From: Cliona cf. orientalis
Lineage: Eukaryota; Porifera; Demospongiae; Clionaida; Clionaidae
Length of the DNA: 64,000 nt
Assembly: GCA_963930775.1 (NCBI GenBank)
Contig: OZ005695.1
Span: 8,804,001 to 8,868,000 of the forward strand
Reading direction: 5' to 3'
How positions within the stretch are numbered: position 1 is the stretch's first letter; every line of letters begins with the position of its first letter. The notes under the pieces were generated by a model. That model saw nothing but the letters and a program-made list of their open reading frames with translations, had not been told where the DNA came from and did not search any database. A program made the translations under genes and the position numbers. Shown piece by piece: positions 1-64,000 of this stretch.

Positions 1-1245
1 GGTCAAAGATAGAGCTCCTCGATCTTGAGAAGCGTGGTGAACTAAGTTAGCTAGCTAGCTTTGCACGTGGCAAGTGTCAGTTGAATGGCTGCTAAATTGT
101 ATCCTGTGTAGTGTCAATTAGTGCGCGTATGATTCCTGTGCCTATGTAAACCGAGTCTGTAGTGTGGTTTGTTGGTGTGTATGCACACAGCTAGCTGGCT
201 ACAGCCGTAGCTTGACTGGGAAAACCCTTGACATCCATAATATTCCTATTGCTTCAGTATGAATTGCACAGTACACCCTAAAGAAATTAATATCGCACTG
301 TACACCCTAAGGGGACTAATATCGCACACTTAGCAGTGCAATATTAAAAATAACTGTCCTAAAAAACTATGTAAAAGGGATATAACTTGATAATAATCTA
401 TATTAATTTTGTTCAGGTTTTGTATCTTAATTAATTTTAATATTAAACTGTGGCCATGTTGTCTCAGCTGGCCACAGTAAGATATAAAACCTCCTAGTCT
501 CCCGGCTTTCAATATTAAATTTGAGGAGTCTAGCAGACTCTGTAGCGAAAAGCTTCAATATTTGCCACCCTGGCCCAGGCAGAACTAGATTTGAGCAGCT
601 GAATCACCTTTCAGTTTTATCTAATGGTTTCGATAAACCCAGAAGTTGGGGGTGGATGAGATACAAACACAGCATTGCCTAACTCCACGCTTATGAATTC
701 TTCAGTTGTACTCTCTATCTGACTGTAGACCAGGTGTCGTGGACTTTTCTTCTGGATTGGTCACCATTTGCGAAGGAAAATTACACAAAGAATTTCGCGC
801 GTATACAACGGCAGGCGCGACAACTGATACTATTCAGATCGCTCTTTTCACTACATCATCTTCAGCTCCATAGCAGCTTTTGGTCAGCTTACCGTCGAAT
901 TCTAATTCTAAGAGAGATTGAAGGGCGTGACTTAAGGTAGTATTCGACGCGCAATTTATAAATGATTGCGCATGGACACAATTCACGTATGTTTTAATGC
1001 GGTTTAGTCGGGAACGCGAACGAACGTCGACCATTTTCCAGATGCAAACAAAGTCCAAGTTCCTGCGTCAAATTTTGAAGACCAGAGACTCGAACGAACT
1101 GACTTCGCTGTTGTTCACGCTAGTCCATCGATCGGAGCAGGGCCAGGTATAGCGCTTTTTCAAAAACTCTAGGATGGTGAGTCGTCAGACAAGGTTTTGT
1201 CCTGGAGGGCCGCCATTAAGCGAGTCACATGGCAGCTGAGCAGTA

Positions 1246-1601
1246 AGGCCATACCAATTTGAATATATGTTTCTCGGACAGGCATGCCATCAAAAGAGAC
1301 CCGGGTGGCAGGCAAAAAAAAAAAAAAAAAATCTGAATCTGATTATTATCAATGCAAAGTTCAAGCAAAACCACAATACAGTGACATAAAATTAATATAA
1401 AAGCCACATGTCCGTTAACAAAGCCCTAAAATTAATTAATTTTCGTCGATTACGTAGGACAGTATACTTATGCGCATGCGCCATGTCGATATACAGCGTT
1501 TATTATTGCCAACACTTGACCACACCCTTTTTTTTTTTTGGAATTCAGCAAAATGTGACCCGCCGGATCCGAGAAACATATATTCAAATTGGTATGGCCT
1601 A
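1246..1601. mobile_element. MITE-like inverted-repeat element
   Basis: The ends are inverted repeats of about 33 bp: AGGCCATACCAATTTGAATA at the left and its reverse complement at the right, ending near 1600. Inside are an A tract (about 1315-1330) and a T tract (about 1529-1540). Further complementary pieces outside it (CAGGGCCAGGTATAGCG near 1138 against CGCTATACCTGGCCCTG near 1650; CCTGCGTCAA near 1061 against TTGACGCAGG near 1733) suggest it sits inside, or is the core of, a larger foldback of roughly 1060-1745. The short ORFs here are not credible genes. Confidence 0.75.
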
Positions 1602-1871
1602 AGTTTTTATGTTCGCTTTCTGTTCGTGTAACTCGATAGAGTTCAAACGCTATACCTGGCCCTGTAGAGGCTCGTAAGCTATCGTTTCGTTTGTATATCA
1701 TTACATAGAGGCTGTTTACCTTGGCAAAAACTTGACGCAGGAAATTGCAAAACTTACCTGCGCTTGCAGACAGACAGTGGCAGGTTTGCTTTTCGTTTTT
1801 GTGGACCATGGGGCAGGCATCAGGAGAGCTACTTACCTGTGCCTTGACTGTGCAAAGAACGTGGATAAAAA

Positions 1872-2573
1872 CTAGTCTCGCGCAGCCAGACTCTCTCTCA
1901 GGGAAAAGGGGGAGGGGGAAGGGGAGGGAGAGAGTACGAGTCTCAGGGGCGTAGCCAGGATTTTCTGAGGGGGTTTCCTAGCAGTTGCGCGCGAAGCGCG
2001 CGCGAAAAATTTAAAGACCACGCCCACTTTTCGGCCATGCCGTCTAATTAACGATCGCCATTTTCAGCAAGATTTTGCTCGATTCTCGATATCTTGGCAG
2101 AGAAAACCACAAAAGGAGGAGATCTAGGCTAGGTTTTAGGAGATTTTAGTGCCTGCACATTGAATCTGGAAACCAAGGGGGTTTCCTGATAGCTAAATCA
2201 TACTAAGATAATACTGAATCTGACTGCCAGGGGGGGTTTCCGGGCAACAAGGAAACAACTAAGCTACGCCCCTGAGTCTGGTAAAGTGCTATACATCGAG
2301 TTGTCCCAGCGCCTCGTATGAGGCGCGACCAATCAGATTGCATCTTTATGGCATTACATATTTGCGGTGGCGTATCCGACTATGAATGGACGAGATACCA
2401 TTGCGCACGCGTGTTTATTCTCCGTTCACAATCGGATATGCCACCGCAAAATAAAGATGCTATCTGATTGGTCGCGCCTCGTACGAGGCGCTGGGACAAC
2501 TTGATGTATAGCACTTTACCAGACTCTCTCCCTCCCCCTCCCGAGGTGTAAGAGTCTGGCTGCGCGAGACTAG
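1872..2573. mobile_element. Composite nested inverted-repeat element with target-site duplication
   Basis: The outer terminal inverted repeats are CTAGTCTCGCGCAGCCAGAC at the left and the reverse complement at the right. An identical 7-bp ATAAAAA flanks both ends (1865-1871 and 2574-2580), a clear target-site duplication. Two more inverted pairs lie inside: CAGGGGCGTAGC near 1944 against GCTACGCCCCTG near 2263, and a longer pair at 2276-2350 against 2450-2525. The body has no coding capacity, as expected for non-autonomous DNA transposons inserted next to or into one another. Confidence 0.85.
2276..2525. repeat. Foldback element nested in the composite element
   Basis: Two arms of about 70 bp are near-perfect reverse complements (left starts GTCTGGTAAAGTGCTATACA, right ends with its complement). 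They surround a short spacer. It would extrude as a long hairpin and has no ORF. It is probably an independent MITE family that landed within, or forms the right half of, the larger element. Confidence 0.75.
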
Positions 2574-2816
2574 ATAAAAACTGGAGTATAACTGTCTAAT
2601 TTATTATTCATGTGAACTTTGACCATGCGTGGGCGGAATACTATCCCGGGGCCCGTGCGCACGTGCGTACGCGCCATGTGGGGTGGGGGTTAAGGGTTAA
2701 CGAGAGAGTCGTTCCGTGACGTCACTATAGGGTATAAAAGTGGAGGCTGCTCATGTCGTTTTTAGTTGCGCCCGGTCTGAATTGATGTAGCTATATGCTA
2801 TGACATTATTATCAAA

Positions 2817-3304
2817 ATGGCGGCTAGAATTCGAATGAATCCGTACTTATATTATTGGTATGCAGTGCTAGTTCTTTCAGTAATTGTGAGGATCATTCAT
2901 GTTCACTCAGGTGAGCTAAAACTGATTGCATGCAACTATTCTATATAGATGCATTTATATATTATATGCATGCAGATAAACCAACCCTCCCTACACTACT
3001 AAAGTTCCCTCCCAGCTGTCCAAGTCCTCACTGTACCAACATAGCATCAAGAATAGGCAAAGAGTACTGGAAATTTGGGATTTTACTGCTGGAGGATGAT
3101 AACGGAAATACAGTAGACACCATCACAAGTGACCATCGACAAGACAGTATTGAAATGGTTGCCCTCAAGATACTTCAAAAGTGGCTGAACGGAGCAGGAT
3201 TGAAGCCAGTGAGCTGGAACACTCTGGTACAGGTACTCTACGATGTTCAGTTGAATCAACTGGCTGGTGAAATTCAAGAGTACACCCAGCACAAGAGATC
3301 TTGA
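2817..3304 (+). CDS. Death-domain protein with N-terminal hydrophobic segment, copy 1
   Basis: Two exons, 2817-2910 and 2976-3304, join across a GT/AG intron in phase 1 to give 140 residues. The N-terminus (MAARIRMN) is basic and is followed by about 20 hydrophobic residues to position 30, a signal peptide or signal anchor. Residues from about 50 to 135 have the death-domain pattern: IASRIGKEYWKFG, then a central LKILQKWL helix, then LVQVLYDVQLNQLAGEI. Death domains normally act in cytosolic apoptotic or innate-immune adaptors, so a secretory N-terminus is unusual. It is the first of three paralogues (also 8859 and 13483). The UQCRC2-like sequence starts 144 bp downstream on the other strand. 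The death-domain call rests on pattern, not a profile search. Confidence 0.75.
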
Positions 3305-4250
3305 TACAATCACATAAGCTAAATTTTAAGAAACAGACTAACTGGTCTTTAATAAATACTTTTTATACACATAATATAATACTATAGATAAGCAGAGTAC
3401 ATACAATGGCTTGTTGCTTTCATATGATTCTACATGTCAAATGTTCCCTACTTGAGTGAGATATCAGCTAGGAGGTGGTCTAGCCTTGGGATGCTGGACA
3501 GGTTACCATGAGCCACTAGGGTAGCACGACTACCAAACACAGAACGGGCAAACTGTATGGGTAAAAAGATCACCTTTAGAATACACTACCATTGAATAAT
3601 CCTAAATTGTGCTCCTGATAATAATGCTAACATAACATACCTTGACAATATTATCCTTGGTTATGGAGTCGACCTGCTTTAGAGTATCAACCAATGGTGT
3701 GTATGATCCCTTCATTGCTGCCTGCATGAAAAATGAACAGAGACAGCAAACCATTAATTTTCTTTAACCAGTCAATGATAATACTGTACCTGCATGCCTA
3801 TGTCCTCAATAAGTGTACCTTGTACCTCAGAGCTCATCTTATAGCTGGCTTTCAGCTGGTTTCTGTCAGACATATGAACAATTGATGGTCACTATTAACG
3901 TCTTAGCATTCAGGCAGTACCTTGCTCGGCTGAGATCCTCTTCAGAGATGTTCCCTTTGGCTACTTCACTGAACTCCTTCATCACAGCCTTCAGTAGCTA
4001 TTATAGTAATATACACCTCAATCTAGGATAGTCAATTGGTTAACAGTACAGGTCCTACCTTGCCTGCTGCACTGCCATCACAGACTGTGTACATGCCAAA
4101 CAGCCCATTGTCAGAGTAGTTGAGATTTAAAGCGGTCACCTAAGCATAGTACACCAGTCCACACATGAAAGTTCTTAGCTTAACAAGGATGGGCACACAC
4201 ACACTCATCACCCCATCTACATCCTAAAGCTAGCTGGAAGAGAAAAAATC

Positions 4251-4326
4251 CGGGCAGCCGCCGGGAATCGAACCCAGGGCCACTGACTTGAGCCGCCAGC
4301 GCTCTACCACTGAGCCACGACCACCC
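4251..4326 (-). ncRNA. tRNA-like sequence in tandem repeat, unit 1
   Basis: Reading the minus strand, an A-box-like stretch (TGGCTCAGTGGTAGAGCGC) and a B box (GGTTCGATTCC) are present at tRNA spacing. It folds as a cloverleaf: acceptor GGGTGGT against the 3' GGCTGCCC with G-U pairs, D stem GCTC/GAGC, anticodon stem CTGGC/GTCAG and T stem CTGGG/CCCGG. The anticodon loop GGCTCAA lacks the invariant U33 (it is G), so this is a tRNA-derived SINE-like unit rather than a functional tRNA gene. Identical or near-identical copies lie at 4539-4614, 4827-4902 and 59397-59472. Confidence 0.75.
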
Positions 4327-4538
4327 TTAGGCACCCGAACTCCCCCCTTCCAGCTTTAAGGGCGAAAGTCAACCCTATACCCAAACTACGTTCACGGAGT
4401 CTGCCGGGATAATTAAATCACCAAAGCACAGAGCCCCAACAATAGTAATTACATGAAAGTTCTTAGCTTAACAAGGATGGGCACACACACACTCATCACC
4501 CCATCTACATCCTAAAGCTAGCTGGAAGAGAAAAAATC

Positions 4539-4614
4539 CGGGCAGCCGCCGGGAATCGAACCCAGGGCCACTGACTTGAGCCACCAGCGCTCTACCACTG
4601 AGCCACGACCACCC
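4539..4614 (-). ncRNA. tRNA-like sequence in tandem repeat, unit 2
   Basis: Same 76-nt tRNA-like cloverleaf as at 4251-4326, displaced by exactly 288 bp. One base in the anticodon stem differs (GCCGCC reads GCCACC on the plus strand), and the change keeps a G-U pair. Confidence 0.75.
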
Positions 4615-4826
4615 TTAGGCACCCGAACTCCCCCCTTCCAGCTTTAAGGGCGAAAGTCAACCCTATACCCAAACTACGTTCACGGAGTCTGCCGGGATAA
4701 TTAAATCACCAAAGCACAGAGCCCCAACAATAGTAATTACATGAAAGTTCTTAGCTTAACAAGGATGGGCACACACACACTCATCACCCCATCTACATCC
4801 TAAAGCTAGCTGGAAGAGAAAAAATC

Positions 4827-4902
4827 CGGGCAGCCGCCGGGAATCGAACCCAGGGCCACTGACTTGAGCCGCCAGCGCTCTACCACTGAGCCACGACCAC
4901 CC
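4827..4902 (-). ncRNA. tRNA-like sequence in tandem repeat, unit 3
   Basis: Third 76-nt tRNA-like copy, again offset by 288 bp. The repeat unit is cut off about 34 bp after it, where UQCRC2 intron sequence shared with the other copies (CATGCACACTATCCACAT) resumes. Confidence 0.75.
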
Positions 4903-6888
4903 TTAGGCACCCGAACTCCCCCCTTCCAGCTTTAACATGCACACTATCCACATCATAAACCAAAAATAAGTTCAACGCACTGCAAATGGAACATCAACAG
5001 CTCCAGCGGCAGCCTTAGGGAGGAGAGAGCGAGGAAGTAAATACGAGCATAAAGGTGATTATACCGTACCTTGAGGCAGCTGAATTTGAGCCCCACTTGA
5101 CATAGCCTAGCGGAGCGGCCCCCAGCATGTGCTGCAGTACACCAGCTGCCAGTACGTCACTCTGAGCTCCAATAAAACTGCAAAGAAAGAATAGGTGCCG
5201 TATTCAATTTTAAGATACAAAAATGCTGCTCATGGCGTGTACACAATGTGCAATACAATAAATAAATTTACCTTGTTCCTCTACATACGACAGCAGCATG
5301 AGTGAAGGGAGAGCCAGAGGGGATACGACTCTCAGACCCTACAAATAATTATAAACCCTGAATGACATATTATGATGCTATCAGGAGCATGTAAATCTTT
5401 CTGGTGATATAAAGCTAGACACTGTGTACCAATAATAATTATTATGGCATGCTATTACCTCCTACATATTCACACTGCTCATCAGTGGTTGTCATTCCCT
5501 CTGGTACCCCACTGAGAGAGGCCTCGGCATGCTTCACCAACTCATCATGGTTCACACCAACACCAACCACTGTCATCCTACGACCAGTGTACCACTCGTC
5601 CACATATGACTTCAACTATAGGGGATGAAAATTATCAACAATAGGCAAAATGAAGGCTAAAGAGACTTCATGTTGTTGCACAGCAATCACAAAATCTTCT
5701 TCAACAAATTACATTGTACTTCCATAAAAGGGCATATTACATCCCCAGTATAAATTTACTTTTTTGCGGTTATTAGGTAATTATGTTGTAATTATGATGT
5801 AACCTATGTCGTCATAGTGCTAAAATTCAGAGCCTTTACAGAACACTTCTGAGACCTGAAAATCCACAGAATCATATATTAACTTACATACATATCCAGC
5901 AAATACATTAAAAGCTGAGTGCTACTTTCTCCGACAAGTAACGCTAGCCGAACTTCACGCGTTCTCTTGACTGACGTAATCCTGTGGATAAATAAAGCTA
6001 GGCTTGCGCTATTTATAGCATGCGTCATGCCACGAGCGATCTGAAGTTCGGAAGCTCTACTGTGCTGTCGAGTTTCTCTCCTTTGATTGAAGGATCGAAA
6101 TTCGAAGTCGAGAGTTGGTCTTATACTCCATCTCTGCGATTGAGGCCCCAGCATCGATGTGTATATTGACGACCTTTTACCACATGCACCATTAGAACTA
6201 TGTAGCTACTGGGGATGTGGTCAAGTTTTTCATAATAATAATTATACAATGTCATGTATTATACTTACATCAGTATTGGTGAGTTTTGATACATTGAACT
6301 TTGGATAATAGAGAGGGTTGCTTAGAGCATTCCTGCAAACATGTGTGTCATTTATAGTGCATTGTGTATAATCATAATGGGCACACTATGCTGTCCTTAC
6401 CTAAATGCTATGCGATGAAGTTCCTCCAATACAACTGAATAAAGAAGAGAGAACAGTACAGCATAGTGAACACAACCAGTATACACATTAGCAATCTAAC
6501 ACACCAGTATTGGGCTGGTTCTCGGCTGCAGCTAGGTCAAAGTTCAACTTTGGTCTCAGGTCATTGACCTCCCATGGCTGGAACTGTGGTGATGTCACCG
6601 AAGAGGCCAGATTGTCAAACACTGGTGCCCTATTGAAGGAGGGAGAAGGGAGAGAAAGAAAAAATAATTAATGTGTAATGAATAGTTAGAGGGGTGTACA
6701 ACTACTTACAGGCTATCCCTGAGAAAACATCCAGAATAGATCATATGCTCCCTCGTTGAAGTGGCACTGTAACAATACAACAGAGAAAGTAAAAAAAAAG
6801 ATAGTATGAATACATGAATAATATTCCTCATCTGATGCTGCCTCCAGTTAGATCCACCTCTCTGGCTATCCTGAAAGCAGCCTAGGGG

Positions 6889-7579
6889 CATAAATGTAGT
6901 GTCAGTCAGGTTTCAGAACTAGAGAACGAGCATGGCATAGTTCTAATCGCTCAGACCCTGCCTAGATAAACTACTGATTACTAGCAAACAAGTCGGTCGA
7001 TTATTGGATGTCGAGCGGAGAAATACATGCCCTTACAAGGAAGCAATCGAGCTAGGCCCATAAACGCACCAACAAACACAATATTATGTACGCAACATGT
7101 CACATGTCGTGGCGCTGTATATACGAGGTCTCCCGTGGTGCCGGTTTGTCAACTAAGCGAGAGAAAAGTGACAATTATTTCTACTGTGTTACGGCAAGTA
7201 GTAATAAAAATACATGTAGCATATTTTGATCACTCTATAATTATATGCGGCCACCTAATTTTATAAATTTTAATCTCTTTAAACGGCCGGCCTTGTTTCG
7301 CGATCAAGGTGCCAACCATACGTATGTCGCCACACCATTTTTAACCTAAAAAATGTCTGACACGCAAAAGAGGAAAATTCTGAAGTAGCTTTAATATTAT
7401 TATATAAGTAGATTGTGCATTCGCTAACAGTGATTTATTTGTATTATCTCCATAGACAACAATGGCGTCTCATATTTCTCCCCCCAAAGGTTAAAGTAAC
7501 CCATACAAACATGCAATATATTCATACTTGGCCAAGAATCATAGATACTCTATACAGCATTATTATCACTATTGCTCAC
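6889..7579. other. Spacer between truncated UQCRC2 and SPATA20 fragment
   Basis: This roughly 690-bp stretch should hold UQCRC2 exons 1-3 if copy 1 were complete, but none are present on either strand. It is AT-rich, with no convincing ORF, repeat or RNA. It probably contains the duplication breakpoint that joined the UQCRC2 tail to the SPATA20 5' fragment. Confidence 0.5.
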
Positions 7580-8560
7580 TTGGCTGAGGGAACTTTGGTG
7601 CATTGCCATAGCCTCCATACTTGCTATCAAATCTCTTCTCCAGCATCTCATATCCTCTCTGGACGCAACCAGTCCCTGGGAGCCCCCCTCCCTCTCCCTC
7701 CTTCCCCTTACTCGATGTCGAAACAGCCTCGGAAATGGCATCTATGATCCTTGAGCCCTGTTGGATGATTCTGTCTCGATCTTTCTTCCACTGTTCTGCG
7801 ATGCTCTTGAGGATGGTGGAAAAGCCGGGGCGACCGTAGGAGTCCCTGGGGGGAAAGTAGGTTCCCCCCACGAAAGGTTTGAGCTCGGGGGTCAGGAAAA
7901 CACTCATTGGCCACCCTCCACCTCCCTGAGTCGCCTACAATGTAGAATAGTGCATGTAACTATTGTGAAGAAAGCTTTGATGCAAAGTTAGAAATTAATA
8001 GAATCATGGCACTAAAATAACAATACCATTACACATATACCGGTACTCATGCAAAACCAAGCCTGGCTCTCACATGTGATGATGTCATATTATCTTAAGC
8101 TTAGGGTTTTCCCCTTACCTGAATGAACGTCATGTAGACCTTGTCCACATCAGGCCTCTCCTCCCTGTCCACCTTGATGCTGACAAGGTCTCCCTGAGGA
8201 TGGCTCCAATCTCCTCACTCTCAAACGACTCTCTCTCCATCACGTGACACCAGTGGCAGGTCGAGTAGCCAACCGACAGGAAGATTGGCTTGTCCTCAGA
8301 TCTGGCCTTCTCAAATGCTTCTTGCCCCCAAGGATACCTGAGCAGAATTTAAAAAGATAATCAGGATGCTTTCTAGTCCTAGCTACTCTGGTGGACCAAC
8401 CCTTCAATTCTCAAGGGTAAGTATGTACCAGTAAATAAAGTCATGAAAATAATAGTTGGGCTTACCAGTCCACGGGATTAGCTGCATGCTGCAGGAGGTA
8501 AGGAGACTTCTCCTTAGCTAGTCTGTTTAGTTTTCCACTTGCTTCTGCCCCCGAGGCCAT
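7580..8560 (-). pseudogene. SPATA20: SPATA20 (thioredoxin-like, YyaL family) 5' fragment, copy A
   Basis: Three exons (8466-8560, 8119-8337, 7580-7934) match the N-terminus of the SPATA20/YyaL family. It starts [20 protein letters not shown], then [13 protein letters not shown], the thioredoxin-like [13 protein letters not shown] segment, [14 protein letters not shown], and GGTYFPP with GYGNAPKFPQP. The family is usually about 700-800 residues; only about 220 are here. Against copy B, exon 2 has lost one base (GAGACCTTGTC against GAGAAATTTATC) and exon 3 has gained one (GCTCGGGGGTC against GCTCAGGGTC), so the frame is broken twice. Both differences sit in short runs, so sequencing error is possible. 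It is head-to-head with the death-domain gene at 8859, 298 bp apart. Confidence 0.75.
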
Positions 8561-8858
8561 TCTTCTCAAAGAGTACAGCGATACTAGTAGCCTTCTTGAG
8601 GACATCTACACCGCCTAGACCCCGCCCTGTAGCCTAATTATCGTCGATCGCGCGTGCGCAGAAAGTCATGCACATGAATATGAATTGTGGAATCAGGAAT
8701 TCACGTGCGAGTACATGGCGAGCGTGGCTTGCCATACGCGCGCGCCGATAATAATGCCCCCATCGCGATATCGCGCAAGCTGAGCCGGAAGCAACGTCGA
8801 TGTGTTGGCTGCGTATGGTGACATTTCTATTCAGTCCAGAATTTGGCAGAAAGTCAAA
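8561..8858. promoter_or_regulatory. Divergent intergenic region between SPATA20 fragment A and death-domain gene 2
   Basis: This 298-bp region separates a minus-strand start codon (8560) from a plus-strand one (8859). It is locally CG-rich (CGATCGCGCGTGCGCAG near 8645 and GCGCGCGCCGATAAT near 8738), unlike most of the window. The matching region before death-domain gene 3 (13134-13482) keeps the CGATCGATCGCGCATCGCGC stretch. Its position suggests a duplicated bidirectional promoter; this is inference. Confidence 0.4.
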
Positions 8859-9372
8859 ATGCAGACGAGAATGACTTTATACTGGTGGTATATTAATATT
8901 GTTATGTTACTTCTGTTCCATAACTTGGCAATCGAGCAACTGAACAAATCAGGTAGCTAAGCTGATATAATTAATTTGTATGTCATTTATAGTGATACTG
9001 ATCATGAGCTAGAGTATATAAATGCTCACAGATCTAGATAAACCAACACTCCTAAAACTATTAAAATTCCCTCCCAACTGCTCTAGTCCTCACTGCATCA
9101 ACATAGCATCAAGAATAGGCAAGGATTACTGGAAATTTGGACTCTTCCTATTGGATGATGATGATGGATGTATCGTAGATGCTATTACATACAACTATCG
9201 TCACGATGGCATTGAAATGATGACTCTCAAGATAGCCCAGAAGTGGACTGAGGGAGTAGGACGGAAACCAGTGACATGGAATACTTTGGTACAGGTACTC
9301 TATGATATCCAGTTGAATCAGCTTGCTGGTGAAATACTAAAGTATACCCTACCTAACACAGAGCAGCTATAA
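8859..9372 (+). CDS. Death-domain protein with N-terminal hydrophobic segment, copy 2
   Basis: Exons 8859-8952 and 9032-9372 join in phase 1 to give 144 residues. The N-terminus MQTRMTLYWWYINIVMLLLF is a signal peptide or anchor. The death-domain part keeps INIASRIGKDYWKFGLFLL, LKIAQKW and LVQVLYDIQLNQLAGEIL. Compared with copy 3 there is a 6-bp insertion at the start of exon 2, which adds two residues (LD) without a frame break. It is closer to copy 3 than to copy 1. UQCRC2 copy 2 follows 143 bp downstream on the minus strand. A two-exon gene that stays open while its co-duplicated neighbours decay suggests selection. Confidence 0.75.
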
Positions 9373-9515
9373 TTAACTAAAGAACCTCCATGCAAACATA
9401 AGACTAAACTGTGAGTGTTTTTTAATCATAAATACATGTACATTGAAACAAAGAGCTAGGATACATATATTAATGGTTAACATTTTGTTTGTAAAATGTT
9501 ATATCAAGATGTTCC

Positions 9516-10818
9516 CTACTTGAGTGAGATATCAGCTAGGAGGTGGTCTAGCCTTGGGGTGCTGGACAGGTTACCATGAGCCACTAGGGTAGCACGACTA
9601 CCAAACACAGAACGGGAAACCTGTAAGGGTAAACAGATCACGGTTAGTCTACACCATTGAATAATCCTGGTTTGTAGAGGTACATAAAAATATCCATAAC
9701 ATACCTTGACGATATCGTCCTTGGTTATGGAGTCGACCTGCTTTAGAGTATCAGCCAATGGAGTGTATGATCCCTTCACTGCTGCCTGCATGAAATGAAT
9801 GGAGACAGCAAACCATTAATTTTCTTTAACCACAGTCAATGATAATACTGTATATACCTGCATGCCTATGTCCTCAACAAGTGTACCTTGTACCTCAGAG
9901 CTCATCTTATAGCTGGCTTTCAGCTGATTTCTGTCAAACATATAAACAATTGACGGTCACTATCATTGATGTCTTAGCATTCAGGCAGTACCTTGCTCGG
10001 CTGAGATCCTCTTCAGAGATGTTCCCTTTGGCTACTTCACTGAACTCCTTCATCACAGCCTTCAGTAGCTATTTTATAGTGATACATCTCAACCTAGGAC
10101 AGCCAGTTAGTTAACATCATTAGTCCTACCTTGCCTGCCGAACTGCCATCACAGACTGTGTACATGCCAAATAGTCCATTGTCAGAGTAGTTGAGATTTA
10201 AAGCAGTCACCTAAAGCATAGCACACCAGTCCCACATATGCACACTATCCACATTACAAGTCAACGCACTGCAAATGGAACATCAACAGCTCCAGCGGCA
10301 GCCTTACCCAGCCTAGGGAGGAGAGAGAGGCAGTAGAATAATCGAGTACAAGTATAGAGGTGATTTATACGGTACCTTGAGGCAGCTGAATTTGAGCCCC
10401 ACTTGACATAGCCTAGCGGAGCAGCAGCATGTGCTGTAGTACACCAGCCACCAGTATGTCACTCTGAGCTCCAGTAAAACTACAGTCTTTAATTAATTAA
10501 ATTATCTCAGACTGTTGTAATATTCGTGTAATTCAACTCTTTATTCCTTTCCATATTGTATACTCTTTGGTGTCTGCATGCCATGGAATTGGCAATAAGC
10601 TTCTTGATAATATTATATGTATGATTTGAGGACTCTGCTGAAGTTCATCTACTTCTTCATAGACAGTATTACCATAAATGGTAGAATGTCATGACTGTAC
10701 ACAATAACATGTTAGTGTAACAAAGGGCCTACAACACAATAGCAGCTTACCTAGTTCCCCTGCATACGATAGCAGCATGAGTGAAGGGAGAGCCAGAGGG
10801 GATATGACTCTCAGACCC
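9516..10818 (-). pseudogene. UQCRC2: UQCRC2 copy 2, C-terminal exons only, frameshifted
   Basis: C-terminal exons match copies 1 and 3 from the stop at 9516 up to about 10818. In the exon near 10400, where copy 3 encodes LQHMLGAAPLG, four bases are missing (ATGCTGCTGCTCCGCTAG against ATGCTGGGGGCTGCTCCG), which shifts the frame and puts TAG directly after. All 5' exons are missing; homology ends near 10820 where repeat-derived sequence begins. This copy cannot encode a working core protein 2. Confidence 0.85.
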
Positions 10819-11443
10819 TACATTAACAACAAAAATTATAGCCAGAAAATTTGGAAGGTATTAAATTTGGCGGATTGGCCTCAATCAGCGAGAATAAAAA
10901 ACTGGCGAATTTTTATTTGACAGATGGCTGAGTTCAATCTAGCCATGCCCTAACTTGAGATCGTTAAGGGGAGTGGCTTGCTAGACCAGTTCAATTTGAT
11001 TGAGCAAATTGTATGGAGTGCTGCATATGGATCCAGGCATCATAATAATATTTGGACTCCAACCAGCGGTGAGAGGTTATCCTGCACACAAAAAAAATAA
11101 GCCTTGAAGGATTGGCACACAGTAAAGTTATTCGAGCGAGTGATACCAGGTACCAAATTAGTGCAAAGACCACACCCACCAATTTACTTCACAATACGTG
11201 ATCACCTTCACGTGCACAAAATATAGGAATGACTTAATTTTAATTTGTCGGCTGGCTGGCTGATCCTCCAAACGGTGAAGATTTATAGAGGATATTGTTG
11301 CATTTTTTGAACTCAGCGCTATTGATTTAGTGGGGGAGCCCCTCTTAGTTAGCACTCCAGAGCAATTTTTAGATCTTTGGAATGTGCTATATAGTTTGTT
11401 AACTAGCACATTCCAAAGACCAATAATAGCCTCATGCACTCAC
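10819..11443. repeat. Repeat-derived filler between UQCRC2 copy 2 and SPATA20 fragment B
   Basis: Near 10840-10925 there is half of a GCCAGAAA / TTTGGCGGATT element, the family seen complete at 25492-25714. Near 11379-11420 a short hairpin (CTTTGGAATGTGCTATATAG against AACTAGCACATTCCAAAG) is visible. No gene was recognised. This is probably the breakpoint region of the second duplication. Confidence 0.5.
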
Positions 11444-13133
11444 CTGTCCGACATGGTCGTACATGCCTCCATTAGCCATGGCCTTGAGTGTGAAGAGCAC
11501 TGCCTCTAGAGCTCTCTCTCCCATCGGAGAGTTAGGGTAGCGGGAATGAGAAAATTCAAGATAGCTGTGATTTAGAAACATTGATAAAAAGATGGAAATT
11601 AATGTGGAGTACAGTACATACTGCCTCAATGCTTATAATAATATTATGTGACCCGCTCTGAGAAAAGGGACCACTCAGGATAATTGAGTTTTTAGCATGT
11701 ATTGATAGCTCTGTGTGTGCTGAATCCAATGGTGCAAGTTTCAGCAAAAAATATTGATCATAATTAAGTGGAGTTATGACCACTTTTATAATATTTGATT
11801 TTTGGAAAATGCACATAATTTTTAAATTGTATGTGTCCGAGCAATTGTTTACGCCCATAATGATAGTTACATATTGCAATTACATAAACATAGCATATCA
11901 ATATGAAGCCAAAATTCCACATTTTCTGGTAGAGTAAAAACAGGAAAATGTCATTTCGGCACATTTTAGCTATTATTGGAATTATCCCGAGTGGTCCCTT
12001 TTCTCAGAGCAGGTCACATAATATTATACACGCAGCTATACTCTCTGTCCTCTAAAAAGTTTACTCCATAAGCTTACGAAAGCCAAATTCATTAGCGATT
12101 GTCCTAAGATCATTAGATACTCTACACAGCACTATACACACTACTGCTCACTTGGCTGAGGGATCTTTGGTGCATTGCCATAGCCTCCATACTTGCTGTC
12201 AAATCTCTTCTCCAGCATCTCATATCCTCTCTGGATGCAGCCAGTCCCTGGGAGCCCCCCTCCCTCTCCCTCCTTCCCTTTACTTGATGTTGAAACAGCC
12301 TCGGAAATGGCATCTATGATCCTTGAGCCCTGTTGGATGATTCTGTCTCGATCTTTCTTCCGCTGTTCCACAATGCTCTTGAGGATGGTGGAGAAGCTGG
12401 GGCGACCATAGGAGTCCTTGGGGGGAAAGTAGGTTCCCCCCATGAAAGGTTTGAGCTCAGGGTCAGGAAGACACTCATTGGCCACCCTCCACCTCCCTGA
12501 GTTGCCTAGAATAGCATTAAATTTGCTTTGAAGCAAAGTTAGAAACTAATAGTAAATTTACAATCACGCCACTAGAATAACAATACCATTACACACATAC
12601 TTGTGCAAAACCAAGCCTCATCCCAGGCTCTCACATATGATGATGTCATATTATAGGGTTTTCCCCTCACCTGTATGAACGTCATGTAGACCTTGTCCAC
12701 ATCGGGTCTCTCCTCCCTGTCCACCTTGATGCTGATAAATTTCTCCCTGAGGATGGCTCCAATCTCTTCACTCTCAAACGATTCTCTCTCCATCATGTGA
12801 CACCAGTGACAGGTAGAGTAGCCATCCGAAAGGAAGATTGGCTTGTCCTCAGATCTGGCCTTATCAAATGCTTCTTGCCCCCAAGGATACCTGAGCAGAA
12901 TTTAAATTTACATGCACAGTAAAAAGATAATCAGGATACTTTCTAGTCCTAGCTACTCTGGTGGACCAGCCCCTCATGATTTCTCAAAATATGTACCAGT
13001 AATAAAAGTCATGAAAGTTTATACTTGAGCTTACCAGTCCACGGGGTTATATAGCTGCATGCTGCAGGAGGTAAGGAGACTTCTCCTTAGCTAGCCTGTT
13101 CAGTTTTCCACTTTCTTCTGCCCCCGAAGTCAT
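11444..13133 (-). pseudogene. SPATA20: SPATA20 5' fragment, copy B, with stop and frameshifts
   Basis: Four exons are recognisable: 13035-13133, 12671-12890, 12152-12505 and 11444-11564. The last adds the GERALEAVLFTLKAMANGG / MYDHVGQ segment of the SPATA20/YyaL family. Exon 1 carries 4 extra bases relative to copy A (GCAGCTATATAACCCCGTGG against GCAGCTAATCCCGTGG), making an in-frame TAA after about 27 codons. Joining exon 3 to exon 4 by the consensus sites reads ILNFL and then shifts into another frame with a stop. The remaining two thirds of the family are absent. An inverted-repeat element (11638-12027) has inserted between exons 3 and 4. Confidence 0.8.
11638..12027. mobile_element. MITE with 39-bp terminal inverted repeats
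   Basis: The left end ATAATATTATGTGACCCGCT followed by CTGAGAAAAGGGACCACTC is mirrored at the right (GAGTGGTCCCTTTTCTCAGA and onward to ATAATATTAT). The interior is AT-rich with no credible ORF. It is inserted in an intron of SPATA20 fragment B. Confidence 0.9.
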
Positions 13134-13482
13134 TCTTCTCAGAGCATGTCAGAGAGTACGATGATACTAGTAGCCTTCTTGAAAACATCTACATCGTTCT
13201 CAGACCCCGCCGCGCCCTGTATATCGCATATCTATAGCTATATCGTCGATCGATCGCGCATCGCGCGTGCGCAGGAAGTCATGCACTTGACCATCAACCA
13301 GTGGACCGTGGACTCTATTGCTCACGTGAGCAGTTTCCAATCCCGGTTACGTAGTCTATATGCATGATCTATGCTGCAGGGTTGCCTGATCCGCACGATA
13401 ATAATTATAGAACCAACTTACACATTGACATCGACGTGTTGGCCGCTTGTGGTGACATTTCTATTCAGTCCAGAAAGTCAAA
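13134..13482. promoter_or_regulatory. Divergent intergenic region between SPATA20 fragment B and death-domain gene 3
   Basis: Partly homologous to 8561-8858, including the CG-rich stretch near 13250-13275 and the GTGACATTTCTATTCAGTCC segment just before the start codon. That last segment is kept in front of copies 2 and 3 but not copy 1, so copy 1 probably uses a different promoter. Confidence 0.4.
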
Positions 13483-13968
13483 ATGCGGACGAGAATGACT
13501 TTATACTGGTGGTATATTATTGTTATGTTACTTCTGTTCCATAACTTGGCAATCGAGCAACTGATCAAATCAGGTAAGCTGATATTGTATACATTTAAGT
13601 GATACTGATCATGAGCTAGAGTAATTATGCAAATGTTCACAGATAAACCAACACTCCTAAAATTGTTAAAGTTCCCTCCAAACTGCTCGAGTCCTCACTG
13701 CATCAACATAGCATCAAGAATAGGCAATGATTACTGGAAATTTGGACTCTTCCTATTGGATGACGATGATGGACGTATTGTAGATGCTATTACGTACAAC
13801 TGTTGCCACAACGGCATTGAAATGACGATTCTCAAGATAGCCCAGAAGTGGATTGAGGGAGCAGGACGGAAACCAGTGACTTGGAACACTTTGGTGCAGG
13901 TACTCTATGATATCCAGTTGAATCAGCTTGCTGGTGAAATACTAAAGTATACCCAATCTAACACATAG
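13483..13968 (+). CDS. Death-domain protein with N-terminal hydrophobic segment, copy 3
   Basis: Exons 13483-13573 and 13643-13968 join in phase 1 to give 138 residues. The N-terminus MRTRMTLYWWYIIVMLLLFH is hydrophobic. The death-domain part has INIASRIGNDYWKFGLFLL, LKIAQKWIEGAGRKPVTWN and LVQVLYDIQLNQLAGEIL. Relative to copy 2 most differences are substitutions with no frame change. The gene sits between SPATA20 fragment B and the intact UQCRC2 gene, whose stop codon is 134 bp downstream on the opposite strand. Confidence 0.75.
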
Positions 13969-14101
13969 CTATACTAAAGGAGCTCCAAACAGACTAAATC
14001 ACAACCTTTTTTGTCTTTAAATCATAAATATATTGAAACAAAGAGCTAGGATACATACAATGGTCAATGTTTGTTTGTACAATGTTATATCAAGATGTTC
14101 C

Positions 14102-15013
14102 CTACTTGAGGGAGATATCAGCTAGGAGGTGGTCTAGCCTTGGGGTGCTGGACAGGTTGCCATGAGCCACTAGGGTAGCACGACTACCAAACACAGAACG
14201 GGAAAACTGTAAGGGTAAACAGATCACCGTTAAACTACACCATTGAATAATCCTGGTTTGTAGAGGTACATAAAAATATCCATAACATACCTTGACGATA
14301 TCGTCCTTGGTTATGGAGTCCACCTGCTTTAGAGTATCAGCCAGTGGAGTGTATGATCCCTTCACTGCTGCCTGCACGAAATGAATGGAGACAGCAAACC
14401 ATTAATTTTCTTTAACCACAGTCAATGATAATACTGTACCTGCATGCCTATGTCCTCAACAAGAGTACCTTGTACCTCAGAGCTCATCTTATAGCTGGCT
14501 TTCAGCTGATTTCTGTCAGACATACAAACAATTGACGGTCACTATCATTGATGTCTTAGCATTCAGGCAGTACCTTGCTCGGCTGAGATCCTCTTCAGAG
14601 ATGTTCCCTTTGGCTACTTCACTGAACTCCTTCATCACAGCCTTCAGTAGCTATTATAGTAATATACACCTCAATCTAGGACAGCCAGTTAGTTAACATC
14701 ATTGGTCCTACCTTTCCTGCCGAACTGCCATCACAAACTGTGTATATGCCAAACAGCCCATTGTCAGAGTAGTTGAGATTTAAAGTAGTCACCTAAAGCA
14801 TAATACACCAGTCCACACATGCACACTATCCACATTACAAGTCAACGTACTGCAAATGGAACATCAACAGCTCCAGCGGCAGCCTTACCCAGCCTAGGGA
14901 GGAGAGAGAGAGAGGCAGTAGAATGATCGAATACGAGTATAGACAGGGTTTCATCCAGTGGGGGGGTGGGGGGGAAGCTTCCCCCCAAAAAGAAAGAGAG
15001 AAAGAAGAGGAAA

Positions 15014-15069
<56 letters not shown>

Positions 15070-17762
15070 AAGAGAGGTGCATGGTGTGGGAAGGGGAGCG
15101 TGTACATTTTTGCATCGCATTGCAAGTGATCAGTATGGTCTCCTACTTCATTACTCAATTATTTAAGAGCACTAGATAAAACTATGCAATACCTCAATGA
15201 CATCAGAAACACAATAATCATTAATCGATATCAATCCTTAATTGGGGGAGGGGTCACGGTGCGTGAAACTACCACGCCCACTTCTCCCCCAAAAATTTTT
15301 TTCTGGATGAAACCCTGATAGAGGTGATTTATACTGTACCTTGAGGCAGCTGAATTTGAGCCCCACTTGACGTAGCCTAGCGGAGCAGCCCCCAGCATGT
15401 GCTGTAGTACACCAGCCGCCAGTATGTCACTCTGAGCTCCAGTACAACTGCAAAGAAAAAAAAAATAGGTGACATATTCAATTTTAAGACACAAGAATGC
15501 TGCTCATGGCATGTACACAACGTGCAACACAATCAACGAATTTACCTTGTTCCTCTACATACGACAGCAGCATGAGTGAAGGGAGAGCCAGAGGGGATAC
15601 GACTCTCAGACCCTACATTAAAAACAAATAATTATATACCCTGATGCTATCAGGAGCATATAAATCTTTCTGGTGATATAAAGCTGGACACTAATAATTA
15701 TTATGGCATGCTATTACCTCCTACATATTCGCACTGCTCATCAGTGGTTGTCATTCCCTCCGGTACCCCACTGAGAGAGGCCTCGGCATGCTTCACCAGC
15801 TCATCATGGTTCACACCAACACCAACCACTGTCATCCTACGACCAGTGTACCACTCATCCACATATGACTTCAACTGTAGGGGATGAAAATTATAACAAT
15901 AGGCAGAATGAAGGCCAAAGAGACATCATGCTCAGCAATCACAAAACATGAATCTTCTTCAACAAATTACATTGTACTTCCATAAAAGGGCATATTACTT
16001 GCCTAGTAGAAATTTACTTTTCTGCGGTTATTAGGTAATGATGACGTAATCTATGAGGTAATTGCCAGAAAATTCAGGGCCTCCGTGGAGCCTTTCTGAG
16101 ACCTGAAAATCGGTATATATGTAGAGTATCTGACGCATGTATCCAGCGAATACATTATAAGCCGAGCGCTACTTTCTCTGTGAAGTACCGTCGGCCGAAC
16201 TTCACGCGTTCTCTTGGCTGACGTAATCCCGTGGATAAATAAAGCTAGCCTAGTGCTATATATAGCACGCACGCTGTGTGCCATGCCGCGACTAACCTGA
16301 TGTTCAGAAGCTGTCGAGTTCGTCTCCTGTGATTGAAAATTGTCAGTGTCGAGGTCGAGAGTTGGCAGCGGTCGACTCTCAGACTCCATCTCTGCGATTG
16401 AGGCACCAGTATCAATGTGTGTACGCACTATATTGACGACCTTTTACCATATGAACCATTATGCATGCAGCTACTAGGCAAGTGGTCAAGTTTTCATAAT
16501 AATAATTATACAATGTCATGTATTATACTTACATCAGTATTGGTGAGTTTTGATACATTGAACTCTGGACAATAAAGAGGGTTGCTTAGAGCATTCCTGC
16601 AAACATGCATGTCATTTACAGTGCATTGTGTATAATCATAATGGGCACCCTATGCCATCCTTACCTAAATGCTATGCGATGAAGTTCCTCCAGTACAACT
16701 GAATAAAGAAGAGAGAATAGTACAGCATAGTGAACATAACCAGTATATTCACACATTAGCAATCTAACACACCAGTATTGGGCTCGTTCTCGGCTGCAGC
16801 TAGGTCAAAGTTCAACTTTGGTCTCAGGTCGTTGACCTCCCATGGCTGGAACTGTGGTGATATCACTGAAGATGCTAGATTGTCAAACACTGGTGCCCTA
16901 TTGAAGGGGGGGGGGGCAGAAAGGTAGTATGTACATAGCTATATGTATCTAGTCTAAGTAAACTGTTAAGTATAATCCATAGAGGAGCGTACAGATACAT
17001 ACTTACAGGCTATCCCTGAGAAAACTGCCAGAATAGATCATATGCTCCCTTGTTGAGGTGGCACTGTAACAATACAATGGAGATAACAAAAAATGATTGT
17101 GGGACGGTGCACTAATGTATATTTTATTCTCCTCACCTGATGCTGCCTCCAGTTAGATCCACCTCTCTGGCTATCCTGAAAGCAGTCCTATTACCAGTAG
17201 CCTAGTATACAAACATGCAACACATTCATACTTAGCCAAGAACTATTTCAACCAGCTACGATAATGTGCTTAATCTAGTAATATACCAAGAAGGCACAGT
17301 TTCTGAGCAGGTGTGTGAGTCCAGTCTGGTTGTAGGTCTCGTAGCGACTGCCAGCTCGTATGTACACGGCAATGTTAGAGAGGAAGGAGTGGTTCTCCAC
17401 TGATGCAACTGTTATTCCATTACCAAGCTTGGTCACCTAAAAATGGGAGGAGGGAGGGGGACGTAATTTTTGTGCCAAAAACTTTACATGTAGCTCACTT
17501 TTACATCTTCAGAGGGTACTCTTGGGTAGGGAGGCACGTTAACTTCGTCAATAGCTTTTGTCATAGGCATAGCAGACGCTGAAGCCCATCTCTAATGGTG
17601 AGATAAAAGGTGATGGGCATTATTTAGAATATTTGTTCTTTGTACAGCCAAGAATGGAAGAGTATCACGAAAAAACATGCTCCTACATATTAGCACTAAA
17701 CGAAGGCTTACTTGAAGAGAAAGAGTCGACTGACGGGCGGTTCTTCTTAGCAGGAGCGCCAT
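14102..17762 (-). CDS. UQCRC2: Cytochrome b-c1 complex subunit 2, mitochondrial (intact copy)
   Basis: Core protein 2 of respiratory complex III, an M16 peptidase-fold protein of the inner mitochondrial membrane. Exon 1 (17712-17762) gives MALLLRRTARQSTLSLQ, a basic targeting peptide. Exon 2 is 17499-17591 and exon 3 (17287-17436) gives VTKLGNGITVASVENHSFLS and AGSRYETYNQTGLTHLLR. Then come exon 4 (AREVDLTGGSIR, ending near 17203) and TSTREHMIYSGSFLRDS. Later exons include LQHMLGAAPLGYVKWGSNS and GSYTPLADTLKQVDSITKDD, and the protein ends HLLADISLK. Exons 1-3 join in phase 0. All exon types seen in copies 1 and 2 are present, and this is the only copy with a start. Introns hold a 14941-15320 inverted-repeat element with a GA tract. 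Confidence 0.9.
14941..15320. mobile_element. Inverted-repeat element with GA microsatellite in UQCRC2 intron
   Basis: Ends CAGGGTTTCATCCAG (14943) and CTGGATGAAACCCTG (about 15303-15317) are reverse complements, and G-rich and C-rich stretches just inside also pair. It contains an uninterrupted (GA)n tract at about 15017-15064. It is absent from the matching introns of copies 1 and 2, so it inserted after duplication. The GA-derived ORFs are not genes. Confidence 0.85.
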
Positions 17763-17890
17763 AATCGGTAACCTTTGATCAGCGCCTGCACTCGACTCGC
17801 TCGGCAGATGTCATGTGATTCTCACGCGACGTTTATTTTTAATAACCAGAGCGCGCACAGAGCTAGAGCTAGCTAGCCAGAGGCAGAGCT

Positions 17891-18762
17891 AGAGGAGGTG
17901 GGACGGATGATCACGTGTCACCTCAATTACCGCGCACTAATGAACATTCCGTAGTCAATTAGCGCGAAAATCGAGATAAAACAGCGCGGTTAGGATGGGT
18001 CATGGTGGGATCGCGGGGTTTCTAGCCCCGCAGAAGCTAACTAGAAGGTCAGTTTTAAGTATGCCTGAGCAGTATACCTCCAAAAGCCCAAAAACTGCCC
18101 TTGATAGGGTTGGGAGCTGTTTAATCAAGGCCTTCATCTGTCACACAGTTCCAGCATGCCCAAAACCCTCGCGATCCCACCATAATCCCGTCCTAATAGC
18201 GCAGTTTTATATAGATTTTTGTGCTAATTGACTGTGGAATGTTCATTAGTGCGCGGTAATTCAGGTGGCACGTGATCATCCGTCCTACCTAGTACGGGTT
18301 TGGGTTTGGGTTCGGGTCCAAACCCAAACCCGTCCTACCTCCTCTGAGCCAGAGGAGGTACTAGGTAGGACGGATGATCACGTGCCACCTGAATTACCGC
18401 GCACTAATGAACATTCCACAGTCAATTAGCACAAAAATCTATATAAAACTGCGCTATTAGGACGGGATTATGGTGGGATCGCGAGGGTTTTGGGCATGCT
18501 GGAACTGTGTGACAGATGAAGGCCTTGATTAAACAGCTCCCAACCCTATCAAGGGCAGTTTTTGGGCTTTTGGAGGTATACTGCTCAGGCATACTTAAAA
18601 CTGACCTTCTAGTTAGCTTCTGCGGGGCTAGAAACCCCGCGATCCCACCATGACCCATCCTAACCGCGCTGTTTTATCTCGATTTTCGCGCTAATTGACT
18701 ACGGAATGTTCATTAGTGCGCGGTAATTGAGGTGACACGTGATCATCCGTCCCACCTCCTCT
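17891..18762. repeat. 872-bp palindrome made of two inverted palindromic elements
   Basis: The two arms are reverse complements about a centre near 18326. A 78-codon ORF at 17995-18231 (+) recurs with identical translation at 18422-18658 (-), so the arms are nearly identical. Each arm is itself palindromic at its ends: CACCTCAATTACCGCGCACT outside and a related inverted copy inside. The spacer (about 18296-18357) holds two more hairpins, GGGTTTGGGTTTGGGTTCGG against CCAAACCCAAACCC, and CCTCCTCTG against CAGAGGAGG. The ORF is probably not a gene. Confidence 0.9.
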
Positions 18763-18787
18763 GCTAGCTAGCTAGCTAGCTAGATCT

Positions 18788-19246
18788 ATAGAGGAGGTTG
18801 GACATGACGCGCATTTACGCTATAGTCACATGACCTTGGTATGCAAAATTAAAAGCGCAATTATGCTGCCACGCGTTCAAAAGAATGCCATTTGCGACTG
18901 TAGCTGGCAGCTAAAATGTTTGCGTTTGTATACTATGGCCAAATCTAAAGCTGGAATGGAGATGAATCGTGTAGATCTAATGTTGAAACATCGAAAGAAG
19001 CCGACTACGATCGACAAATACTGTTTTTGTTGTTGCCATTCTGAGAAACGAGTTTTCTCGATTTGCAAGAAGTATGAGGGGTGGACGGGCGGGGTATGGC
19101 GCTGGATCTTCTTTTCTCATGGATTTCAACTTGCTTTCACATTTAAAACTGTTTTCAAGGCTTTAGATCGTGACTTATAATTTGTACAGGATTGTATATG
19201 GGGCAACACGCCCACTTTTTGTGCGCACGTGATCGTGTCCAACCTC
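18788..19246. mobile_element. Possible inverted-repeat element with a 116-codon ORF
   Basis: GAGGAGGTTGGACATGA near 18790 is mirrored by GTGTCCAACCTCCTC near 19231-19245. Between them an ORF (18830-19180, +) has Cys-rich CFCCCHSEKRV, but I see no known domain. The ends share the AGAGGAGGT motif with the neighbouring palindrome, so it may be a related family. Confidence 0.5.
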
Positions 19247-19288
19247 CTCGGCCTCTGACCAGCTGAGCATTAGTCTCGTACGGGTAAG

Positions 19289-21821
19289 TGCAAAACCTGG
19301 ACTCTGGACTCTGGACTGGACTCATGGACTGGACTGTGGACTGAGATTTGGACTCGATTTTGGACTGATGCGCAGGGCAATGACGACCATTTCCAAGAGA
19401 CTATGGAAAGAAGGCACGGTGCTACAACTGCAAGCTAGGCTAGTAGTCACAAGCAGTCTTGTACGTACGTTCCCAGGCCCTTCAGGGTACGAGGTTAAAT
19501 CACAAGGAGCTAGCCTGGAGGCTACTTGTAAGCATGTAGAAGTTGCAAAATCAGTGAGCCCGGCTGGGATGGCATCTCCTCACAGGAATGGACTTCAATA
19601 TCACCGAGACGCCTACGAAGGCTAAGGGGACAATGAGACTATTAAATAGCCCCATACCCTCACGCTCAAATTATGTGGTATGGCGGTATATTAGTGTCAT
19701 AATTATGAAGGGTGTATAGTATTGTTCTGGGAGGGGTATCCATTCAATTCAGGGATAGTCTTTTCTTCTGGGTGGGGTATCCATTTCATTTGGGGGTAGT
19801 ATTCTTTTTTCTGGGAGGGGTGTCAATTTTATTTGAGGGTAGGTAGTCTTTTCTTCTGGGCAGGGTGTCCATTTTATTTGTGGGTAGAATTCTTTTTTTG
19901 GGGGGGGGAGGGGGGGTATCCATTTCATTTGGGGGTGGTCTTTTATTGTTGGAGGGGTGGGCCATTTCAGGGGGTAGTCTTTTACTAAACTACTGGTGCA
20001 TTTTTTCTTGTAGCTATCTCGGGCCTATGCGCATGAGGCAAAGGTCACGTGATCTCAATTACAAGGTCAAAGGTCAATGAAGTGTGCTTTAAATGGAAAA
20101 AGAATAAGGCCGTGCAGTCACATCCAAAGCTAGTGAATTCGACAGTTGTGAAGGTCTCTGACCTTTGATATTGCAATGGATATCTGGTAAAATTAATATT
20201 CTCATCTTCAGAAATCTATTAAAAGCCTAGATCTTGCTGTATAGCTACCTATGTGTGTACATTTCCAATTAAGCTTTTTACTATGCCATATACTGTGTAC
20301 AGTAGATAAGTTTTAACTAGGCATCGAGAACATTCAGCAGGAGTTTGTAGGTGTATTTACAACACATGGGTAGGGAGAGTTTCCATGGACAAAAGAGCTT
20401 TTCAACCTATCACCCCTAGTTCTCAAGGCTAGGCACCTATGTGGCTCTGCCTTTTGCTTAAATGCCTGAGCAGGCAGTGGGATGGTTTCCCCTTAGGTTT
20501 GGATTGGTAGTAGAAGATAAACCTACTGAATTTTCATGGAACATTAATTTTTTATGGAGGCACTTTGGCATTTTTGTCTCCCCGTCACTGCATCTCTAGC
20601 TGAATCAATGGTACAACGCACTATATAATGTAGACGTATACATACTTTTGGTACATTGTTCAGGCAGGGCTTCAGAATAATAAGTGCATGTATATAAGTA
20701 TAGAATAAAATCCCGGATGAGAAGATTTCAGTTGGATATGATAAATTCAGAGACCTTCACAACCATCAAATTAACGGATACTAGAAAAGGATTTTCCATT
20801 TAAAGCACAGTATCATTGACCTTTGACCTTGTGCATGACAGGAACTGATCATGTGACCTTCGATCTCCATGTAGGGGCGTGACTGGCACAGTAGTGGCGT
20901 ATGTACTATGTCCTCTTGAGCTCTCCGTGCCATATAAAAACAGTAAACCTCTTATCAAATTGGAGCCCCCCCCAATGTAGCTACGTTATATTAAAATTAC
21001 TACACCCCAAGAAAAGATGTGTAACCAAAAAAATCCTATCCTCCTGGAAATGGCCCACCCCCGCAACAATAAAAGACCACCCCCAAAGATATGGACACCC
21101 CCCAAAAAAGAATACAACCCCAAATGAAAGTATACCCTTACCAACTATTATATATGTACCCCCATAAGAACTACCACCCACCCCCCCCCCCCCCCCAAAA
21201 AAGAATAACTACACCCCAAGAAAAAATACACCCCACCAAAAGAATTTTCTACCTCTAAATAACCACCCCCAAATGAGATGGATACCCCTCCCACTAAAAT
21301 GACTACACCCTCCATAATTATGACACTAATGGAGACTCGGGATAAGTCGGAGTAGATTTATAAAAACACTATAATACCTGGATATAGAAAGTATCTACCT
21401 TATGCTCAAACTTAGTCTCGAATTCAGGCTCCTTGAAAATCAGCCGGCGTTCAAGGCTTCTTTGGCCTAATCTCTCAGTTGTAGAGCTATGGTCATTATC
21501 AAGTCCCTCGTCCCCAGCTCCGTATGCTTGAAAGGGGGCTGGGAATGAGACTATCTTTCACTGCATCCGAGTCTCAACTTGATGCCCAATGCCCTGAGGA
21601 GATGCACCCTTCACCAATTTTCCAAGGGAAATAATCAGCTCTACCTCTACATGCTTTATAAATACAAGCAGCTCCTTATAGCACACTCCAACGCGTACGC
21701 AACAGAGTTTGTTGTTGGAAATGGTCGTCATCGCCCAGCGCATCAGTCCAAAATCGAGTCCAAATCTCAGTCCACAGTCCAGTCCATGAGTCCAGTCCAG
21801 AGTCCAGAGTCCAGGTTTTGC
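19289..21821. mobile_element. 2.5-kb foldback element with minisatellite arms
   Basis: The left arm starts GCAAAACCTGGACTCTGGAC and the right arm ends with its reverse complement at 21821. Complementarity continues inward: CAGGGCAATGACGACCATTT against 21715 onward; a G-rich repeat block at 19735-19985 (units like GGGGTATCCATTTCATTTG) against the C-rich block 21020-21310; and GGTCTCTGACCTTTGATA near 20150 against 20750. The middle (about 20200-20720) is unique and has no credible ORF. The right end lies 120 bp before the TRAF start codon. Confidence 0.85.
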
Positions 21822-21941
21822 ACCAACCCTACGTCCCCAGACTCACTGCAAGTCCCACGCGCACGCGCAAACTGCCAGTACTCTCCACGTGGCCTTTCTA
21901 TAGACTTCACTTTGAGCTTCATAGCATATTTCCCCTTTTCG

Positions 21942-23153
21942 ATGGCTGGCGGCTACGAATACCATTTCATTGAAGCTCCTGACGAGCTCCTTTGTCTGGT
22001 GTGCCAGCACATCGCGAGAGAGCCCCACCAGATGGAGTGTTGCGGGAAGATCTTTTGTAAGACTTGCATCAAGGACGACCGCGTATCCAGTTGCCCCAAC
22101 TGTCGCGAATCTTCGCCCCGAATATTCCGCGATCTTCGTAGCTCTCGAGACGTCAAACGCCTGAGAGTCGTTTGTGAACACGAGGAGGAAGGTTGCGAGT
22201 GGTCTGGTACGTTGGAGGAGTACGAAAAGCACAAGGATGGGTGTGGCTTTGAAGAAATTCTGTGTTCTAATTGGCCTTTGTGTGAACAAATGATCCAGAG
22301 ACAGCACCTGAAGGATCATGAGGACATGGAGTGTCCTAGAAGAAAGGAAATGTGCCATGTGTGCCATAAAACAATTATCCATGCCGAAATGTCTGAACAT
22401 CGTTCCAAGTGCCCCAAGATTGAGGTGGTACGTACCAATTTCGGCTGTTCCGTTAGGATGTTTCGAGAAGAAATCGACGCACACAAGAACGTCTGTCCAA
22501 AACAAAGGATTCCTTGCCCGTATAAGGATGCTGGTTGCAATGCTGTGATCTTTCGGGAGGATCGCCAGCAACACCTTGAGGAAAGCATTGAACTGCATAG
22601 CAGCATCGCCAAAGACACTGTCTCCACATTGAGAAAGGAGTTAGCAGACACTAAAAATGCACTTGAATCGAAACGAGTACCACCTGTGACCTTCAAGATG
22701 AGTGGCTACTCACAGCTTAAAGAAACTAATGGTACATGGAGGAGCCCGTGTTTTTACACACACGAGGGTGGCTACAAGATGACACTACATGTTTACGGTG
22801 GTTTCTACGACACTGATTCTTTAGCAGTATTTATTCGAATAGCCTCTGGTCCAAATGACGATAAGTTGTTATGGCCTTTTGTTGGTAAAATAACAATAGA
22901 GATTCTTGATCAGCAGGACGATTTCGGACATCATGAAAACACACTTTATTGGCAAGGAACAGCTCCATCGTCACAAAAGCCACATGAAGGCACAGTAAAT
23001 ACTGGTCATGGAATCTCACAATTCATTACTTATTCTGATCTCGAAAGAGGCAAGTATGGTTGTCAGTACCTTAAGAATGATAGCGTGTATTTTAGAATTT
23101 ACAAAGCATCTGCTGACGCACAGTGTAAGCCCTGGCTCATTTGTTCTCCATAA
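21942..23153 (+). CDS. TRAF-like RING, TRAF zinc-finger and MATH-domain protein
   Basis: Single exon, 403 residues. I chose MAGGYEYHFIEAPDELLCLV as the start because the RING begins at once (C18, C21). The upstream open frame extends a further 121 codons but is made of foldback repeat. The order is RING (CLVCQHIAREPHQMECCGK, FCKTCI, CPNC), TRAF-type zinc fingers (CEHEEEGCEWSG, CSNWPLCEQMIQRQHLKDH, CPRRKEMCHVCHKTI, CPYKDAGCNAVIFRED), a short coiled coil, and a C-terminal MATH/TRAF-C domain (VTFKMSGYSQL, WRSPCFYTHEGGYKM, YLKNDSVYFRIYKA). The family transduces receptor signals as ubiquitin ligases and scaffolds. The RING has Lys at the usual His ligand position. It converges with WDR90, stop codons 166 bp apart. 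Confidence 0.9.
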   Translation: MAGGYEYHFIEAPDELLCLVCQHIAREPHQMECCGKIFCKTCIKDDRVSSCPNCRESSPRIFRDLRSSRDVKRLRVVCEHEEEGCEWSGTLEEYEKHKDGCGFEEILCSNWPLCEQMIQRQHLKDHEDMECPRRKEMCHVCHKTIIHAEMSEHRSKCPKIEVVRTNFGCSVRMFREEIDAHKNVCPKQRIPCPYKDAGCNAVIFREDRQQHLEESIELHSSIAKDTVSTLRKELADTKNALESKRVPPVTFKMSGYSQLKETNGTWRSPCFYTHEGGYKMTLHVYGGFYDTDSLAVFIRIASGPNDDKLLWPFVGKITIEILDQQDDFGHHENTLYWQGTAPSSQKPHEGTVNTGHGISQFITYSDLERGKYGCQYLKNDSVYFRIYKASADAQCKPWLICSP

Positions 23154-23318
23154 TGTAATACTGCCTGAAGACGCTTGCTTTTGCATAATAATTATTATGC
23201 AAGGTCAGCACTTTTCATTGCATTCAGATCTTAATTTTAGGCTGAACCTGGATGATAATTATACTATTATTGTGTTCACGATAATTTCTGTATTATAAAT
23301 ATCGGTATACTAAGTAAA

Positions 23319-26300
23319 TTATTGCAAAGTGATATGCCAAACATGGAGAGTTGATCCACATGCAGAAATCAGTATGTCACCTAGCGGAGAAAACATCACA
23401 ACGTTGACTCCATCATAGTGTCCAGCGTAGTCCTGAAACGATCCCTCCTCGTAATCCATCAGCTTCAACACTCGCTCTGGAGGGAAAATTTAAGAAGCCC
23501 TGATTTTTCAGCTATAATAATAGTCTAAACTCTTCAGTAATCATTGCTTCCAATTCTCATGCTGTCATTCAGGGTATCTAAGGTATAGTATTGCTATGCA
23601 GTAATTCAACATTTTCTATCACATAATAATAATATTATTGTGTATATACTTCCCCTCTCATATGTTTTACCTTGACACCCAAAGGCTAGCAGGTGTCCAT
23701 GAGGAGAAACGTCGAGGGCTATCGGCCAGTGAGTGAGAGAGGAGGTACGGAATACGGTCTTTCTGGAGATGCTGTAGAACTGCACACACTTGTCCAGCCC
23801 ATAGCCTGTGTACACTATGACATCAGCATCCGTGGGGCAGAACCTGGCGAGACTTGGAGGCAGAAGGTCATACTGACACTGCGGAGTTAAAATAATACAA
23901 CTATAAAGTGGAACGAGAGATAACAGGGGCTATTCTGGAGGTTATTAATCACCCCCCCCCCCCTTTAGGTAGCCATATTCCTTAAAATTTTTTTGGATTG
24001 GTCGGCACCTGGTCTCAACCTTTCATGCAACAGCTCTCTAATCTCAGCCTTGTCCCCAGGCCACATTTTAAGCTTTTTTCAATGCTATACGTTGAAAAAT
24101 TGAAAACCAGGGGACAAGGCTGCTCCATACAAAATCAATTATTTTTAAAGCCAGGGGGGTACATTCAATCCAATTGTGAGGTTGTGTTCCCCACCTTGTT
24201 TGTCTTCTTGAGTCTGGTTCCGTCCGGGGCAAAGGCTGGACCAGGAAAGGTGAGCCAGTCCACCAGCTGACAGCTGTTATCCCTATGCCACTCAGAGCTC
24301 CAAATGCTGACTCGGCGATCACCGCTAGCAACCAGCCACAGGTGACTCTCCATGCCAAGAGTAGGTAGCTATATAAATATGCACATAAAATATTATAAAG
24401 AAGCAATTTTGCTGTATAAATTAACTATTTTTGAAAATTTTATCACTTGCAAAAAATTAATGCAAGACATTGAAAATTAACATCGAAAAATTCGCGAATG
24501 TACACATACCATGAGTGTGTTTGCTGAGAACTGTAGGTCAGTGATGGGCGCTCCCTCATGATCAGAAATCACCCGAACAACAAGACCACTTGTTGGGTTG
24601 CTAACGGCAACAACACCATCAGCACAGCCTGAGATAACCACACAGCCTAGAAGGTTGATTAATTTCAGTACAGCATTCAATTTAAAAAATTCACTTCAGT
24701 CTATATATTATAAGAATAATATTATGTTATAGAACCCTACTCTAACTAATTTTGAAAATTCTCTGTGGACAACTTAACTGTTCAATAAGTTGTCCATGCA
24801 GATAGCAACTGAGAATGATGTCACTTGACTTAATATTAAGTTTATTTACCATCAAATGAGTACATCACTGCTTTGACTGCGGTGGCATGTGGCTGCATTT
24901 TCCTCACCATCTTCACCTCAGTGGCGTCGAAAACCCTCACAGTTCCATCACTGTACCCAGCAACAATGTCCAGGATACATGTAGCAGATGAGGGGGATGA
25001 TTGCTCCTGCTCCTGTTCGTTATCTCCAATGCTACCTCTAGCCTGCTGAGGGGCAAAGGCCAGGCAAATGCAGGTTTTCTTCGGAGCTTGAAAGGCTACT
25101 ATCTGTTCCATGCTCTCAATGCTCCACACGGCCAGCAAGCCATCGACGCTACATGTGGCAAAATGTGTCCCATCTTTGGCAAAGGCAATGCCACAGATTT
25201 CTCCCGAGTGTCCACTGACAAGCTTCACTTTGCTTAAGTCGGACCAGTTGATGTACCATACTGAGCCAGATGAAGTACCAACCACACCCTGGAGGAAAAA
25301 AATTTATATAAAGTGACACACTGTATTTTTTCCTTTGAGCCCACTCTTTAATGAAGAAAATAGGCATTGAAATATTTATTGTGAACCTAAAGGCAAATTA
25401 CCATACTTAATCTAATACTACGTATGGAAAAAAAATAATTTCAATTTTGAAAAACGTGCAATTTTCTGGTAAAGGTCGTCAATCGCTCCATATACCGTAT
25501 AGCCAGAAATATTGGCAGGAATTAAATTTGGCGGTTGAGCCCAAAATCGCTATTGCAAGAATATTGGCGGATTTAAATTTGGCGGTTCGGTACGGGATCA
25601 CCATACGTATATATGCGAGTAGGAAATTTTGGCGGATTTTAATTTGGCAGTTGTGATGTAGACCGCCAAACCGCCAAATTTAATTCCCCGCCAATACTTC
25701 TGGCTATACGGTATATACGTTATGAGAATTCGTAATTTGCTAATTTCTTACGTTAGATTGGATCATATGTTGTATTCGATTATCTACGGTAATAATTCAC
25801 CAGTTCCATCTTTGAGTCAAAAGCAGCTGAGAATATGCCACCATCGACTTCCATGGTCTTGGTCATGGAGACGGAGGGAGGGGAGTGGGTGTGGTCAACA
25901 GACCACAGCTGCAAGGCTCCACCCACGTTGCCTGTCACCAACTGATTTGCACCATCAACCATAGCACCTGAGAAATATATAAGTACGACATGAATTGTTT
26001 TCATAAATGTGTGAGACATACTGATTTCCGATGGCTCAGTCCTCCAATAGAGCAGACATTTGTTTTCGGTTGTGTCCCATATCGTAATCAATCCTAGGTA
26101 GGAGATAGACAGAATGAGAATAATACAAGCTTCTTCATGGCTAAAATTAATGTACCATTGCTTGTTGCAATGAAGAGTGTTGGGTGAGTACCGTAGCTCA
26201 GTGAAGTGAACTCTAGGCCAGAGCTAGGCTGAGTCTGCAGTAAATCAGCTGGAATACTTGGCTCATGTACCTGATAAGAGAGAGAAATAAAAAAAAATTC

Positions 26301-29300
26301 TAAGGTTACTTCCCCCCTTCCCCCCTTCCCCAACGTGCAACAGAGTGGTAAAATTATCCCTTTTTCGACAAATTACTAACTTTTTCATTTACCTTCAGGT
26401 TGAATTCCTTTCCACCTCTTGTCTCTTCTACCATCCAGAAGCTGACCTTTGACCCACTTCTCCCTCTCTCTCCTCCCCCTCCTCCTCCTCCCACTGTGGT
26501 GAACTCATAGGCAACGTGAGGGTCCCAGGCAACAGCATGCACTGGACATTGAAGAGTAGTGGACACCAACAGGCTGTAGTCATGAGAGCTCCACACACAA
26601 AGATTGCCATCCTGAAATGTGCCTATATAGAGGGTAGAAAATATTATATGTAATGAAGAGGTGCAATACTATCACAGACAAACTACACTGTACATGGTGT
26701 AAAAGGGTACATAAAAACATCTAACGAAAAGCTTCTTAATGTGTACTAATGATTGAATAATACTAATCAGCTTACCAACTGATAGCAGTAGTCGATCATC
26801 CTTAGAGAAAGCCATGCAACCAACACAGTGACTGTGATAGGTGAGCACCTATATTAAAAAAAAATATGTACATTACATTTACGATGGTAAAGATAATAAT
26901 GTGTGAACGTACTTTGGAACACTTTCCAGAGCTGGTCTTCCATATTCTTATCTCACAGGGAGAAGAGGCAAAGGCCGGACTAGCACTGGCCACCATAACA
27001 CCACTGTGCTGAACAGCCAGTGTAGATACCTCCTCTGTGTGACCTATATACATGACATTACATGTCAAGCATATAATATAGCATTCTATCAGTAACAATC
27101 TAAGTTGTACCAGTGAGATGACGCTGCTTGCTATTGGAAAGGTCTTCAATTACTACTATACAGCCACTACTGTATATAAATAGTCCTGTAGTTATGCAGG
27201 GAGGTAAAAATAGAGAAAAAGAGAGAGAGAGATTCAGATATTCCATACAGCCTACAATGTTTACCAGTGCTCGGTAGCCAACACACGTTGTTTCTGCCGC
27301 TCCCACTCAGTCCGAGCACACTCTTTCTTGCCATCCCTGCCTGGGTGGGCGGAGCTATGTAAAGCTGCTCGGCTAAGCTTGAGCGAGGTTGATGTGGCCT
27401 GCAGTGCTTCAGAGCTTTCGGTTTGCGAGGTTCATAATTATTAGAGGGAGAGTTAGGAAGGTAGGGAGGGGGTGGAGATTCCTGCTCGGCACTGGGTGGT
27501 TGAACGGTTGCTGATTTTGGTTTCAAAACAATTTCAACTCCTCCGTTGTCATCCTAACAACAAAATAGTTATATAATAGTCTTAACATTGTTCCTTGGGC
27601 CATTTTCAACATTGAAACTTGGAGATGAAGCTAGTAGCCTGGGGACAAGGCTGTAACGTAGAGTGAAGGCTACACAGTATTATACCTGTTGAACTATCAC
27701 ATCTTCCTCACTACCATTGCTGGAGTTCCCTGCATCCTCCTGGCTCCCTTCTCTCTCTTTACTGCCGTCCTGAACTGTGTCACTCTCACTGACACCAGTA
27801 GACTCATCTCCCTCGCCACTGTTCTCTCTTCCAGTCGTCTCTTCAGATTGTGGGGTCTCTTCACCCTCTCCTTCGAATTCATGACTCCCTGACTCACTGT
27901 GTGGTTCATAGTGGTCATCACTCCCTGTGCTGAGGCGATGCTGCTGGCCTTCACTACCGCTAGACTGGCTTGGTAGACTGGAGGGTGAGTCTTCAGCAGA
28001 AACTGATACCGGTAAGATGGAAAATTTAAGCGTGTGTGATACATTCTACAAAATTTGAGCATCATAATAAACAGTGTGTGCGATTATAAAAAATTTTTTG
28101 TGAAACACAAGGTTGAAATTTGCTCATGGGATCACATGATAATTAATTCAAAGTTAAGCTGCATGCACACTCACTTTGGCGCTTTGTTTTCAGTGAGTGC
28201 TGAGCCAGAGGAGTAAATGTCCGCATCTTGAGAGGTTCATAATGAACAGGGGCAGGTGGTCTCTTGCGGGGAGATGCCGATCTCATGAGGCTGGTGACCT
28301 TATGACACTGTGGGGGTGTGCTAGGGTGGAGGGGATGAAGGGGGTGACCTAAGAACTCCCAGACGAAGACGGCATCTCCACAGCTGATCACATGACCTGA
28401 CAAGGGAGTGAACTGGACTTGAGAAATGGAGGCTGAGTGACCAATAAACACCTAAATATAAAGAATTACCAAGGAGCACACATGTCAGCAAGCTATAAAT
28501 TGTGGCTCCTATAGTATATAGCCAGCTTAAAAAGCTGGGAAAGCCCAAGAGTTGCATTTGCTCAAAACAGCTCACAGCTATAAAACAGAAAGTACCTGAA
28601 AATTGAGGTCCAAAGTCATGCTATAGTCCCACACTTTGAGCACCTTGTCTCCAGCGGTCAGTAGGTACCTCCCTGTCTTATCAACAGCCAGTGAGCTACA
28701 CTCACTGCGATGAATGTTGGATACTTCACTTAGAAGCTGCCCATTGGTGGCGTTGAATTTAATGAGCCTTGCCCCTGAGGTGATTACTAGGAGCTGATTC
28801 AAGGCTTGGGGAGAGAACAAGACGATGTGGGCGGAGTCTAGTTTGGAGGAGCCAGAGGGAGGTGGAGCCATAGGAGTGATGTCTAGACGAAGCAGCTAGA
28901 AAAAAGAAGAGAGAAGAGACAGATTAAGCAATGATTGGCTATTTTTCCTCGGTCAAGTAGCTACAATCCCCGCTATTTGTTCTAAATATTGGTATCATTG
29001 AAATATCACAAAATACAATATCCCCCCCCCCCCCTCCCCAAACTTACCTCTTCCATAGTATGAGCATCAAGCACAGTAACAGTGAACTCCATGGGCCCAA
29101 TAAAAGCCAGTCTGGATCCATCCTCACTCAGGGTGAGTGCCCTAGGACCATACCTCTCTCCCTTGGCTGCTGTGTTCCCTATCACCCTGACCACCCTACA
29201 CTCCACACTGTCTCCACCACAGTGGGTGTCATAGAGAGCAAGGGAACCGTTGCTGGAGCTACTGTAGAGGTTGTCACCAGATGGGGAAAAGATTAGCCCA

Positions 29301-32300
29301 GTCACATTGCCTGTGTGGACCCTGCAGATGTAGTGTGTAGATAATAACATAATAGTTTATGCCAAAATATTCCATGGTATCATTAGTGAAGAACTAAGTA
29401 TTCCATTTGAGGGAACTACTACATAAATTCTTGCTTACTGAACACATGGCATAATGCTAAAGCTATTTACGATTTTGAAAACTGTCACTAAAGAAATCAT
29501 ACCAAAGTTACATTGTGACTACTTATTACATATTGTGTATAATTATAGTTTGTTGGCTTACTTGTGCTCAGCCAGTGTTCTAGTTGAGGGAATATGGAAC
29601 ACTCTTACAGCTCCAGATTTGAATCCACAAGCAAAGATCGACCTTGAAGGATGACAAGACACACAAACTGGCATATCTCCCGCTGACCGAAAGTCAAACA
29701 GCTAACAAAAATGAACAATATCACGCCATAATCCATAAATCATTCGTGTCCCTTTCATTAATGATCATCAAACCTGCGTTCCTTGTGCGAGGTCCCAGAC
29801 TCGAATGGTACGATCACTCGAGCAAGTCACAAGCTGCCCTCGAGATTTACTGATGCTCGTACTGAGAACTGAGTCAGTATGGGATCTCATTAGAGTTGTG
29901 TAGCGCCTGCTACTGGCGTCCAGCAGACCAATGTTACCCTGTGAATATAATTATACCGATTTTTTTTGGCTATGTGGCAAAGTACACACAAAGCTTACTG
30001 AGCTGGTTCCAACTAGTATTCTCAATCCATCCTCACTGACAGATACAGCATCCACTGAACCATCATGCTCTGTATACCGTACAAGGCATGTGTGTAAGCA
30101 TCACATGGCAGTATGCATAGCAATGTGTGTATGCTTATGTGCACTTCAACATAATAATTTTCAGTGGTTGAGTTCTCGGTTGGGGATCCATCTAGAGCTA
30201 GCAATTTAGATCGTGCTACACCAACCTGGATATTCCTCCATTTCCATTATGAATTTTCATTGTTGAAAGATAATGTCCGGGTTGGTGTAGCATGATCTAA
30301 ATTAAATTGCTAGATCTAATTTTATACATGTCGCTAGATATTAGTTCAACCTATAAAATAAGTATGCAGATTTATCCAAAGCACTCATTGCAAATGCAAA
30401 TACACACTTATATTGCAACAAAACGGAAAGAACCCAACATGAAAAATGTTCGATGCTTCTTCAGGAAAGTTAAGAGGCAGGAGTTATCTTGTACATGGCG
30501 ACTCCATGGCTTGGTACGCTGGCTTTCACACTGCCTGTCATAGTTCCCATGTCTTTCTTTTGCCATAGATCTCTGACAGTGGCCTGTTTATTTGCAGCCA
30601 TACCAATATCAGACCAGTTTGCTGTCACATCGGCTGTAGAATTACCGCGGTTAAGAAGCACCACAGCAAAACATCCACCATCCAGTGGCCCGGCCCATAC
30701 CTCAAGATCATTTTCACTCTTCTTCTTGCTACCTTGGACGCCCATTTTGTCCTGATTTATAGCAATCACCTCTGTATTTGTAAGAATGCGAAGCGTGTCA
30801 CTGCTCATGTTGGAAACGTCACAGCCAATCAGAAGAGGAGCCTTCATCAAACACCACAAGCTGAAGTGAGTCTCATACTCAGCTGTGGTCATTCCTCCAT
30901 TTCCAATCTCCAGCATATCAGGATCATTCCATCCCCCAGGAGCAGCATACTTGGCCCACTTATCATTCTCATCAGCTCGTGATATCATACTGTTCCAATT
31001 ATCACCAATATCTCCGGTCGTTCGCCAACTGTTGCCAACTTTGGGAGCCCAGGTTGCTGGATTATCAACGCCCCACTCACACATGGAGAAGAATATCGGG
31101 TAGCCAGTTTTGTTGAGAGCATCTCGCATCACAGGATAGCGTTTCTCTGGTGTAGTTTTGTCAGAATTGCAGTTGTCATACTTGAGATAGTCCACCTTCC
31201 ACTTAGCGTATGTGTTGGCGTCCACCTGCTCAAATCCAAGAGAGCCAGGCCGTCCTCCACACGTCTTGTACCCAGCATCACTGTACAATCCAAACTTCAG
31301 GCCCTTGGAGTGAACGTAGTCAATCATGCCTTGAAAGTCAGAAAATTTATCCGGATCTGGCTGAATTACATTGTTAGAATCTCGACTCTTTTGCCAGCAG
31401 TCATCAATATTTACGTACTGATAACCGACCTTGTCAAGACTGTTAGCTATGAATGCATCGGCAGTCTTTTTCACGATGTCCTCGTTGATGCCGCAGTGGT
31501 AATGGTTCCATGAGTTCCAGCCCATCTGTGGTGTGCGTCCGAGGCCATTGTCCAGAGCAAGTGTGCCAACAGCACAGCAGAACACTACGCAAAGCAAAAG
31601 AACCTTCATGCTTTTCTTTCTTAGCTTCAGAGCAATATGTAGCTAGCTATATGTAAACCAAGGTCAGGTGTGTATTGCATAACTCAGCATGATATGCAAT
31701 ATCATCATAATTCTTTGCCATAAGAGGCAATGGCTATGTTTGTTATTCTACTTTTGTTGCCAGATGTTGAGCGTATGAATATACAACTTAATTGCATGAT
31801 CATGCATGACATCAGCTGCATGCATGCAACAACCCTGCTAGCTAGATAGTTCATGACGAGTCCAAATCTTAACTTAAACACAATACAAGTAGCTAATTCA
31901 TTTTTAAGAAGCAGGAGTTATCTTGTACATGGCCACTCCGTGGCTCACCACTGCACTTGTCATACTGTCTTGCATAACTCCAACGTCTTTCAATTTCCAT
32001 AAATCTCTAACTGTGGCCTTAGTGCTGCTCTTTAGTCCAATATCAGTCCATTCTGCTGTCACATTGGCTGAAGATGTACCACGATTTAGAAGCACAACGG
32101 CAACAGCTCCACCATTGAGCGGCCCAGCCCATACTTCCAAGTCATTATCGCTCTTCTTTTTGTTGCCTTGCACACCTAGCTTATCCTGGTTGACGGCTAT
32201 CACCTCTTTGTTAGTAAGAATGCGCAGAGCTTCACTATCAATATCTCGTAGATCACATCCGATCAGAAGAGGAGCCTTCATCAAACACCACAAGCTGAAG

Positions 32301-35300
32301 TGAGTCTCATACTCAGCTGTGGACATTCCTCCATTTCCAACCTCCAGCATATCGGGATCATTCCATCCCCCAGGAGCAGCATACTTGGCCCACTTATCAT
32401 TCTCATCAGCTCGTGACATCATGCTGTCCCAGTTGTCCCTTATATCACCAGTTGTTCGCCAACTGTTACCAACTTTGGGTGCCCATGTCGCAGGATTGTC
32501 CTGACCCCACTCACAGAGGGAATAGAATATCGGCCGGCCGGTTTTATTGAGTGCATCTCGCATCACTGGATATCGCTTCTCCGGTGGTATCTTCTCGTTA
32601 CCACAGTTATCATACTTGAGGTAGTCCACCTTCCATTTAGCATATGTGCTGGCATCAGTATCTTCATTATTGAGAGAACCGGGCTGACGGCCGCCACAGG
32701 TCCGATCTCCAGCAGAACTGTATAGACCAAATTTTAGATCTTTGGAGTGTACGTAATCAATCATGTCTTGAAAATCAGCAAAGTTAGTAGCATTGGGCTG
32801 AACTTGGCCGTTTGAGTCCCTATTAGTATTGGCCCAGCAGTTATCGACGTTGACGTATTCGTAGCCAAATTTGTCCAGACCCAGTTTGATGAAGGCATCC
32901 GCTGTCTGCTTCACCAAGTCCTGGGTGATGTTGCAGTGAAAGTGATTCCACGAGTTCCACCCCATTTGTGGAGTCAGTCCAAGCCCATTGTCGAGAGCAA
33001 GGCAACCGAGAGAGCAGAGCACAATACACAGTAAAATAATCTTCATGACTAGCTATTTGATACAAAAGGCACAATAAAAGCGATATTACAGCAAGAGGAA
33101 CACCTGATACAGATTATGAGGCTACAGGACAGTTACTATGAATGTAATTTGGTATTCTGACGGACATGTGACTCAGTCTGGTAAATTCAATGTCACATGC
33201 ACATATAGAGCTGTTAATGAATAAAATTTGAGTACACTATCATCAGTAATTATTATTATAATACTTCAGCAAAACACACACAAAATACATATGTCACTCA
33301 AAGTCCATTTCATACAGATGAAGGAGTTATCTTGTACATCACACTGCCATGACTGGGCACCGTGGCTATCATACTGCCCTTCATGCTCCCTAAATCCTTC
33401 ATCATCCACAAATCTCTCACATCGGCTTCCTTATTCGGATCTAGTCCAAAATCAGACCAGCTGGCCGTCACATTGGCTATCACTGTCCCACGATTCACCA
33501 ACACCACAGCATATGCTCCACCCTCCAGAGGCCCCGCCCACACCTCATTTGTCCCATCCGTCTTCCTCTTGGTACCTTGAACACCCATCTTGTCCTGATT
33601 AACAGCAATCACCTCAGTATTGGTGAGATAACGTAAAGACTCATCATCAATGTTACGTAAATCAGTTCCAATAAGCAGTGGAGATTTCATCAAACTCCAG
33701 AGACTGACTTGCGTCTGGTGTTCAATGTGAGCCATACCATGATTCCCAGCCTGCAACATATCAGGGTCATTCCATCCCCCAGGCCCCGCATACTTTGCTA
33801 CCTTATCGTTGAGGTCTGCTCGATTAATCATGTTGGCCCAGGTGTAGCCGATATCGCCAGTGGTGCGCCACATGTTTCCAACTGGTGCAGCCCATGTAGC
33901 CACATCTTCACTGCCCCAACTACACATGGAAAAGAAGATGGGTCGGCCTGTCTTGTTGAGAGCGTCGCGCATAGCTGTGTAACGTTTCTGAGAAGGTATT
34001 TTATTGTTGTTGCAGTTATCATATTTGAGAAAATCCACTTTCCACTTAGCGTAAGTGTCAGCATCGACCTCCTCATATCCAAGAGAACCAGGGCGCCCTG
34101 CACACGTCTTAGTTCCAGCATCGCTGTACAAACCAAAGAGGAGGCCCTTGGAGTGAACATAGTCAATCATGCCTTGAAAGTCTGGAAAAGCCTGGGAGTC
34201 AGGTTGAACAACGTTGTTCGAGTCCCTACTCTTGGCCCAACAATCGTCCAGGCAAACATACGTGTAGCCTAGTTTATCAAGACCTTTCTGGATGATCACA
34301 TCGACAGTCTGCTCCACCATTGACTGATTGAAATGACAGGTGAAGTTGTACCACGAGTTCCAGCCCATTGGTGGAAGTCGACCTAGACCATTGTTTAGAG
34401 CAGTAGAGCTGAGAAAACTTGCTGCCAATAGGGAAAGTATGAACGCTTTCATCTTTAAATTTGAAGGTACATACAAGTGCTATGAATCTCTGAAGGTATG
34501 GCTAGCTCAGGTGGACACACATGACTCAAGCAATGAATTCATGCATCTGAGACCATTATTTATGATCAAATTTCCGCAACATCACTGTTAACATGTGATA
34601 CCAATATTGATAGAAAAAAAGAACCCAATTCAGCCACTAATATGCTAAATATTAGCTACTCTGGAGTTATCTTGTACATGACAACACCATGACTGGGTAC
34701 AGTGGCAGTCACACTGCCCTTCATATTGCCTAAGTCTTTCATCTGCCACAGATCTCTAACATCAGCTTCCTTGCTTGTATCCACACCAAAATCAGACCAG
34801 CTTGCAGTTATATTGGCCGTAGCTGTCCCACGATTCAGTAACACCACAGCATATGCGCCACCCTCCAGAGGCCCCGCCCACACCTCATTTGTTCCATCAG
34901 TCTTTCTCTTGGTTCCCTGAACGCCCATTTTATCCTGACTGACAGCAATCACCTCAGGGTTGGTGAGGATACGAAGTGAATCCTTGTCTATCTTAGCAAG
35001 ATCACACCCGATCAGAAGAGGAGCCTTCATCAAACACCATAAACTGAAGTGTGTCTCATACTCAGTAGAGCTCATGTGACCATTACCTACTTCCAGCATA
35101 TCTGGATCATTCCAGCTGCCTGGACCGGAGCTATTTGAATCGTTGTTGTTCCGATCAGCTCTTTGAATCATACTGTCCCAGCTGTCACTGATATCGCCGG
35201 TTGTTCGCCAACTATTGCCTACACTTGGACCCCAGGTTGTAACACCTTCACGTCCTCCATTGCACAAGGAGTAGAAAATGGGACGACCAGTTTTGTTTAG

Positions 35301-38300
35301 AGCATCACGCATTGCTGTGTAACGTTGCTGAGCTGGTAAATTTTCATCATTGCAACTATCATACTTGAGATAGTCCACCTTCCATTTAGCGTAAGTATTG
35401 GCGTCAATCTCTTCATAGCCAAGAGAACCGGGGCGTTTTGCACACGTCATAGTTCCAGCATCACTGTATAAACCAAACTTGAGGCCCTTGGAGTGAACGT
35501 AGTCGATCATGCCTTGAAAATCAGGGAACGCTACTGGATCGGGTACAACTACTTTATTTGAATCTCTACTTTTGGCCCAACAGTCATCTATGTTGACGTA
35601 CTCATAGCCGATTTTATCTAGTCCATACGCGATAAATGCATGGGCTGTCTGTTCAACGATGGTCTGATTGATGCCACAGTGGAAGTGATTCCATGAGTTC
35701 CATCCCATCTGTGGAGTGCGTCCGAGGCCATTATCCAGAGCTAGGCAACTGAGAAAATGGAGCACACAAACTAGCTCAAAGACGAGGAGTTTCATGGCGA
35801 TCAACTCTATCAACAGCAAACTTGCTACACTCTAAAATTAATGCTATTCATTTTTTTCTCATGTGATGTGCTACTGGCTACAAACTATGCAATGTATATT
35901 GTTGGAAGAACTGTTCAATAAGTTGAAGCATTCTCATAACGCCTTCAGGATTCATCTGAATAGTCTTATACAAAGTCACTAATATGCTAAGATAACTCAT
36001 ATAGCTGTGTGTATACATTCACATAAGTATCAACCCAATAATGAACCAATCACTCAAAATTAACTACGATCACTCTGGAGTTATCTTGTACATGACAACA
36101 CCATGACTGGGTACAGTGGCAGTCACACTGCCCTTCATATTGCCCAAGTCTTTCATCTGCCACAGATCTCTAACATCAGCTTCCTTGCTTGGATCCATAC
36201 CAAAATCAGACCAGCTTGCAGTTATATTGGCTGTAGCTGTCCCACGATTCAGCAACACCACAGCATATGCTCCACCCTCCAGAGGCCCCGCCCACACCTC
36301 ATTTGTTCCGTCAGTCTTTTTCCTTGTGCCCTGAACGCCCATTTTATCCTGATTGACAGCAATCACCTCAGGGTTGGTGAGGATGCGAAGTGAATCATTA
36401 TCTATCTTAGTAAGATCACATCCTATCAAAAGAGGAGCTTTCATCAAAGACCATAACGTGAAGTGTGTCTCATACTCCGTTGTGGTCATTCCTCCATTTC
36501 CAACCTCCAGCATATCGGGATCATTCCATCCCCCAGGACCAGAATCATTAGCTAGCAATGCATTGATATCCACTCGTTCAATCATGCTCTCCCAGTTGTC
36601 TTTAATATCGTGGGTTGTCCGCCAGCTATTTCCCACAGTCGAGCCCCATGATGCTATATCTTCTCGACCTCCATTGCACAAGGAATAGAAGATAGGATGT
36701 CCAGTTTTATTGAGAGCGTCACGCATTGCTGTGTAGCGCTCCTTAGCGGGTTCATTTTCGTCATTGCAACTGTCGTATTTGAGATAGTCCACATTCCACT
36801 GAGCGTAAGTTTTAGCGTCAATCTCTTCATAGCCGAGAGAGCCAGGGCGTTTTGCACACGTCATAGTTCCAGCGTCACTGTATAAACCAAACTTGAGACC
36901 CTTGGAGTGAATGTACTTGATCATGCCTTGAAAGTCTGGAAACGTTTGGGATCAGGCACTATGACTTTGTTTGAATCTCTGCTTGAAGCCCAGCAGTCAT
37001 CAACGTTCACGTACACGTATCCGAGCTTGTCCAATCCATACTTTATGAATGCGTCGGCCGTGTCCTGCATTATGGTTTGGTTGATGTTGCGGTTGAAGTG
37101 ATTCCACGAGTTCCAGCCCATCTGCGGCGTGAGCCCGAGACCATTGTCAAGCGCTAGGCAGCCAAGTGCACAAAGTACGCTTGCTAGAATACAAGCAGCA
37201 AAAATCTTCATCTTGGAGAAACGGATCGCAAGTACGTGATGGGTGGGGCCCGAGAGCGCTACATACATTATGCGCATGCGTAGTACGTTGATCGCGAAGA
37301 GCGCGTAGCGCGCCAAGCATCTACTGTCCTGTACCGTATTAAATAGTACTCTCACCTGCTTCCATGAATACAGCGGAGAAATCCAGTGGCCACACCCTCA
37401 GCATCCCATCTTCTGATCCAGTCACACAGAAGGCCTCATGCAGACAGAGGGACTGTATGGCCACGCCCCCTGACTGCGGCAATAGATGCCACACCCTCCT
37501 GACCACAATTTTCTTGTAGTTTATCTCGAAGAGGTACCCATTCTTTGTACAAGCATAGCTATTTTATTTATGATCAAAGTAATTTGGTAATTCGAGCCGG
37601 TAAAAATCCGATTTTTAAACTCACACATTCCTATTGGTGACATCACCATCGCTATGGTAACCAGGCTGAAACATGACATCAGTGAAGTGCAGCTGGTGGT
37701 GCTCCTCGAGGTTCACAGGACAAGAGCGAAGTGCCCCATTTCTCACACGCCAGAAACGAATGTTGTCCCAGCCACATGACACCATCCTAAGAATTACGTA
37801 TACCAACACCCTTCATTTTCTGACTGAGATCATTAGCCACTCACTGCCCCAACAGCCTCAAAATTTAACATCCAATACTGCTATTGTTGTAATAAGTTAT
37901 ATAGCTACTTTTATAGTTATCCACCTCTTTGATATTGAACTGAATAATAATAGATCCAAGGAGATAATTATTATACCTGCTGTCGTCAAATCCAGCCACT
38001 CTCATTCGCTCGATTCTGACATCAGTGTGAGCTCTAGCCAGCACGCATACCTCGCCAGAGTGTGTGACTCGAGATGTGTTCCACACTACCACCTGACTCT
38101 TGCCATGTCTGTCCTTCCCAACTCCACATAGCACACCACCAGAGTGAGAAAAACTGCACAATATCATAAAATAATAGCCAAAAAATTGGAAATCCTATCC
38201 TTGCAATAGTAGGTGATCTAGTCTGTTAGACCCTTTAATAATTGAAGGGGAGAAGGATCAGGCCAGATTATAGTATTATTATAGTAGGTGAATTTACCTC

Positions 38301-41300
38301 AGATTGTGCAGACCACTGTGGTGTGTCTTGAAGAGGGCAAGGCATTGAGCTGAGCTGAAATTCCACACACGAACCAGAGCAATGGAACCCGTCTGCCCTG
38401 AGGCTAGCAAACTCCCATCACTGCTCATACTCAAACAAGATACCTGTGGCAATACATTAATTTACTGAATACTTAAGCTGTACATTTACATGGTGAAGTT
38501 GACTAGACTCGTTACTTTTACCTTATCTGTATGGCCGATGAAAAATCGTTGCTTCCCCGACGAGATGTCCATGTCCACAACAAGAGAGTGGCAGGGGTAA
38601 ACAACACTTTTGCAGTCCCCACTAAATAACACCTACAGCATGGGACGCACTATAGGTACATCACAAGAAAAAATGAAGTATTATGTCGTCTACCTCACTG
38701 CTGGTATGACCTCTAAATCCAATCACTTTGCTTAGCTTCATAATTGGGTCAGGCTGAAGGCTCTATGGGTAAAAAAAACCATGATAGTTTGTACTCCAAT
38801 CAACACTTATAATACACAGACCTTAAAAGTTGGCTTTTTTGGTTCAGTACGCAGGATGATGCTCCTCTTCGCCTCTAATTTTGCTCCTGCCGCATTAGTT
38901 CCCTCTTTGTGCACAGCTACTTCAGCTCCTCTCTCAGCATACACATGCACCTCCTCATAACTCTCATGTTCATCCTGTAGGTCACCTTCTTGCATAGCTA
39001 CATCATGTCTCCGCAACCGTCTCTCTCCAGTCTGGTCACTCCTGACTGATGAATGACTGGAATGTTTTTCAACCTTCATACAAGAAGAGAAATTATCTTA
39101 ACCACATTTAAAGTTTGCTCTTTTATAACTTACTAAGTTTTCCTTAGCACTGGACCGCTCTACATGTATACTGCCACCTCTCTTTCCTTCAACCTTGGTC
39201 TGTGATCTCCTTTTTTGATGCTCACCAAATTTCTCGCTTCTTGGTACTCCACTCAAGTGAGACTGCTCCTTCATGTTAGCCGGCTTCAACCTGCTCATCT
39301 CAGTTTCAAAATCATCACTCGATTCTCCCACAACACTCATTATTGCAGGGTTGTGCCCCTTGAGATGAGCATGCGATAAAACAGGCTTTACTTTCTCAAC
39401 AGGAGCTTCAGATGGAAATCGAATATAATCATATAAATCCGTAAAGCTGTGTCCTCTCGTCACCATAAATGTCATCTCCCTTGGTAGTGGGTGAACATAC
39501 TGGCAAATACTCTCCCCAGAGGGAGTTTTTGGTCTATCAGCAGAGGCGAGTGGAGAGTACTCCATGTCACTAGTGAATACGTTCTTCACTAAGAGACTCG
39601 AGCAAAGTTTGACATTCTTCAGATAGGCATAGTTGGAGTGAAGGTAGTGAGAGAGAACAGCCTTCAAGTCGAGTGTGAGTAGAGTCCACCGTACATGAAG
39701 AGATGGCTTATCGTCCCTCTTCTCAACAGAATTTGACAAAGACTCATAATGATTCTCCTTCTTGGCCGATGAAGACGAGTAAGGGAATTGAAGCCAAGTG
39801 GAAGTTGATTTGAACTCTTTGAAGAGGTTTGAGAATGAGATGCGAATGACCATTCCTTCATTGGTGACAACTTCTATGTGAACTACAAAATATTTCGCAG
39901 GCTGTGGTCTAAAAAGGATGTAGAGATAGCGTCCTGTCAGGTTTAGGCTCTGGGAGGTGGACTTCGGGAGTTGGATGTAGTTACTAGAGGGAATTGAGCC
40001 ACTGATGCGGTAGACAGTGGCCTTGATGTCACGATCCTATGAGAGAGAGAGTAGTGTGCATAATTATTGTGTATGTATAATATTTGTGAAACTGGTGCAG
40101 CAACTGAGCAAAATTAACATTGCTATAAATTAACGGCTTAAAAAGTAGCCTCATTAATGTGCTGAGAATGAGCTTATAAAATTCATACAAAATGATTATG
40201 AATATTGCAAAAAAATGATCAGGTGACTTTGCAGTTCATGAAGATTAAAGACAAAAATGGATCTCCAATGTAGCCACAATCGATGGCTAATGACTACAGT
40301 CATTGCACTGGCTTTAGCCTCAGGATGCCTGGCCGATATGCAGAGCTTTGACTGCAAAATGCGACAAATGGCTATGGACTTTGCTCGCAAGATTCAGCCC
40401 TTTCGCTCACAGGAGCACTTCCAAGAGATAGCGGATGCCCTCAATGGAGCAAAAGAAGCTCAAAACTGCAATGTCAGCGTACCTGATATGAAAAATAAGC
40501 ACAAGGATAAGGCACCCGCTTTTCCGATACCAACGACAGGCAATGTATTCTACGTAGATGCCAACAAGGGAAGTAATGCAAATCCGGGCACTATCGATAA
40601 ACCATTTGAGACTATTGTTAAAGCTATATTTTCAGCACGTGCTGCTGGGCCGTACTCCACTATTATTCTGAGAGCTGGTACATTCTATCAGCCTGAAGTG
40701 CTTGAACTAACCCCAGCGGACAAAGGACTAACGATTCAAAACTATCCCAATGAAGAGGTATGGATTAGCGGAGGAAAAGTGATCACACCTCAGTGGGAAA
40801 AATACGATGTTGACCGCTCAAAGAACACCAACATCTACAAAGCCACTTTCTCAAAAAATATCACATTTGTGTCAATACCTGGCCTCCGTGTTAACAATAA
40901 GCGGGCTATACGAGCACGCTACCCAAATGCCGATCCAAAATTGGGATTTGGCTCCACACTGACTGCCGACAAGTGGCTACCTCCAACCTTGCCACAAAAA
41001 CCTGACAAGGAGATTAATCCAAGTGACCCTTTCAGAAACTCTTCTAACTCTTTCACAAAGTACGACTTGGGCATTGGTGGACCATGCAAGAATTTTGATC
41101 CTCCAGCAGGATACTGGTGTGGCATGCATATCGCAGGAGGTGGACCACATATATACACAGTCCCTTCCGGTATGGCCATTGGTAAGAAGAAATTGCCTAA
41201 TTTGCCCTACAAAAATCCAGTCGGCGCTATTGTCCAAGCTTGGAGGCCGGGACACTGGGCGAGCTGGATGTTTGAAGTTGGCTCCTTCAGCACAGACACT

Positions 41301-43259
41301 AATGGGACCTTCACTTTTACTTTCAGCAAAGGTGGATTTCAGGGAGCTCGTGGAAATGAGAAGGGTGATGAAATAGTGGTAGAAAATGTAATGGAAGAGC
41401 TTGATGCTCCAAGTGAGTGGTTCTACGATGAAGATTCGAGAACTCTCTACTTTTTCTACAATGCAACATCGGGAACGGAACCACCAAGTGATACGCTATT
41501 TGTGATGACGAGCCAAAAGACTCTGGCGATGATTCAAGGTAATATGACCGATCCTGTGGAAGACATTACAGTCCGTGGTATCAATTTTCGTGATACAGCG
41601 TACACATATATGGACCCTCATGGCATGCCTTCAGGAGGAGACTGGGCTTTGGAAAGGATGGGAGCGATCTTTTTAGAGGGCACCAAGAATGTAACAATCG
41701 ACAGCTGCATCTTTCAGGATCTTGACGGAAATGGAATAATGGTTTCAGGATACAATCGCAACACAACAATCATACGCAACGAATTCGTTTGGATCGGAAG
41801 CACCGCTATTGGTCAATGGGGCTATACTAAGACTATTGACAGTGCAGCCCCAGGAATGGGGTGGGATGGAACTGATGGAAATCAGCCTCGATTCTCGAAC
41901 ATTAGCTACAATTTTGCTCACGAGCTAGGAATCTGGGAGAAACAATCATCCTTCTACATGAAAGCAAAGACCTGTCAGAACGTCATATCCAATAACATCT
42001 TCTTCAATGGGCCCCGCACAGGAATAGACTTCAATGATGGCTTCGGAGGTGCTAGTACTATTACACAGAACCTGCTGTTTAATTCTTGTCGAGAATCAGG
42101 AAGCCATGGCCCTTTTAATAGCTGGGACAGACAGGTCTACGTGACAAAGGTACGTGATGGAACGCCAAGTCCAGAAAAAGACTGGGACTACATTACAGGC
42201 AATTTCATGATAGCAAATTATGATAGTGTAGTAGGCGTGGACAATGATGATGGCTCGGCCTACTTCAAGACACACGGAAATTTCATAGCATACTCAAGTA
42301 CCCACCCTTCATTTGGTGGAATGAAAAACGACTTTGGCGGCCACGATAACCGCCATTACAACAATATCTACGCTTACATTATCGCTGGATTTGGAATTAA
42401 TAGCCAACTAGAAGGCCACGAGGATTACTTCTACAACAATACGGTGGTTATGACAAGGGATGGAGACTATGGCAGCGGAACGTGTGATGGACCTGGAAAA
42501 ACTGTAGTCCACGATAATCATATCTACTCTCCAACTGGCAAGATAACCGAGTGCAAGATGAGCCTAGCAGAGTGGCAAGCCAAGGGCAATGACCCAGGCA
42601 CCACTGCTGGCAAGTGGCCGGATGATAGCGACCTGGAAGCTATGGTGCGCTGGCTGCTGAATATCTAGCTAACTCTTGATTTTGAATTATAAGCATACTA
42701 TATGTTGTGTTATAACATTCTTTTTGTCATTGCATTTGAAAATTGCTGGCCCGTGTGCAGTAGCTATATCATGGTAATCATGACATGCACACACCAGTGA
42801 ACAAAATAATCACTGAGTTCTCTGCAGGACGGTGTCCAACAAAATAGTAATTCTCTGCCGGACAGCATCCAACAAAATAATAATTCTCTGCAGGACAGCG
42901 TTGAACAAAAAATTATACTTTCTGCAGAACAGCATCTACCAAAATACTCTTGCTGCTCCGAGTACATGTAAATTGGATTATGCATCCATTCCCTTAATTT
43001 TAATCATAGTCTACATTTTCACCATATGTGAAGTGACATCTCCTTCTTTGCTGCATTTCTTCCACTGACCAACTCCAAACTGCTTGAAGAGGTTGACATG
43101 AGGGTGCTGCCACACTGTTGGTGTGCATTATTTAGAAGCAGGATGGAAACACTAAAAATCATACAACTACATGTAGTCATACGTGAATTAACGTGACTGC
43201 TATAATGCACACATTAAATTAGGATAGCCAGCTACTTCAGATAACTCACTGGATGTCAT
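23319..43259 (-). CDS. WDR90: WDR90/POC16 centriolar WD-repeat protein, with nested genes in introns
   Basis: A many-exon gene of about 20 kb. Exon 1 (43250-43259) codes MTS plus one base. Exon 2 (43023-43114) gives [19 protein letters not shown]. Exon 3 ends at 40036 and gives [20 protein letters not shown] and later [13 protein letters not shown], the N-terminal CFAP20/DUF667 domain. WD-repeat exons follow: [58 protein letters not shown], ending [14 protein letters not shown] at 23319. WDR90/POC16 is a microtubule-associated protein of the centriole wall. The exon ending in MEA (37356) joins [15 protein letters not shown] (ending 30069) in phase 1 across a 7,286-bp intron that holds five GH27 genes. 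Intron 2 (40037-43022) holds an antisense beta-helix gene. Confidence 0.9.
25492..25714. mobile_element. MITE with ATACCGTATAGCCAGAA ends
   Basis: The ends ATACCGTATAGCCAGAAATA and its near reverse complement (TTCTGGCTATACGGTAT) flank several TTTGGCGG units in both orientations. It lies in a WDR90 intron. A partial relative is present at about 10840-10925. Confidence 0.9.
30191..30318. mobile_element. Short hairpin MITE in WDR90 intron
   Basis: TAGCAATTTAGATCGTGCTA followed by CACCAACC is mirrored by GGTTGGTGTAGCATGATCTA and onward, with a spacer of about 40 bp. It lies at the 3' side of the large intron that carries the GH27 genes, outside any gene. Confidence 0.8.
30470..31609 (-). CDS. 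Secreted GH27 alpha-galactosidase-like enzyme, paralogue 1
   Basis: Intronless, 379 residues, close to the usual size for plant-type GH27. A signal peptide ([18 protein letters not shown]) precedes [18 protein letters not shown]. Substrate-pocket motif NIDDCW is at about 67-72. The nucleophile is D145 in YLKYDNC, and the acid/base is D200 in [16 protein letters not shown] is followed by a C-terminal beta-sandwich. The specificity loop reads MCEWG, with Glu as in alpha-galactosidases. GH27 enzymes remove terminal alpha-galactose, or alpha-GalNAc, by a retaining mechanism in lysosome or secretion. It is the most 3' of five tandem paralogues inside a WDR90 intron, and the next starts 294 bp upstream. 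Confidence 0.88.
   Translation of the reverse strand: MKVLLLCVVFCCAVGTLALDNGLGRTPQMGWNSWNHYHCGINEDIVKKTADAFIANSLDKVGYQYVNIDDCWQKSRDSNNVIQPDPDKFSDFQGMIDYVHSKGLKFGLYSDAGYKTCGGRPGSLGFEQVDANTYAKWKVDYLKYDNCNSDKTTPEKRYPVMRDALNKTGYPIFFSMCEWGVDNPATWAPKVGNSWRTTGDIGDNWNSMISRADENDKWAKYAAPGGWNDPDMLEIGNGGMTTAEYETHFSLWCLMKAPLLIGCDVSNMSSDTLRILTNTEVIAINQDKMGVQGSKKKSENDLEVWAGPLDGGCFAVVLLNRGNSTADVTANWSDIGMAANKQATVRDLWQKKDMGTMTGSVKASVPSHGVAMYKITPAS
31904..33046 (-). CDS. Secreted GH27 alpha-galactosidase-like enzyme, paralogue 2
   Basis: Intronless, 380 residues. The signal peptide [17 protein letters not shown] leads into [19 protein letters not shown]. Nucleophile Asp is in YLKYDNC and acid/base Asp in [12 protein letters not shown]; the specificity loop is LCEWG. 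The pocket motif reads NVDNCW where the other four paralogues have DDCW, so the second of the two Asp residues that bind galactose in this family is Asn. Otherwise it is close to paralogue 1 and has the C-terminal beta-sandwich. Activity may be changed. Confidence 0.88.
33310..34452 (-). CDS. Secreted GH27 glycosidase, paralogue 3, with alpha-GalNAc-ase-like loop
   Basis: Intronless. I chose the Met at 34452 because [18 protein letters not shown] is a clean signal peptide; an upstream in-frame Met at 34476 would add eight residues. [24 protein letters not shown], nucleophile in FLKYDNC, acid/base in [12 protein letters not shown] and GGWNDPDML are present. The specificity loop reads MCSWGSED: Ser replaces the Glu of paralogues 1 and 2. 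In known enzymes this Glu/Ser position separates alpha-galactosidase from alpha-N-acetylgalactosaminidase, so this copy may act on alpha-GalNAc. That is inference from one loop. Confidence 0.87.
   Translation of the reverse strand: MKAFILSLLAASFLSSTALNNGLGRLPPMGWNSWYNFTCHFNQSMVEQTVDVIIQKGLDKLGYTYVCLDDCWAKSRDSNNVVQPDSQAFPDFQGMIDYVHSKGLLFGLYSDAGTKTCAGRPGSLGYEEVDADTYAKWKVDFLKYDNCNNNKIPSQKRYTAMRDALNKTGRPIFFSMCSWGSEDVATWAAPVGNMWRTTGDIGYTWANMINRADLNDKVAKYAGPGGWNDPDMLQAGNHGMAHIEHQTQVSLWSLMKSPLLIGTDLRNIDDESLRYLTNTEVIAVNQDKMGVQGTKRKTDGTNEVWAGPLEGGAYAVVLVNRGTVIANVTASWSDFGLDPNKEADVRDLWMMKDLGSMKGSMIATVPSHGSVMYKITPSSV
34656..35795 (-). CDS. Secreted GH27 glycosidase, paralogue 4
   Basis: Intronless. The start at 35795 gives [19 protein letters not shown] as signal peptide; an in-frame Met at 35819 is also possible. 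NIDDCW, nucleophile in YLKYDSC, acid/base in [12 protein letters not shown] and [12 protein letters not shown] are present. The specificity loop reads LCNGGRE, unlike either known vertebrate pattern, and GPGSWNDP replaces GPGGWNDP. It shares the CNGG loop and the [13 protein letters not shown] segment with paralogue 5, so the two form a sub-pair. Confidence 0.87.
   Translation of the reverse strand: MKLLVFELVCVLHFLSCLALDNGLGRTPQMGWNSWNHFHCGINQTIVEQTAHAFIAYGLDKIGYEYVNIDDCWAKSRDSNKVVVPDPVAFPDFQGMIDYVHSKGLKFGLYSDAGTMTCAKRPGSLGYEEIDANTYAKWKVDYLKYDSCNDENLPAQQRYTAMRDALNKTGRPIFYSLCNGGREGVTTWGPSVGNSWRTTGDISDSWDSMIQRADRNNNDSNSSGPGSWNDPDMLEVGNGHMSSTEYETHFSLWCLMKAPLLIGCDLAKIDKDSLRILTNPEVIAVSQDKMGVQGTKRKTDGTNEVWAGPLEGGAYAVVLLNRGTATANITASWSDFGVDTSKEADVRDLWQMKDLGNMKGSVTATVPSHGVVMYKITPE
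36070..37211 (-). CDS. Secreted GH27 glycosidase, paralogue 5, single-base frameshift
   Basis: The first part (37211 to about 36924) gives [52 protein letters not shown] and [16 protein letters not shown]. The second part continues in another frame from [20 protein letters not shown] to the normal end MYKITPE. In the paralogues, ValProAspPro is followed by a reading that preserves FPDFQGM; here one base is missing near 36945, between AAAC and GTTTCC. Everything after is intact, including [19 protein letters not shown] (His before the acid/base Asp) and loop LCNGGRE. It is either a very young pseudogene or a sequencing error. Confidence 0.75.
40257..42668 (+). CDS. Secreted right-handed beta-helix protein nested antisense in WDR90 intron 2
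   Basis: Intronless, 803 residues. An N-terminal hydrophobic segment ([14 protein letters not shown]) fits a signal peptide. After a Lys-rich linker, [19 protein letters not shown] and [20 protein letters not shown] open a pectate-lyase-like fold. Then come [39 protein letters not shown] and later helix rungs ([53 protein letters not shown]). Several N-glycosylation sequons are present. This layout is common in bacterial and fungal glycoside hydrolases and polysaccharide lyases with a beta-helix, but I cannot assign a family or name catalytic residues. Its context next to five GH27 genes suggests glycan processing; that is inference. Confidence 0.8.
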   Translation: MDLQCSHNRWLMTTVIALALASGCLADMQSFDCKMRQMAMDFARKIQPFRSQEHFQEIADALNGAKEAQNCNVSVPDMKNKHKDKAPAFPIPTTGNVFYVDANKGSNANPGTIDKPFETIVKAIFSARAAGPYSTIILRAGTFYQPEVLELTPADKGLTIQNYPNEEVWISGGKVITPQWEKYDVDRSKNTNIYKATFSKNITFVSIPGLRVNNKRAIRARYPNADPKLGFGSTLTADKWLPPTLPQKPDKEINPSDPFRNSSNSFTKYDLGIGGPCKNFDPPAGYWCGMHIAGGGPHIYTVPSGMAIGKKKLPNLPYKNPVGAIVQAWRPGHWASWMFEVGSFSTDTNGTFTFTFSKGGFQGARGNEKGDEIVVENVMEELDAPSEWFYDEDSRTLYFFYNATSGTEPPSDTLFVMTSQKTLAMIQGNMTDPVEDITVRGINFRDTAYTYMDPHGMPSGGDWALERMGAIFLEGTKNVTIDSCIFQDLDGNGIMVSGYNRNTTIIRNEFVWIGSTAIGQWGYTKTIDSAAPGMGWDGTDGNQPRFSNISYNFAHELGIWEKQSSFYMKAKTCQNVISNNIFFNGPRTGIDFNDGFGGASTITQNLLFNSCRESGSHGPFNSWDRQVYVTKVRDGTPSPEKDWDYITGNFMIANYDSVVGVDNDDGSAYFKTHGNFIAYSSTHPSFGGMKNDFGGHDNRHYNNIYAYIIAGFGINSQLEGHEDYFYNNTVVMTRDGDYGSGTCDGPGKTVVHDNHIYSPTGKITECKMSLAEWQAKGNDPGTTAGKWPDDSDLEAMVRWLLNI
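42817..42950. repeat. Degenerate tandem repeat, about four units of 30-35 bp
   Basis: The core TTCTCTGCAGGACAGC...CAACAAAATA recurs four times with point changes. It lies in WDR90 intron 2, between the end of the beta-helix gene and WDR90 exon 2. No function is visible. Confidence 0.7.
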
Positions 43260-43455
43260 CTTTGTCCAAGAGGACCAAACCTGCCCTTTCCCGCCACAGC
43301 ACATTAAATTTTAACGCATGCGCAGACTGCGTCCAGTTACCTATAGCAACCAGTCATAACATACACACACTGACGATCCTTACCCAGTGCCCCTTGATAG
43401 TTCGATAGACAGGAGAACGTGCGTACAAAGTCCAGCTCCAGCCCTAACCTTTGTT
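43260..43455. promoter_or_regulatory. Divergent promoter region between WDR90 and EVG1
   Basis: A 196-bp gap between the minus-strand WDR90 start (43259) and the plus-strand EVG1 start (43456). It contains CCTATAGCAACCAGTC near 43340: GTTGCTATAGG on the minus strand resembles half of an RFX X-box (GTTGCCATGG-type), the usual switch of ciliary genes. The second half-site is not clear. A shared promoter is inference. Confidence 0.4.
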
Positions 43456-44015
43456 ATGGCGTCTCCAGCTAATCGTCAGCCAGTTGCCCGGGGAGGCATG
43501 TTCTCCACCCCCAAGGCCAACTTCAGCAGAGAAACACAGGAATTGCTCAAGGGTAAAGATCTTTTGCATGGCTACTGACAACTCACAATCAATCATAATA
43601 TTCTACTGTAGTGATGATGCAAGAATCAAAACTGACTAACTTTCAGCAACGTCAGCTCAATCAAACCCTCAAAAGTAAGATTTATGAGCACTTTAGCAAT
43701 CTATGATATACGTACATGTACGTGACAGTGGCGTAAGAAGATGTTTTTGAACAGGGGGGCTGTAAATAAAATTGCATGCAAAGCGTGTAAAAAAACTTTT
43801 TGATCATACGATACGCCTTCAAATCATGCCCATTATTATGCTAATTTGGCTGTAAAGTAGACTTTACATCACAAATCTGAAGATATCAAGGTCTAGTAGA
43901 ATAAATATCTTCCTAGGTTTAGGCCCACTTGGCTGACAAGATGGGGGGGGGGGGCTACAGCCCCCCAGCCCCCCTGCTTCTTACGCCAGTGCGTGAGTGT
44001 ATGATGTATCGTCCA

Positions 44016-44060
<45 letters not shown>

Positions 44061-44789
44061 TGCACATTTCAAGGTGGCCATTCACTACCTCTGAGATGCC
44101 ATCCCACTTCGAGTCACCCTGATGGTCAGAAGCCAGTGACAAAATCGAAGAAGTCGTCATCACAGAAAATCAAAGCTCCTAAGCAGAGTGGACTGAGAAC
44201 TAAGGAGACGATTGAGCACTTGACTGTGGCAGACCAGGAGCCAGGATATAGACCATCTCCTTCCAGTGAGTCATACCAGTATACAATGACGGGAAAAAAA
44301 AGGGATGGGGACTAACACTCAGATAGCCATGGCCACATTCAATACTCAAAAGAACTGCTTCTCAGGCCCGTTCCCAGCAAACCCAAAAACCTAGCTTTCT
44401 AGCTCAGCTTCATCATAATAACATTGTTTTGTAGGGTATGATTCGACGAAAGAGAAGCAGAAACTACAGAATGTGATGGCCTTTGGGAGCGAGGTGGAGC
44501 CAGCAGCCACTACGGTGACAAGGCCACACCCACTTCCTGCTCAGGATGAGATAGAGGTGGACAGGTTTGAAGAGGTGATGAAGGAAATCGAAGAAAGGAA
44601 GGAATTTTTGGAAGAAATGGAAGCACTTGGACAGGGACAAAAGTATAGAAGTAAACTGATGACGGAGATATCACAGGTATTATAAGTATAAGCATACAGA
44701 ACAGCTCATCATGTAAATTCTTATCTCTCATGTAGAAAATTTATGAACTTGAAAGAATGGATAAAGAAAGAACTGCTAGACTCACATGA
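43456..44789 (+). CDS. UPF0193 protein EVG1 homologue (C22orf23 family)
   Basis: Five exons (43456-43552, 43612-43674, 44074-44265, 44435-44676, 44736-44789) join in frame to 215 residues, matching the family size. Family hallmarks are MMQESKLTNFQQRQL in exon 2 and VDRFEEVMKEIEERKEFLEE with MEALGQGQKYR in exon 4. The protein ends IYELERMDKERTARLT. The molecular role of the family is not established. Its head-to-head position with WDR90 fits a cilium or centriole link, but that is inference. Intron 2 carries an inverted-repeat element and a TC microsatellite. Confidence 0.88.
43729..43992. mobile_element. MITE in EVG1 intron
   Basis: CAGTGGCGTAAGAAG near 43729 is mirrored by CTTCTTACGCCAGTG near 43977, with a second inner pair (AGGGGGGCTG against CAGCCCCCCTG). 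A (TC)n microsatellite follows at about 44020-44056. Confidence 0.8.
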
Positions 44790-45061
44790 TAATTATTATT
44801 CTAGAAGACATCTTTGAACACTGCGCGCATACGTTGCGCATGCGCATAGAGCTATCACGTGTACTATACTAGAATCGATGTATGTGTACATATCAAGAAT
44901 TCCCTGGCTACATATCTCGGTAATCACATTAGCCCACCATAATTACGCTGCTAAACAAGTGTCAAGTGATCGCATACAGATGTAGCCACACCGGGTGCAT
45001 CCTATAGACTGATAGTGCTTGGACATCTTCCAAGCATCAGCGAGCCCGGATCAATTAAGCT

Positions 45062-46495
45062 GAGTTTCGATCAGTCTCAACCCGAGTTGTTCCATCATCG
45101 TCCCGACTAATAAGGCTGACGGACATCGAGGAAAGATTGAAACAGTTTGTACTTGACAATGTCATCCCAGTGAATTCAAGCTATGAAATGGAGTCGGAAT
45201 TTGGCCGTGATAATACATCTGCTCAACCAAGCAACCACAGTCATCCAGAAACTCACTCACACAAACCATCATATTCGATAGCACAGACTCGGAAACCAGT
45301 TCAACATAAGACACTACAAGAGAGAGATTACTCAAATGAACCATTATCACAGCTACAGGAACAAGTGGCACAGAAGAAATTGAAAAAAGGCAGTGGCCAA
45401 GGAGAAGGTCAGCCATCGCGGAGAGAGGCTCAGCGGTTAGTTACAGAGGAAGGTCCACCATCGAGGGAGACTCAGCGGTTAGCTACGGAGCAGCCAGTGA
45501 GAGAGAAGCCTAGCGGGATCAACGTAGATACATGTAGGTCATCACTGAAAGAGGTGCATCATTTCAATGATGGAGGCAGATCACTGAGAGTGGGGAAAGA
45601 AGGTGTTCAGATGTCAGCTATTCAGAGGACTAGTGTGTCCCACATGAGTGCTGGGGCTGCCTATGGAGGGTCACCATCATACAGCACCGGGGTCTCCACT
45701 CCAGCAAGCCAGAACAATCGTAAGCCACTCTACACTAGCTCTGCTGATAAATTATTAGTCACATGCTGTCCTTCACCACGGGCATTATATAGCACTAGCT
45801 CTTCTGCCTCACTTGTTTCATTGTTCAGGTGTTGGCATCTCACTGTTTGCTCCAATACTGCATCCAGAAGTCATTGGCCCCTCCCTACCATCCAGCAGAT
45901 CAATTAGCACAACAGAGAGGTATGTACATGTAGGGATATTATGGCCTCATGAGCATCATTAAATATCCTTATCTCCAATTCATTTATTACATCATCCAGT
46001 GTGCATGAGCGCTCCATGACCAGACAAAAACACTGTAAATTACCCACAACAATCTCATTAGTGTCCCACTCACCATGGCAATCAACATCTCCGGTGAGAA
46101 GGGTAGGGCTGGTGAGAGGGAGGGGGAGAGAGTCGGCAATGGTCCATGGTGAGGGAGGATTGAGAGGTCAGAGTGCACAGCAATCAAGTCATGCGAGGGG
46201 CCGAAATGCACAGCAAGTGAGGGAGGTAGTGAACATGTTAGAGAAGATAAAGCAAGTCCACAGTGTGGAGGATCGAAAAACAATGGCCGAACTCATTGAA
46301 AAGAAGATCCATCTGTTCCAAAGTGAGAGGATGAGGATAGAAGATGCACGTATAAGCAGACTAAGGCAGCAGCTGGCCAGCACTGCTGCGAATCATGAGC
46401 CAGGGAGGGAGGAGGAGACACAGCCACACATAGAGACACTAGACACTCTCTCTGACAGCCAAATCACCGACCAAAAAGACAAAAAATGCTCATAG
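45062..46495 (+). CDS. Uncharacterised protein with C-terminal coiled coil (5' end not resolved)
   Basis: Exons 45062-45719, 45829-45919 and 46000-46495 join at consensus GT/AG sites with matching phases. The N-terminal part (SRLIRLTDIEERLKQFVLDN) is short and helical. A long polar, low-complexity middle follows, rich in Ser, Gln, Glu and Arg, with a duplicated PSRREAQRLVTEE / PSRETQRLATEQ motif. The C-terminus has a coiled coil (VREVVNMLEKIKQVHSVEDR through MRIEDARISRLRQQLAS). No ATG precedes the open frame at 45062; the real start must be in an upstream exon, possibly near 44880-44930, which I could not prove. Not recognised as a known family. Confidence 0.6.
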
Positions 46496-46790
46496 TCAAG
46501 ACACTTATTCATTATGACTTGGACTACTCTTAGAGCTGTATCTATAGTACCGTTGTATCCTAGGTATAAGCCCCCATGGGCTCTTAAACATACATAATAT
46601 TATAACTTGTGATTTTGGCCTGCACGGGCACTTAAAATAACACTGTGGTGCATGGTGCTTACCAGGGACACTACGGTACGTATACTATGTGGATGCTCCC
46701 TAAGAGATTATCATGGTGCACGTACTGTACTGATTAAAGGAAGAATCTTAGTTCAGGGGAAAGGCTATCTACATACTGAGCAGAGTGACT

Positions 46791-47242
46791 AGGCCTGGGC
46801 CAAATATTCTTTTAAATTTGCCCATTATTCAAATAATTATTCTTCACTTATCTACCCCATTATTCAAGGGAAAGTTACCCATTATTCTTATAATTAAAAA
46901 AGCTGACAAAAGGCAAACGAAACATGAATATGACCAGAATGTACATGTACATTTTGGCCAACAAGTGCTGGATCATATGAAAATTTTCTCTTTATTGTAA
47001 ATTCTGAGGCTATTAAAAGGAAGTTTTAGCACTCCCAAAAATGATCGACTAGTTATCTGAGCTCAATTGCTTCCTCCATTTGGTCATAGACTCATATTAT
47101 ATGCATGTCACATGACACAAAGTTTTCTATTTTAAGCACACATTGTGTATGCACACTACTTCCTTGAGCAGTTGATTATTCAACTTCTTCAAGAAGCTGC
47201 CTATTATTCAAAAAATTATTCACAAATATTTGGCCCAGGCCT
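46791..47242. mobile_element. MITE with AGGCCTGGGCCAAATATT ends
   Basis: The left end AGGCCTGGGCCAAATATTC and the right end AATATTTGGCCCAGGCCT are reverse complements. Just inside, repeated ATTATTC / GAATAAT words also pair. The interior has no credible ORF. Confidence 0.88.
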
Positions 47243-47492
47243 AAGAGTGACCCAAAGAGTGATTGCTCTATAATCATTAATTATTTTGCATACATTTTGA
47301 CCAAGTTTCCATACCAACTACCAACGTGTTTGCTTACTCATCAGAGGCCGATATTTGGGTCGAAGTGCAGGAATCGAGAAATGCATGGTGCCAGTATGTT
47401 AGTTGGTGGCATGAACTCAAAAGGAAAAAATGCTTGTATCTTTAATTTCTCATGTCATGTAAAATTTAATGACAGCCCTTATATAATTATTG

Positions 47493-48102
47493 TACCGTAA
47501 ATGTTCTAATATAGGCGCCACCCTAATTTAGGCGCCCTTTGGGACCTGCGCAATTTTTTCGGTTCTAATTTAAGGCGCCTTTCCGGACATCAATTATTTT
47601 TAGGCGGCGCCTATTTAATTGGAACGTATTGCCACGCGCCGCGAATATGCCATGGCAATACCTCGGTACCGTACCGTACCGTCGATTGATCTATCGAGCT
47701 AGCAGTTTAGATGTCAAACTAAGCTGTCTCCTACATTTATATAGGCACTTACCGACTACTTTGATGTCTTTCTGGAGTTAGAGACAATCGTTCTGATGGC
47801 TACGGTACCGACAACTCGAGAATGATTCAGCGATCAGAGTGAAATTTCCAAAAAGAACTGAAACTAGAACCATATTTTTGTTGTTCTCACCACTATGATA
47901 TTCACTGCCACTAAATAGGACCGATTAGTGATAGCGCTTGTGCTCTGGCAAAACTTCCAGAACCGTTCTAATTGCAGCTCTTAGGCGCCTCCCTAATTTA
48001 GGCGCCCTTTGACCTGCTCTTGAATTTTTCGGTTCTAATTGGAGGCGCCTGCACGATCTGTAATTATTTTTTGGGGGCGCCTATATTAGAAAGTATACGG
48101 TA
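47493..48102. mobile_element. MITE with TACCGTA ends and repeated GGCGCC blocks
   Basis: The left end TACCGTAAATGTTCTAATAT followed by AGGCGCC is mirrored at the right (GGCGCCTATATTAGAAAGTA, TACGGTA). Two direct blocks of about 110 bp (47510-47620 and 47970-48085) share CTAATTTAGGCGCCCTTTG and TTTTTCGGTTCTAATT, so the element is internally duplicated. Confidence 0.85.
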
Positions 48103-48136
48103 ATCATCTTGACTTAAAATTTTTATAAAAAATGTC

Positions 48137-51067
48137 TTAGTTCTTTATTGTTAACTCCTGTCCTCCATTCCTTTGTAAAGATTCCAAAAATTTTGCCTCC
48201 TCCTCCAAATCTTCATAATCCTGTCAAAAAAAAAAGAAAAAAATACTTAGCATTTTGGTTCATCTGGGGATCGAACCCAGGACCTTCTGCGTGTAAAGCA
48301 GACGTGATAACCACTACACTAATGAACCAACACACTCACAGTGGTGCCAACTTTTGTACACAACTACAACATGGAGCTCATAATGATTAGTAAACCCCAA
48401 CTGTATTAATTTTGGTCAGAAAATGCATGATATTGTACATGTACTGTGTAAACGAAAGCTCAGCCTGTTTCAACCACAAATATTATGCAGGTGGCTAACA
48501 GTTCACACTAGTACCGGTACCACTACATGGTGGCTAGCTTCATAATAATACTTATCACGGAACCTTCCTTGTAAGCTCTAGGCCTAGAATCATGTAGATG
48601 CTTGGCACAGTGCCGAGTTCTACACGTAGAATTAAGTAGGTCACCATTAGGAGCTCTGTAAGATCAGCCCTAAATCGTATCAGATGAAAAAAGATCACTC
48701 ACCTGTTCTACCAATAGAGCCAGTTGTCTCAAATTCCTGATGTATTCAATCTGCTTCAGGTCTGATTGGGCAGACTGATGTCCCGGCCCCAGCATACTCA
48801 TCACCAGCGGCAACTGCTGGGAATGGGCGGGGCTTGAGGCGGGGCTGTACCGCCTACTACTGGCAGTACTAGAGTAGTTTAAACGATGTGATGCGTGCAA
48901 CTTTGCACCTAGCCCCCCTCCACGATGTTGTTGACGACGTCCATGATTAGCAATCTGAACAGGGGCAGAGGACGATAGGAGGGGATGTGTGTCCAGTGAT
49001 GTAAGGCTAGCATGATGATGCTGAGAGATTGGGGGCAGAGTGGTGGAGGTGGTAGTATCATGAGTGCAGTTACTGTTGGCAGTGGGAGGAGGAGGAGGAA
49101 GGGCCACGGAGTCAAAATTGGGAGGAAGAACTGGAGAGGTACATGAGCTCTGACCAGCATCAATAGTGTCGTCGTTCGTCTCAAGGGGTAAGTCTCTGGC
49201 TGTCGTGAGTTGGTGCTCTTGAAGATCTCTCCTCTGTCTGGCTAACGAGAGCTGTTCCTGCAACACAAATGAGGCAAAATTACTGTAAATCACGAATATT
49301 TCGTGTCTAAAATATTTCATGTGATAATTTTTCGCGTTAAATAATTTTTGGACAAACGACCCTGTACCGCATTGTCATTAATATTGCGCATGTATTTCGT
49401 GTATTTAATTTTCGCACAAGCCATGCAGTCCGAAAATATTTTAACATCGAAATATTCACGATTTATGGTAATCAGTGAATGACAGTGACACTTACACATA
49501 CAATGTACACGTATGCATACATTGTACTGTATTCGGGGGGGGGGGGGGGGGGCACAATGTAGCTTATAAAATACTAAGAATGGCTTGGGGATTTATTAGT
49601 TGGAATTATAGGGACTGACTTACAAGTGCAGCTTTTTTCTCTTCCTCCTTCAGCTCTGACATTCGATGTTCAACAGACTTGGAGCGGCTTTCCCAGTGGT
49701 CCCTCAAGCACTGTGCCTCGTGAAGGGACTGCTCCCCTTTCTCCTTCATAGCCAGAGCAGACTATAACAGCAATAAAGCAATTGAGTGAATCCCTGCAAT
49801 TTTCTAATATCAATAAATTTTCACCTGATGAAGATTTTCAGCTTCTTGTGATCGTTCTTCCACCTCCTTTGCTAATTTTTCCAGTCTTTCTCTCTCCTTT
49901 GCAATGGCCTCACTCTCGGCCCTCACCCTGATCTGGTCTTGCCTGAGCTGGGACATCTCACTACCGATACGATCACGCTCCTTTTCCATGTGACTACGAG
50001 AAGCCTCCAGCTCAGCTTCAATCTAAGGCAATAAAAATTGCTTTAATAACACACAATCATGTACATGTACATAATTATACTGAATACTGGGCCTGATATA
50101 GAACTACTACTATACAGCAAAAGTAGAGCTGTATTGCCTCATGTGAGATCTTCCAAAATGAAAATCTACATGATAAAAAATTTCTAACCTGCAAACTTTT
50201 TTGTGAGTCTGTTTCCTCTCTCTCCTTCGCCCTCTTCTTGATGACTTCCAGCTGTGCTCTCTCTGTGGCCAGTCTCCTTCTCTCCTCATAACACTTACCC
50301 AGCACCTCTCTCTGCTCCAAAAGAAACTTCTCTCTAGCTTGCTGAAGCTGTTCTCGATCTTCCTCCATTTTTCTCAAGAAGGAGGCCCTTTCTTCCTCAA
50401 AGGCTGTCTGTTGTGTTTTAAGTCGCGAGGTGTCTTGTTGGAGCTGCCATTTCTCCTGGTCGATGCTCTTGCTTTGCTGTGCGGTGTGCGACTCTAGCTT
50501 GGCGATCAGCAGGTGCAGTCGCTCCCTTTCAGCACTGTTTTCAGCTTGCTGCCTCACCAGCCTCTCTTCTAGAGCTAAAGAAACACACAGGAAAACATCA
50601 AAAAATGAAGATTAAATGATCAACACTGAATATTCGAGCATTATGACAATAAAAGTTTTGGACTTGATTCATGAAAAACCAGCTAACATCATTATACTAG
50701 CTTACTTTTGAGTTGTTCTTGGTGTATCCTAGTCCTCTGCGCCTGTTCCTCCACCCTCATGGAGTGGGCCTGCTCCAGCTTGGCCTGAAGCTGACTCACC
50801 TCTCTAGTAGAGCTCTCCACCTGGTGGGTCAACTCGGACAACATCCTGTGTATAGGGATATATCATGAGAAGTCACATGATCATCATGTGACCCGAGTAC
50901 ATTACCTTGTATGTGAGTGAGCTGCCTTGAGTGCATCCATCTCCTGCCTGTGCATGCTGAGGAGGTGGTGCTTGTCCTGCTCATGCTCACGTTTCAAGTC
51001 ATCAATCGATGTCCTAAAATTTATGGGGAATGGATTTATGCCAAGTTCTCTCTTCTCTTCTCTCTCT

Positions 51068-51098
<31 letters not shown>

Positions 51099-54000
51099 CC
51101 TCTCTCCTTACCAATGGATATCTTGCAGCCTGCTGATCTCATTAGTCTTGTTCACTTCCAGAGCATCAATCTTCTTCTTCAGTGCCAATACGGCATCCAT
51201 TTTCTCTCTCTCCACTTGCTGTAGCTTCTCCTGGTGCCTCAGTGCCTCAGACTCTGCCTCCTCTCGCCACCTGCATGCAGTGTAGATAAAAAAGATCGTC
51301 ATGTGCACATGAAATTTTATATTTAAATGTACATGTATACATGCTACATGTTAAAAAGCCACAAGTGTGCGAATAATTTTGATCTTGCTGACCTGGTCTC
51401 TCTTCTCTGAAATGATTCTTCCATCGCCTTAACTCTTGAGCTGGGATCCGGGAGCAAACAACAATAAAGTACATACAGTATACATGATATACATGTAATA
51501 TAATTTTGCTAACTTACTCATGTGACTTCTGCAAGGCGTCTACCTCCTCATTGTGACGAGAGTTAGCCGACTCCAATGAATACTGCAACTGGGTCCTCTC
51601 CAATTCCACACGATGAAGCTACATGTATAATAAGATTTTCATAACTTCTTTATGATTTACAAATTAATATTCTTACGTACCTTCATTTTAGTGTCTTCCA
51701 GTTGAGTTGAGAGCTCCACTTGAGTCTTCTGCAGACTGCTCTCCAGTTCATTCATCTTCTCACTCTGCTCCCTAGCCTCCGCTTCAAGCTTCTTTCTCTC
51801 ACTTTCCACACACTGCAGCTGCTGTTCAACCTCGTCCACTTTTTTCTATTAAGTAAAGCACCAAAAGCATCACAGCACTCTTACTCACTAAAACTCGTTA
51901 TTTTCTCACGTAGAATTTATACATAGTCGTTGCTAAGCTGACCTGAGTTTCAGAATGTTTGGATTTTGCTTCCTCTAGCTGTCTCTCCAACTCCTTGACA
52001 AGCTCCTGTGATCTCTGTAGTTCACCTCTGAGCTTCTCATCTTCGACAGAGCTTAGTTTTGAAGAACCGGTTGTTTTTACTCCACCCCCCAACTGGGCCT
52101 GAAGACTCTCCTTGAACTGTTCGTGCATTTGCTTCTGTTGCTGGAGAAGAATCTCTTGAAACGAGGCAAGCTGGGAGCTTTGGTCGACAATGGGGTCATG
52201 TGATGAAGTCATGTGATCTCCCGTAGTTGGTCCCTTTAATGGCTCATGTGATGCTGTAGTTACATGATCTGCAGACTTTGGTCCATTCGGTGGATCATGT
52301 GATGTCATGTGATCTCCGGCTGACCTCTTTTCAGATAAATGTCTACTGGGTGAACCTGGAGCGTTGGCACTGCCAAGGGACTGACTTCTCGCTTGTCTTC
52401 CCTTCTGCCAGGGAAACACTGGACGTTCCATCTTCCCCCCTTCGGACTTGAAACTATTGGTCACACCTTCCTGCATCAGTGGCCCATCATCACTGCTTAG
52501 TCCAATATCAGTTGTCTGAGGTGTTTCTTCAAAGAGAGAGTGAGTTGTAGATGGCGGTGGCTTGGTGTGAGAAGTTCTCCTCCCCTTGCCTTGAACTGGG
52601 GCCTCACCTTCCCCCACCTTAGCTCCATCATCAATATCTTGCCCCAATTTGTCCTCGACTTTAGTGTCTGTCTCCACTAGCTCATCGTCCTTACTTTTAC
52701 CGGAAATGGCCGAGCTCCTCTTTGGTAAAGGAGGCTTTTTGGCACCCTCGCTGCTCCGTTTGGAAACATTTGATGTTTCTTCTTTATCAAAAGAGGCAGA
52801 TGTTCTTTGGTTGCCATGAGAACCAGATATGGGGTTCGCAACTCCTCCACCCTCGCTGGTGGTAGCAGTAGTAGTAGCTGGTGAGGACAAAGGTCGATCA
52901 CTGGTTTCAACCGTATCAGAGAAGCGTACCGATTTCTTGACTACTGGTGAAGGAGCAGATCCAGGTCTTGCAGTTAGGGCATCTTGTGGCAAGGTAGGTT
53001 TGGAGAGGCCTCTTCTCCCCTGAGGTACCTTGAGACGAGGCTTTTTAGCTTGGCTAGAGGTCAAAGGTGAACTGCCATTGGCAGCTGAAGGTGTGTAGCC
53101 TCCAAATTGGAAGCCATCTTCTTCATCATTGTCGTCCATCGTACCATCATCCTCTCTAAGCTTCTTGGCTTTTGTGGATGGCATCTTGTTGTCTTCTTTA
53201 GCCTCTAAATTAGAGGAAGCTGTGCTCTTTTTGCCAAGAATGTCATCGAGTGTAGAGCCTCGTCTCTCGGGTGTCCCTTTTCCTGGCTGTTTAGCCCCAC
53301 TAGTGACATCACTGTCGTCCAATCCCATTCCAGATAGCAGATCATCCCCGTCATCATCATCATCAAATTCAACCTGAGCACTCTTTAGTGACCCAGCTGG
53401 TGTACTCTGCTTTAATGAAGAATCCAATGTCAATATATCAGCTCCAGAAGAACTCTTTTTGCTCTCGACTGTTGTACCTGAAACGGAAGAAGTTGCAGAT
53501 TCTGCTAAACCTTTCTTGCCACGACTGGTACTTGGTCGTTCAAATTCATCATTTTTTTCACTGATAGTATTCTTATCTATAGAAGTGATCGGTTTGCCGT
53601 TGCCCTGGGTAACAGGATCTTCACTATTACCCAGAGTAGTAGGAGTAGGAGTGGGAGGGGTGGAGGTGGTTGAAGCTTCAGGTTTTGATTTTAATGTCAG
53701 CTGGATTTTTGGCTTTTCCCTCGTCTTGGGAACCAGATCCTCATCCTCGCTGTCTGAGAGAAGGTCAAGAAGGTCATCAAAATCCTCTGAAATAGAGAAG
53801 AAATTCCAAATTTAACAATGACAATTTTTTATAAAAACTTAACTCACTGAGTGTCTTGATTGGTTTGGATTTCTGTGAAGCCTTGAGAATAGATGTAGCT
53901 TCAGACGTCTTTTCAGGATTCTTCAAGGTAGATACCATCTTGTCTTCTTTGCCACTATCAGCTACTCTCAGCTTTGGTTCAGCAGTCACAGCTTCTCTCT

Positions 54001-54727
54001 GCTTTGTGCTACCTTCAGGGCCTGGCTTGGAGGAGGAAAGGTTGCTCTTTTTAGAAGAAGATCGACGCCTTTTGTGGCTCTGACTTTGACTGAAGGAGCC
54101 AAATAAGTTGGCGTCCATGTCATCTAGGTCGAGAGAGTCGGCTAGCTTCTTACTATCAGCAGCTGTTAGTGGCTCATCCTATGATGGAGAGGGAGAGTAG
54201 GGGGAGGGGAGAGAGGGAGGGAGGGAGGAGAAAGTACATATAACACATTTTCTATGTACCAGATACATGTACATGTATTCAATATGCATACCTCTTCCTG
54301 ATAGTCAAAATCTTCATTTGCCAGTGCAGCCATCTGACTATAAAATTCATCACCGCCTGACCTCAGTGGCCTATAAAATTTATCACACAATCACAGTCAG
54401 CCAATTCCATACAAATATTATATAATGCACTATTATTATTCAATAAAAGTTCACATACTTTGGTGTAGAATCCTTTCCTCTTGTCTTAGCCTTCTGCCTT
54501 CCTCCGCCTCTCTTCTCACTGTTGTCCTCGAGCAGAGACTCCAGAGCATTGTCCAAGTCATGAAACCCTCCACCAGTCGAAGAGTGATTCAAACTGGCAC
54601 CACTCAACCCTCGACCAGAGCCAAACTCAGGTAGTTGACCCAGCTGAATATGAACGAGAGAGAGATACTACTATCCACATAAACTCTAAAAAGCGCACAC
54701 CGTAAACAAACAACATACCGAGCTCAT
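48137..54727 (-). CDS. FBF1-like coiled-coil protein (Fas-binding factor 1, transition-fibre family)
   Basis: Exon 1 (54719-54727) codes MSS. Exon 2 gives LGQLPEFGSGRGLSGASLNH. Acidic disordered exons follow with LADSLDLDDMDANLFGSFSQ and DDLLSGMGLDDSDVTSG / STLDDILGKK. A long coiled coil covers the second half (LQAQLGGG through many Glu/Gln/Arg heptads). The exon ending at 48703 (NLRQLALLVEQ) joins the last exon (48137-48220), DYEDLEEEAKFLESLQRN and then GGQELTIKN-stop. If the donor at 48702 is not used, the frame instead stops at 48670. An acidic N-terminus with DDILG-type motifs plus a C-terminal coiled coil fits FBF1, which sits at distal appendages. No profile was run, so other centrosomal coiled-coil families remain possible. 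Confidence 0.6.
48256..48328 (-). tRNA. tRNA-Val (anticodon UAC)
   Basis: A 73-nt cloverleaf without intron. Acceptor stem GGTTCAT/ATGAACC has discriminator A. A box TAGTGTAGTGGTTATCACG is followed by anticodon stem TCTGC/GCAGA with loop TTTACAC (U33 and anticodon TAC). The T arm CCTGG GTTCGAT CCCAGG holds a clean B box. A T-rich run lies shortly downstream on the minus strand (48229-48242 reads as T after complementing), which suits Pol III termination. It lies in the last intron of the FBF1-like gene, same strand. Confidence 0.95.
49280..49471. mobile_element. MITE in FBF1-like intron
   Basis: TTACTGTAAATCACGAATATTTCG at the left pairs with CGAAATATTCACGATTTATGGTAA at the right. Inner GCGTTAAAT and ATTTAATTTTCGC words also pair. 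It is about 190 bp long, with no gene. A G tract of about 18 nt follows at 49536-49553. Confidence 0.85.
51062..51110. repeat. TC/CT microsatellite in FBF1-like intron
   Basis: Nearly pure (TC)n with a few interruptions at about 51052-51110. Overlapping Ser/Leu ORFs come from the repeat. Confidence 0.9.
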
Positions 54728-55018
54728 CTTTTCTTGGTACCCGATATTAGAGCAATGTTGTGATTAAAGTAATCCTTATTGAATTCTCACGTATTAAAGG
54801 TTTCCAGACGCTATGAGCTGTAACGCGTCGTATCTATTGATTGCCCCCCGCGCTCTAATATCTATGCCTCCATGATCACCGAAATCTTTTTTTTGAAATT
54901 CGCTCTGAGCCACGCCCACAGTATTAATGAAATACATTGCGCTCACTTGCGTCATTAAATTCGCGATTGGGTACACAGTTCATGACGACATAGCTGCATA
55001 GCCAATAAACAGGTCAAA
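54728..55018. promoter_or_regulatory. Divergent region between the FBF1-like gene and the 55019 gene
   Basis: A 291-bp gap between opposing start codons (54727 minus, 55019 plus). No known motif stands out. A shared promoter is suggested only by position. Confidence 0.35.
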
Positions 55019-56190
55019 ATGGACAACATCGGGATCGACTTGATGCACGAGGAGTACCAGGAGAAGCAAAAAGAAGCTGCAGATGAAATAGAAGCACTTC
55101 ATCACCACCACGAAACAGTCGAGATAGCTCGCGAGCCTAGCCCACCCCCTTCCTCCAGTAGCAGCAGCACAGACAGTGACTTCTCCAGATCTGCCATTCA
55201 TACTGAAGAAACAGTACCCGTCTCAAACGAAACAGAAGATGTGATATCACGTGATCCAGCAGCTGCAGGGCTCGGCCAGTTAGGAGGAAAGGAATCTGTC
55301 GATTCCTCATCTTCGAGTGATTTCAACAGAGGTAGTTCTGGATCATCAAGCGGAGGGATAAGCTCTCTATATCAGCCGGGATTTACTGCCCCTACAATAA
55401 ACTACGAAAAGGAGGGGGTGGACCAGAAGCTTGTTGCCGTCATAGGCCGCGAGTTCGACCAGCCCATAGACATTGCTAGAAATCTGCAAGATGTCTTGGC
55501 TGAATTTGAAAATTCTGACTTGGCGAAATTCGTACCCTTTATGGTGAAGAGAAAGACTCTGTTGAGGGGCAGCTTCAGTACGAAGGATTTGGGCAACCAT
55601 GATCTCATCTGCCTATGCTACAACGCCTCTGAGGCTCGTATACTGCTGACGGGGCAAGATGGCTTCTACACCACACTGCTGAAACAGATAGAAGCTTTAC
55701 TGGGTAAGCAATGCACTTGGTCTAGTTCAACGATTATGATAAATCTGACATAATTTTGATAATCTGATATTCATGAAGAAAAGTGCCAATTTTTGGAGGG
55801 AACATCACATAGCATAGTAGCTGTATAACACCCTTGGATACAAGACTTAGTATAAAATATTGTGTACTTTTTTTCATTGTAGGTCCCAACAAGGTGGCTT
55901 TTCTGATCAGCAACTACACTGCTCCACTGAATGCTCGTCTAGAAAATGAAGACCAGCCAGAGAGCAATGAAGACTCTCTAACGAACAACCCCCGGCCGCG
56001 ACTGATATCCAGCCCCCTCAAGGTCCGGCTGTCCCACCAAGAGCCTCTGAGGATCTACCTTGACAGAGAACAGGTTCTTTCATGGAGTGATGAACCAGAG
56101 AGACACCACGTGGAGAGACTGTTACAACTGGCTAATGCCGAAACAAACCCTCAAAGCTTTTTCGCTGCTAATGCTTGTAACCTACTATAA
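55019..56190 (+). CDS. Uncharacterised protein, Ser-rich N-terminus and conserved-looking C-terminal domain
   Basis: Two exons, 55019-55703 and 55883-56190, join in phase 1 to give 330 residues. The start MDNIGIDLMHEEYQEKQKEA is helical. Then come a His run and long Ser-rich acidic stretches to about residue 125. The C-terminal half looks folded: LVAVIGREFDQPIDIARNLQ, KFVPFMVKRKTLLRGSFSTK, HDLICLCYNASEARILLTGQ, GFYTTLLKQIEALLG across the splice to PNKVAFLISN, and LRIYLDREQVLSWSDEPERH. I do not recognise the family. The alternating strand and helix pattern is reminiscent of an alpha/beta fold. Confidence 0.75.
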
Positions 56191-56480
56191 AAAATTGAAT
56201 ACCATTGGGTCTGTGTATTATGCTGTATGCACAAAATTGATCATCACCCCAAAATTGATGTACCTACATAATATATAACAATTGTACCATTTTATTCACG
56301 TTATTCGTTGTGGCCATTCGATCATTACGTTATTAGTACAATGAACTGAGTGCAACAACATTATAACATAACCATTACAAAGCAAAAAGATATTATATAC
56401 ACAAAATACATCCATTAATACACAATGTACCTATTACACATGCAGAGAGAAAGCGAAATTAAATAACCTTTCGTTTGGTG

Positions 56481-56816
56481 CTACAGTATCGAGCACTCGC
56501 TCTTGGTGTACTTTCTCTTGATAAACCTATCAGCTACCGTGAGCAGGTCCCTAGCCAGGTCCACCATTACCTTGGTGGCCTTGTCGAATCCTTTGTCTCC
56601 TACCTCCCACACTCTCAGTCCGCCTCTCCTGCCCTCGTGGAAATTCGTGACGAAATAGATGTTCTGTCTGGGTAAGTTGAGGTCTTCAAAGGCTTGTAGG
56701 ACTTTGTCTCTCTTATGCTGCACTTGTACCTCGAAGTTTTCACCTTGACGGACAGCTTCTTGATGGATGAGGTCCAGGCACGTGACAACTATCACTGGTT
56801 CATAGCCTAGAGAGGG

Positions 56817-56888
<72 letters not shown>

Positions 56889-59800
56889 GAGAAGGAGGGA
56901 GGGAGGGAGGGAGGAAGTAACGTATGACAGCGTATAGTATTGCATATGCACTAATTTAGATCAATCACTGACCTTTACCTAACTACATGTGTAGCAATAC
57001 ACTTAACATAGATGTGATACATACCTAACTCTGTACAGTCTTTGAATACTGTCTGAAAGAACTCGAGGCTCTCAGGGTCGAGGAAAGGATCGCTAGACCC
57101 ATCAAAGACGAACACCACGCAGTGAGGTATCTCATTCAGCCCCCTCTCCCAGAAGAACCTCCGTGAGACCCACCACTCCCTGGTCAAGAAAGAGGAGGAG
57201 AGAAGGAGGGCACCGTCTCTGTACATACCACGCAGGGAGTACTCGTGGATGGACCGCTCTTTTGAGTCATACTCCTGTGAATAAGAGAATGAGGCATATT
57301 ATGCTATACACAATCACATTAGTTACCCAGGTGCAGGACTTGTATACTACATGTAAACGACAGTGTTCAGCAACCCATTCAGTATACACAACTACATTTG
57401 TAAGTGTACATGTACATAATATTATTATATTAAACATTTTTGTGTTATCTGATAGCATAACCACCTCTACTCCTGTGTTTGCACCCACTCACGCTGTAGT
57501 AGTATGGTTTGTGTGTAGTCCTGAGCACACTGATAATACTACAGTTTCAATAACATTATGTGGATTCTGGGTTGGATGCCGCTCATACCAATTACGTAGC
57601 CATCTGGTCACATGCCAAACGTATAGTCACCTGACTGCATAACCACAATCTCAACTGAAAAAAAACAACGTTCGGCAAGTTGGAAGACGCGGAAAAACAA
57701 GTCCCGATCTAACAGTTGGATCTTTTATAATGAGTAAAGCCTCCAGAGCTCTGACTACAGTCCCGAAAATTCATCTTTACTGTAGTTGGACACAAAGAGG
57801 CAGAAATAAGAAGTTGAGAAAGCTAATTTGAGACTCCCTACCATAGCTACACAAGAACTTGACACAAAAACAAGTGTTTCCTAACAAGCAAAGAACACTA
57901 ACTTCGCCTCAGAAGGCCAGGGGACTCAGCTACAATTCATTATGGCACAGGAAAGTTTGCCTTCAAATGAATTTCAGCCACCAGTTGAATCTGGAAATGA
58001 ACACGCCGGCACTTTCGAAAGTGGTAAACTAAATGAGACACTCAAGGTCAGCGAAAATCCTCTACTCAGAGAGAACCGGGGTAGTGATCACACTAACGAG
58101 CAGTTCAGCCCTTCCGATGAACAAGCTGTCTCAGAAATAAGCCACAAGCCACGTGAAGAGTTTAGCTTCGAGGGCAACCATGACAGTGACCTTGTTGGTA
58201 CAAACGCTGATGTTGGCCTATTTAGTGAACAAGAAACAGAAGTAGAGCCAAGCGAAACATTGGATCCTGGGGAAAATCAGGATGGTGATGTCACTGATAC
58301 ACACAGTCATATAGACCACAAAAATAGTGAACAAGTGACTTCGGCAAAGAGACGCGAGCCAAATGAAGAATTTGATGCTGGTCAACACGAAAAGGTCAAC
58401 CGGTGCATACATCAAGAAACAACGCTTGAAAAAAGAGCCCATGCTGTACGTGTATACATCCGATTCTCAGATCAAATGACCGTCAAGCCTCACATGTTGC
58501 CTCAGTATTCGAAATTTGTTGGATTGAGGCCTACATGTACATGTACATCGGATCAGAAACGTCGCAACTGAATACTCATGATGGTATCCCATAATACAGA
58601 CTGGGAAAAATGGACACACATGCAGCACACACACACTAGCATAGAACAATTTGCTCCAAGTTGTATAGTGTCGAGCAATTTGGATTTACATGTAAATGTA
58701 CACTGTAAGTGTCTAATGAGTACTATCATAACAATACTTATCATCATGTAGCATTAAACAATATTTATCATCATGTAGCATTATTTAACAATCAATAAAG
58801 ATTTGATTTGCTGTACATGTATATCAACCTGGGAACATAGTGATAAATCTGAATGAACATACATGTACTCGGGGGGAGGGGGGGGGGGGGAACTGACAGA
58901 TTAGAGTTCCTGGAGGCTTCCCCCAAGAACAGTACAAACTGCTTTGCTCCTGAAGTTATTCCACTCCCCACCTTATTGTAGGCATTCTAGGATAGCATAC
59001 CTGGTCCCCTCTCGTGTCCTGGTAGATGATGGTGCCATGTTTGTTGCCGCTGGTCTCCATCCACTGCATGGTCCCATGGCTATCTTCATCCGGGTGGTTC
59101 AACGTCAGGCTGACCCGATCAGGAAACCGCGCCTCCTCATTGACAGAGCGATACAGGGAGCCAATTAGTGACGACTTACCGGACCCTACCGGACCAATAA
59201 AGACTATGTCTGAGAAGTGCAACACTGAATTAAGGAAACTGCACGTACATGCTCAAGTATAATATAATCAAAACCACATACAATGCACATGTACACACAA
59301 TTGTATATACATGAAAGTTCTTAGCTTAACAAGGATGGGCACACACACTCTCATCACCCCATCTACATCCTAAAGCTAGCTGGAAGAGAAAAAATCCGGG
59401 CAGCCACCGGGAATCGAACCCAGGGCCACTGACTTGAGCCACCAGCGCTCTACCACTGAGCTACGACCACCCTTAGGCACCCGAACTCCCCCCTTCCAGC
59501 TTTAAGGGCGAAAGTCAACCCTATACCCAAACTACGTTCACGGAGTCTGCCGGGATAATTAAATCACCAAAGCACAGAGCCCCAACAATAGTAATTACAT
59601 GAAAGTTCTCAGCTTAACAAGGATGGGCACACACACTCTCATACATGTACACACACTCACATACATGTACATGTGTACCATACGTACACTACACCCTGTA
59701 TATTGCAATAGGTTTGCCTGAGAAGGAAATGGCCTTAAGTTTAGGATTGACAATGGAGGATAAAGCTATTAAATTTTCATTTAATCCCACAAGGTGAATT

Positions 59801-60188
59801 AAGCTGCTGCATATAAAGTCTCTCAGGCCAGCCCCTTTAATATGAGCTGGACTAGCTGCTACATATGGCTTGTGTGATAAATTTCGGATAACATGCAAAA
59901 CAATCACAGCCACGATATAATTTTGAATTCAGCCCCATTTTGTCCCAATAGGCTACAATTTCTAGCCTCGTCCCTATTACGTATAGCTCAATAGTGTGGG
60001 TGGATACTTGCATGGTCAACCATTGGCTGCTCGATCACTTCGCCTGATACATCATCCACGCAGTTGGACTGCCATTTTGGTGGTTTGTAGTCTTTCACGT
60101 CTCTTCTCCGCTTCTTTAACCTCTCAATCTCCCCGGGAGAGAGCCCCTCCAGCTCTCCAACCACTGTCAAAGGGTAAGGGGTAGCCAT
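56481..60188 (-). CDS. IFI44-like P-loop GTPase with CaaX-like C-terminus
   Basis: Four exons (60008-60188, 59001-59209, 57025-57274, 56481-56806) join in frame to 321 residues; an in-frame Met at 60218 would add ten. After a basic, Pro-rich N-terminus comes NIVFIGPVGSGKSSLIGSLY, a Walker A motif (GPVGSGKSS). Then follow IIYQDTRGD (Walker B/G3-like), IPHCVVFVFDGSS, EPVIVVTCLDLI (G4-like, TCLD instead of NKxD) and NIYFVTNF. The order matches the interferon-induced protein 44 family, usually cytosolic and stress-induced. The C-terminus RKYTKSECSIL has a polybasic stretch before CSIL, a possible geranylgeranylation box. It is divergent from the kinase at 60263 with only 74 bp between. Confidence 0.75.
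56820..56905. repeat. GA microsatellite in IFI44-like intron
   Basis: Near-pure (GA)n directly follows the splice acceptor side of the last exon of the GTPase (acceptor at 56807). On the coding strand this is (TC)n, a natural long polypyrimidine tract before the acceptor. Confidence 0.9.
57942..58571 (+). CDS. Hypothetical acidic protein in intron of IFI44-like gene, opposite strand
   Basis: Uninterrupted 209-codon ORF starting MAQESLPSNEFQPPVESGNE. It is rich in Glu, Asp, Ser, Asn and His, with repeated acidic words (SEQETEVEPSETLDPGENQD). The last part turns basic and contains TCTCTSDQKRRN, where TCTCT comes from a short ACATGT repeat. No domain, signal peptide or intron was seen. Length and composition are unlike the random shadow ORFs here, so it may be a real nested gene or an old exon of one. 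Function unknown. Confidence 0.45.
   Translation: MAQESLPSNEFQPPVESGNEHAGTFESGKLNETLKVSENPLLRENRGSDHTNEQFSPSDEQAVSEISHKPREEFSFEGNHDSDLVGTNADVGLFSEQETEVEPSETLDPGENQDGDVTDTHSHIDHKNSEQVTSAKRREPNEEFDAGQHEKVNRCIHQETTLEKRAHAVRVYIRFSDQMTVKPHMLPQYSKFVGLRPTCTCTSDQKRRN
59309..59643. repeat. 288-bp tRNA-like tandem unit (1.2 copies)
   Basis: A complete unit at 59309 with a second start at 59597, the same 288-bp period as at 4163-4936, broken off at 59643 by ACATGT-rich sequence. It lies in the first intron of the IFI44-like gene. The match to the distant copy is nearly perfect. Confidence 0.9.
59397..59472 (-). ncRNA. tRNA-like sequence in 288-bp unit, distant copy
   Basis: Same 76-nt tRNA-like fold as at 4251-4326. 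It has a changed base near each end of the D and acceptor regions (GCCACCGGG and GAGCTACGACC on the plus strand). The anticodon loop again lacks U33, so it is not a functional tRNA gene. Confidence 0.7.
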
Positions 60189-60262
60189 AAGTGTAAATTT
60201 CCTATTAGAGCACACCAAAACGTAATGTGTCTGGTGCGCTTTAATTCGAATTTCTTCCAGAG
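60189..60262. promoter_or_regulatory. 74-bp divergent promoter between GTPase and kinase
   Basis: The two start codons face away from each other with 74 bp between (44 bp if the GTPase starts at 60218). The transcripts must start within this stretch or overlap. It is AT-rich and includes GGTGCGCTTTAATTCGAATT. No TATA box was seen. Confidence 0.5.
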
Positions 60263-62018
60263 ATGGGGAACAGCGTATCAGAATACCCTATACCTAGTAG
60301 TGACAGTCCTATGACTGGATCCAGCTCTAACGAGCAGGAATATCCTCAGACGAGTCGGGCTGACGAACTCAGAGAACTAAACGCCAATCTACCGGCGGAG
60401 TTTTTGTCGAAATACCAGGCAGTGAGCAAGATTGGGAGTGGCAGCTTTGGCAGTGTGTACAAAGTGAGAGGTCAGAGGACCAAGGCGGTCTATGCAGCTA
60501 AGATGGTGGACCTGCACCACCACAACACTCAATCTGAGGTAAAATAATTGGAGGATGGGCCAGGGTAGAAGCAAAATTTCCTTCAAGTCCAACCTGTTCT
60601 GTTAGTTTAATATTGTACATCTTCATCAGTTTTCATGGGGTTCTCATAGATTCTTAGTGGTTCTCAGTGTTCAAACTTTACATTACCTACTGAATATGTT
60701 TGACACTGACAGGTGCAGATTCAGGCTGGGATTGATGACAAGCATGTGGTGAAGATCTACGACACCATCAACATCCATGAAGCCAAGAAGCTTTTCATCG
60801 TAATGGAGTACTGTGAGGGAGGCAACCTGCTGCAGTGGATCAAGAGAAACAGAAAGCACAAACTTCTCAACGAGAAGCTGATCCTTCAGATGCTCCAGGA
60901 GCTCTGCGAGGCGGTCCACAGCTGCCACCAGAAGAGAATCATCCATCGCGACCTGAAGCCAGAGAATATTCTGTTGGATGGAAAAAGGAGGATTAAGCTA
61001 GGTTGGTATGTGTATAAGAGTATGAGTGTGTTATGATATCTTTATGATTTTTTTTCTGCTGCGTAGCTGATTTTGGAGTTGCCAGAGTGTTGGATAAGAA
61101 GGCATATGCCACTTCATTCTGTGGTGAGTACACAGCCAAGGTCACATACAGTAGAAAATTCTTGTCCTTAAATCAGTGATCTCAACCCTCCCCCCCCCCC
61201 CCGGCCCCCAGGTACCCCTCCCTACATGGCACCAGAGCTATTTCTCAGTTACCTCTCCAAGAGCAGTCAGGGACAGGGAGGCGTGATCGGGTAAGGACAA
61301 AACCTCATCAATTCAAAAATTATTATTACATACTTTTATGTGAAGGTATGACGCCAAGTGTGACGTATGGTCCATAGGTTGCATTCTCTGGGATATGGCA
61401 AATACAGCTGATACATTCGTATTTGTAAGTTATTAATTTTTTATACCCTTACATACATGTAATAATGTGTATCAGTGAGTGTTCATTTGTCTGTCTGTCC
61501 AGGAGCTATCGAATCACGTTGGGCTGAACGTGGCACAGGCGTCCAGCGAGAGCATGGGGGCAAGGGAGATACATGAACTGATAGAAAAAGATGTACCTCA
61601 GGTATGCTAATGGGTCGTTCTGTGTGTGTGTGTGTGTGAATCTATTATAAGGACATCCCTGAAATGAGGACATTTCCCTTAATCAGTACACTATGCATGG
61701 TCCCAGTTACATAGAGATCTCTGAACTCTGAAGTGAGGAACCTCCTTTTTTAATTAGGACATTTTAAGCTGTAGAGGGGTTCCACTATATATTCGTGACT
61801 CTTAGCCAGACCATTCTAGATTTTTTCTTCACTTATTATACATCATAATGGTTGCATTTGGTCCTTTGTAGGAGTACGCTGTTGTTAAGAGACTCCTCAG
61901 AAGCATGCTGAAGAAGAACCCCGATGAAAGAGCTTCGCTATCGGAAATTTTACAAGACAGAGAACTCCGCGAGACACTAGAAAACCCGATGGGTAGCCAT
62001 TGGTCGGACATGCTATGA
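60263..62018 (+). CDS. NEK-like serine/threonine kinase with N-myristoylation-type start
   Basis: Seven exons (60263-60538, 60713-61001, 61067-61123, 61212-61290, 61346-61424, 61503-61601, 61872-62018) join in frame to 341 residues. The start MGNSVSEYP fits an N-myristoylation signal (Gly2, Ser6). The kinase domain follows: IGSGSFGSVYKV loop, VYAAKMV (catalytic Lys), VMEYCEGGNLLQWI, RIIHRDLKPENILLD, ADFGVAR, TPPYMAPELF and CDVWSIGCILWDMA. The alpha-C region is short (HHHNTQSEVQIQAGIDDKHV). NEK and related kinases control cilia, mitosis or signalling; I cannot fix the subfamily. All catalytic residues look intact. Confidence 0.85.
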
Positions 62019-62312
62019 TCATCTCTCTCCTCACTTCTCTCTGTCCGTGTGTGTGTATTTTTATGTTCAGTGTGTAATATGATAATGTGTAGTGTTGTAT
62101 GTGCAATGATTGCTCTTTTTTTAACACCATTCAATGCAAAGTCAATTCCTGTGTTGTCAGAATGATATTAGGGAGGGATCGGAGCATCATCTGTGATGCA
62201 GTAGCTAAGCTTCAGTTGGCGATAAAATTCAGGACAACAATAGAGGGAGGTACGGTAATTAATACTGTGAGGCTCCCCTCTATAAATTATTATATGCATG
62301 ACAATTTCTCAT

Positions 62313-63416
62313 CTAGTCTTCTTTTCGTTCTCTATTCGTATACCATCTTTTCACAAAATTATATGCTATAACAGTGGTAGCCACAAGTGTCACAAGTACA
62401 GTGATCCCAACCACCACGACTTGGTGCTCTTCAAGACCTTGGGGAATTTCAGCCACCAACTCTTCAAGTCCCCCATCATCACCTTTATTACCATAAAGTT
62501 GAGCTCTTGTCCACAAGCACAGCTCGTCAGAATTTGATGTGGCATCGCAAGGGAGTCTGATTGAAGGCTCATGTAGCTCGTTTGGTAGCTGACTTATTGG
62601 TACAAATACTACGGGAGGAGGAATGGTGATAGTCTTGTAGGGGGAGTGGGAGGAGGAAGGTGGCTGGTAGCGAAAATGGAGGGGAAGTTCCACTTTGCCC
62701 CTGCATTGATTGCAACATAATATGCGAAAAAAATTTTGCTAATGTGATTTCATAGGTGATCTTTAATATCATACATATATAGCATGAGGATGTAAGCATC
62801 TGAGCTAGGGTCAGTTCCCAGTAATTATTGTAGGGGCTCACCCATCACCGGTGAATGTCATAACCACATGACTAGGCGAAACAGAGGCCGGCTTCTCCGT
62901 GTCCATATAAGATGAAGCTACAACATCTGGTCCACCAAAACCAGCCAGCAAAGCAACCTGCACAGATAATTATGTACCCTTTTGCAGACAGTACGTTGCA
63001 TTGCTACTATTATTACTAGTCCGTGACATTCATAGGTGCATCATAGAATGATTCCCCAAAATTAATTATGGCATACCATGGATTTGATTCTTCACCTGAT
63101 CAATATCCATGTACATATCACATGTAATATTCTCCACAATAGCAACACGAAGCACACTGTGATCTGCAATAATATGATGATGATGATAGGATACTTGCTC
63201 CACTTTAGTTAGCAGGGTCCTATGGAATCCAGCGCCGATCAGTTGTCGAGACAGAACCACGCTCAGCTCAGGGTGGGGTGGGGGGAGGTTGGACGCATCT
63301 AGAAGGAGGTTTGAGAGAGATCTGTCCACTCTCACTGAGGAAGATGAGGCTGGGGTGAGTAATGGCGGGGAGAAGAACAGGAGAGACCAGGGAAAGAGAA
63401 GTATTTTGGAGATCAT
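62313..63416 (-). CDS. PIGX: GPI mannosyltransferase I subunit PIG-X
   Basis: Exons 63096-63416, 62842-62957 and 62313-62700 join in frame to 274 residues, the usual PIG-X size. A signal peptide (MISKILLFPWSLLFFSPPLL) is followed by SVVLSRQLIGAGFHRTLLTK and ITCDMYMDIDQV. The luminal domain ends with LPLHFRYQPPSSSHSPY and CLWTRAQLYGN. One C-terminal membrane helix (VVVVGITVLVTLVATTVIAY) precedes a short basic tail. PIG-X stabilises the catalytic subunit PIG-M, which adds the first mannose to the GPI anchor in the ER. It converges with the kinase gene. Confidence 0.88.
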
Positions 63417-63773
63417 TACTCACTCTGATCATCGGAGAATTGGTAAAGATCGTTAGAACGGACATCCTGGGGTGGTAATGATCGCCAAAGAGCACGCTTG
63501 GGAAAGAGCATAGGGTAAAGGTAGTTCGACAAAATGGTCTATCAGTGCAAGCATGGATACTGATAGATATTATTGTCCATGGTGCAATTGCGCAAGTAAG
63601 TAATGCATAGAATCTTGATAGATAATACAACTCATGTACACATAAACCAGATTATGAAGGACACACAAACTCTTCTCTACAATACATCTCAATAATAATA
63701 TAAATAGTATCCCTAAGTGAGGTTTACAGCATACTATAGACTTTCACAATAAATATATAGATAAAGTGTCTGT
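63417..63773. other. Spacer between PIG-X start and aconitase 3' end
   Basis: About 357 bp on the minus strand between the aconitase stop and the PIG-X start. It should hold the aconitase 3' UTR and the PIG-X promoter. No repeat or ORF of note. Confidence 0.5.
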
Positions 63774-63911
63774 TTAGTTCTTGAACATCTTAGCCATCCT
63801 GTTGAGAGCGCTGCCGGCCTGGAACCACTCAATCTGTGTCTGGTTCATGGTGTGCTGGAGCATCACCTCATCTTGGCTACCATCAGTGTGCTTCAGGATG
63901 CATTTTACTGG
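63774..63911 (-). CDS. ACO2: Mitochondrial aconitate hydratase, last exon (gene continues past window)
   Basis: One exon after an AG acceptor at 63912 encodes [20 protein letters not shown], then [20 protein letters not shown] and KMFKN-stop. The [17 protein letters not shown] ending is characteristic of mitochondrial aconitase, the citrate-to-isocitrate iron-sulphur enzyme of the TCA cycle. Upstream exons lie beyond position 64000, so only the C-terminus of domain 4 can be judged. Confidence 0.9.
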
Positions 63912-64000
63912 CTGTGGGGGTGGGAGGGAGAGAGAGAGATTTCAATCACTTTATAATAATATTATTCTGACACAAACAGCAATCCATGACCATTGTCCTA

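Follow-up and report, generated by a model that had tools for sequence, protein, structure and literature searches.

The window, by which we mean the whole 64,000-nucleotide stretch that was analysed, contains on its minus strand the gene for the centriole protein WDR90, two introns of which house other genes (Table 1). Hand splicing gave 30 exons, running from 43259 to 23319, that join into one frame of 1972 residues. Since the splice sites were picked by hand, the GT-AG borders of all 29 introns hold by construction, and the real evidence for the model is the uninterrupted joined frame and the match of its product to the family. Pfam profiles, all above their curated cut-offs, placed CFA20_dom at residues 3-122 of the spliced protein, the second WDR90/POC16 propeller at residues 754-1051 and the fourth propeller at residues 1634-1970; this combination of an N-terminal CFA20 domain and WDR90-type propellers in one hand-spliced protein assigns it to the WDR90/POC16 family. 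The junctions proposed by the initial annotation, MEA to EHDG across 37355-30070 and exon 2 to exon 3 across 43022-40037, were confirmed to be in phase by the spliced frame. The introns (n = 29) have a median length of 135 bp and the third-longest measures 512 bp; the only two long ones, of 2986 and 7286 bp, are exactly those that contain genes.

Tail to tail with WDR90 lies a TRAF-type gene encoding TRAF zinc fingers and MATH (window positions 21582-23153), which occupies one frame and is apparently intronless. Farther away, a 288-bp unit is repeated in tandem (2.7 copies, 99% match, window 4163-4935) and the repeat holds three tRNA-Glu(CTC) genes; a fourth tRNA-Glu(CTC) gene is found at window 59398-59470.

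Table 1. Features of the WDR90 locus, in window coordinates.
Feature	Position	Strand	Details
WDR90 exons 1-10 with introns	37356..43259	-	Start codon 43257-43259; spliced frame; CFA20_dom in Pfam
33-bp minisatellite, 3.9 copies	42818..42946		Follows the beta-helix gene within intron 2
WDR90 intron 2, 2986 bp	40037..43022	-	Houses the beta-helix gene; spliced frame
Beta-helix protein gene, 803 residues	40257..42668	+	One frame; BT_1002-like fold; antisense to WDR90
WDR90 intron 10, 7286 bp, phase 1	30070..37355	-	Houses the GH27 array; MEA and EHDG joined across it
GH27 copy 5 (c5)	36070..37211	-	Motif CNGG; frameshift near 36940; start codon 144 nt into the intron
GH27 copy 4 (c4), 379 aa	34656..35795	-	Motif CNGG; intact frame, Pfam
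GH27 copy 3 (c3), 380 aa	33310..34452	-	Motif CSWGS; NAGA-like specificity positions; intact frame, Pfam
GH27 copy 2 (c2), 380 aa	31904..33046	-	Motif CEWG; intact frame, Pfam
GH27 copy 1 (c1), 379 aa	30470..31609	-	Motif CEWG; intact frame, Pfam
Inverted repeat, MITE-like	30203..30303		Between copy 1 and exon 11; 32-nt arms, 91% complementary, 37 nt apart
WDR90 exons 11-30, 3' part of the host	23319..30069	-	Stop 23319-23321; spliced frame; Pfam propellers

The initial annotation had described five tandem GH27 genes on the host strand. The five frames are there and all of them lie on the strand of WDR90, but only four are intact, copy 5 being frameshifted. Their coding sequence, with the broken copy counted, makes up 78% of the 7286-bp intron; the spacers between copies measure 203-294 nt, and the distance from copy 1 to exon 11 is 400 nt. 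A Melibiase_2 domain was recognized by Pfam in copies 1-4 and in the 3' part of copy 5 at 186-244 bits against a curated cut-off of 23, in agreement with the proposal that carbohydrate-active families are nested in WDR90 introns. Both catalytic columns hold Asp throughout the alignment (124/124 and 125/125 filled rows), one as the catalytic nucleophile and the other as the acid/base. The signal peptides were judged by eye only, from hydrophobic N termini. In copy 5 the N-terminal frame stops just below 36924 and the remainder continues in a different frame, whereas P0076 (96% identical over the 3' part) and P0038, relatives from other genomes, are intact. A cysteine found in both relatives is missing from the window copy (NHFNRN versus NHFHC), which hints that the frameshift may be real decay rather than a base-calling slip. 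Copy 5 is broken here, and therefore not every GH27 copy is maintained. By eye only, a palindromic stretch near 25480-25740 resembles the inverted repeat listed in Table 1.

Intron 2 holds, as had been annotated, an antisense frame for a beta-helix protein. A fold resembling that of Bacteroides BT_1002 (PDB 5mqp), which we take to be a GH141 enzyme, spans most of this putative enzyme; the two differ in that identity is only 19% and in that the conserved N-terminal part before residue 93 falls outside the match. The same family occupies 16 places in the genome, the window copy included, with open frames of 799-858 residues; seven are at 67-100% identity and nine at 39-46%, several are in tandem, and a stop lies inside the match in only one. 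Relatives elsewhere include Sycon ciliatum and protist transcriptomes among the 120 matches listed of 524. As seen by eye, three paralogs (C17:6694101-6723300, minus strand) lie between plus-strand ABC-transporter-like frames, and an array on C16 is adjoined by single-frame sulfatase-like and receptor-like genes (L111:533-2224 and L111:4033-6063, both on the minus strand). From these C16 flanks, long single-exon genes seem common in the genome.

The arrangement in intron 10 extends beyond this assembly. P0038, an open reading frame of 467 residues from another genome that stands among the 120 listed of 7994 GH27 matches, opens with 23 residues that are 96% identical to WDR90 residues 680-702 in exon 10, passes the exon 10 donor site and then runs into a GH27 sequence that groups with copy 5 in both of the trees described below. 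Complete GH27 genes lie within one WDR90 intron in the window, and one ortholog is nested elsewhere as well. To compare co-occurrence, 53 GH27, 35 WDR90 and 50 beta-helix contigs were matched by exact size, representing part of the 120 matches listed per search (of 214 for WDR90 exon 3 and of 7994 for GH27). WDR90 exon 3 and GH27 frames shared a contig in three cases, one of 1939893 bp with four GH27 frames, P0038 included, and two of 33472 and 453268 bp with one each, when 0.0065 coincidences on average were expected by chance (sizes jittered by 5%). Only P0038 proves nesting outside the window; the other two contigs show co-location. At least two GH27 frames were present on each of seven contigs among the matches listed. 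Beta-helix contigs were shared with neither GH27 nor WDR90 contigs among the matches listed, and nesting of this gene elsewhere was not found, although absent coincidences mean little because an entry stands for a whole cluster, of which just the longest contig is given.

These observations bear on whether the locus could be an assembly misjoin, or WDR90 in fact two genes flanking the array, the two outcomes that the initial annotation had set against its own reading. The full arrangement is known from one assembly, and this is what such a reading can draw on. It is contradicted by P0038, which in another genome reads across the exon 10 donor into GH27, and by the three contigs that carry both WDR90 exon 3 and GH27 frames, P0038's among them. 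Moreover, the spliced protein matches other WD40 families at residues 469-729 and 672-863 (Pfam) in a way that bridges the exon 10/11 junction near residue 703, and its best PDB matches, CFAP52 chains, align across the same junction. When the genome was searched with the second-propeller profile, the top matches were the WDR90 exons of the window; nowhere else scored alike, with at most 44 bits for a single match and at most 79 when its neighbours were counted in, and these other matches were taken as other WD40 proteins. A second WDR90 copy was not found in this search. On the evidence of P0038 and the shared contigs we discarded a misjoin or two genes, to which we attach a very small probability.

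The open frame of P0038 from exon 10 into GH27 could also be read as a WDR90 exon 10-GH27 fusion produced by read-through of the splice donor. Against this, the WDR90 frame of the window runs for only a few codons beyond the donor before it ends (MEAGESTI and then a stop), and GH27 begins in a different frame; the open run is therefore not conserved. We rejected the fusion on this ground and regard its probability as practically negligible.

The relationships of the GH27 copies were studied with a quick tree of 84 rows and a second tree of 45 rows with ultrafast bootstrap and SH-aLRT. In both trees every window copy groups with matches from other genomes, so the duplications predate the split of these genomes, and the proposal that one nested gene was later expanded in tandem was borne out for GH27. 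The nested lineage (13 rows, five from the window and eight matches) forms one group with support 97/95; P0027 was unstable, falling on the c1 side in the 84-row tree and on the c2 side in the 45-row tree. Across 10/10 pairs of window copies (copy 5 by its 3' part) dS was 0.46-2.19 and dN/dS 0.13-0.20, values that show the copies to be old and under purifying selection. The same genome has an intronless sister GH27 outside WDR90 (C7:54.2-55.4 kb), which groups with P0011 and P0053 (100/94) and adjoins the nested lineage (85/91). By eye, this plant-type gene (positions 4207-5427, minus strand, of C7:50001-60000) stands head to head with a parkin-like gene. Corticium candelabrum is among the nearest named relatives in the GH27 listing (120 of 7994 matches).

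The trees also bear on where the nested genes came from. In the 45-row tree 15/15 bacterial rows lie beyond a branch of support 100/98, with four plant rows and 26 others on the opposite side; in the 84-row tree the 29 bacterial rows are apart from the nested GH27 as well. The tree did not resolve the plant rows against the remaining 26 non-bacterial rows (74/79). At this sampling, 29 and 15 rows out of at least 80 bacterial loci fetched, the nested clade is not inside the bacteria, and a recent bacterial origin of GH27 was rejected. A single relative on a viral contig (L081, 32% identity) sits on a long branch and was uninformative. Solved GH27 structures ranked by score as 6f4c (501 bits) and 1uas (494 bits), which we take to be plant alpha-galactosidases, 3a5v (326 bits), presumably a fungal enzyme, two putative entries at 283 and 271 bits that we assume to be bacterial, and GLA/NAGA at ~240 bits. 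As for a possible parent gene in the genome, a GH27 gene on C14 is intron-split, and NAGA is the best match for a piece of 107 residues from it; this gene (C14:1777001-1787000) carries CSWPAY. The C14 gene is of NAGA type, so the genome has both GH27 types. The close full-length relative of the array is intronless and the intron-split C14 piece, the one piece examined, is distant and NAGA-type; the nested copies are therefore not recent retrocopies of the C14 gene, and retroposition from the genome's own animal-type GH27 was rejected. Two further GH27 pieces were seen at C66:9626-10001.

A recent acquisition, either as bacterial genes or as retroposed copies inserted directly into WDR90, would agree with the intronless and carbohydrate-active nature of the nested genes, as is typical of transferred genes, and with identities to copy 1 that are about equal for bacterial relatives (at most 54% among the matches listed) and for plant matches (P0017 56%, P0057 59%). 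An Amphimedon study points the same way: in its available part, galactosidases are named as one of the largest groups of HGT candidates (PMC4784904). Besides the placement of the bacterial rows and the distant, NAGA-type character of the intron-split piece, it is opposed by the orthologs of each copy in other genomes and dS of up to 2.19, and by the non-nested sister and the 16 beta-helix places being single-frame too. Neither a nested GH27 clade inside one bacterial group nor, among the pieces examined, a close intron-containing parent in the genome was found here, and we hold a recent acquisition to be most unlikely.

This also changes how the intronless state is understood. The initial annotation had explained it by capture, possibly through horizontal transfer or retroposition, against which stand the plant-type grouping, the intronless C7 sister and the 16 single-frame beta-helix places; nor is it special to the nested genes, as had been suggested, since the TRAF-type neighbour and other copies of both families are single-frame as well. 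Because the C7 sister is intronless and the 16 beta-helix places are single-frame, the nested genes were most likely intronless before nesting, and since members of both families outside WDR90 also occupy single frames, a recent transfer or retroposition is needed for neither. As an alternative to an old eukaryotic paralog, an ancestor could have received the GH27 gene by a deep transfer, bacterial relatives being up to 54% identical to copy 1; given the rank of galactosidases among the Amphimedon HGT candidates in the same part of PMC4784904, such a transfer at the base of the GH27 family is possible.

The copies differ in the loop that recognizes the sugar. The motif is CEW in copies 1 and 2, CSW in copy 3 and CNG in copies 4 and 5. 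In 5/5 rows with CSWG the next residue is S (three rows) or A (two rows), and P0109, a sixth row near copy 3, reads CSGGA. NAGA entries and 3lx9 show CSWPA, and GLA shows CEWPL. At the contacts with the 2-position of the sugar, copy 3 and its orthologs have Ser plus Ala/Ser where alpha-galactosidases have Glu plus a larger residue (Leu in GLA), the same as in animal alpha-N-acetylgalactosaminidase (NAGA). This two-position change is reportedly the one used to interconvert NAGA and GLA in the laboratory. We tentatively propose, at somewhat less than even chances, that the array is a birthplace of new sugar specificities, in which copy 3 and its orthologs would have independently evolved NAGA specificity and copies 4 and 5 (CNGG) would have a further pocket, within a same-strand nest kept in another genome for at least the first copy along the host strand and with the host untruncated. 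If so, the switch between galactose and N-acetylgalactosamine would have happened again, in a plant-type GH27, and the array would offer a compact set of paralogs.

The initial annotation asked how genes nested on the host strand are transcribed and terminated without truncating WDR90, a question that we judge fair. In human cells, sense-oriented nested genes and L1 elements can cut host transcripts short by combining cryptic acceptors with poly(A) sites, an effect that SAFB proteins suppress, according to the portions of PMC10901741 and PMC3192792 at hand; in five animal genomes there is selection against overlaps on the same strand, as stated in the accessible portion of PMC2330155. We found AATAAA or ATTAAA in 0/5 of the spacers after the GH27 stops, with 1.7 expected, and these hexamers may not be the ones used by this animal. 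Because 191/1000 spacer shuffles lacked them as well, their lack is within chance. Weaker variants are present in 4/5 of these spacers; downstream of the beta-helix stop, 354 nt contain none of the 12 poly(A) hexamers tried. AATAAA occurs once inside each GH27 coding sequence and is absent from the spacers, also within chance. The hexamer pattern is hard to square with simple units transcribed independently, if this animal relies on such hexamers. On the WDR90 strand, the two introns as a whole were not depleted of poly(A) hexamers (6 versus 4.6 expected, and 3 versus 1.9). Tuning by SAFB-type purine-rich GAAGAA was rejected, at 0.18 per kb on both strands with no excess on the GH27 sense strand.

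Could the array instead be a polycistronic unit that spliced-leader trans-splicing separates, or could WDR90 primary transcripts be the source of the enzymes? The spacers of 203-294 nt, the single strand and the lack of a canonical poly(A) hexamer after any copy speak for it, as does a leader reported in the sponge A. vastus in the consulted sections of PMC10282587. The same sections place that leader on only 4% of A. vastus long reads, and the lack of hexamers is within chance by the shuffles given above. We consider such an arrangement improbable.

The reading that we favour, and hold with considerable confidence, is that intronless genes came into existing WDR90 introns and that GH27 then duplicated in tandem and diverged. 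A GH27 gene in sense orientation would have entered intron 10 and a beta-helix gene in antisense orientation intron 2, both from families already intronless and multicopy, and introns 2 and 10 would have existed before them. The tandem duplication preceded the split of several related, probably sponge, genomes. Purifying selection has maintained each intact copy, presumably as a secreted enzyme of the galactosidase type, and the recognition loop has diverged. Each nested gene may have its own promoter in the short spacer, and the WDR90 pre-mRNA would run through the array, which splicing would remove. Possible substrates of the enzymes are galactose-containing polymers from food, algae or microbes. 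An old array packed on the host strand poses a difficult problem of termination and splicing, as each copy could trap the host transcript, and the locus could be used to learn how such traps are avoided outside bilaterians.

In the literature on WDR90 and sponges, judged by title, we found no description of this locus, and in that on sponge, alpha-galactosidase and GH27, judged by title or the start of the abstract, no work on sponge GH27 genes; the available excerpts of PMC6011409 and PMC7971027 do not mention GH27. Sponge annotations include up to thousands of nested and single-exon genes, and the consulted sections of PMC10282587 count 2432 nested genes in A. vastus, 3358 in A. queenslandica, 5032 in S. 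ciliatum, 83 in O. minuta and 0 in E. muelleri, the low numbers being ascribed by the authors to annotation settings. Genes nested in introns are thus well known as such, and the WDR90 locus is distinctive by its same-strand packing and its recognition-loop changes.

As enzymes, the GH27 copies resemble 6f4c and 1uas, their highest-scoring solved relatives, which align over nearly the full length and share the catalytic motifs; unlike these, the copies are intronless and in tandem, and copies 3-5 have an altered recognition loop. The animal lysosomal GLA/NAGA (1r46, 1ktb, 3h53) are GH27 relatives too, with CSWPA in NAGA against CSWGA/CSWGS in the orthologs of copy 3, but they score far lower (~240 versus 501 bits), and the NAGA-type gene of this genome lies elsewhere and is intron-split. 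As a nest, the locus is like glassin, a single-exon gene nested in another gene in two sponge species according to the same sections of PMC10282587; glassin, however, is one gene and no enzyme family, whereas WDR90 intron 10 holds a tandem enzyme-family array. Conserved multi-gene nests in one intron are known in insects for the TipE cluster and for the GMC oxidoreductases in flotillin-2, as described in the available part of PMC3240667. The TipE cluster, like the GH27 array, consists of several related genes that share one intron of a conserved single-copy gene to which they are unrelated, and it is kept between species; its members lie on both strands and are channel subunits, while the GH27 copies are all on the host strand, tightly packed and of a glycosidase family. 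In that same part of PMC3240667, the GMC oxidoreductases are an enzyme family placed mostly in one host intron, as in the GH27 array, from which they differ in enzyme family and in lineage.
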